Positions 1 to 32,296 of a stretch of DNA of 32,296 nucleotides are shown in pieces. The stretch is taken from positions 1 through 32,296 of the IMG/VR virus record IMGVR_UViG_3300006921_003608, one strand, 5' to 3'. The DNA comes from a virus. The stretch's first letter is position 1, and the number at the start of each line of letters is the position of its first letter. The notes under the pieces are model-generated. The model was not told where the DNA came from and made no database searches. It was given only the letters and a program-made list of their open reading frames with translations. Made by a program: the position numbers and the translations under genes.

Positions 1-252
1 ATTAGTCAACCAAGAACGTGTAGAACGTTCGGTCTTGTTAGACCTACCTGAAAAGATAACGATGTTGAATCCTTGTTCAGCAAACAACTGAGCCATCTTA
101 ACTACAGGTGGGTTAGGTTTATCTAACTTAATATTAGATGGGTTAAAGAATTTACCCCAATCTAATTTACCATTAGGTTTAGTTGAAACTTCTCGTCTCT
201 TATCAATTATAGCGAGAGTTCCGTCAAGGTCGAATATTATTGTGTTTTTCAT
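1..252 (-). CDS. HAD-superfamily phosphatase, N-terminal part (cut by window edge)
   Basis: The 84 visible residues begin with the HAD catalytic motif FDLDGT (Asp8 and Asp10) and contain a second-motif-like strand IVIFSGR. This layout resembles phage polynucleotide kinase 3'-phosphatase domains and small phage HAD nucleases/phosphatases. The rest lies outside the window, so substrate cannot be decided. The ATG at 252 has no Shine-Dalgarno-like sequence in front of it and lies only 7 nt from the predicted -10 box of a strong promoter, so the message may be leaderless or nearly so. Family assignment is firm from the motif; the link to RNA/DNA end repair is inference. Confidence 0.75.
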   Translation of the reverse strand, partial: MKNTIIFDLDGTLAIIDKRREVSTKPNGKLDWGKFFNPSNIKLDKPNPPVVKMAQLFAEQGFNIVIFSGRSNKTERSTRSWLTN

Positions 253-258
253 ATTGTA

Positions 259-287
259 AACTTACAAAAAAATATAATAAAAGTCAA
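259..287 (-). promoter_or_regulatory. sigma70-type promoter P1 (repeat family)
   Basis: On the minus strand an A-rich tract and GC are followed by TTGACT (282-287), 17 nt, then TAAGTT (259-264). This is one of six copies of the same element in the window. It lies between the sulfotransferase stop and the HAD-family start. The predicted start site is almost on the ATG at 252. Confidence 0.6.
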
Positions 288-344
288 GCTTTTTTTTATT
301 TTTTTTATATATATTATTGGTATATGTACCCTTTAGGGGGAAAG

Positions 345-905
345 TTATATATAGTCATAATTAAATGTTTCAAAATCGTCTTGGAAAATATCCTTAATAA
401 CCTTTTTAGTATCTTCATTATAATAAGATGACCATTCATTATGTTTTGATACATTGAATCTTGGTAACTCATATGGTTCAATACCTATCTCTTGACAAAT
501 TAATTTCCAATCATTTTCTAAATATTCAACATTACCAATGTAATCTAATTCCTCATCAAGATACCAAGTTTGATTCTTTTTCATATTACTATCTAAACCC
601 TTGTATATCCAATCCTCGAAAGATAATGTATTTGCCTTAGCAGGAAATCTATATTGGGATGATTTATGAAAGTGATAATAACTAACCATTCTATCATATG
701 GATTTCTAACTATAGCAAATTTAAAGAATGTATTCCATACCTCTTCCCCACAATACTTTCTAATCTTACTACAAGGATCATGTGGGTATTGTTTATTAAC
801 TACCCTTTGATCATAACCTTCAGTTCTGAATGAACCACGAATACTTGTTCCAGCATTCTTTGGAATATGAATGAATATGAATTTGTGTTTGTGATTTATA
901 AACAT
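345..905 (-). CDS. PAPS-dependent sulfotransferase family protein
   Basis: Protein of 186 aa with both cofactor motifs of the sulfotransferase fold. IFIHIPKNAGTSIR (residues 10-23) is the 5'-phosphosulfate-binding loop and IVRNPYDRMVS (65-75) is the 3'-phosphate-binding motif with conserved Arg67 and Ser75. This matches carbohydrate-type sulfotransferases (Sulfotransfer_2 type) that move sulfate from PAPS to a sugar or protein hydroxyl. It overlaps the end of the preceding glycosyltransferase gene by 10 nt and has an AAGG ribosome site 7 nt before its ATG, so the two are translated together. Inference: it decorates the glycan made by its neighbour or by the large operon upstream. Acceptor unknown. 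Confidence 0.82.
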   Translation of the reverse strand: MFINHKHKFIFIHIPKNAGTSIRGSFRTEGYDQRVVNKQYPHDPCSKIRKYCGEEVWNTFFKFAIVRNPYDRMVSYYHFHKSSQYRFPAKANTLSFEDWIYKGLDSNMKKNQTWYLDEELDYIGNVEYLENDWKLICQEIGIEPYELPRFNVSKHNEWSSYYNEDTKKVIKDIFQDDFETFNYDYI

Positions 906-1924
906 TTAATTACCTTATCTATTGCGTTAAATACCATTGGTGGATCTATTTCTTTTGAACACTCAAAGTGTCTATCAGTTCCTTTATGTTCAGGACACAT
1001 TTCCCAATCCTCTCTTAAATTTAAAACATAATCAACATGCCAACAACCTGTACATACTTTGTCATTATGTACGTGAACACACTTATCTTGAAACTCATAC
1101 CAGGGTTTAGTGAATCCGTGAATCATAACAACCCACTTATTAAGTGCCCAACTTAACCAACTTAATCCACTACCTAATCCTATAAAGAACTCTGAATGTT
1201 TTATATTACTCATCGTCACATCTAAAGGATTATCGTGAGCCAATTCAGCATTATCAGGTGGTTCATTTACCCATTTAGGTTTTTCTGGTTCACCTGGTTT
1301 GTGTTGTATCCACTCACCTCTATTATTACTATATTGTAAATCTATTGCTAATGCCTTGTAACCTTTATGATTTAAATACTTAACCACATATTCCCAACCT
1401 CTTGGATAATTCCAATACTTCATCTGAGGCCCGTTAGAATGTACTCCAATGGCAACATACTTTTCTTTCATGGGTCTACCGTGATCTTTAAAAGATAGTC
1501 TTGGTTTTAATTCATCCTTACCTTCTCGAAACTCCATACCCAATACATCACTAATACTTTTTTGCATAGGTTGATGTTGTCTTCCATCCCAACCTATCCC
1601 TACTTTAAATGTCTGTATGTTATCTGCATCAAATGGTAATCTGAAACATATTTGTTTTTCATCAAAGTGGTCTATATATTTCTCTTCACTAAGAAATTCA
1701 ATCTCAGGATAAACTGGTTTAAAGTATTGAATCATTTCTTGTTTAGGTAGATATACTTTTACTCTACATTGATTTTCTATTCTGAATTGTTCTACGTATG
1801 GGAAAAATGCTAAAGTATCACCAAGAGCCTTGCCATGAAATATTATATAAACGGACTTATCTTTTATAGGGTGAAACTCCTTTTTAGGTTTTCTCACGTA
1901 AACACCTTGCAAATCAGTCTTCAT
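896..1924 (-). CDS. GT9-like glycosyltransferase with Cys4 'iron finger' (autotransporter heptosyltransferase type)
   Basis: Protein of 342 aa with a heptosyltransferase-like GT-B fold. The N-terminal Rossmann part has IIFHGKALGDTLAF (27-40); the C-terminal nucleotide-sugar part has FIGLGSGLSWLSWA (247-260). Near the C-terminus four cysteines are spaced C-x2-C-x15-C-x11-C (Cys291, 294, 310, 322). A Cys4 metal knuckle at this place is the hallmark of the bacterial autotransporter heptosyltransferases (TibC/Aah group), which O-glycosylate Ser residues of surface proteins. The family placement is from recalled motifs; donor and acceptor are unknown. It lies between a PC4-like gene (ATGA overlap) and a sulfotransferase. 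A phage copy suggests glycosylation of a virion or host surface protein, or of a glycan. Confidence 0.75.
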   Translation of the reverse strand: MKTDLQGVYVRKPKKEFHPIKDKSVYIIFHGKALGDTLAFFPYVEQFRIENQCRVKVYLPKQEMIQYFKPVYPEIEFLSEEKYIDHFDEKQICFRLPFDADNIQTFKVGIGWDGRQHQPMQKSISDVLGMEFREGKDELKPRLSFKDHGRPMKEKYVAIGVHSNGPQMKYWNYPRGWEYVVKYLNHKGYKALAIDLQYSNNRGEWIQHKPGEPEKPKWVNEPPDNAELAHDNPLDVTMSNIKHSEFFIGLGSGLSWLSWALNKWVVMIHGFTKPWYEFQDKCVHVHNDKVCTGCWHVDYVLNLREDWEMCPEHKGTDRHFECSKEIDPPMVFNAIDKVIKCL

Positions 1925-2151
1925 TTTTCTCCATATCCCATAACGTCCATAGCCTTTAGTATTCCCTCAATGACTTCTGGTACTGTATTGGGTGTGAGTG
2001 ATATTCCCTTTTTAGTTGGATACCAATTACCATCTGATTTATCTTGGTAATAAATTCTCATGTCTATAAACTTGTATCCTTCATATTCTTTCTCACTAAT
2101 ACGAATGACTTCTCTACTATTCTTTTTTACTTGTGCTATTATATTTTCCAT
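1921..2151 (-). CDS. PC4-like single-stranded-DNA-binding protein
   Basis: Protein of 76 aa from the chosen start. After a short helical/basic leader (residues 1-12) it runs VIRISEKEYEGYKFIDMRIYY, then WYPTKKGISLTP (43-54) and a C-terminal amphipathic helix. The KKGISL turn followed by one helix is the signature of the PC4/YdbC fold, which binds single-stranded DNA as a dimer. A longer reading from 2202 is possible, but the ATG at 2151 has GGAG 7 nt upstream, formed by the last codons of the preceding gene; the longer start has no close ribosome site and would overlap that gene by 47 nt. Role in phage DNA handling or transcription is inferred. Confidence 0.72.
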   Translation of the reverse strand: MENIIAQVKKNSREVIRISEKEYEGYKFIDMRIYYQDKSDGNWYPTKKGISLTPNTVPEVIEGILKAMDVMGYGEK

Positions 2152-2155
2152 AATA

Positions 2156-2362
2156 CTACTCCACGTATCTTCCACTTTGTGATTTGTTCCAAAGTCTTTC
2201 ATATAAATAAAAATAAATTATACCTAATACATTCATAATGATGGCATTATAAAGTGGTATATCAGTAAGTCCTAATGATAATATCATCCACGTGTTACTG
2301 AATGCTATCACTCTCCATCCAATAGATTTTCTTAATGAACGTCTACGAGTTTCTCTAAACAT
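2156..2362 (-). CDS. DUF2061-type small membrane protein
   Basis: Protein of 68 aa. It starts with the basic stretch ETRRRSLRKSIGWRVIA, has two hydrophobic segments (about residues 19-33 and 38-54), and ends with YLYERLWNKSQSGR. The RRSL-K-xxxWR start and the YLYER-W end are characteristic of DUF2061 proteins, two-helix inner-membrane proteins of unknown role that also occur in marine bacteria. Its start overlaps the preceding stop as TAATG, and its last codons supply the ribosome site of the PC4-like gene. Confidence 0.7.
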   Translation of the reverse strand: MFRETRRRSLRKSIGWRVIAFSNTWMILSLGLTDIPLYNAIIMNVLGIIYFYLYERLWNKSQSGRYVE

Positions 2363-2598
2363 TAATTCAAATGAACCTTTTCACTTTCATCTCCATCATG
2401 GACTCTGAACGTAAGTATCACTTTTTCATCTTCCCAAACCTCATAGTCTTCTAACTTACAACTTTCAGTTGATAAGTATTTTACAACTGAATCTTGTTCT
2501 TCTTGTGATTTACAAATGACATAAATCAAATCACCATTAGTTCTGACCATAACCTTATTATCAGATTGATTATAAACTGTATTATCTTTCCAACTCAT
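2362..2598 (-). CDS. hypothetical acidic protein
   Basis: Protein of 78 aa that I do not recognise. It is acidic, rich in Asp, Glu, Lys and Val, with alternating beta-like and helical stretches and no membrane segment. The ATG at 2598 is preferred over a TTG one codon upstream because GGG sits 6 nt before it. The first codons overlap the last 17 nt of the nucleosidase-like gene, so translation is probably coupled. Confidence 0.6.
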   Translation of the reverse strand: MSWKDNTVYNQSDNKVMVRTNGDLIYVICKSQEEQDSVVKYLSTESCKLEDYEVWEDEKVILTFRVHDGDESEKVHLN

Positions 2599-3235
2599 CA
2601 ATAACCCTTTCTTTAAATTTTACTATACCATCTGCCAAATTACTTTCCCAATCTTTTCCAGAAGACTCGTTAGCTCCATCAGTAATATATTTAAAAGATA
2701 TAAAATCCACATTACGTTTCCAACATACTTTTGCTAATGCGTAAGCTTCCATATCAATTACATAATCAGTATACGGTGAGTTTCTATTATTTACAAATGA
2801 ATCACCACTTGCACACCACTCGTTTCTACCAATAGGATTAAACTCTACGTGACAGAAATCTAACGCAATTGGCACTAATGGTTCAAAAGGTGTTTGATGT
2901 ATCATAAATCCAAGACCCGTAACATCCATATCTCGTTGTATGAATTTAGTACAATCTATTAATTCTCCAATTGGAAGTTTACCACTACCAGCTGTTCCAT
3001 AGTTAATCACCAAGTCATATGGAATATGAGAACCATATTTTCCAAAGTGAGTTGTTAATGCGTAAGTTGCATTTACTTTACCAACACCTGTATATAAAAC
3101 ATCGTAGTCCTCAAGTTGTCCTTGAGTTTCTTGTTCGAGTGCACAAACTATAAGTGGTTTCTTATCCAACTCACGTGCCTTTGTCTCCACCTCTTGAAAC
3201 CCAAGTTTTTGTCCTCTCCATCCTATTTTATTCAT
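2582..3235 (-). CDS. MTA/SAH nucleosidase-like phosphorylase-superfamily enzyme
   Basis: Protein of 217 aa of the PNP/UDP-phosphorylase superfamily. Matching features: TGVGKVNA (49-56), the loop NYGTAGSG (78-85), the substrate-binding strand VIDMEAYALA (149-158, Glu153 in the usual ribose-contact place) and ITDGAN (174-179, Asp176 in the general-acid place). This set fits 5'-methylthioadenosine/S-adenosylhomocysteine nucleosidases, which release adenine. The start overlaps the stop of the adenine phosphoribosyltransferase gene as ATGA. The pair could turn MTA or SAH into adenine and then AMP. The first 25 residues are an extra extension compared with usual enzymes. Exact substrate is inference. 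Confidence 0.75.
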   Translation of the reverse strand: MNKIGWRGQKLGFQEVETKARELDKKPLIVCALEQETQGQLEDYDVLYTGVGKVNATYALTTHFGKYGSHIPYDLVINYGTAGSGKLPIGELIDCTKFIQRDMDVTGLGFMIHQTPFEPLVPIALDFCHVEFNPIGRNEWCASGDSFVNNRNSPYTDYVIDMEAYALAKVCWKRNVDFISFKYITDGANESSGKDWESNLADGIVKFKERVIDELER

Positions 3236-3768
3236 CGTTCTCCCAACTCTTTATATTGTACAGCTGAATGAACTTTGTGGCCATCTATTGTGAAATCCTC
3301 TTCATGTAAATATTGTAAATCAATGAATACAGCAATACCGAGAACATTATATCCTGCTAGTTTCAGTACATCATATGAAGCCTTTAATGTTCCACCTGTA
3401 GCCAAAACATCATCTACCAATACAACTGATTTCCTTTCACCAGCTGGTTTTACTTCAAGTGTATCAGTGCCATATTCTAAACTATATTCCTTACCGATTA
3501 CTGGTGGGGGAAGTTTCCCTTTTTTTCTAATCATCAACACACCACCACCATTAACACCACTTAAACCTGCAGCAAATATAAATCCCCTACTCTCAACACC
3601 TGCCCATAATTCGTTATTGTGTCCTTGTAGCATATTCAATAAAGCCAATCTAAACATATGTGGTATTGCAATTACTGGAGATATGTCTTTATAATTAATC
3701 CCATCTTTAGGAAAGTCAGGTACATCAGCTATATTATCTTTGAAAAAATGGCTAGATTCTTTAATCAT
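3232..3768 (-). CDS. apt: adenine phosphoribosyltransferase
   Basis: Protein of 178 aa, the usual length for this enzyme. It converts adenine plus PRPP into AMP. Visible motifs: FPKDGINYKDISP (19-31), GVESRGFIFA (57-66), RKKGKLP (81-87), EYGTDTLE (98-105) and the PRPP loop VVLVDDVLATGGT (115-127). All are close to the bacterial Apt consensus. It is followed by the nucleosidase-like gene with ATGA overlap and preceded by a tiny membrane protein gene. Catalytic residues look intact, so it is likely active. Confidence 0.92.
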   Translation of the reverse strand: MIKESSHFFKDNIADVPDFPKDGINYKDISPVIAIPHMFRLALLNMLQGHNNELWAGVESRGFIFAAGLSGVNGGGVLMIRKKGKLPPPVIGKEYSLEYGTDTLEVKPAGERKSVVLVDDVLATGGTLKASYDVLKLAGYNVLGIAVFIDLQYLHEEDFTIDGHKVHSAVQYKELGER

Positions 3769-3770
3769 TT

Positions 3771-3854
3771 CTATTTATCCTCTTCATTTAAAAATTTTCT
3801 TATTTGATAAAACGTAAATCCAAGTATAAGAACGGCCAATATATAATCAATCAT
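3771..3854 (-). CDS. 27-aa single-span membrane peptide
   Basis: A small open frame starts at 3854 with an ATG that overlaps the stop of the preceding gene (ATGA) and ends with TAG just before apt. The product begins MIDYILAVLILGFTFY, one clear membrane span, followed by a charged tail. Its position fills the only gap between two genes, and the coupling signal is the same as for its neighbours, so I regard it as real. Function unknown. Confidence 0.6.
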   Translation of the reverse strand: MIDYILAVLILGFTFYQIRKFLNEEDK

Positions 3855-4069
3855 TTCTTTATCATTCCTTCTTCAACTGATTTTAATAAATCCATAATCA
3901 ATGGATACTCATGATACTCTTTTAGTTTCTCTATTAGGTTTGCAAAATATTCCATAGGCATAGTATCTAAATCATATTCCTCTATGATATTTGCCTGCTC
4001 GATAAACGTATTAATTGTATCTTGTAAATCTTGTGGTAGGTTTTCATCAGCTTTCTTATTTATCGGCAT
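3851..4069 (-). CDS. hypothetical helical acidic protein
   Basis: Protein of 72 aa, mostly helical and acidic (two runs of Glu/Asp with Leu/Ile heptads), with no membrane segment. The ATG at 4069 overlaps the preceding stop as TGATG and has AGG 6 nt upstream; a GTG one codon earlier is too close to that site. I do not recognise the family. Confidence 0.6.
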   Translation of the reverse strand: MPINKKADENLPQDLQDTINTFIEQANIIEEYDLDTMPMEYFANLIEKLKEYHEYPLIMDLLKSVEEGMIKK

Positions 4070-4428
4070 CACTCACCTATCACATTTGTTACCTGTATTA
4101 AGATTATTGATAACGCCAATAAAAGACAGATTGCAGTTTTTAGTGTAGGGATTTCTTTCAGAAATAAATACGACATCAATCCAAAGACTAATGTACCTAA
4201 TCCAAATCCAATCATACGAATATTCCAAGTGAATCCAAAATGTTCATAACTTAATTTTGATGCATGAAAAAATGCATAACCTACTGGTATACCAAAGATA
4301 GACATCCATTCTCCCGAACTCCAAAACCAATGACCTTTAAATTTTTCGATGAATTGTGCATTCAACTGCCACCAAGCCATTATATTACTTATAACCAATA
4401 TGACCATAGCCATTACTAATTTACTCAA
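4069..4428 (-). CDS. four-helix membrane protein, DMT-transporter-like
   Basis: Protein of 119 aa with four hydrophobic segments (about residues 3-18, 43-57, 70-90 and 95-115). The spacing and the ending YLFLKEIPTLKTAICLLLALSIILIQ resemble the half-size drug/metabolite transporter-type proteins (EamA/DUF486/SMR size class). The TTG at 4428 directly follows the previous stop and has GGGGAAG 8 nt upstream; an ATG at 4413 is an alternative. Substrate unknown. Confidence 0.6.
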   Translation of the reverse strand: MSKLVMAMVILVISNIMAWWQLNAQFIEKFKGHWFWSSGEWMSIFGIPVGYAFFHASKLSYEHFGFTWNIRMIGFGLGTLVFGLMSYLFLKEIPTLKTAICLLLALSIILIQVTNVIGE

Positions 4429-4656
4429 TTAATATTCTTCCCCATAGAGTGAGTACTTCTTAATAGTAGGTGGTTTTTCTTTACCATCCTCTACATGAAC
4501 TTCACCCTTTTGTGCATCAACATAAAAATCAGTCATCTGAGTTTCCATAAAGATTGCATTTAGTAATTCAGTAAGTGATGCATATATCTGGTCATCACCA
4601 TCTACCATTGCCCACCTATCACCAGGTGGTACTCTATTTGCTTTTAGTTCTTTCAT
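4429..4656 (-). CDS. hypothetical protein
   Basis: Protein of 75 aa with no recognised domain. It is mixed alpha/beta, with RVPPGDRWAMVDGDD near the start and a Lys/Glu-rich C-terminal third. The ATG has a very good AAGGAG 7 nt upstream, placed inside the 3' end of the preceding gene, which it overlaps by 23 nt. Nothing suggests a membrane or secreted location. Confidence 0.6.
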   Translation of the reverse strand: MKELKANRVPPGDRWAMVDGDDQIYASLTELLNAIFMETQMTDFYVDAQKGEVHVEDGKEKPPTIKKYSLYGEEY

Positions 4657-4888
4657 TTAATAACTCCTTAGTTCCTAACTGGTCTGTTAGTTGAAAATGT
4701 TTATTCAATACTTCTAACTTATCTTCATAACCTGATAATAACTCAAGTTCATTTTCAATAGTAGATACTATATCTGAGTGTTCACCAATACCAACTGTTT
4801 GGTTCAGATACACTTCAACGTTGGCCTTATGTTTAGCTATCCCACCCTTGAGATACTCAGTTATAGCTTTAAGTAATCTATCTCTCAT
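4634..4888 (-). CDS. conserved phage-type helical hypothetical protein
   Basis: Protein of 84 aa. The stretch MRDRLLKAITEYLKGGIAKH and the following NVEVYLNQTVGIGEHSDI resemble a small protein I recall from T4-like cyanophages; function unknown. It is predicted fully helical, with an acidic C-terminal half. It overlaps the HNH gene upstream by 4 nt (ATGA) and the next gene by 23 nt. Confidence 0.65.
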   Translation of the reverse strand: MRDRLLKAITEYLKGGIAKHKANVEVYLNQTVGIGEHSDIVSTIENELELLSGYEDKLEVLNKHFQLTDQLGTKELLNERTKSK

Positions 4889-5391
4889 TTTTTTTCTTCT
4901 CCTATAAACTTATGTGTTTTATATTTTAAGGGTTTTTTCTTTCCCTTTAGATGGACTTCTGAATTAGTTTTTATTCTATGACACTTTTTACATAATGTCT
5001 GTAAGTTATCTAAACTATAATAACTCCAATCTAAATCTTCTTCCTTTACATGCTTCTGTTCCACTAAAGGTCTTATGTGGTCAACATCCCATTTACGAGA
5101 AACTTTACCACAATGATTACAAACATTCTTATCTCTTTTTCTAACGTGAGCTCTCTGTTCACGTGAATGATAAATTAACATATACTCTGTAGCACAATCT
5201 TTATGCCAACTCTTTCTTTCATTAATAGTACCATCTTCCTTTACAATCATGTTACCACACCACCTACATTGTCCTTTTACTTCCGTATAATAACTATCTG
5301 GTTTAGGTGGTAATCTAAAGTTACCATCCCACTTCTCTTTCTTTTTACCAAAGGTTCGTTTATGTCTTTTAGTATATCTACTTAACGGCAT
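4885..5391 (-). CDS. HNH endonuclease with extra zinc-binding segment
   Basis: Protein of 168 aa. The C-terminal half is a complete HNH module: CNHC (91-94), WDVDHIRPL (101-109, with Asp104-His105), SLDNLQTLCKKCH (126-138) with Asn129 and Cys134/Cys137/His138. The N-terminal half has another zinc-like set, CRWC (42-45) with His63 and Cys66, probably a structural knuckle or remnant of a second HNH. The first 20 residues are very basic and probably bind DNA. Free-standing HNH genes like this are common in T4-like phages as homing endonucleases. It sits in the operon with overlaps on both sides, so it is not obviously inside an intron. Confidence 0.85.
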   Translation of the reverse strand: MPLSRYTKRHKRTFGKKKEKWDGNFRLPPKPDSYYTEVKGQCRWCGNMIVKEDGTINERKSWHKDCATEYMLIYHSREQRAHVRKRDKNVCNHCGKVSRKWDVDHIRPLVEQKHVKEEDLDWSYYSLDNLQTLCKKCHRIKTNSEVHLKGKKKPLKYKTHKFIGEEKK

Positions 5392-5705
5392 CTATCATTT
5401 AAATCTTGTAATGCTTTGGGTACGTTTAATTGTATATAGTGTTGTATTACAAATGCCTCTACCACATGGGTAAAGAACCAAAAGAATACAAGTAAAGGTA
5501 TGAATACTTTCATATCCAAACCTAAATAACCTACACCCAACCAAGTTAAAAACATCATACCGAATGTTTTAGTTATGAAACTAATACCAGTAAATCCTAA
5601 ACTCATAACACTACCACGTTGTGTTACCACAAAGATACCAAGAACTAAGTGCATCAAGTTTAGAAATATAGGTGATAATATACCTAATAAAATATATTCA
5701 ATCAT
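5382..5705 (-). CDS. three-helix membrane protein
   Basis: Protein of 107 aa with three hydrophobic segments (about residues 2-26, 42-60 and 65-88), followed by a soluble tail that ends at the overlapping HNH start. I do not recognise a family. A GAGGG ribosome site lies 4 nt before the ATG. It is probably an inner-membrane protein of the infected cell. Confidence 0.6.
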   Translation of the reverse strand: MIEYILLGILSPIFLNLMHLVLGIFVVTQRGSVMSLGFTGISFITKTFGMMFLTWLGVGYLGLDMKVFIPLLVFFWFFTHVVEAFVIQHYIQLNVPKALQDLNDRCR

Positions 5706-5713
5706 ACTTCCCT

Positions 5714-6367
5714 CTATTTAAATGGTGGGCCACACGCCCAACCTACTAATGAATATCTCATACCCTTTGTTACGGGTTTTACTCTATGTAATTGATAAGA
5801 TGGAAAAACAATAACTGAACCTGTACCTTTCATTGGTGGTGTTAATGTATTTGTTTTTAATCCATGACCTACCTTATCTAAACCTTTCATCTTTTCATTT
5901 GCAAATTTAAATTGAAACTCACCACCCTCATAATCATCATTTAATAAAATCGTTATACTTAATTTTCTAATCAATCCATTCAATAAATCATCTTTAGGTC
6001 TATCATACTTACCAAAGTTGTCACTTGGGCCGTCTGAATGCCATCCATAGAATCCCTCAGTTTCATATCTGGTTAATTGTAGATTCTCCATTGATTCTAT
6101 ATCATACTCCCAACCAGCCTGTTCATTGGCAGATTTAATAAAACTATAAGCTAATTCAAATACCCACTTATCACTAAAAAATATAACTTGACTATTACGA
6201 GTATTTATATCGTGTCCAATATCTCTATCAAAATCTCTTGACCTTTCTATTCGGTCAGTATGTACTTTAGCATCTACCCATTTATCAGGATATAAATTAA
6301 TTATTTTATCACACTCTTCTTTTGGTATTACACTATCCCAATACCAAAAACTATTTGAATTGACCAT
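5714..6367 (-). CDS. 2-oxoglutarate/Fe(II)-dependent oxygenase (prolyl-hydroxylase type)
   Basis: Protein of 217 aa. The iron triad is visible: His110-x-Asp112 in YGWHSDGP and distal His194 in SYQLHRV. Arg204 in GMRYSLVGW is in the place that binds the 2-oxoglutarate carboxylate. This layout and the jelly-roll strand GSVIVFPS match the PKHD/prolyl-4-hydroxylase-like families common in cyanophages. The substrate (protein side chain, sugar or nucleic acid) cannot be read from the sequence. It is the first protein gene downstream of tRNA-Ala, tRNA-Thr and promoter P2. Confidence 0.88.
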   Translation of the reverse strand: MVNSNSFWYWDSVIPKEECDKIINLYPDKWVDAKVHTDRIERSRDFDRDIGHDINTRNSQVIFFSDKWVFELAYSFIKSANEQAGWEYDIESMENLQLTRYETEGFYGWHSDGPSDNFGKYDRPKDDLLNGLIRKLSITILLNDDYEGGEFQFKFANEKMKGLDKVGHGLKTNTLTPPMKGTGSVIVFPSYQLHRVKPVTKGMRYSLVGWACGPPFK

Positions 6368-6391
6368 TTGAATTTCCTTATCAAATTCTTG

Positions 6392-6464
6392 AGCCAGAGA
6401 TAGGATTCGAACCTACGACCTAGTGATTACAAATCACTTGCTCTACCAACTGAGCTACTCTGGC
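6392..6464 (-). tRNA. tRNA-Thr (anticodon UGU)
   Basis: Cloverleaf read by eye: acceptor GCCAGAG pairs with CTCTGGC, the D-arm is GCTC...GAGC, the anticodon stem AGTGA/TCACT encloses the loop TTTGTAA, and the T-loop is TTCGAAT. The anticodon is TGT. The discriminator is U and CCA is not encoded. Transcribed after tRNA-Ala, probably from P2. Confidence 0.93.
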
Positions 6465-6469
6465 GTTTG

Positions 6470-6542
6470 TGGAGCTGACTGGACTCGAACCAGCGACCTC
6501 CTCCGTGCAAGGGAGGCGTTCTCCCAACTGAACTACAGCCCC
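6470..6542 (-). tRNA. tRNA-Ala (anticodon UGC)
   Basis: The acceptor GGGGCTG pairs with CAGCTCC and contains a G3:U70 wobble, the main alanine identity element. Anticodon stem CCTCC/GGAGG with loop CTTGCAC gives TGC. T-loop TTCGAGT, discriminator A, no encoded CCA. Five nucleotides separate it from tRNA-Thr. Confidence 0.94.
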
Positions 6543-6544
6543 AT

Positions 6545-6569
6545 ACTTCGTGTCAACCACGACACAAGT
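6545..6569 (-). other. leader hairpin before tRNA-Ala
   Basis: Between promoter P2 and the tRNA-Ala 5' end the transcript can form ACTT-GTGTC / GACAC-(G)-AAGT, nine pairs with one bulged G and a six-base loop. It ends two bases before the mature tRNA and may help 5' processing. It has no T-run, so it is not a terminator. Confidence 0.45.
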
Positions 6570-6579
6570 CTTTAAACAG

Positions 6580-6609
6580 AATATACTACATTTTATACAT
6601 ATGTGTCAA
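6580..6609 (-). promoter_or_regulatory. sigma70-type promoter P2 (repeat family)
   Basis: An A7 tract and GTGC precede a perfect TTGACA (6604-6609), then 18 nt, then TATATT (6580-6585). It is the best match to the host consensus in the window. It lies just downstream of tRNA-Glu and would drive tRNA-Ala, tRNA-Thr and the genes down to 345. Confidence 0.75.
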
Positions 6610-6621
6610 GCACTTTTTTTG

Positions 6622-6693
6622 TAGCCCGTAGGAGAATCGAACTCCTGTTGCAGGAATGAAAATCCTGAGTCCTAACCACTAGACGAACGGGCC
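6622..6693 (-). tRNA. tRNA-Glu (anticodon UUC)
   Basis: The D-arm start TCGTCTAG is typical of bacterial tRNA-Glu. Anticodon stem CAGGA/TCCTG with loop TTTTCAT gives TTC. T-arm CAGGAGTTCGATTCTCCT. The acceptor GGCCCGT pairs with ACGGGCT and has a G1:U72 wobble. Discriminator A, no encoded CCA. It lies upstream of P2, so it belongs to the preceding transcription unit. Confidence 0.92.
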
Positions 6694-6710
6694 ATCAACA
6701 TAGTCGCTGC

Positions 6711-6842
6711 TTAAGACTTTGGTGCTGGTGAGAAGATTTTTCTTCCACCCTTTACCACACGTTCAAAGAAACTAACTTCTTTGACTTGACGTGGTTTTCT
6801 TTTTGTTCTTACCTTTATAGGTTTTCTTTTTGTTCTTACCAT
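6711..6842 (-). CDS. 43-aa very basic peptide with internal repeat
   Basis: ATG at 6842 with AAAGG 5 nt upstream; TAA at 6711. The product begins with two copies of VRTKRKP (residues 2-8 and 11-17), followed by a short mixed segment ending FSPAPKS. The N-terminal half is almost all Lys and Arg, so nucleic-acid or membrane binding is likely. Ribosome site, length and place in the operon support a real gene. Function unknown. Confidence 0.65.
   Translation of the reverse strand: MVRTKRKPIKVRTKRKPRQVKEVSFFERVVKGGRKIFSPAPKS
6793..6840 (-). repeat. two copies of a 21-bp repeat, period 27 bp
   Basis: Positions 6793-6813 and 6820-6840 are identical 21-bp copies within the basic peptide gene. The spacing is a multiple of three, so the repeat duplicates seven codons in frame. 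Confidence 0.85.
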
Positions 6843-6858
6843 AATAACCTTTTCTCCT

Positions 6859-7158
6859 TTATAACTTTTTAAATGGTAGTGTAGTTAATCTAAACATACC
6901 TAATAACATTTCTTTCATAATAAATAAACATAATAAAACTAACAATGTTGTTAGTGGGACGACAGACAATATTGTTAATAATGGTAATAGTAATATCGAT
7001 ACTAATAATCTAAACGTGTCAAATATACGTTCTACTTCTTTCTTCAAAAGATGTTCCCTTTCGTTACGTACATATTCTTTATCTATAAGTTCTTTTGTGT
7101 TAACTTGTTGTAAAATTTCTTTTAATAATTGTTTCTGTTCTTTGTATGTTCTCTTCAT
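6859..7158 (-). CDS. membrane protein with helical N-terminus
   Basis: Protein of 99 aa. The first 45 residues are a charged helix (coiled-coil-like, Lys/Glu/Gln-rich). The next part is strongly hydrophobic in two segments (about 51-70 and 71-86), ending with LPFKKL. This layout is that of a small inner-membrane protein with a cytoplasmic helix; a holin-like or host-envelope role is possible but not shown. The ATG lies 9 nt after the stop of the 28-aa frame. Confidence 0.6.
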   Translation of the reverse strand: MKRTYKEQKQLLKEILQQVNTKELIDKEYVRNEREHLLKKEVERIFDTFRLLVSILLLPLLTILSVVPLTTLLVLLCLFIMKEMLLGMFRLTTLPFKKL

Positions 7159-7167
7159 GATATCTGT

Positions 7168-7254
7168 CTAATGTTTGCGGACATATCTTAATAGCCATCT
7201 CCAATATAACACTACTAATATTGCCAATAACACTTCTAATATTTCTTCGCTCAT
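7168..7254 (-). CDS. 28-aa single-span membrane peptide
   Basis: The frame starting at 7254 encodes MSEEILEVLLAILVVLYWRW and a basic tail ending RKH. The acidic N-terminus, one hydrophobic span and basic C-terminus are typical of genuine tiny membrane proteins. No good ribosome site is visible, so confidence is moderate. It competes with a longer frame (7100-7312, TTG start) that would overlap the next gene by 59 nt; I judge the 28-aa frame more protein-like. Confidence 0.45.
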   Translation of the reverse strand: MSEEILEVLLAILVVLYWRWLLRYVRKH

Positions 7255-7313
7255 ACATTACATTAATCAATGAGACTAACATAACACTCAATAATAAATA
7301 TACACTAAACAAA

Positions 7314-8144
7314 CTAAACTACTGCTCTTCCTTTCATTTTTTCCCAATCCCTATTCTTTCTATATTTGTCATTTACCCAATTGATTGTCTCTAATACAAT
7401 TGGGTCTAAATCGAGATTTTGTGCGAATGTAATTAATGCATTTAAATCTTTTGGTAAACAATGTCCACCAAATCCTAAATCACCATCAGGACCTGGTACA
7501 CTTAAATGTGTTTTACCTAATCTCTCATCAAGTGTAGCGTACTCTACAACCTTATCATAATCAATATCTATCTTCTGACATATTTGATATATCTCATTTG
7601 CAAAAGATACCTTTGTAGCCAAATAACTATTAGTCATATACTTCACCATCTCTGCCGTTTTCGAACCCGTCTTAATAATATGTGCTGTTGGAAATACCTT
7701 ACTATAAATCTGTCTTAATTTATTAGTTCCTTTACGAACACCACCTAATATGATTCTATCTTGATTTTTAAAATCCTCTACAAAGTTAGCCTCGGTAAGA
7801 AACTCTGGATTGAATATAACATTTACACCATCATACTTTTTATCTAACATATCTGTAGTTCCTGGTGGAACTGTAGATTTGATAACTACTATCTGTAAAC
7901 CATTTGCATATGTATTTATTTCTTTTATAACACTCTCAACTATATCTGTATGACAACTACCATCTTCATTCATTGGTGTTGGAACACATACAAATATCAC
8001 TTCACATCCCCAAACTAATTGTTTTAAATCACACGTAGTTTTAGACTCATCATATTTATCATAAGTTTCTAATTCATAATATGGTTCAAACCCAACCTTG
8101 ATTGCAGTTCCCACATAACCTTGTCCTACTATTCCTATTTTCAT
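7314..8144 (-). CDS. short UDP-glucose/GDP-mannose dehydrogenase-family protein
   Basis: Protein of 276 aa, against about 390-450 in typical members. It has the NAD motif GIVGQGYVG (4-12), VPTPMNEDG (54-62), STVPPGT (90-96), FNPEFL (111-116) and the catalytic GFGGHCLPKD (224-233) with Cys229 and Asp233. The C-terminal UDP-binding domain is absent: the protein stops about 43 residues after the catalytic Cys. The active-site chain is intact, so it may still oxidise a nucleotide sugar to a uronic acid, possibly as a dimer sharing sites. Start overlaps the carbamoyltransferase stop (ATGA). Short forms are known in marine phages. Confidence 0.85.
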   Translation of the reverse strand: MKIGIVGQGYVGTAIKVGFEPYYELETYDKYDESKTTCDLKQLVWGCEVIFVCVPTPMNEDGSCHTDIVESVIKEINTYANGLQIVVIKSTVPPGTTDMLDKKYDGVNVIFNPEFLTEANFVEDFKNQDRIILGGVRKGTNKLRQIYSKVFPTAHIIKTGSKTAEMVKYMTNSYLATKVSFANEIYQICQKIDIDYDKVVEYATLDERLGKTHLSVPGPDGDLGFGGHCLPKDLNALITFAQNLDLDPIVLETINWVNDKYRKNRDWEKMKGRAVV

Positions 8145-9640
8145 GAATAAACCTTTACGTTATATTTTTTACTAAATTCTATACCATCAAGATAGTTGTT
8201 TACTATGGGTTGACCTTTGATATTCAGACTCGTATTCAGTACCATAGGACAACCTGTTTGTTTATAAAATTTATTTATCAAGTTATAGAAATTAGGGTTA
8301 TCGTCTTTACTTACTGTTTGTACTCTTGATGTTCCATCTACGTGACATATAGCTGGATACTTCTCTGGATACTTACACTTGGCAACGAACTGCATATACT
8401 GAGACTTCTTGACGGGCATATCGAATATCTCGTGTGCATGTTCCTCAAGTACTGCTGGAGCAAATGGTCTAAACTCTTGTCGTTTCTTTATTTTATTTAC
8501 CTTATCTTTTATATCATCACCACGAGGATCTGCCAGTAAACTACGATTACCTAAGGCTCTTGGCCCATATTCAGCTCTACCACTTGCTACACCAACGATA
8601 TTTCCATTGAGTAGTTCTTTACTCACCTGAGTAACAGGATACTTACCTTTTATATTATAACCTAAAAACGTATCTTTCCAATTCACGTGTCTACCGTGTA
8701 AATACGCTGCACATCCAAGTGATGAACCAGCATCGCCGGGATTCGGTATAATCCATAATGAGGGATAGTAGTCACGGGCTATAATACTATTGGCCACACA
8801 ATTCAAAGCAACACCACCACCATAACACATATTCTTTGTTTCGGGTACTAAATGTTGAGCTAAATCAAATACCTTTTTAATCTCATCCTCACATATAGAT
8901 TGTACGTTAGCCGCTATATTAAACTTCCACTCATCAGAGCCGTCATCTTTATAATAATCAGGATTCCAATCTAAACAACCACGATGTAAATTACCACTTA
9001 GTTTAATGGGTAGTGGATTATCTGGTCGTTTAAAGAAGTCATTATAGATGTTCTGTTTTAATTCTTTATCTATGGTGCCCCAACCAGCCATACCCATTAA
9101 GATGTATTCATCCTCTTGGGGCTTTAGCCCCAACCTTTGAGTCATAGCACTATACCACAATCCTAAAGAGTTTGGATACTTTACACTATAACGTTTCTCA
9201 AAGGAATTTCCCTTCACATACCATATCGTACACGTCTCCCATTCACCAATAGCATCTATCACGACTATAGCACTCTCGTCATACGGAGAGGTAAAATAAG
9301 AAGCACAAGCATGAGATGTGTGGTGTTGTACGTAATGGATATCTTTTACGTTCCATTGAAATTGTTTAATATGGGTTTTGGGTAAAGTACTGAATATCTC
9401 TTTATATTGACCAGCGTATAGTTGTCGTGATTTCTTTAAATAAGGTCTTTCGAAAAATACTACTTTATCAATATCACCATACTGAGAACAATCCACGAAC
9501 ATCTTATGGTTTAATAAAGAATCGTTCTTAATATTAGAGTAACGTTCTGAGTGAGCACTGAATAATATCTCATCATTACTATGGTCGAGTAACGTGATAC
9601 TGGCATCATGATTGAGTGCACTAATTCCTAATATCTTCAT
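8141..9640 (-). CDS. carbamoyltransferase (NodU/TobZ family)
   Basis: Protein of 499 aa with both domains. The N-terminal Kae1-like ATPase part has GISALNHDAS (5-14), HHTSHACAS (106-114) and VVIDAIGEWET (126-136), with CYGGGVALN (272-280) and NPGDAGSSLG further on. The C-terminal YrdC-like part has GRAEYGPRALGNRS (354-367), DPRG (371-374) and the ending VLNTSLNIKGQP. These enzymes place a carbamoyl group on a sugar hydroxyl from carbamoyl phosphate and ATP. The family is common in marine phages. It is coupled to the nucleotide-sugar dehydrogenase by ATGA, which suggests a joint sugar-modifying step. All main motifs look intact; the C-terminus is somewhat shorter than in TobZ. Confidence 0.92.
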   Translation of the reverse strand: MKILGISALNHDASITLLDHSNDEILFSAHSERYSNIKNDSLLNHKMFVDCSQYGDIDKVVFFERPYLKKSRQLYAGQYKEIFSTLPKTHIKQFQWNVKDIHYVQHHTSHACASYFTSPYDESAIVVIDAIGEWETCTIWYVKGNSFEKRYSVKYPNSLGLWYSAMTQRLGLKPQEDEYILMGMAGWGTIDKELKQNIYNDFFKRPDNPLPIKLSGNLHRGCLDWNPDYYKDDGSDEWKFNIAANVQSICEDEIKKVFDLAQHLVPETKNMCYGGGVALNCVANSIIARDYYPSLWIIPNPGDAGSSLGCAAYLHGRHVNWKDTFLGYNIKGKYPVTQVSKELLNGNIVGVASGRAEYGPRALGNRSLLADPRGDDIKDKVNKIKKRQEFRPFAPAVLEEHAHEIFDMPVKKSQYMQFVAKCKYPEKYPAICHVDGTSRVQTVSKDDNPNFYNLINKFYKQTGCPMVLNTSLNIKGQPIVNNYLDGIEFSKKYNVKVYS

Positions 9641-9747
9641 TTAGTATCGTGGTGGTTGTGATAATCTTTATGTAGTGAGACGTTGAATTGGTAAATAACG
9701 AATAACGATATCATCCAATAAAGTGTGTTTAATAAGAATGAATTCAT
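9637..9747 (-). CDS. 36-aa membrane peptide with His-rich tail
   Basis: The frame at 9747 encodes MNSFLLNTLYWMISLFVIYQ, one membrane span, then a tail ending HKDYHNHHDTK. Its stop overlaps the carbamoyltransferase ATG (ATGA), and AAGG lies 9 nt before its own ATG. Function unknown; four His in the tail could bind metal. Confidence 0.6.
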   Translation of the reverse strand: MNSFLLNTLYWMISLFVIYQFNVSLHKDYHNHHDTK

Positions 9748-9828
9748 ATAATCTGGCCTTATGATGTAATAGTGATGTGTTATAACGATAATAAATATAA
9801 ATTAAATAATGTTAAATACAAAGTTTTT

Positions 9829-9906
9829 TTACTCATTAGAGATAATACCGAGAATACCCTTAATCCAGCAATATAAAGTAAAGATAGATAATATATAGAT
9901 AATCAT
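9829..9906 (-). CDS. 25-aa single-span membrane peptide
   Basis: The ATG at 9906 is preceded by AAAGGAG with 5 nt spacing, one of the strongest ribosome sites in the window. The product MIIYILSIFTLYCWIKGILG plus five residues is one hydrophobic span. It is the first gene after the non-coding stretch that follows promoter P3. Confidence 0.6.
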   Translation of the reverse strand: MIIYILSIFTLYCWIKGILGIISNE

Positions 9907-9949
9907 TTAAGCTCCTTTGATTTAAGTATTATGAATAACTATATAGATA

Positions 9950-10405
9950 GTGGAATAATAAAGTGTAACTATGGTGGAATCCGAGCTTTGTGACACGTCA
10001 TAAGATGTTATTAAGTGGCTATATAGGTTATTTTTGTCGTGATGAGCGCATGAACCAGGGCTGTGACATATTGTCATACATTTTTATGATTCACGGTTTA
10101 GTGCTACGTGGGGGGTGTTGTGGGTATTCCGTATGGAGTGTGCCTGGTTCGTGTATTGATATTATAGAAGGAGTGTTGCAGTGGTGTGTATACCAGGCAG
10201 GTTAATGATTTGACGCAAAATATTTTTTAGCTCACCGCCCACGGTTTTCACCTTCGAGTTGCCCCAGCCCCCCATCTTGAGTAGTGAATCCTAAGTGGTA
10301 TAGTATGATTATGGGGCTTATTGAGTCTCAGTCTCATTAACAACACCCTTATTGATACTGAGTCTCAACAGCAAAGGGGGGTATTCAAGGGCATTCTCCT
10401 ATGGT
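9950..10405 (-). ncRNA. candidate structured RNA or long leader downstream of P3
   Basis: About 500 nt without a convincing gene lie between P3 and the 25-aa gene. The minus-strand transcript can form a 12-bp stem with one A-A mismatch (10321-10332 with 10357-10368). The 24-nt loop contains GGGTGTTGT (10340-10348), exactly complementary to 10113-10121, a possible long-range pseudoknot. Other helices: 10141-10148 with 10192-10199 (8 bp) and a 5-bp hairpin at 10064-10076. The GC content is visibly higher than in the neighbouring genes, with runs of C or G. Either an independent RNA or a regulated 5' leader would fit; boundaries are approximate. I do not recognise a known class. Confidence 0.5.
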
Positions 10406-10435
10406 AATTTACGAAAAAAACTATATATAAGTCAA
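10406..10435 (-). promoter_or_regulatory. sigma70-type promoter P3 (repeat family)
   Basis: AAAAAGC precedes TTGACT (10430-10435), 18 nt, then TAAATT (10406-10411). It starts 10 bp past the stop of the HNH-like gene and points into the structured stretch and the carbamoyltransferase operon. Confidence 0.65.
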
Positions 10436-10444
10436 GCTTTTTCT

Positions 10445-11059
10445 TTAATTTTCCAAAGATTTTTGGAATTGTTCGAATGGAATATACTCAAGGGCGGTTT
10501 TCTCAATGGGATTTATTGTATCGGTGGGTGGTTCAGTAGTATCAAGTATCTCCACTATGGGTTTATCTCTATGTCTATACCATGCTTTATCACTATGGTG
10601 TTTTAATTCATACACACAATTCAGACATAAAGCCCTTAAATTGTCTTGAGAACCATTCTTATTATCAGTATCGAGGAAATCCAACACCAATGGCGGTAGC
10701 ATAGGTGGTGTAAAGTGAGAGAAATCAGCTCCACAATTACCACAAGCACACTCAAGATATCCCTCTTCTATGGCTTTTTTCAGTAAAGTGGTCTCACGAT
10801 AGTTACTAATCATATCACCACGCAATATAGAGTGTATAAATTTATTTTTACCTCTACTACCGAGCTTACGGCCTTTATTTGATTGGGGATCCCATAACCC
10901 ATACTCACGTGTTTGTTTACGAAACGTGTTATAAGAGACTTTACAATATGAGGCCGCCTCTCGCATGCTCTGCGTAACAGAGATTGCATACTCAATTTCA
11001 CGTTTTTTTAATAGTATTTTGGGACGGCCCATGTTGTTTTGACCTACTTTATACGACAT
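10445..11059 (-). CDS. HNH-fold DNA-binding protein with degenerate active site
   Basis: Protein of 204 aa. Residues 10-60 look like a helix-turn-helix (GRPKILLKKREIEYA, then MREAASYCKVSYNTFRKQ). Residues 104-150 are an HNH zinc frame: CGNC (106-109) and CLNC (145-148) with DNLRALC between. The strand that should carry the catalytic His reads LVLDFLDTDNKN (124-135), with Asp/Phe in place of the usual His, so cleavage is doubtful. It may act as a DNA-binding regulator or an inactive homing endonuclease remnant. The ATG at 11059 is used; a second ATG at 11032 is possible. It has no coupling to its upstream neighbour, from which a probable terminator separates it. Confidence 0.7.
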   Translation of the reverse strand: MSYKVGQNNMGRPKILLKKREIEYAISVTQSMREAASYCKVSYNTFRKQTREYGLWDPQSNKGRKLGSRGKNKFIHSILRGDMISNYRETTLLKKAIEEGYLECACGNCGADFSHFTPPMLPPLVLDFLDTDNKNGSQDNLRALCLNCVYELKHHSDKAWYRHRDKPIVEILDTTEPPTDTINPIEKTALEYIPFEQFQKSLEN

Positions 11060-11092
11060 TTTGACATATCCTTATGTTAATAACCCTTAGTT

Positions 11093-11141
11093 AAAAAAAA
11101 ATTCTCAACACACATGGAGGCTGTATACACCTGATATGTTG
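11093..11141 (-). terminator. probable intrinsic terminator
   Basis: On the minus strand CAACATAT (11134-11141) can pair with ATGTGTGTTG (about 11106-11115) with two G-U pairs, enclosing an inner TGTATACA. Four bases after the stem comes a run of nine T (11093-11101). Stem followed by U-run is the standard layout. It would end the unit that comes from P4, before the HNH-like gene. Confidence 0.5.
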
Positions 11142-11225
11142 ATATTAGTACTTTTTAATATTCTATGGTAATAAGTAGGTTGTGGTGGGTAAAAGTGGTT
11201 GAAAGTGTGTAAAGAGGTGTTAAGA

Positions 11226-11453
11226 CTATTTAGAAAATAAATTTAACAAATAGGTAATGGTCTTTTGAAGTGATTCTTCTATCTTAGTAGGCCAGTCGTA
11301 TTTCAACGCAATCAAACTGGTTAAACATACGATTATATGTATTCGATAGGGATTCGGAGGTAATGCGATTTCGAGTGCAACGAGAACACTTGTGATCATT
11401 TGTAAAGTGTATTGTATTCGATTTTTAGATGTGGCGGGTTTGAGGTTCTTCAT
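11226..11453 (-). CDS. small membrane protein
   Basis: Protein of 75 aa from the ATG at 11453 (a GTG one codon earlier is possible). It starts basic (MKNLKPATSKNRIQY), then has two hydrophobic segments (about 18-32 and 39-52), and ends with a Lys/Leu helix. The ribosome site is weak. I do not recognise it. Confidence 0.5.
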   Translation of the reverse strand: MKNLKPATSKNRIQYTLQMITSVLVALEIALPPNPYRIHIIVCLTSLIALKYDWPTKIEESLQKTITYLLNLFSK

Positions 11454-11456
11454 CAC

Positions 11457-11696
11457 TCAGACTTTCTTCATTCTTGATAGGTGATTGACCCGACCTATAG
11501 AGATATAGAGATATAGAGTAATGTAGTATATTATATTTCAGTATATATGTAAGTTGGGGCTCACATTAGTGTTGTTGTTATATAATATATATGTATATAG
11601 TAAAGTTTTCAACTCATGTGTCTTCTTCCGAAGTCTGTAGATTTTTTAAATATCTCTCTTATGTAGTAATAAAGTAATATCCTACCTATTAGTTTT
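11457..11696. other. non-coding stretch, 240 nt
   Basis: No frame on either strand has a usable start and protein-like composition. It is mostly A/T with TATA-like alternation and contains an 8-bp tandem repeat at 11496-11518. No promoter of the TTGACT family lies here. I see nothing else. Confidence 0.6.
11496..11518. repeat. three tandem copies of an 8-bp unit
   Basis: TATAGAGA occurs almost three times in a row. It is upstream of the small membrane protein gene on the minus strand. Confidence 0.8.
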
Positions 11697-11876
11697 TTAA
11701 TCATGATTCATCTTTTCTATGAAGTGGTCGTGTTTAATAACATGGGGTGGAGCTCCTAAATAATCGACAAACTCATTATATAGATTATTTTTAATCATCC
11801 TACTCATCAATTCTTGTATCTCATCCCAAGACATTTTAATAATATCTTCTTTATTGGTGTGGAATAACTTATTCAT
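11697..11876 (-). CDS. 59-aa hypothetical protein
   Basis: The frame from the ATG at 11876 to TAA at 11697 gives a soluble, mostly helical protein starting MNKLFHTNKEDIIKMSWDEI and ending HDHFIEKMNHD. The composition is typical of a real protein and it follows the preceding gene after 15 nt. The ribosome site (GAAAG) is weak. Family unknown. Confidence 0.55.
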   Translation of the reverse strand: MNKLFHTNKEDIIKMSWDEIQELMSRMIKNNLYNEFVDYLGAPPHVIKHDHFIEKMNHD

Positions 11877-11891
11877 ATTATTACTTTCAAT

Positions 11892-12374
11892 TTATCTCCA
11901 TGTATCGCTTGGTAATTTAACCAGATGGTAATGGGAGATTCTACCACTCTTTTCCCTTACCTCTAACCAGGGTGATTCACCACCGCTCCTACCATACAAT
12001 TCATATTTCGTTATCTTATCTATTATTAATTTTTTTGTACTCTCATCAATAAACCGATTCTCATTGATGATTTGTAATTCACTCCAACAACCCATATCAT
12101 CACTCATTACAATACGATAACCCACAATCTCTATTTGATTAGTTGGATATATTGTTTGTCCTTTTAACACTCCTGTACTTAATAAATACATCAACAACCC
12201 TATCCACACCACTATTGATGTCCACTTGGGCAGTAAATCCAAAATCATCGGTATAATCTTTCTTCTTCGTATCGTTATAATCCTATCACTTGGAAACAAC
12301 GCCCAATACTTTTCCTCTATGTAAGATTTACCATCTTTCTTAACTATTTTTTCACTTATCATTCTATTCTTCAT
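11892..12374 (-). CDS. hypothetical protein with one membrane span
   Basis: Protein of 160 aa. A basic N-terminal part (IITIRRRKIIPM at 32-43) leads to one hydrophobic span (about 50-68), followed by an outside or periplasmic domain of about 90 residues rich in charged residues. AGGA lies 7 nt before the ATG. No motif is recognised. Confidence 0.6.
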   Translation of the reverse strand: MKNRMISEKIVKKDGKSYIEEKYWALFPSDRIITIRRRKIIPMILDLLPKWTSIVVWIGLLMYLLSTGVLKGQTIYPTNQIEIVGYRIVMSDDMGCWSELQIINENRFIDESTKKLIIDKITKYELYGRSGGESPWLEVREKSGRISHYHLVKLPSDTWR

Positions 12375-12421
12375 TTAATTTTCCTGAAATTCATTTCATA
12401 ACCCTATTGTTTAATTCTATT

Positions 12422-12625
12422 CTATGGAGTTTCACTATATGGCCAATGGATATTCTCAACCTTTTTCATCTCTATCTTCTCTTCTTCTATTTGTTGTGGC
12501 CTCTTATGTGAGGTTTCCTCTATAACTTTATTCTTTTTAAACCACACATTCACAATAGGTTTAATATTATCTTCTATTGTACTTAATATGACTTTGTTTG
12601 TTATTTTTAATAAATCTAATAACAT
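12422..12625 (-). CDS. hypothetical protein
   Basis: Protein of 67 aa. It has an amphipathic N-terminal helix (MLLDLLKITNKVIL) and a Lys/Glu-rich middle, with no membrane segment. GGAAGGG is 5 nt before the ATG. Unknown function. Confidence 0.55.
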   Translation of the reverse strand: MLLDLLKITNKVILSTIEDNIKPIVNVWFKKNKVIEETSHKRPQQIEEEKIEMKKVENIHWPYSETP

Positions 12626-12650
12626 AAAAACCCTTCCAAGAATACCGAAC

Positions 12651-12758
12651 TTACTTCGTGTTTTTCGGGGGAATCTTTGATTTCACCGAAGTGACACGCG
12701 TATTTGCCGGCGTCTTTACTTTGTTTAACTCGTCATTAATATATATACTACTTATCAC
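12651..12758 (-). CDS. possible 35-aa basic peptide (GTG start)
   Basis: The frame begins with GTG inside the last codons of the HNH gene and ends with TAA at 12651. It would encode a basic, Thr/Lys/Pro-rich peptide (VKTPANTRVTSVKSKIPP in the middle). The composition is protein-like and it fills the gap, but the start is not ATG and the ribosome site is weak. Confidence 0.35.
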   Translation of the reverse strand: MISSIYINDELNKVKTPANTRVTSVKSKIPPKNTK

Positions 12759-14058
12759 TTTTCTTTCTATTATATTCTTTCGTGGTCAACTCGGCGTTTT
12801 CTAACGTTGTTTTTCCACCCAATGTCTTTGGTTCAATATGGTCGAGTTCACACTTTGCTGAGTAAGCCTCTGATAACAACACCTCTTTAAAAACTGGCGT
12901 ATTTGCTAACAAAGTTCCTTCATCATTGTTTGACCTAATCTTAACATACCACTTATCATTTTTCTCAAATTTGTGATTATTGATATATTGTTTTCTATGT
13001 AGGTAAGTAAATTTTTCTTCATTACGTGGTGTTATAATTTTATCTTCCTCTAATTTAGGTATGATATCCTCATTGATAATACTCTCTAACTTTTCAACTT
13101 GTTCCAAATAAGTTGCCATACCACTCATCATACCAGAGAATGACAATGGTTGATTTTTTCTCTGATGAACTATTGTGTCGTCATTCCACTTAGTAATCCA
13201 TATCTCATATAACTCTTTTACGAATTCATCATAATCCTCTATGTTGTATTTCGTATGTAAAGTGTTAAGTAGAATTGTTAAGAAGTATAAAAATGATTTT
13301 TCAAGTTTTTTTGTTATATTATCATAGTCTATTATTGAATCAAAAATCTTTTTAAGTTCACCCACCATATAGTTGAATTTACCCTTTGACCAAGTATTAT
13401 TTCTATACATAGTATCAAGGTTATCATCTTTATTACCGCCTTCACTTTTACCAAACGTACCACCTTTTGTGACATATAACATAATGGTTGCAACCATCTC
13501 ATCATCTTGCATTCTTTCTACATTAATACCCTTAACTTTTCCCCATACGTGAGATAGTTTTTCTGATGTTTTTCTAACCAAATCTGAAACAACACCATAG
13601 ATACCTGTTCGTTGTTCTTGTCTATTTGGTGCTTTACCATAAGCAACTCTACAATATAAATCGTGCATCGTTTCTCTATCTACACTTTTGATAACACAAT
13701 AATTTATGTGTTTATTTTCCCTATTCTTTTTCTTGTCATTCCAAAATAAATGGGTACTATCGTGTCTATTACCACCCTCAAGAGTTATGTAATCATATCC
13801 ATCATCTTTGTAATGTTTAAAATACTGATAATCCTCTTCTTTTCCTTTTTCATCACAATACACCATACAACTATCAATATCAATATAAATCAATGGATTT
13901 ATATTAGCACCCTTCAAGATAGACGAAAACCATCTCTTGATATCTAATATCTCCCAACAACTTCTACGATTGAATTTCTTACAACGAACAACCTTATCTT
14001 CAGGAAACATTTTATGAAAAATGTCTACTGTACATTGTAATATTTTAGGTAATCTCAT
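12748..14058 (-). CDS. DUF262-like (ParB/Srx-fold) protein with C-terminal HNH nuclease
   Basis: Protein of 436 aa. The N-terminal part has FNRRSCWEILDIKRWFSSIL (29-48), PLIYIDID and DYITLEGGNRHDSTHLF (89-105). This order, ending in a 'lDGqqR-t' like loop (here EGGNR, 94-98), is that of the DUF262/GmrS nucleotide-binding domain. The middle (about 230-345) is helical. The C-terminus is an HNH motif: CELDHIEPKTLGG (403-415, Asp406-His407), Asn421 and Asn430. GmrSD-type DUF262/HNH proteins cut modified DNA in bacteria; a phage copy may exclude rivals or be a mobile nuclease. It is coupled by ATGA to a 61-aa gene and follows the long candidate RNA. The DUF262 link is moderate; the HNH is firm. 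Confidence 0.7.
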   Translation of the reverse strand: MRLPKILQCTVDIFHKMFPEDKVVRCKKFNRRSCWEILDIKRWFSSILKGANINPLIYIDIDSCMVYCDEKGKEEDYQYFKHYKDDGYDYITLEGGNRHDSTHLFWNDKKKNRENKHINYCVIKSVDRETMHDLYCRVAYGKAPNRQEQRTGIYGVVSDLVRKTSEKLSHVWGKVKGINVERMQDDEMVATIMLYVTKGGTFGKSEGGNKDDNLDTMYRNNTWSKGKFNYMVGELKKIFDSIIDYDNITKKLEKSFLYFLTILLNTLHTKYNIEDYDEFVKELYEIWITKWNDDTIVHQRKNQPLSFSGMMSGMATYLEQVEKLESIINEDIIPKLEEDKIITPRNEEKFTYLHRKQYINNHKFEKNDKWYVKIRSNNDEGTLLANTPVFKEVLLSEAYSAKCELDHIEPKTLGGKTTLENAELTTKEYNRKKSDK

Positions 14059-14240
14059 GCTGAACCCTCTGTTCCTTTCGGTGTTTTTAACATTACATCT
14101 TTGAAATAAATTTCACTTGCCTTTTTTACTATCTCGTCAAATTCATTTGATGTTAGAATTTGTGGCTTACCTTGAGCCGACTTTAAATTATAATGGTCTA
14201 ATATCATATCAATGATAACAGAATCTATTTTACTTTTCAT
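14055..14240 (-). CDS. 61-aa helical protein coupled to the HNH gene
   Basis: The ATG at 14240 has AGGA about 8 nt upstream, and its stop overlaps the HNH-gene start (ATGA). The product is helical (IDSVIIDMILDHYNL and FDEIVKKASEIYF) and ends in a basic, Gly-containing tail. It is the first gene after the candidate RNA. No family recognised; its pairing suggests a partner of the HNH protein. Confidence 0.6.
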   Translation of the reverse strand: MKSKIDSVIIDMILDHYNLKSAQGKPQILTSNEFDEIVKKASEIYFKDVMLKTPKGTEGSA

Positions 14241-14261
14241 AACATTTCCTATAATAAAACT

Positions 14262-14825
14262 TTTGTGGTGAGGAAAACAATGAAGAGAAAAATAATGAAT
14301 AAAAAAACCTCACCACATTTAAAACTTTGGTATCAAGGGAGACTACTACTTGGGCTATATTTCAGACCTATTGTCCCTACGGCTTATTTCCGTATTATCC
14401 AGACTTCATCTCCACCATCAACCTTTAAATCTTTGAGTAGTGGGGAAGTCCTCACTCCCCCGCGTTTGATATTATCTCTCTAAGGTTCGTGGTGTTTATC
14501 CACTACTCTAAATCTTTTGAGTGGCTTACTCCACAGGTCAACGATAAACATTTACGAGACCGCTAAATCTCTTCATCCTTTAATTAGGAATTGACGGGTT
14601 ATATGATGTCGAACTCGAAACACTATTAGTGCCCTTTCGGTTAATCTGTTCGAAAGTCGTCACTTTCCATCACAGGGAGTTACCCATTATTACTTCTGCT
14701 TTCTCACCACTCAAATTTTCAAATAACTTGGCCTCGGTTCCAAATAAGTAGTCACCGAAAACCCACTATCTTTTCTAATTATCGTTGAAAAGACAAAACC
14801 ACGATTAAATCATCAAATCTTATAT
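14262..14825 (-). ncRNA. candidate large structured RNA (about 560 nt) with its own promoter
   Basis: No believable gene lies between 14241 and 14854 on either strand. Promoter P4 points into it. The transcript can form several perfect helices: 14265-14273 with 14308-14316 (9 bp), 14435-14443 with 14500-14508 (9 bp), 14516-14524 with 14707-14715 (9 bp, across about 180 nt), 14634-14639 with 14651-14656 (6 bp), 14378-14382 with 14390-14394 (5 bp), and 14781-14785 with 14801-14805 (5 bp). They are nested or side by side, as in a real fold. Composition is less AT-extreme than in the intergenic stretches nearby. Length is near that of the large ornate phage RNAs (ROOL, GOLLD), but I cannot match their consensus. 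A long regulated leader is the alternative. Confidence 0.6.
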
Positions 14826-14828
14826 CCT

Positions 14829-14858
14829 AATATACAACTAAAAACCAATACAAGTCAA
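14829..14858 (-). promoter_or_regulatory. sigma70-type promoter P4 (repeat family)
   Basis: Three A7 tracts spaced by GTG precede GGC-TTGACT (14853-14858), then 18 nt, then TATATT (14829-14834). The TGA within TTGACT is the stop codon of the 48-aa gene. It drives the candidate large RNA. Confidence 0.7.
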
Positions 14859-15001
14859 GCCTTTTTTTCACTTTTTTTCACTTTTTTTAAGTTTTTATAA
14901 ATCTTATCATCCATCTTATCTTCATCTAACCAATCTAATGTTAAAAATCCACCACTTGTATATTCATCTAATTCTATTTTTTCTGTATTTCTATACTTCA
15001 T
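14855..15001 (-). CDS. 48-aa acidic protein with Lys-rich end
   Basis: The start overlaps the preceding stop as TAATG. The product begins MKYRNTEKIELDEYTSGGFL, is acidic in the middle (DWLDEDKMDD), and ends with a Lys-rich tail KKVKKSEKKA encoded by the A-tracts of promoter P4. The tail probably reflects promoter sequence constraint more than protein function. Family unknown. Confidence 0.6.
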   Translation of the reverse strand: MKYRNTEKIELDEYTSGGFLTLDWLDEDKMDDKIYKNLKKVKKSEKKA

Positions 15002-15156
15002 TACCCATATTTCCTAAATAACTTTGTTTCAATTAATTCACCGTCTTCATCCATATCCTCTATAGCTTGTTCATAGGTTTCATACACATCACCGTATCGG
15101 TCTTCCCCAACCACCTCTATAGTGTCACATTCATCTGAAACTAATATATAACTCAT
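15001..15156 (-). CDS. 51-aa acidic hypothetical protein
   Basis: The ATG at 15156 has AAGGA 5 nt upstream. The product starts MSYILVSDECDTIEVVGEDR and is strongly acidic (TYEQAIEDMDEDGELIE), with a compact beta-alpha look. It is the first gene downstream of P5 and is coupled to the 48-aa gene. Small acidic phage proteins often inhibit host proteins or mimic DNA, but that is speculation here. Confidence 0.65.
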   Translation of the reverse strand: MSYILVSDECDTIEVVGEDRYGDVYETYEQAIEDMDEDGELIETKLFRKYG

Positions 15157-15181
15157 ATATTTCCTTTATTTTTCATATCTA

Positions 15182-15211
15182 AGTATACGAATAAAAGCTA
15201 ATACAAGTCAA
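15182..15211 (-). promoter_or_regulatory. sigma70-type promoter P5 (repeat family)
   Basis: GTG, an A7 tract and GGC precede TTGACT (15206-15211), 18 nt, then TATACT (15182-15187). It is nearly identical to P4 through the first part of the spacer (TGTATT). It follows the halogenase-like stop and drives the 51-aa and 48-aa genes. Confidence 0.7.
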
Positions 15212-15228
15212 GCCTTTTTTTCACTTTT

Positions 15229-16671
15229 TTAAGACATCTCCCAACATTCTTTTACTATATTCTCTAATCTTTCACTTCCTTGTTCTAATGGAAAACTTCC
15301 ATTCTTAACCTCATACATAACTGATATTGCATCTTGTATTCTATCGTCATGTCGTCCCATCAAACCCTTAAAGTCATTTTTGAAAAAATTATCAAAATCA
15401 CCTATCTGTAATGAGTTCATTGTAGGGCCTTCACCGAGTCGAGTTGACAAATTCCACATAGAATACCAATTTCTCCATAACTCATAATGATTAAATGAAA
15501 GATATGAACCATATACTAAATCATCATTGTGTTTCAATAACTTACGATATAAATCTTCTAATGGTTTGAATTGTTCTACTGAAAAATCATTGTTATTGAA
15601 GGCCTGTAACACTTTTGGTATTAATGCCTTTATTCCATCAAATGCAGTACACAAACCACGAGAATATAACGGGTCTATGAATCCATACGAATGTGGAAGA
15701 ATACTCCACCTATTGCCAGTACAAGATTTTGATGAGAATTGTATTCTTGGCTCAGTCACCCAAGGCCTAACTACTTTTGCATTCTTAAATTGTTCCCTAA
15801 CATCAGGTAATGATTTGATTAAATCAATAACCTTATTTGGATAGTTTCTACGAAATGGAACTTTACTACATTGAAATCCTACACTTACAATCGGATTTGT
15901 AGACTCTGGTGTATTATTAAATGGAATCACCCATAACCAACCACCCTCAACTATGTGATGCAGTGTTCCGTGATGAAATTTAGTCTTGAACTCAGATTCA
16001 ATGACATTATCAAAAGGTTCAACATCTATCATATGAGTATAACAAGTAGATGAATTAGTTTTTACTTTGGGTATTGTATCTCTTAAATCGAATATCTTCG
16101 CTAATGGTGAGTTACTCCCTACTGCATCTATTATGTATTGACATCTTATTTCTGAACCATCACTTAGTGTAACTCGAACTTCTTCATCTGATTTCACATC
16201 AGTTACTTTTGTGTTAAATAAAAATTTAGAACCATATTTGATTGCGGCATTTACAACGTAAGAATCTACGTCTTGTCGATATAGATGCATTTCAGAACGA
16301 CTTGGGTTGACGTGTTGAAACATTTCTTTTGGATTTGATTTTTTACCCTCTTCATGATAAACATAACCAAAATTTTCTTTGACTCCGACACGACTTGCCA
16401 AATCCTTGAATATTTTATCAGTTGATAATAAATCCACATTATAATACTTTACCAAACCATTCCAAACTGCAGTGAGATAGGGTATCATTGATTCACCTAC
16501 AGAAAACTTTGGATGTGGTGTACTATCCACGACCAACACCCTTAGTCCTTGTTTTGATAGTATTGCAGAAAGAAATGAACCTATTAATCCACTTCCAACT
16601 ATTATAACATCTATGTTGTTAGGTATATTATCTGAATCTTGATAACTATATGTCGAATAATCTTCAAACAT
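15229..16671 (-). CDS. flavin-dependent halogenase-like oxidoreductase
   Basis: Protein of 480 aa. FAD motif VIIVGSGLIGSF (22-33); VGESMIPYL (58-66), matching the 'GES-x-P' of halogenases; WxWxIP at 245-250 (GGWLWVIPFN), the halogenase signature thought to keep out monooxygenase chemistry; YGFIDPLYSRGL (329-340), the chloride/flavin region. Lys98 in SRVGVKENFGY is the best candidate for the catalytic lysine. A viral member of this family, VirX1 of a marine cyanophage, is known to iodinate small molecules, so halogenation here is plausible, but the substrate is unknown. The ribosome site is weak; the ATG at 16671 is the natural start. Confidence 0.82.
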   Translation of the reverse strand: MFEDYSTYSYQDSDNIPNNIDVIIVGSGLIGSFLSAILSKQGLRVLVVDSTPHPKFSVGESMIPYLTAVWNGLVKYYNVDLLSTDKIFKDLASRVGVKENFGYVYHEEGKKSNPKEMFQHVNPSRSEMHLYRQDVDSYVVNAAIKYGSKFLFNTKVTDVKSDEEVRVTLSDGSEIRCQYIIDAVGSNSPLAKIFDLRDTIPKVKTNSSTCYTHMIDVEPFDNVIESEFKTKFHHGTLHHIVEGGWLWVIPFNNTPESTNPIVSVGFQCSKVPFRRNYPNKVIDLIKSLPDVREQFKNAKVVRPWVTEPRIQFSSKSCTGNRWSILPHSYGFIDPLYSRGLCTAFDGIKALIPKVLQAFNNNDFSVEQFKPLEDLYRKLLKHNDDLVYGSYLSFNHYELWRNWYSMWNLSTRLGEGPTMNSLQIGDFDNFFKNDFKGLMGRHDDRIQDAISVMYEVKNGSFPLEQGSERLENIVKECWEMS

Positions 16672-16699
16672 TTTTATTTAATAACCATATTTTAGAATT

Positions 16700-16930
16700 T
16701 TACGTATTGAACATATCCCACACGTGTTTGACGAATAACCCTACGAAACCTGTGCCTATAACACCTCTCCACTTAGACGTTGATTGTCTGAATTGTGTAT
16801 TGAGTTTAGTTTCTGCCCATAATCCCTCGTGAGGATTGAATAAATTTTCTTTAATGAATTTGATATCTGTTGTGAGGTTGTCTATCTTGGTGTGAATGAT
16901 GTCAAATTCTTTTCTGTCTGCTTCGTTCAA
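16700..16930 (-). CDS. small protein with coiled coil and C-terminal hydrophobic segment
   Basis: Protein of 76 aa starting with TTG at 16930, chosen because GGAG lies 7 nt before it and no in-frame ATG follows near the start. Residues 5-30 form a heptad-like helix (FDIIHTKIDNLTTDIKFIKE); about 56-70 is hydrophobic (VIGTGFVGLFVKHVW). The layout resembles XhlA-type membrane-associated phage proteins. A lysis role is only a possibility. Confidence 0.55.
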   Translation of the reverse strand: MNEADRKEFDIIHTKIDNLTTDIKFIKENLFNPHEGLWAETKLNTQFRQSTSKWRGVIGTGFVGLFVKHVWDMFNT

Positions 16931-16988
16931 CGAAAGTCTCCGATTTGTTATTATATACAGATATAAATATAGTATATATTACAAAGTG

Positions 16989-17225
16989 TTATGCTTTTCC
17001 CACAGGTTTAGGTTTTTTTCTAAACTTTCTTGGTGTTGGTTTAGAAGGCTTGTAATTTTTCTCTAATCTGAAAATTTCTTCTTTTAAAATTTGACGAGTC
17101 GTACGTAGTCTTTGTATTTCGTCCTCAAACGTATTAAACTTTTTATTAACATATATTAGATATGCAATAGATGATGTAGTTACACCTATTGCAAATCCAA
17201 TAAACATGATTAGTGAGTCACTCAT
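16989..17225 (-). CDS. membrane-anchored coiled-coil protein with basic tail
   Basis: Protein of 78 aa. One N-terminal span (about 5-25), a coiled coil (FEDEIQRLRTTRQILKEEI, about 33-51), and a Lys/Pro-rich tail (PSKPTPRKFRKKPKP). It resembles i-spanin-like or other small inner-membrane phage proteins in layout only. AGGA lies 7 nt before the ATG, and the start overlaps the preceding 25-aa frame (ATGA). Confidence 0.55.
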   Translation of the reverse strand: MSDSLIMFIGFAIGVTTSSIAYLIYVNKKFNTFEDEIQRLRTTRQILKEEIFRLEKNYKPSKPTPRKFRKKPKPVGKA

Positions 17226-17299
17226 TTAAATTTCCTATCTACTACTGCTATCAAACTAATTACACACAAACTAAATATACAAGTTAATAATAATTCCAT
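17222..17299 (-). CDS. 25-aa single-span membrane peptide
   Basis: The ATG at 17299 has AAAGGA 6 nt upstream, and the stop overlaps the next start (ATGA). The product MELLLTCIFSLCVISLIAVV plus a basic tail is one membrane span with two Cys. It fills the gap between two genes and is coupled to the second. Confidence 0.6.
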   Translation of the reverse strand: MELLLTCIFSLCVISLIAVVDRKFK

Positions 17300-17311
17300 A
17301 TTGATTCCTTT

Positions 17312-17533
17312 CTAAAAATCATCTAATGATGTTGGTTCCTCTCTCCACCATTCTATATTGCCTACGGATTTTTGAGGTCTAACATACTCTTTCACTATGA
17401 ATAATTTATTAAAACTCTCGTGGGTTAAATTCTTTCGTAACCTAAAATAAGTATGAGCTTCCTCATACACATTTGTCTTCAAATCCACAGTATCTACTAC
17501 TTCTTCATTACAAAAAAGTTGCCACATTCCCAT
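17312..17533 (-). CDS. hypothetical protein
   Basis: Protein of 73 aa, mixed alpha/beta, beginning MGMWQLFCNEEVVDTV and ending EEPTSLDDF. The ATG at 17533 has AAGGAG 7 nt upstream, which favours it over the ATG two codons later. No recognised domain, no membrane segment. Confidence 0.55.
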   Translation of the reverse strand: MGMWQLFCNEEVVDTVDLKTNVYEEAHTYFRLRKNLTHESFNKLFIVKEYVRPQKSVGNIEWWREEPTSLDDF

Positions 17534-17553
17534 AAGCTTTCTCCTTATTGTTT

Positions 17554-18072
17554 TTAATCTAATACAATGTAAAAATCCAAATTACCATTAGACCAATTAG
17601 CAGTTAATTTCATAGTGTCTCCCACCATAGTTTGTACAGGTGCTATCATGTTATTTAACTCACCTCTACTATTACTGTAACTTGTCTGGTTGGTTGTTGG
17701 AACTTCTTCTCCATTAAAACCAGTTACATATACCGTATCATACGATACATAATTTAAATTTGTGTCTAATCCTCTCTTCACAATATATCCAAGAGTATCT
17801 CCAATATACCAATATAGATTACTCTCCCAATCAATCCAAAAATTTTCTAATCCAAATTCCTTTTGTCTAATTGTGCCTGATATTCGATGTAGAGTTTGCC
17901 ATTTATTCGGATTTAATTTTAAGTGATAATACCCATTGTCATCTTCGGGTAGTCTCATATCAAACGTAAGAGTTGCCTCTTGTTCATACTCTACATAGGT
18001 ATCTTCACAACCTATTAGAAATAATACACTAATTCCTATTAGGATGTTTTTTATTGATTTGATTGTTTTCAT
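17554..18072 (-). CDS. lipoprotein
   Basis: Protein of 172 aa from the ATG at 18072. It has a typical lipoprotein signal: basic start MKTIKSIKN, hydrophobic core ILIGISVLFL, then the lipobox LIGC with Cys22 as the lipidated residue, followed by EDTYVEY. The mature part (about 150 aa) is rich in Tyr, Thr and Asn with beta-strand character. The open frame extends 32 codons upstream, but that part overlaps the well-supported 57-aa gene and would bury the signal peptide. It is probably exported and anchored in the host membrane; a role in superinfection exclusion would be typical but is inference. Confidence 0.65.
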   Translation of the reverse strand: MKTIKSIKNILIGISVLFLIGCEDTYVEYEQEATLTFDMRLPEDDNGYYHLKLNPNKWQTLHRISGTIRQKEFGLENFWIDWESNLYWYIGDTLGYIVKRGLDTNLNYVSYDTVYVTGFNGEEVPTTNQTSYSNSRGELNNMIAPVQTMVGDTMKLTANWSNGNLDFYIVLD

Positions 18073-18202
18073 CTTTTTTGTTGACAATATTAACCTTACT
18101 TTCTTTATGTAATTTACTTTTTCGTTTATTTCGTGTTTGTTCGAGTGAGGTTTCATCTTCAATATCATCCCATTCTTCCCAATTACGAATGTTTTTACCC
18201 AT
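18029..18202 (-). CDS. 57-aa charged hypothetical protein
   Basis: The ATG at 18202 has AGGAG with 6 nt spacing. The product begins MGKNIRNWEEWDDIEDE and becomes very basic and Asn/Lys-rich toward its end (KKHPNRN). The acidic start and basic end suggest a soluble nucleic-acid- or protein-binding peptide. It overlaps the lipoprotein start by 44 nt in another frame. It is the first gene downstream of P6. Confidence 0.6.
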   Translation of the reverse strand: MGKNIRNWEEWDDIEDETSLEQTRNKRKSKLHKESKVNIVNKKDENNQINKKHPNRN

Positions 18203-18213
18203 TTTGTACTCCT

Positions 18214-18242
18214 AAATTACGAATAATTTTTATCAATGTCAA
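18214..18242 (-). promoter_or_regulatory. sigma70-type promoter P6 (repeat family)
   Basis: An A-tract and GGC precede TTGACA (18237-18242), 17 nt, then TAATTT (18214-18219). As in P4, the TGA in the -35 box is the stop codon of the preceding gene. The AGGAG of the 57-aa gene directly follows the -10 box, so a transcript started here would lack it. Confidence 0.6.
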
Positions 18243-18481
18243 GCCTTTTTTATTTTTAATTTTTCCACTACATCTAAAAACTCTGTAATAGAGTAGTTTT
18301 TACCCACATCATCCATTATGATGAAGTTTTCTAATGATTCTGGTTTATTGTGAATCATATTGTGTAGTGCGATAAATCCTTGTGCTGGATAAAATGTACC
18401 TAAACTCTCCTCACCCAATTGATTTGAGTCAAACATTAAATTTGCCTTATCTTCATTTTTTCCTATTATGAAATAAGTCAT
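18239..18481 (-). CDS. hypothetical protein
   Basis: Protein of 80 aa, mixed alpha/beta, with FIIGKNEDKANLMFDSN near the start. The ending KLKIKKA is encoded by the A-tract and -35 region of P6. It starts by ATGA overlap with the glycosyltransferase upstream and ends the long glycan operon. No recognised domain. Confidence 0.55.
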   Translation of the reverse strand: MTYFIIGKNEDKANLMFDSNQLGEESLGTFYPAQGFIALHNMIHNKPESLENFIIMDDVGKNYSITEFLDVVEKLKIKKA

Positions 18482-19668
18482 ACTTTTATCAATCCCTTTT
18501 CATAAGTTTTTAATGAACTGATATGGACTTTAAATATATCAAGTATCGAATCACCAGACTCTCCACTATCTTCTAATATATCGGACAAATTTACAATTAT
18601 TTGAAAATTATTAGCATCTAACCTTGATGCATCAAACTCAACGATAATATTATTATTTTTTTCATTGTCGTATGGTTTAATCCTATCAGATAAATCAAAC
18701 TTAGTATTTTTTTGTTCTTCTCTTATATACTCGTCATAACCACAATCAACATACAATGTAGAACACCAAGGCTCTAATTCTCTCAACATAACGTTGTCAC
18801 AATTTTTAACCACAAATCCTACATCATATTTAGGTGGTATGATTGGAAACATCATATCATCATGTTTCACCATATGCCCCCACTTACGAATAAAGTTTCT
18901 CGTACTACGAAGATTCTGTTCTAACCACTCACTTGATTCTCTTCCTTTCATAAACACTTGACCTGCTGGGTTTCTCATGGCTCCATCTTTGAATCTTGAA
19001 CCTCTACAAGTCATATGATATACAAAACCCTTCCAAGTCTGAATCAACTCATAACCATTCAATACGAATCGATTGAATATGTCAGAGTCCTCTTTGGATT
19101 GTGGAGCGTATAACGGATCATGTCCACCTATCCTTTGAAAATCCTCTTTCATTATTGCCCACGGAGCAAATATACCAAATGTTGGTTTTGCACCTGTATC
19201 TGTAGTGTTTAGATACTCAAGTAGTTCATCTTCTTGAAACTCTTCAGGTTCTATTCCAAAATCTTGTAATATCTTTTCAGGCCCATCAGGATGTAGTGGT
19301 GGTTCTATTCTTGTAAGTGATACAACTCTGCCTGGTTTTAAATACTTATCAATTTCTTTATCAGCATCAGGACACAAATACATATCTGCGTGAAATATCA
19401 TAACTCTATCGTGTGTTGCATAATCATTAATCAATGTATCATATAATATTGTATGTCCCAATCGTTTAGGGCCGTGATTTCTATGAAACTGAATATTCTT
19501 ATCTCGTTTCATTTGAACCAATACCCACTCCATAGTTCCATCATCAGAGAAATCATCTGCAATACATATCTCATGTTCTATTAGAGAGTTTTTACGAATA
19601 CTCTCATATGCCTGTTTTAAGTATTTTAAATTATTCCTACTTGGAATAATAAAACTAATTGGTTTCAT
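18478..19668 (-). CDS. GT2-family glycosyltransferase with C-terminal extension
   Basis: Protein of 396 aa. The N-terminal 240 residues are a GT-A fold: FIIPSRNNLKYL (6-17), IADDFSDDGT (36-45), then IFHADMYL (91-98) in the DxD place, and later the 'GGHDPLY...KEDSDIF' acceptor segment. The last 130 residues are an extension of unknown role (VGFVVKNCDN...). The family transfers a sugar from a nucleotide sugar to a growing glycan. It overlaps the epimerase gene by 14 nt. Confidence 0.85.
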   Translation of the reverse strand: MKPISFIIPSRNNLKYLKQAYESIRKNSLIEHEICIADDFSDDGTMEWVLVQMKRDKNIQFHRNHGPKRLGHTILYDTLINDYATHDRVMIFHADMYLCPDADKEIDKYLKPGRVVSLTRIEPPLHPDGPEKILQDFGIEPEEFQEDELLEYLNTTDTGAKPTFGIFAPWAIMKEDFQRIGGHDPLYAPQSKEDSDIFNRFVLNGYELIQTWKGFVYHMTCRGSRFKDGAMRNPAGQVFMKGRESSEWLEQNLRSTRNFIRKWGHMVKHDDMMFPIIPPKYDVGFVVKNCDNVMLRELEPWCSTLYVDCGYDEYIREEQKNTKFDLSDRIKPYDNEKNNNIIVEFDASRLDANNFQIIVNLSDILEDSGESGDSILDIFKVHISSLKTYEKGLIKV

Positions 19669-20521
19669 TTAACCATTCCTTGATATAATCATCTAAATTA
19701 ATAGTTGGACTCCATCCTAACATTTCATGTGCCTTTGTATCCTCACATAGTGTTTTATCATATTCACCTTTTCTTGGTGGTACAAATTCAGTTGGATAAT
19801 CTTTACCAAAATAACTTGCAAGTTCCACTATAGAGTGATTTGTACCTCTTCCTAATTCAAATTCCTCTCCTCTTAAATCTTTATAATCTTTTAAACGAAC
19901 AAGACAATCCACAATATCATCAACATGAGTAAAATCTCTTCTTTGTTCACCATTACCCGTAATCGTCAATGATTCACCATTACTATATTGTTCTTGAAAT
20001 ATACCAACAACTGTACAATATGGCCCATCTACTAATTGATGTGGCCCATACACATTATAAAATCTACATATTGAAGTTGGTAAATCATACACACTACTAT
20101 ATAGTTTACATAACTCTTCACCACTAAACTTTGACCAAGCGTAAGGACTACCATATAACCCATGATGTTTAGATGATGAACCTGCATATATTACTGGAAT
20201 ATTACCGTGTGTTCTTGCCCAATCCAATACATTTAATGTTGATACAAAATTGTTATTTATATGATGCTGTGGTTCTTGTAATGATGGTTGTATTCTTGCT
20301 AATGCAGCTATATGAAATATAACATCTGGTTTAATCCCAATGAACGAATAGTCTCTTACCCGACATAAATCAACTTCAAAATACTGACATCCCTCTTGTT
20401 CATTTTCTTTTAATCCACTTGAGTAATTGTCAAGTGATACCACCTGATGTCCATCTTTCAACAACCTTTTTATTATGTTAGTGCCGACAAAACCAGCACC
20501 ACCTGTAACTAATACATTCAT
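19655..20521 (-). CDS. NAD-dependent epimerase/dehydratase (extended SDR, GalE-like)
   Basis: Protein of 288 aa. NAD loop TGGAGFVG (6-13), LDNYSSG (30-36), active-site Tyr127-x3-Lys131 in YGSPYAWSK, then RFYNVYGPHQ and a C-terminal substrate part (RRDFTHVDD). This is the usual UDP-sugar 4-epimerase/4,6-dehydratase type; which reaction cannot be told apart by eye. It likely supplies a nucleotide sugar for the neighbouring transferases. The start overlaps the preceding stop (ATGA). Confidence 0.87.
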   Translation of the reverse strand: MNVLVTGGAGFVGTNIIKRLLKDGHQVVSLDNYSSGLKENEQEGCQYFEVDLCRVRDYSFIGIKPDVIFHIAALARIQPSLQEPQHHINNNFVSTLNVLDWARTHGNIPVIYAGSSSKHHGLYGSPYAWSKFSGEELCKLYSSVYDLPTSICRFYNVYGPHQLVDGPYCTVVGIFQEQYSNGESLTITGNGEQRRDFTHVDDIVDCLVRLKDYKDLRGEEFELGRGTNHSIVELASYFGKDYPTEFVPPRKGEYDKTLCEDTKAHEMLGWSPTINLDDYIKEWLNETN

Positions 20522-21432
20522 TTATTTATTTCCTTCCAATTTTCTAACCAAGCTTCCTCTGTATAATATGATTTAAAATTCTTTCTTGAAGTTTCACTAC
20601 ACAAATCATAAAACTTCTTAGATTTTTTTAATTTCTTTCCAATTCTTTTTGCCTCATCCAAATCACCAATCTCTACTGAAGTCAATGGATGTAATATATC
20701 TTGTGTATCCAATCCTTTGTAACCAATACAAGGTATTCCGTGATATGCACAATTCATACTAAATGTTCCAGCTGCATGTGTTCTCATCAAATGAACACCT
20801 ATGTTATATTGTGATAAACAATTTATCCATTCTCTCCAAGTCATGTAAGGTAGATATTTTATATCAGGAATCATATCCTCTGATTGTTGTCTTCTACCCA
20901 TTGATGGAGCGGATATAGGGTGACCTATTTCTCTTGCAACTATATAGGAATCAAATCCACCATACCAACTTACAAAATTACCACCTATCATTGTGTTATC
21001 ACCCCACTCACTTCTTGGTGCTAACCCTTCAGGTATCATCAAACTTCTCATAACTCTCACATCTTTACAACCTAATCCAAGAAAATAATTTACATCACTT
21101 TCATTATGACAATACACCCAATCTGATTGTAATAGTAAGTTCACATAATTAAATTGTACATCAACAGGATAATCTTGAAAATACCAATGTGGGCCTTCTT
21201 GCATTATTGCAACTTTGTCACAAAATAATTTCAAACGATTTATATCAACGATACTTGGATTGTTTTTTGGTACAATTGCAATACCTAAATCGAAATGTGT
21301 TGTAGGTGATGCATCAAAAGTAAGGAATGGTGCATTTAATGCGACTGACCACGCAATTTCTGTTCTTGCGTTATCAAAGTCTCGTGGTGGTACACCCATC
21401 ATTATTGATTCTGAGAAAAATGCAACTTTCAT
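20518..21432 (-). CDS. GT-B-type glycosyltransferase-like protein
   Basis: Protein of 304 aa. The C-terminal half has the look of GT4-like enzymes: LPYMTWREWINCLSQYNIGVHLMR (about 204-227), then GTFSMNCAYHGIPCIGY, where the enzyme usually recognises the donor. The N-terminal half has FFSESIMMG and repeated Rossmann-like strands. No exact family is recognised. It sits between an epimerase and a GT2 gene. Confidence 0.7.
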   Translation of the reverse strand: MKVAFFSESIMMGVPPRDFDNARTEIAWSVALNAPFLTFDASPTTHFDLGIAIVPKNNPSIVDINRLKLFCDKVAIMQEGPHWYFQDYPVDVQFNYVNLLLQSDWVYCHNESDVNYFLGLGCKDVRVMRSLMIPEGLAPRSEWGDNTMIGGNFVSWYGGFDSYIVAREIGHPISAPSMGRRQQSEDMIPDIKYLPYMTWREWINCLSQYNIGVHLMRTHAAGTFSMNCAYHGIPCIGYKGLDTQDILHPLTSVEIGDLDEAKRIGKKLKKSKKFYDLCSETSRKNFKSYYTEEAWLENWKEINK

Positions 21433-21506
21433 TTTATTTTTGATAATGTTTTAGGTTGTGATTCATATTCTGATAATAAGTATAATGTAAAATTTTCTAA
21501 TACCAT
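21429..21506 (-). pseudogene. 3' remnant of a polysaccharide deacetylase paralogue
   Basis: The gap between two glycosyltransferase genes encodes 25 residues (YLLSEYESQPKTLSKIK at the end) that closely match the C-terminus of the deacetylase at 31475 (YLLSQYELQFVTISEIK): 11 of the last 17 residues agree, and the DNA is alike too. Both are followed by an ATGA coupling. It is best read as the leftover end of a deleted or swapped deacetylase gene. It has an ATG at 21506 and could still be translated as a 25-aa peptide. Confidence 0.6.
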
Positions 21507-21516
21507 ATTATTTCTA

Positions 21517-22152
21517 TCAACCTACACCTTTCCATGTTGCACCATTATTTGTATAATGATGTTTTACAACTAAATCTGATTGATATAGTATATTGTTACC
21601 TTTATCAATTTGTTCTTGAGCCCAATATCTATCTTCTTTCCCACTTAACCGTTCATCAAAGGGATTTTCTTTAATAAAATCAGTATCAAATATTGAGAAT
21701 GCATTATGAAAAAAGTATCTATTCTCTGAATTACAAAAATGATTTATTTTATTTTCATCACCAAAGTTAGACCACAAGTATCTTGGTGTAACTTTTTTAC
21801 CATCCCATATTGGAATCTGTTTTCCCCAAACTGCTACCGTGTAATCATCCCAAGCGATATCAGACCATTTTATTATTTCACAATGAGCTGATATGACTAT
21901 CGTGACATTGTTTTCACATATACTTATTCCATAGTTTAAAGAACTACCAGGTGAATAATCATTTTTATCAATCTTTAATCTGGTGATATCTAAATAGTCA
22001 AACGTATTAACAACTCTTAAAGATTCATCTGTAGATTCATTATCAACGATTACTACTTGTATTTTATCACCTAAGAAATCAACTAAAGATTGTATACAAT
22101 GTCCTATAAATCTTTCCTCGTTTCTGTTTCTTATTACAACTGAGTATGTCAT
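21517..22152 (-). CDS. GT2-family glycosyltransferase, short form
   Basis: Protein of 211 aa with the GT-A start SVVIRNRNEERFIGHCIQSL (4-23) and VIVDNESTDES (34-44). The usual DxD position is weak (ISAHCEI); later NPFDERLSGKEDRYWAQE (about 165-182) is the ED-containing acceptor segment. It is shorter than most GT2 enzymes but looks complete. Start overlaps the GT29-like gene stop. Confidence 0.8.
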   Translation of the reverse strand: MTYSVVIRNRNEERFIGHCIQSLVDFLGDKIQVVIVDNESTDESLRVVNTFDYLDITRLKIDKNDYSPGSSLNYGISICENNVTIVISAHCEIIKWSDIAWDDYTVAVWGKQIPIWDGKKVTPRYLWSNFGDENKINHFCNSENRYFFHNAFSIFDTDFIKENPFDERLSGKEDRYWAQEQIDKGNNILYQSDLVVKHHYTNNGATWKGVG

Positions 22153-22892
22153 TTTAATTGTTTTATCCTACCTTGTTCCACAAAATCTTCAATAATCTTA
22201 GTCTCTGTATCATAGTCTAATATGGCATAATTTCCATTTTCTCTGACGAGTTGGGTTTTAAAATATTTCTCTCTTTCAGTTCCAATGTATCTACCTATAT
22301 CAACTGTAAAATAATGTTTACCAAGTTTTGACTTACCTTTTTTGGCCTTAACACTAACATCATCCTTAAAAAAACTATTTCCATATACAAAAACTTCTCC
22401 AAACACTTCAAGTGCCGTTAAGATTGTCAAAAATCCTGTACCTGGACTCACAACACCAGTGCTACTTGGATTTAATTTATTACAATGTTCTCTTATAAAC
22501 TCTGAGACATAACACAACTGATGTCCATTATGACTTTTATGCATAAATCTAAATTTTGTCTTATCTGTTATAAAATGTTGTAGTTGTTTTTCATTATCAA
22601 AAAATAAATTGTCTCCCACTTCCTCTCTAACAGTCCACACTTCCCTAAAAGGCCCTAATTTGTTCTTTTGATAGTCCATCCAATCACTTATTCTCATAAG
22701 TGGATGACTTTTTTGACTCGGTGGGCCTGAACAACTAGCCCATATATCGGTTTTGGTTCCAACGTGTTTTTCATAACCATCTATCTCAAAATCATTTATT
22801 CTGATTACCGTATCAAATGAATCTATTTTTTCACCAAGTTCTCTCTCTAAAACTACAGGTGAGTTTGAAACTATAATTGCTTTCTTACCCAT
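22149..22892 (-). CDS. sialyltransferase-like glycosyltransferase (GT29 type)
   Basis: Protein of 247 aa. Residues 5-52 match the large sialyl motif: AIIVSNSPVV, then EKIDSFDTVIRIND (21-34), then VGTKTDIW. Residues 142-174 match the small motif: SSTGVVSPGTGFLTILTAL then EVFVYGNSFF. His193 (KHYF) is in the place of the catalytic/VS motif His. This enzyme class transfers sialic or related ulosonic acids from CMP-sugar, which fits the CMP-sugar synthetase-like genes upstream. The start is set at the ATG at 22892, with AAGGA 10 nt upstream and TAATG coupling; the longer TTG reading overlaps the phosphatase gene. Acceptor unknown. Confidence 0.75.
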   Translation of the reverse strand: MGKKAIIVSNSPVVLERELGEKIDSFDTVIRINDFEIDGYEKHVGTKTDIWASCSGPPSQKSHPLMRISDWMDYQKNKLGPFREVWTVREEVGDNLFFDNEKQLQHFITDKTKFRFMHKSHNGHQLCYVSEFIREHCNKLNPSSTGVVSPGTGFLTILTALEVFGEVFVYGNSFFKDDVSVKAKKGKSKLGKHYFTVDIGRYIGTEREKYFKTQLVRENGNYAILDYDTETKIIEDFVEQGRIKQLK

Positions 22893-23293
22893 TACTTGAA
22901 ATTCCTTTTGATTTGTTCCCAACTTTCGAAGCGAATACCTTTATCATCAATATAAGCTACTGCATTGGGTTTAATATATGTTACGTCTTTAATATTTTGT
23001 TTTATTCCATGTTTCTCTAACCACTCCCAAACTAATTCGATTCCATTCTTACCATCAATAAGAGGTCTATCAGGATTGGCCTTGCAACTATAGATTATTA
23101 AGTCATAACCTAATTCTTCATTTAAATATTTCACACCCTCAATTGCACCTCTAAGTGGTTCATCGTATATTGTACCATCATGAAAACCTTTTGAATTTTT
23201 ATGTATAACTCCATCAAAATCCAAACCAAGTTGACTCTTTTCGGTATCACTAACCATTTCTAAAAAGTCATCAAGTTCCATCTGATTTTCCAT
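22892..23293 (-). CDS. small HAD-superfamily phosphatase
   Basis: Protein of 133 aa. Catalytic motif LGLDFDGVIH (22-31; Asp25, Asp27), motif II in IIYSCKAN (66-73), Lys108 in YIKPN and acidic motif AYIDDKGIRF (113-122). A small capless HAD of this size fits a sugar-phosphate phosphatase. In this operon it would do the dephosphorylation step of a KDO/sialic-type path (as KdsC does). That assignment is inference from context. Confidence 0.75.
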   Translation of the reverse strand: MENQMELDDFLEMVSDTEKSQLGLDFDGVIHKNSKGFHDGTIYDEPLRGAIEGVKYLNEELGYDLIIYSCKANPDRPLIDGKNGIELVWEWLEKHGIKQNIKDVTYIKPNAVAYIDDKGIRFESWEQIKRNFK

Positions 23294-23849
23294 ATTTTCT
23301 TATAAGTTCTGATTTTATTGTTGGACATGAATTACCCGTTCCGTGAATTAATTGATAGAAAGTTAACTCCGACAATATTTCAACCGTGTGAAAATAATCC
23401 CTATCAAAACACACTTCATTTATTTTTTCATCAAGACAATTTGACTTTTGACCTGATATTAGTGCGGTGGATATATTATATCTGTCATTACACCAAGAAA
23501 GTGCTGACACCACATTCTTAGAATTACCTGAACCTGATAAACCTATCACCATTGATTTCATATCAGGATAAATGTAGTCTTCTAACCACTTTATGAAAAT
23601 GTTATCATATTTGTAATCATTTGCTATTGATGTAATGTAACTAACATTATCTAACGAGTAACATTTTTTATCAGTAAGTCTTGTGATATCAGAAGATGCA
23701 TGAGAACAAACTGGTGAATTACCACCATTACCTATAAAATAGATATTATCTGCCTCATCAAAATCTTTTTGTAATTGTTTAAATTCATCGGTGTCAATTT
23801 TTGATTCAAATATTTCCAATAAATTTTCAAACTCAACCATTCTACTCAT
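23271..23849 (-). CDS. SIS-domain phosphosugar isomerase (GmhA-like)
   Basis: Protein of 192 aa, the size of GmhA. NGGNSPVCSHASSDI (41-55), TSIANDYKYDNIF (73-85) and GLSGSGNSKNV (103-113) follow the order of sedoheptulose-7-phosphate isomerases. KdsD-type enzymes share the SIS fold but carry CBS domains that are absent here. It probably makes the phosphorylated sugar that feeds the aldolase in the same operon. It overlaps the phosphatase gene by 23 nt. Confidence 0.8.
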   Translation of the reverse strand: MSRMVEFENLLEIFESKIDTDEFKQLQKDFDEADNIYFIGNGGNSPVCSHASSDITRLTDKKCYSLDNVSYITSIANDYKYDNIFIKWLEDYIYPDMKSMVIGLSGSGNSKNVVSALSWCNDRYNISTALISGQKSNCLDEKINEVCFDRDYFHTVEILSELTFYQLIHGTGNSCPTIKSELIRKYGKSDGT

Positions 23850-25012
23850 TTTCTATCCTTTACATCATCACCAACATAGACATGGGCCACATCTTCTCTA
23901 CTAACCGCCAACCTTATTGCTGGTTTACTCCCTATCGCATGTATTTGATGGGATTTACCTTTCTCTATGAAGACTAAATCTCCTTTTTTAACAATGAATG
24001 ATTCATCTTCAATATCCCATTTCCAATGGCCATCTACGATATACCACCACTCATTCCAACTTGGATGGTAATGTCTTCTATTACCCTCACCTGGTCTTTG
24101 ACATATTAACGTCGCACTATTGTTTTCTGTATTGACCAATCTTTTTGCCCAAGATGGTTTATTATTCTTGATAATCTCATCAATGTTTACAACTGAATGG
24201 TTTGCATCAAGAAAATCAGGATTTTCAACTCCATCTTTATAAAGTATATCGTGATAATCATCGTGTGTTGTGTCTCTCTCAATTGTTACATCTAAATGTT
24301 TTTTAGGATCATAATATTGAGGTTTAGTATGTCGGTTCATATTCAAATGACTATGTACAACTTCAGCCAATCTAAAATCATCCTCAGTATCAATATCAAT
24401 TGTTGACCATCCATCCAATTCAAAGAAACCAGTTCTTCCATCACCACCGTGATATGCTGAACTAAACTTTTTCATATTATCAACATACTTGTTTTTATTC
24501 CATGCCATTAAACCACAAGCATAAGATTGTATGGGTTTTAAATCTTGTGAGGGTGGTGTAATTTCTTTTTGGTTAAAATTAATAGGATTACCATCGTAGA
24601 TAGATTCAATTTGTATATTATTAACCGATATAAGAGTTTCATAATTATTATCGTGAAACTTTTTTACGAATAGTTTTACATCCTCAACTGAAATAAAAGG
24701 TGATGTAGAAAGTAACTGAACTAAATCATCACACTCTACGTTCTGTAAAAAATCATAAGCAAAATCATCATTCGTCTTATCATCTTCAGCAAGATAATCT
24801 GGTCTCTTATAAAACTTTACACCATATTTTTTTGCTATCGGTTCGAATATTTCTGATTCAGAATTAATATAAATTTCATCGAATACATTTGCCTTTATCG
24901 CAGTTTCAAGAACATAACATATTAAGGGTTTACCATCGATTAACCTAAGATTTTTATTCTTAACCCTTTTACTACCTAACCTGACAGGAATCATGGCTAT
25001 AGTTTTACTCAT
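23846..25012 (-). CDS. CMP-sugar synthetase-like cytidylyltransferase fused to a cupin
   Basis: Protein of 388 aa with two domains. Residues 1-230 are a NeuA/KdsB-type cytidylyltransferase: MIPVRLGSKRVKNKNL (7-22), INSESEIF, QLLSTSPF (99-106) and IDIDTEDDF (205-213). Residues 290-375 are a cupin with a complete first motif: His314-x-His316-x4-Glu321-x6-Gly328, and His355 in the second. Cytidylyltransferases of this family make CMP-KDO or CMP-sialic acid; the cupin may be a sugar epimerase/isomerase or a lid. I do not recall this fusion as a standard one. No frameshift or internal stop is visible, so the fusion is real in this sequence. Confidence 0.82.
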   Translation of the reverse strand: MSKTIAMIPVRLGSKRVKNKNLRLIDGKPLICYVLETAIKANVFDEIYINSESEIFEPIAKKYGVKFYKRPDYLAEDDKTNDDFAYDFLQNVECDDLVQLLSTSPFISVEDVKLFVKKFHDNNYETLISVNNIQIESIYDGNPINFNQKEITPPSQDLKPIQSYACGLMAWNKNKYVDNMKKFSSAYHGGDGRTGFFELDGWSTIDIDTEDDFRLAEVVHSHLNMNRHTKPQYYDPKKHLDVTIERDTTHDDYHDILYKDGVENPDFLDANHSVVNIDEIIKNNKPSWAKRLVNTENNSATLICQRPGEGNRRHYHPSWNEWWYIVDGHWKWDIEDESFIVKKGDLVFIEKGKSHQIHAIGSKPAIRLAVSREDVAHVYVGDDVKDRK

Positions 25013-26183
25013 TTAAAACTCCATTGATTAAATTATACGCTTTATCAAACTCTTCTTCAGTAGTTGTTAAATGTGGTCTCAGTCTAACTGACTTATCACC
25101 TGTTGGATTACATAACATCCCACTTGAGAAGAGGTCATTAAAAAAATTGTCTCTTTGAGTTTGTGTATCAAAATCAAATGCTATCAAACAACCTTTCCCT
25201 CTAACATTATAAATATTATCTATCGTCTTCAATCTATCAATAAATTTTTGACTTTCAATGGAAACTGACTCACGAAGATTTTCTTTCTCAATAACTTCCA
25301 TCACATATGTTGACCTTATCATATCAATCAAATCTGAGTCCCAAGTTGTGTATAATATCTTTGTATCAAGTATTGATGAAAATTCTTCTAATGCCATAAA
25401 TCCACATACTTGTGCCTTCTTACCAAATATTACTATGTCAGGATAAAAATCGAGATGTTCAAAGAACCAAGTTTTACCTGTTGCACAAAAACCTGTTTGA
25501 ATCTCATCAAATATTAATGGGACGTTTAGTTCTGTACATAACTCTCGTATTCCTCTTAGAAATTCATAGTCTAAGTGATTGTCCCCATATGTAGATTGAA
25601 TAGGTTCAACAATCACTCCTGCTATAGAATCATCGGATTTAAGTAATTGTTCTAATTCGTCTAATGTCTCAAAGTGAGGCCATATACCACCACCAGGAAA
25701 ACCATCCATTTTAGTTGAAATAGGATAGAATCTCGTGGTTAGTATGTTACTATAAGACATGATACCATGAAAATCATTTTTCACGGAGAGTATTTTAGGA
25801 TTTTCTTTTTTAGTATGATGTATGGCGGCTTTGACTGCACATTCTACGGCCAATGCACCTGTGGAAACAAACCATGATTTTACATATTTCCCATTACATG
25901 AAGAGAACTCCATAAAATTTTTGTAAAATCTATCATACTCATCCGTTGAAAACTCACAATTGACAATTTTAAATTTTGATACTTTTCTTATCTCATCTTG
26001 AAATGATTCTGTAGAGAATATTGGATGATTGTATCCAATTGGAATTGAGGAAAACATACCAAAGAAATCAAGATAAGATTTATTTGTATTTTTATCAAAA
26101 ATGTAACTACCATTACTCTTATCAAAATCATATCTTATATTAAATATACCCTTGTCAGGTTCCCCTGCATACATATTATTCAA
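25005..26183 (-). CDS. class III aminotransferase, lysine-6-aminotransferase-like
   Basis: Protein of 392 aa, PLP-dependent. STGALAVECAVKAA (107-120), IVEPIQSTYGD (191-201), IFDEIQTGF (224-232) and the Lys-bearing IFGKKAQVCGF (252-262). The GKKAQVCG form is typical of L-lysine 6-aminotransferases rather than of ornithine or GSA enzymes. In the operon it may aminate a sugar aldehyde or ulosonic acid (as in 8-amino-KDO) or supply an amino-acid substituent. Start: TTG at 26183 with AAGGA about 10 nt upstream; ATG at 26174 is an alternative. Confidence 0.82.
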   Translation of the reverse strand: MNNMYAGEPDKGIFNIRYDFDKSNGSYIFDKNTNKSYLDFFGMFSSIPIGYNHPIFSTESFQDEIRKVSKFKIVNCEFSTDEYDRFYKNFMEFSSCNGKYVKSWFVSTGALAVECAVKAAIHHTKKENPKILSVKNDFHGIMSYSNILTTRFYPISTKMDGFPGGGIWPHFETLDELEQLLKSDDSIAGVIVEPIQSTYGDNHLDYEFLRGIRELCTELNVPLIFDEIQTGFCATGKTWFFEHLDFYPDIVIFGKKAQVCGFMALEEFSSILDTKILYTTWDSDLIDMIRSTYVMEVIEKENLRESVSIESQKFIDRLKTIDNIYNVRGKGCLIAFDFDTQTQRDNFFNDLFSSGMLCNPTGDKSVRLRPHLTTTEEEFDKAYNLINGVLNE

Positions 26184-26189
26184 AACAAA

Positions 26190-27050
26190 TTATTCCTTTG
26201 TCATCTGACTATAAGCTGGATGTTTAACATTCCTAACTATACTTTGTAGTGTATCTAATGAAATAGCTTGGTCGGCATCACTTATTGATTCTGTTGGATT
26301 TGGATGGGACTCTATTATCAACCCATCTGCTCCTGCAGATATTGCTGCGTATGATATTGATGGAACGAAGTTTCTATATCCTGTGGCGTGACTTGGATCG
26401 TATATGATTGGAATATCACATAACTCTTTTAATGCTGGTATCATCATCAAGTCAGGTGCCCATCTGATTGACGGAAACACATGACGATAAGATGGTGCTC
26501 CAACCACTCCTCTCAAACATATTGCAACTTTCTCATTACCCTTTACTAATATTCTTTCTACTGCTCCAAGTATCTCATCAATCGTTCCCCAAGTTCCTCG
26601 TTTCAATAAGATTGGTATATCCAACTCACCTAACGCATCTAATAGGGTGTAGTTTTGAAAGTTACGAGTTCCAACTTGAACTATGTCAATACAATCCATC
26701 GTGGATTCTGTAATTTGATTTGAATCCATTATTTCAGATACGATTGGTAATCCAGTTTCTTCTCGTGCTGTTTTCAAAAATCTTAAACCCTCTTCTCTCA
26801 ATCCTTCTTTCCAACCATTTTTACCAACTTCTTCCGTTACAGGAAATGTACAAGGTTTATATGCTCCACCTCGTAATGCATTAACACGAACACCTTTCAT
26901 TTTATGTGCCCAATCCACAATCATTTCTTCTGATTCAACTGAACAAGGGCCTGATATAACATATGGACTATCGTCAAACTTCCATCTATCTGGTTGTAAT
27001 GATATGTCTAATTTTTTAGCATCTACTAATGATTGTATATATGTGTTCAT
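26190..27050 (-). CDS. DAHP/KDO8P-synthase-family aldolase
   Basis: Protein of 286 aa, a TIM-barrel PEP-condensing enzyme. SGPCSVES (33-40) with metal Cys36, RGGAYKPCTFP (60-70), TRNFQNYTLL (118-127), LLKRGTWGTIDE (148-159), DPSHATG (218-224) and IIESHPNP (245-252) follow the type I-beta DAHP synthase order. It differs where DAHP synthases read CERG-x-R (here CLRGVVG, about 178-184), so the sugar-phosphate substrate may differ. With the isomerase, phosphatase and cytidylyltransferases nearby, it probably builds a 3-deoxy-ulosonic acid phosphate. Real DAHP supply for aromatics is the alternative, but no other shikimate gene is present. Confidence 0.8.
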   Translation of the reverse strand: MNTYIQSLVDAKKLDISLQPDRWKFDDSPYVISGPCSVESEEMIVDWAHKMKGVRVNALRGGAYKPCTFPVTEEVGKNGWKEGLREEGLRFLKTAREETGLPIVSEIMDSNQITESTMDCIDIVQVGTRNFQNYTLLDALGELDIPILLKRGTWGTIDEILGAVERILVKGNEKVAICLRGVVGAPSYRHVFPSIRWAPDLMMIPALKELCDIPIIYDPSHATGYRNFVPSISYAAISAGADGLIIESHPNPTESISDADQAISLDTLQSIVRNVKHPAYSQMTKE

Positions 27051-27655
27051 CTTTCACTCCTTATATTTTTAAATTCTATATGTCTCTCTGCCTGTCTTAA
27101 ATCCTCTTCACTATGGATGTTGGTACAATCATCGAGATAACTTCCAACTCTACGACTCATCATACCACTCTCTACAAATTCTTTTTTTGTGATTCTAACC
27201 GCACCATTTCGTGTACCATTTGAATCAACTGTGACTAAATCATCGTATTTATTCTCCACAGCGTATGTTAATAGTTCATCCACATTAGTTCTTCTATCAG
27301 GATGGTCAGGTTGTATTCCAACTACATGAGTTGTTGTTTGAGGTATTCTCCATTCACCTGAATTTGGAAAGTCATTTTTAAACACATTAACATAAACATC
27401 AGCAACTTCTCTTTCTCCCATAAATTCTTCATCTCTCCAATAAAAAATACATCCGTTTTCTTTTGCTATTTTTTCCACCTCTTCACTATTACTCGTGACC
27501 ACGATATCTTTAATTAATTTAGAGTTCTTAGCATAATCTATTGCGTGTTCAACAAGAGTTTTATTTGCAATTACTCTTAAATTCTTTTTCTTTAATCTTG
27601 TGGAGTCTGTTTTGGCTGGTATGATAGCTAATCCACATATGTTAGTTGATTTCAT
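27047..27655 (-). CDS. second CMP-sugar synthetase-like cytidylyltransferase
   Basis: Protein of 202 aa. Nucleotide-binding start AIIPAKTDSTRLKKKNLRVI (10-29), HAIDYAKNSKLIKDIVVTSNSEEVEKIA (37-64), then IQPDHPDRRTNVDELL in the place of the family's 'lqpT-PlR'. It is a NeuA/NeuA-like fold but more divergent than the fused copy. Two such enzymes in one operon suggest two activated sugars, or one enzyme with changed substrate. Start overlap and tight spacing show operon membership. Confidence 0.78.
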   Translation of the reverse strand: MKSTNICGLAIIPAKTDSTRLKKKNLRVIANKTLVEHAIDYAKNSKLIKDIVVTSNSEEVEKIAKENGCIFYWRDEEFMGEREVADVYVNVFKNDFPNSGEWRIPQTTTHVVGIQPDHPDRRTNVDELLTYAVENKYDDLVTVDSNGTRNGAVRITKKEFVESGMMSRRVGSYLDDCTNIHSEEDLRQAERHIEFKNIRSER

Positions 27656-27656
27656 T

Positions 27657-28262
27657 TTATATCCTTTTGTATAACTTTAGACTGTACCAATGTGGATCTT
27701 TAGAACACTCACCAACTTTTATCAGACTATAAGTATCTTCTAAGTTGTATTCATGATAAACCCTTGGCCACAATCTTTTTAGGTCTTCACCATCTTCTGA
27801 AAATAATTCCCTTAATAAAATATACTTTGGTTTCACTATTGTTTTTACTTTATCTATTATCTCCACTACAGACTCTTTGTCTATGTGCATTAAATGGTCT
27901 GAAGAAATAAATATATCAATATCATCTGTAACTACTGATTTAAAATCTCTAATTAAACTTAAAGTATCCATTTCTATGAATTTAACTTTATCTTTTATGG
28001 ATTCATGCATATTTTCAAAACTTGATTCAGAGTGTAGGTCATTTGCAAAAAGATTTATTGTATCATTTAAATCATTTATATATTTTAAATTTCTACACCC
28101 ACCAGAACCTATCTCAAAAACATTGATTCCATTTTTCAATACATCATTATCATTCAAAAAATTTGCAAGTTCTATAGAATTATCCGTTAAAAATGAGTGT
28201 GTTGGATAATGTCCTACTCTCTTCTGATAATCTTTACCAAACTTCTTTATATATTTACTCAT
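27657..28262 (-). CDS. SAM-dependent methyltransferase
   Basis: Protein of 201 aa. Class I motif VFEIGSGGCRNLKY (48-61), an acidic strand end at IEMDTL and FISSDHLMHID, then the usual C-terminal strands. It fits small sugar or lipid O/N-methyltransferases. In this operon it probably methylates a sugar; substrate unknown. One base separates it from the cytidylyltransferase gene. Confidence 0.78.
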   Translation of the reverse strand: MSKYIKKFGKDYQKRVGHYPTHSFLTDNSIELANFLNDNDVLKNGINVFEIGSGGCRNLKYINDLNDTINLFANDLHSESSFENMHESIKDKVKFIEMDTLSLIRDFKSVVTDDIDIFISSDHLMHIDKESVVEIIDKVKTIVKPKYILLRELFSEDGEDLKRLWPRVYHEYNLEDTYSLIKVGECSKDPHWYSLKLYKRI

Positions 28263-29206
28263 TATACATTTTCCTCTTTAAATTTATTTATTGCCCAAAG
28301 GTAAGCTTTTGTTTGTCCTTCAATAGTCATCCCACCAATATGTGGTGTTATCACTACATTATTATTTGGATTGATTGAAAACTCTACTAATTTACTATTT
28401 TCAATATCACCAAACTCATCCCTAATTACATCCGTTCCATAACCTTTCAAATGTCCACTTTCAATTGATTTAATTATGGCATCCTCATCAACTAATTCAC
28501 CTCTTGCCGTGTTTATCAAAAAACTTCCGTCTTTCATTTTTTGAATAAACTCATCATCAACCATGTCTTTTGTTTCTTCTGTCACATGAGTATGTAAAAA
28601 AACTATATCAGATTTATCTAATAACTCATCTAATGATACACCATTTTCATCTGTAATCCTTGCGTAAGGATCTGTTACTAAGATATCTACTTCCCAACCA
28701 TCAAATAACCGACACATAATTTTACCAAGTCTACCATAACCAATTACACCAATAGTCTTACCTTTAATTTGATGTCCAACATAAGGTTCATAATCCCAAT
28801 TTCCATCTTTTACTGAATGAAATGATGTTGGTATGAATCTTAATAAAGACATCATTAATCCAAATGCTAGTTCAGAAGTTGATGGTAAATCATTGATTAA
28901 CTCGTAATCTTTTTTTAACGACCACACCTCTATATCCATTATTTTACAATACTCTAAGTCTATATGATTTAAACCTGTGGAACAAGTGTTAATCACTTCT
29001 ACATTTGTACCAGTCAAAACACTATGATTTAAATGAAAGTTTTGTTTATTTGGATTTGTAAAGATGTGAGTTATTTCATTTTCTATTAGAACATTTTTTA
29101 GTTCACTTACTTTTATGTTTGGTTTGTAAGTGACTTCACCACACTTATTTATTAAGTCAACTGCTCCATCTAAATGTTCGATAGGAGTCATGCATAATAT
29201 GTTCAT
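28262..29206 (-). CDS. D-2-hydroxyacid dehydrogenase
   Basis: Protein of 314 aa. NAD motif GVIGYGRLG (143-151), catalytic Arg225 in INTARGELVDE (221-231), Glu254 and His279 in ITPHIGG. All active-site residues of the phosphoglycerate/D-lactate dehydrogenase family are present. Ulosonic acids are 2-keto acids, so a 2-keto or 2-hydroxy acid sugar or amino-acid-derived side chain is a plausible substrate, but this is inference. Confidence 0.85.
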   Translation of the reverse strand: MNILCMTPIEHLDGAVDLINKCGEVTYKPNIKVSELKNVLIENEITHIFTNPNKQNFHLNHSVLTGTNVEVINTCSTGLNHIDLEYCKIMDIEVWSLKKDYELINDLPSTSELAFGLMMSLLRFIPTSFHSVKDGNWDYEPYVGHQIKGKTIGVIGYGRLGKIMCRLFDGWEVDILVTDPYARITDENGVSLDELLDKSDIVFLHTHVTEETKDMVDDEFIQKMKDGSFLINTARGELVDEDAIIKSIESGHLKGYGTDVIRDEFGDIENSKLVEFSINPNNNVVITPHIGGMTIEGQTKAYLWAINKFKEENV

Positions 29207-29209
29207 AAT

Positions 29210-30280
29210 CTATTTTCCTATCGTGTTGAGTAAAGTATTTATATAAATTTCTGTTGCATTGTAATCTACTCCACCTGTAAGATAATGTTCAATAAATTCT
29301 GTATCTCTACCATTTTCAAGTTGACCATCAATCTTTTCCTCTGTTCCCTCATATGAAGTGAGTCCATAAAAGTTTTTATATGCACTTGTATGACCACTAC
29401 CTTTTAATATTACGGTTGGTATTCCCATTTGTATGGGTTTGAAAGACATGGTAGATGGTGATGCGATTACACTATGTGCCTGTGAAATTAATAAATTATC
29501 ATCGTCCACATCTCTTAATACACTTCCCTCTACAGAATTATTTTTCAATACTGTTTGTACAAAATTCAAATCATTTTCATATGGATTTCCCAATGCAAAA
29601 TGTCTATCTCTACTTTTTATTTTAACTAAAACCTTTTTACCATACTTTTGTTGTAAGTCTGCCAATCTTGTTTTCTGAACCATCTCATTACCAAAAAACA
29701 TTGGAAATACTCTTCGTTCATTTTCTAAAAAATTTGTAATCACTAATATGTACTCATCAGTTCTTTCATAAAACTTTAATGCATCATTTGAGGGAATACC
29801 ACCAAGTAAAAATGCACTTTCATCTACATAATTAGAAAAAAAGTTTTTAGTGTATTGTCCAAATAAAAAACAATAATCAAACACTTTTTTATAGTGGTCA
29901 ACTTCATAACTTCTATCACTAAACTTTGCATTTCCATGTTGATTACCAAAAACAGTAATACCATGTTCTTTTGCTATTGGATATATTATTTTAGTAGGAA
30001 TCTCAGTACCCTTATCTCGTGAATCATCAAAGATAATTGCATCATAATCAGAAATGTTATTTAGTATAGATTTAAAATCCCAAGAAACTGAGTTGAAGTA
30101 TTTATCATATCGATTATGAAATAGTTCTCTCATATCCACGTTACCATTCCACTCTTGTCCCTTACCCATTTGATGTACACATAAACAATCTATTTCAACG
30201 TGATTACTTAATTCAGGAATAATAGGATATATTCTTTCACCTTGTCTATAAACAGTAGCTACTAATAAGACTTTTTTCAT
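29210..30280 (-). CDS. GT-B-like glycosyltransferase
   Basis: Protein of 356 aa from the ATG at 30280, chosen because it overlaps the preceding stop (ATGA) with GGAG just upstream; a TTG four codons earlier is less likely. The C-terminal part ISQAHSVIASPSTMSFKPIQMGIPTVIL (about 265-292) is the donor-binding segment of GT-B enzymes such as capsule or CDP-glycerol transferases. The N-terminal half has Rossmann-like strands (VLLVATVYRQGE). Exact donor unknown. Confidence 0.7.
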   Translation of the reverse strand: MKKVLLVATVYRQGERIYPIIPELSNHVEIDCLCVHQMGKGQEWNGNVDMRELFHNRYDKYFNSVSWDFKSILNNISDYDAIIFDDSRDKGTEIPTKIIYPIAKEHGITVFGNQHGNAKFSDRSYEVDHYKKVFDYCFLFGQYTKNFFSNYVDESAFLLGGIPSNDALKFYERTDEYILVITNFLENERRVFPMFFGNEMVQKTRLADLQQKYGKKVLVKIKSRDRHFALGNPYENDLNFVQTVLKNNSVEGSVLRDVDDDNLLISQAHSVIASPSTMSFKPIQMGIPTVILKGSGHTSAYKNFYGLTSYEGTEEKIDGQLENGRDTEFIEHYLTGGVDYNATEIYINTLLNTIGK

Positions 30281-31083
30281 GACTCCAACCAATCTCTGAA
30301 GTAAGTATCATATGCAGTTTGTTCATTATCTTTTTTATTATCTGTATCACTACTTCCCCATCGATTAAAAGTCCCACCTTTCAAGTGTAATACATAATTT
30401 TCTTCTTTTTCTATTTCACTCACCGCTTCTTTGTAACCATTTCTTATAATATAATTGTATTTTGATTTAGCATCATACAAACTTACGTCAAATTCAAGAG
30501 AGCCCTTATTAATTTCATCTTTAACTCTATCACAAACACAAAGAAAATCTTGGTCTACCCACCAATCTTTGTTATTTATATCTCTATTGTGTGGATGACT
30601 TTTTCTAAATTTCACGTAGGGATTCCAAGTAGGATTATTAACTTGGTCAATATAAAACTTCATAAAATTTTTAGATGAATCATTTACAGTATATCCCCAA
30701 ACTCCACCATTAGGTTTAAACTCTGATGAATAGTGTCGAGTGGTGTACATAAAATCAAAATTATTTTCAAAAACATCAAAAGGATTTTTAACAAAAATTA
30801 AATCTGCATCTAAAGTTAATATATTATCACCATCTTGTAGATTTAAATCTTCAATTAATTGATATGCCTTTTCTACCTTACAGGTCATTCTTCTATCATT
30901 CCAATTTGAAATTGGAAATTCTATAACGTCTACCCCTCTACTTTCCAATAAAGTTTTATTTTCAAGTTGACTTGTGTAAACAACAATCTTGCAGTCTGAG
31001 TGTTTCTTTAGTGAACGTATACAAACATCAAACATATCATTTTCTATGTATTTACCAACGTAAATAAAGTATGCTATATTCAT
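30277..31083 (-). CDS. GT-A glycosyltransferase (GT8-like)
   Basis: Protein of 268 aa. It opens IAYFIYVGKYIENDMFDVCI, has the metal-binding DxD as LTLDADLIF (89-97; Asp92, Asp94), then WWVDQDFL and a late VLHLKGG. This order fits GT8 and related nucleotide-diphospho-sugar transferases. Coupled by ATGA at both ends. Confidence 0.8.
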   Translation of the reverse strand: MNIAYFIYVGKYIENDMFDVCIRSLKKHSDCKIVVYTSQLENKTLLESRGVDVIEFPISNWNDRRMTCKVEKAYQLIEDLNLQDGDNILTLDADLIFVKNPFDVFENNFDFMYTTRHYSSEFKPNGGVWGYTVNDSSKNFMKFYIDQVNNPTWNPYVKFRKSHPHNRDINNKDWWVDQDFLCVCDRVKDEINKGSLEFDVSLYDAKSKYNYIIRNGYKEAVSEIEKEENYVLHLKGGTFNRWGSSDTDNKKDNEQTAYDTYFRDWLES

Positions 31084-31478
31084 TTTATTTCTACTCTCAA
31101 ATATTCTTGTAACACTTTGTCTGTTGGATTTACATTGAAATTACTATTCTGAAATATCTCCCAAGAGTCTTTTGCGTATTGTCCGATACCATATAAATCA
31201 TCAACTGATTTGAAACCACTAATATATCCCTCACTCATTTTACGAAGTGATTTAGCTCTCCTATTATATAAACCCAATGGTTTTAGAATACTAGCCAAAT
31301 CGGAATGTTTTGCTTTCATCATATCTTGTGGTGTTGGATATTTTTTGAATAATTCATCTCTTATTGTATCGACTTGTTTTCTATTTGTCAAGTTAAGTAA
31401 CATACAACAAGTCAACATTTTCCAACCATCATCTTGATATATTTCTTGTAACAACGGCCTTATAATTTTTCTTATCAT
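31080..31478 (-). CDS. MBD4-like HhH-GPD DNA glycosylase
   Basis: Protein of 132 aa, essentially one HhH-GPD domain. DGWKMLTCCMLLNLTNRKQV (17-36), LKPLGLYNRRAKSLRKMS (65-82), the hairpin DLYGIGQYAKDSWEIF (94-109) and NPTDKVLQEY (117-126). These segments follow the catalytic domain of MBD4, which removes T or U from G mismatches; Asp120 is in the catalytic place, and there is no Lys for beta-elimination, so it is probably monofunctional. It is shorter than normal bacterial EndoIII/MutY enzymes and lacks the FeS cluster. Its place inside a glycan operon is odd. Function in the phage (repair, or handling of modified bases) is unknown. Confidence 0.78.
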   Translation of the reverse strand: MIRKIIRPLLQEIYQDDGWKMLTCCMLLNLTNRKQVDTIRDELFKKYPTPQDMMKAKHSDLASILKPLGLYNRRAKSLRKMSEGYISGFKSVDDLYGIGQYAKDSWEIFQNSNFNVNPTDKVLQEYLRVEIK

Positions 31479-32140
31479 TTTATTTCTGAGATAGTAACGA
31501 ATTGTAATTCATATTGTGATAATAAATATTCTATTATTTTTTCAAAATGTAAATAATTTTCTTCACTCCAAACATTTTTGTTGTGAACTCCATTGATATG
31601 TGATTGGAACATAAATGTGTTTCCATATAGACTAATGTTATCTGTTTCATTTATACCATCACAACCCTCAAAGAAATGACATCCCCAATTGATTCCCTTG
31701 TTATGTTCTTCGTGTCCTGCAACCCAATCAAAATAACCACTAATCGCATCTGCACTTTGTTGATTCACTCCCCAACCTGGTGCTCTAAATCCTTTTGGTT
31801 TATAACCACAACTCTCCCATAGTTCTAATGACTCTTGAATACGTTGAGTTGCATCACCATAATTTAGTTCAAAGAATTCCATCTCACCTATTCCCTCATT
31901 TTGACATGCATGATAATGTCCATGTGCACTCATCTCTATCCAATCATATTGTTTCCAAAAATCTACGAACTCTTTCGTAAGAGGAAACTTACCATGATAA
32001 TTACTTGGAATAAATAAATTAAACTTAACTCCAAACTTTTTATTGAGTTTCTTTAGATATTCTATTTGAACATCTCCCTCAATCCCCCATTCCTTTTCAG
32101 GATGTACATCGTCTATGGCAACTACTACATTATTTTTCAT
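31475..32140 (-). CDS. polysaccharide deacetylase-family protein
   Basis: Protein of 221 aa. First motif VAIDD (7-11), second motif SAHGHYHA (71-78) with the metal His pair, third motif GFRAPGWG (117-124), and a late SHING His. This is the NodB-homology (carbohydrate esterase 4) order; such enzymes remove N- or O-acetyl groups from sugars. A decayed copy of its 3' end lies at 21429. Start overlaps the upstream gene (ATGA). Confidence 0.85.
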   Translation of the reverse strand: MKNNVVVAIDDVHPEKEWGIEGDVQIEYLKKLNKKFGVKFNLFIPSNYHGKFPLTKEFVDFWKQYDWIEMSAHGHYHACQNEGIGEMEFFELNYGDATQRIQESLELWESCGYKPKGFRAPGWGVNQQSADAISGYFDWVAGHEEHNKGINWGCHFFEGCDGINETDNISLYGNTFMFQSHINGVHNKNVWSEENYLHFEKIIEYLLSQYELQFVTISEIK

Positions 32141-32295
32141 CCTCTTAGTTCCTTTATTTGTTTTTCTTTATACAATCCTCTCCACCAATTATTGAATCTG
32201 TCTTTTGTATTTTTGATTGGTTTAAATATTCTTGATAAATAACTATCTACTTTAGCTTCAGGTGTGAAACTATCTGTAGGATTAGGTATCATATC
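32137..32295 (-). CDS. C-terminal part of an unknown protein (cut by window edge)
   Basis: The last 52 residues of an open frame that enters from the right edge (or a 51-aa gene starting at ATG 32292). The end is basic and aromatic (RFNNWWRGLYKEKQIKELRG). Its stop overlaps the deacetylase ATG, so it belongs to the same operon. Too little is visible for a family. Confidence 0.5.
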   Translation of the reverse strand, partial: DMIPNPTDSFTPEAKVDSYLSRIFKPIKNTKDRFNNWWRGLYKEKQIKELRG

Positions 32296-32296
32296 A

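Follow-up and report, generated by a model that had tools for sequence, protein, structure and literature searches.

The seven consecutive genes at positions 22149-27655 of the window (the whole 32,296-nucleotide stretch of viral DNA analyzed) are two separately conserved modules put together and not a single pathway. Module A consists of HADH, CMT1, ALD and GT2a, sometimes with a methyltransferase (MT); module B, consisting of AT3, CMTcup, SIS, HAD and GT29, is located between ALD and GT2a. We consider it likely that module A encodes a route to an ulosonic acid in which ALD, an aldolase derived from DAHP synthase, fills the slot of NeuB, and that module B is an inserted second route.

The seven coupled genes described in a sequence-only reading of this DNA were confirmed as ORFs on the minus strand; in reading order CMT1-ALD-AT3-CMTcup-SIS-HAD-GT29, their junctions measure -4, +6, -8, -4, -23, and -31 bases. 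The gene run extends past both ends of this span to take in HADH, the methyltransferase gene and GT2a, and HADH and GT2a are tied to ALD more firmly than are AT3, SIS, HAD or GT29. The phage, a marine one, carries T4-type replication genes (UvsX, clamp loader), and the region is part of a large sugar island.

Table 1 Genes of the two modules and the seam between them, with the matches on which each assignment is based.
Feature	Description	Position	Strand	Basis
HADH	D-2-hydroxyacid dehydrogenase, module A, outside the seven-gene span	28262..29206	-	PF02826 2e-47
MT	small methyltransferase-like, optional in module A	27657..28262	-	weak Methyltransf_25
CMT1	CMP-ulosonate synthetase-like, module A	27047..27655	-	PF02348 1e-16; predicted fold
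ALD	DAHP-synthase-Ib-derived PEP aldolase, proposed ulosonic acid synthase, module A	26190..27050	-	PF00793 2.7e-50
AT3	class III omega-aminotransferase, module B	25005..26183	-	PF00202 3.7e-63
CMTcup	CMP-sugar synthetase with C-terminal cupin, module B	23846..25012	-	PF02348 3e-22, Cupin_2 3e-14
SIS	GmhA-like sugar-phosphate isomerase, module B	23271..23849	-	TIGR00441 9e-13, below cut-off
HAD	small HAD phosphatase-like, module B	22892..23293	-	phrog_1238 7.8e-15
GT29	sialyltransferase-like, module B	22149..22922	-	PF00777 2.5e-17, over cut-off
GT2a	family 2 glycosyltransferase, module A, outside the seven-gene span	21517..22152	-	PF00535 4e-12
Seam	TAAAATGA, GT29 stop/GT2a start	22145..22156	-	sequence comparison

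In relatives, a GT2a-type gene is the next one after ALD, and in L003-L006 it follows directly with no insert. The seam of the window, TAAAATGA, is identical in sequence to the ALD-GT2a junction of L003 and L004. Module B was found in 12 further viral records that lack ALD, AT3 and CMTcup are paired in 12 of 12 other viral loci, and no other record compared holds ALD/CMT1 together with AT3/CMTcup. Judged from these comparisons, module B entered the lineage of the window phage by insertion at a precise seam, with ALD on one side and GT2a on the other. The single KdsD-KdsA-KdsC-KdsB-like path first proposed is not supported; as for the recurrence expected of it, the full seven-gene set was not found elsewhere, whereas each half recurs.

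Of 13 non-identical viral loci, 12 carry HADH, CMT1, and ALD together and 11 have GT2a as well; in the exception, L085, the module is reduced to ALD and a GT2-CMT1 fusion. These counts are not independent, since the viral loci were picked by the presence of ALD and the phages are akin to one another. All but one of the 14 ALD-bearing viral loci (13 of 14) gave a HADH profile match, as did both phage cassettes with a NeuB-type synthase. Outside viruses, module A is present in a small number of single-cell genomes from the sea, assigned to Synechococcus, Pelagibacteraceae, alphaproteobacteria, and Bacteroidetes. HADH is fused to a CMT in Pelagibacteraceae L053 and alphaproteobacterium L050, and this fusion, like that of GT2 to CMT1, indicates that the steps of module A are linked. 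Homologues of the methyltransferase lie within the cassette in L052 (58%) and L225/L226 (36-40%). ALD was considered as a universal gene of the window phage group and rejected, being present in 0 of 24 records selected by clamp loader, many of them fragments; a strong CMT1 match was present in 2 of these. Among 50,697 phage records, no CMT1 relative and only one partial CMP-synthetase match to CMTcup were found, so the described phages of that collection lack the system.

In the tree, ALD forms its own clade (support 100/100), derived from DAHP synthase Ib and apart from KdsA. Its nearest solved fold, by sequence and by structure, is the DAHP synthase 1vs1, and it scores below the curated DAHP synthase cut-offs (231 against 268 bits for TIGR01361, 258 against 335 for NF006421). 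Metal and PEP residues are retained (C36, H221, E247, D258, K65, R151, and R180 are invariant in the alignment), two acceptor loops are enlarged by insertions, and the KPRTS motif has become KPCT(F/Y)P, with KPCTFP in the window copy. Grouping of the aldolase with true DAHP synthases, named beforehand as an observation that would count against a sugar route, held in so far as these are its nearest relatives and failed in that ALD does not fall inside them. A role as the KDO enzyme KdsA is ruled out by the tree and by the missing KANRS motif, in keeping with the suggestion that the members belong to subfamilies other than those of the KDO enzymes; true KdsA-like genes are present separately in L009 and L011. 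Of the NeuB models, PF03102 matched ALD at 27 bits, just over its cut-off, and TIGR03569 at 17.8 bits against 400, and ALD has no second, antifreeze-like domain. The Arg-to-Cys change in KPRTS was also considered as proof of an unphosphorylated acceptor, and this is weakened by Armatimonadota DAHP-synthase-like proteins that share it (KPCTSPYS), one of which adjoins an amino-acid gene. As the change is not decisive alone, the argument for such an acceptor now rests on the exchange with NeuB.

This exchange is seen in two further phages and in a Pelagibacter genome, where the CMT1/GT2a family accompanies a NeuB-type synthase rather than ALD. The phage records G639 and G636 have the order HADH-CMT1-MT-NeuB-GT2a, with NeuB (PF03102, 2.6e-61) at the ALD position, and a search of both for ALD found none; these NeuB-for-ALD cassettes are L225/L226. 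In a Pelagibacter-family genome (L236), one polypeptide joins CMT1 to a complete NeuB that includes the antifreeze-like domain at its C terminus. At least two ALD/NeuB swaps are required by the GT2a trees, and the CMT1 tree, to be read with a warning about long branches, is consistent with them. Because NeuB fills the same slot beside CMT1 and GT2a and was swapped at least twice, ALD is best read as a DAHP-synthase-derived stand-in for NeuB; its descent from DAHP synthase Ib and its slot together suggest that it works like a sialic acid synthase without being one. The two synthases of this slot may differ in the acid that they make.

The predicted model of CMT1 (pLDDT 88.5) has the CTP_transf_3 fold (PF02348), and its best PDB match is the CMP-NeuAc synthetase 6ifd (E 3e-14, TMq 0.81). 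The CMP-activated ulosonic acid route of the sequence-only reading is supported by this fold, which is that of CMP-sialate synthetases, and by the pairing or fusion of CMT1/GT2a with NeuB elsewhere. The two-aspartate metal site (DxD) is not present in CMT1: the DID of 1eyr is replaced by N/D-I-H, with the His invariant in 12 sequences, so the CMT1 reaction could differ. GT2a has an invariant SxH at the position where GT2 enzymes usually have an acidic DxD, and CMP donors are not usual for GT2 enzymes.

The enzyme types assigned earlier were recovered by Pfam for the aldolase, the two CMP-synthetase-like proteins, the aminotransferase and GT29, and less firmly for the other two members of module B. 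SIS scored 48.5 bits against GmhA, under the curated cut-off of 209 and thus outside the GmhA/KdsD family so defined; it adjoins AT3/CMTcup in relatives. HAD had no Pfam or NCBIfam match and was assigned by phrog_1238, by its DFDGV...DDK motifs and by a SIS-HAD fusion in another phage (L128), to the HAD half of which it is 54% identical. The nearest solved relative of AT3 is L-lysine 6-aminotransferase (2.6e-49). CMTcup, with relatives at 52-56%, keeps its DID intact and gives a full-length match to the CMP-NeuAc synthetase 1qwj (1.3e-16, aligned residues 6-217), so that both cytidylyltransferases group with CMP-sugar enzymes, as had been anticipated. GT29 scored 63.6 bits against the PF00777 cut-off of 23 and has sialylmotif L and S regions; in the window copy no His aligned at the catalytic position of motif VS, where the alignment is poor. 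Bacterial GT29 enzymes are on record (PMC5811610).

In the mechanism that we propose, ALD would condense PEP with an aldehyde acceptor, probably not a phosphosugar, to give a 3-deoxy-2-ulosonic acid, and HADH would supply or modify an acid intermediate. CMT1, as its fold and fusions suggest, would use CTP to place CMP on the C2 hydroxyl of the ulosonic acid, and GT2a or another transferase would then put the residue on a glycan. Module B would yield a second CMP-activated precursor, probably amino-bearing. A hydropathy search of about 62 kb for an exporter found no protein with at least five membrane spans, such as adjoin the host cassettes, which hints at cytosolic use or at use of the host's exporter.

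Translational coupling of all seven genes is what one would expect if SIS, ALD, HAD, CMT, AT3, and GT29 worked one after another toward the synthesis and transfer of a single amino-ulosonic acid. Three other phage contigs, L123, L126, and L128, do have such a run, in which CMTcup and AT3 stand with a second CMT, an aldolase, and SIS either alone or fused to HAD; L126 also shows a weak match to GT29. That aldolase is an unrelated HpcH/HpaI enzyme. Most module B relatives, however, have an AroB-related cyclase and an SDR instead; no cyclase was found when sought in the window phage and its relatives. ALD also lacks the phosphate-binding Arg expected of a KdsA-like path that ends in a phosphatase, and with ALD/CMT1 and AT3/CMTcup apart in all other records, we regard a single series as unlikely.

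Still less probable, and very unlikely in itself, is that ALD is an ordinary DAHP synthase which raises the flux toward aromatic amino acids or shikimate in the infected cell, its position being incidental. Its closest solved relatives in sequence and fold are DAHP synthases, and NCBIfam DAHP synthase models match it at 230-258 bits, but the sub-threshold scores, separate clade, lost KPRTS and enlarged loops, together with its fixed linkage to CMT1, HADH, and GT2a and its exchange with NeuB, argue otherwise. A somewhat better, though doubtful, alternative concerns the product: if the end on which HADH acts were a second carboxylate, and the aldehyde taken by ALD were carboxylated, module A would make an ulosonaric (two-carboxylate) acid. 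HADH, a 2-hydroxyacid enzyme, is kept with both synthase types, a second HADH lies in the cassettes of L053 and L050, and L053 adds a sugar-acid-dehydratase-like protein of the enolase superfamily; 2-hydroxyacid dehydrogenases are promiscuous, however, and no HADH neighbors the Pelagibacter CMT1-NeuB locus.

Ulosonic acids (KDO, sialic, legionaminic, and pseudaminic) are central surface sugars, and to our knowledge their known synthases belong to the KdsA and NeuB lineages. Beyond the two-module reading, we hold with evenly balanced confidence that an ulosonic (sialic-like) acid synthase arose a further time, as ALD, out of DAHP synthase, that ALD takes an unphosphorylated acceptor and was swapped more than once with NeuB beside one CMP-synthetase family, and that its product is an undescribed acidic sugar common to marine phages and picoplankton surface-glycan loci. 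If so, ulosonic acid synthesis would have another independent solution, and abundant marine bacteria, like their phages, would be predicted to contain a new acidic sugar. The region also illustrates how phages build glycan pathways, with entire precursor modules dropped into the junctions between genes. Literature searches on this gene set, KPRTS chemistry and phage GT29 found nothing on point.

Among known systems, KdsA/KdsB share with module A the general logic of a PEP aldolase and a CMP-transferase, whereas ALD is without KANRS and outside the KdsA clade. Module B resembles, in AT3, CMTcup, and SIS, the AroB-related cyclase clusters (TIGR04425) with a class III aminotransferase and a CMP-transferase, but the cyclase is absent from the window contig and its 51.6 kb near-copy, and no SDR stands beside module B in the window. 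DAHP synthase type Ib (AroA-beta) is like ALD in fold, metal ligands (Cys/His/Glu/Asp), PEP residues and 35-43% identity, and differs from it in motif, acceptor loops, clade and the sugar context of ALD. The NeuB (sialic/legionaminic/pseudaminic) and NeuA-type pair is matched in cassette slot, in the CMT1 and GT2a families alongside and in the PEP-dependent barrel; ALD departs from it in its DAHP synthase descent, marginal NeuB-model matches and single-domain form, and CMT1 in the His that replaces a metal-site Asp.

The seven-gene run was present as the sequence-only reading had described. Profile searches confirmed two cytidylyltransferase-type enzymes (CMT1, CMP-ulosonate synthetase-like, and CMTcup, a CMP-sugar synthetase fused at its C-terminus to a cupin), an aldolase of the DAHP_synth_1 family (ALD), a class III aminotransferase (AT3) and a GT29 enzyme; profile support was weak for both the GmhA-like SIS and the HAD assignments. 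The single KdsD-KdsA-KdsC-KdsB-like path that had been proposed is not supported. The run divides between module A (HADH, CMT1, ALD and GT2a, with an optional methyltransferase, MT; HADH, MT and GT2a lie outside the run) and module B (AT3, CMTcup, SIS, HAD and GT29), which has relatives without ALD. In the related loci L003-L006, ALD runs straight into GT2a. The window ALD carries a tail of ten additional residues, and TAAAATGA, where the five-gene block ends, is also the sequence that joins ALD to GT2a in L003 and L004; this end point and the direct junction in relatives indicate that module B was inserted into module A.

Twelve other viral loci (three being near-copies of one another) combine relatives of AT3 and CMTcup; SIS was detected in 11 of them and ALD in none of the 12 records, nor does a close AT3 occur in any ALD record outside the window's lineage. 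In eight of these loci the pair comes with an SDR and with a putative sugar-phosphate cyclase related to AroB (TIGR04425; the two tested score 354-367 of 400 bits), which was not found in the window or any ALD contig searched; in three it comes with SIS or a SIS-HAD fusion, a second CMP-transferase and an aldolase of the HpcH/HpaI type. Phage clusters at L118-L122, L125, L127 and L129 combine this cyclase with GT29-like, CMTcup, AT3, SIS and SDR genes, which suggests that they make a CMP-activated aminocyclitol or similar compound.

The window, a 32,296-base IMG/VR record, is near-identical to the 51.6-kb record G001, whose additional genes (UvsX, clamp loader, DnaB helicase, exonuclease and ssDNA-binding protein) identify the cassette carrier as a phage with T4-type replication genes. 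The 935-residue TonB-plug protein has a 69% relative in the record G005; such an outer-membrane-receptor-like protein would be unusual in a phage and hints at a Bacteroidota host. The FAD-dependent oxidoreductase has no counterpart among related contigs.

Coordinates of the gene run and of additional features in the window and compared loci
Source	Position	Strand	Feature
Window	22149-27655	minus	Seven ORFs, overlapping or almost abutting
Window	6391-6693		Cluster of three tRNA genes (Thr, Ala, Glu)
Window	7314-9640		Carbamoyltransferase, then UDP-glucose/GDP-mannose dehydrogenase-like protein in shortened form; more genes for sugar tailoring
Window	15229-16671		FAD-dependent oxidoreductase; tryptophan-halogenase-like and lycopene-cyclase-like matches
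L016 (= G001 41424-44231)	1424-4231		935-residue protein among phage replication genes; signal-like N-terminus, carboxypeptidase-regulatory domain, TonB-dependent receptor plug (PF07715 4.8e-15)
L053	3213-7846		Cellular cassette; CMT-HADH fusion and second HADH upstream of ALD
L050	3176-7818		As L053
L009	1684-2496		KdsA-like aldolase, 40-44% to E. coli KdsA
L011	6788-7594		As L009

An aldolase scan of viral contigs returned 12 loci, with two more when an alignment was used. HADH and CMT1 lie upstream of the aldolase in all 11 relatives of the first locus set, GT2a is the very next gene after it in every case except L011, and homologues of all four genes were found in 11/11 relatives within the read parts of each contig, the remaining neighbours varying freely; since these loci were picked by ALD, the counts measure linkage, not prevalence. 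ALD is better conserved among relatives (63-90% identity) than the phage DNA polymerase (33-64%). In cellular genomes the cassette is rare: a scan covering 84,980 species gave six aldolase-clade matches, and 1/300 Synechococcus-family and 1/297 Pelagibacter-family genomes had it. Several cellular cassettes adjoin polytopic proteins of transport type, ABC transporters among them. Those of L053 and L050 also include a talarate/galactarate-dehydratase-like enolase-superfamily protein (L053 copy tested).

Gene content, order, coupling, fusions, exchange and motif changes were observed directly, and from them we infer a scheme in which ALD would condense PEP to give a 3-deoxy-2-ulosonic acid, CMT1 would activate it and GT2a would transfer the activated residue, HADH presumably acting on an acid intermediate. 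The CMT1 model (pLDDT 88.5) best matches CMP-sialate synthetases; the DID found at the metal site in the Neisseria enzyme and retained in CMTcup aligns to N/D-I-H in CMT1, the His being invariant, so that CMT1 is a divergent member whose activity is predicted. GT2a has an invariant SxH where an acidic DxD would stand, which would suit a CMP donor without proving one. Module B may supply a separate CMP-activated, probably amino-bearing precursor for transfer by GT29, in which the motif VS His is not clearly aligned in the window protein. No polytopic exporter or polymerase was seen in ~62 kb of this phage, which implies either that decoration of virion proteins takes place in the cytosol or that a host export route is used.

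ALD scores under all curated DAHPS and KdsA cut-offs, and its closest solved structures by sequence and by fold are DAHP synthases; its model (pLDDT 80.7) is least confident precisely where the substrate loops lie. A tree of 58 proteins places the cassette aldolases in a single 100/100 clade among DAHPS-type enzymes, with KdsA as a separate 100/100 clade. No metal ligand or PEP-binding residue varies in the alignment, and two loops, one following strand 2 and the other following the RG motif, exceed their DAHPS or KdsA counterparts in length. The Arg-Thr of KPRTS grips the phosphate of erythrose-4-phosphate; cassette aldolases have KPCT(F/Y)P here (KPATFP in one cell genome), a change that by itself is only a hint because Armatimonadota DAHPS-like proteins share KPCT. 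A second DAHPS-derived clade in Synechococcus-family genomes (L087-L093; KPLTFPY, one copy KPLSFPY) adjoins inositol-dehydrogenase-like and AroE-like proteins, possibly another altered DAHP-synthase sugar or cyclitol route. The genuinely KdsA-like genes of L009 and L011 stand with CMP-transferases and GT29-like genes on ALD-cassette contigs; some phages thus carry two routes.

To avoid the ALD bias, contigs were picked by their clamp loader and 24 of them were searched. None contained ALD, and two contained CMT1 (242-247 bits), both in the order HADH-CMT1-MT-X-GT2a; the protein encoded by X, 265 residues long, belongs to the NeuB family (PF03102 2.6e-61), and its nearest model is N-acetylneuraminate synthase. 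A Pelagibacter-family genome encodes a CMT1-NeuB fusion in which the NeuB part is full-length and the CMT1 part shares the NIH signature, with GT2a one gene later. Two NeuB-linked groups occupy separate supported positions among ALD-linked ones in the GT2a tree, forcing at least two synthase exchanges; the CMT1 tree agrees but has long branches, and pruning leaves its order unresolved. The ulosonic-acid idea is upheld and strengthened, but for another gene set than the one first listed. NeuB enzymes convert unphosphorylated aldoses to nonulosonic acids, and the simplest reading is that ALD performs an equivalent job. What is chiefly new here is an enzyme of DAHPS descent as a probable stand-in for NeuB.
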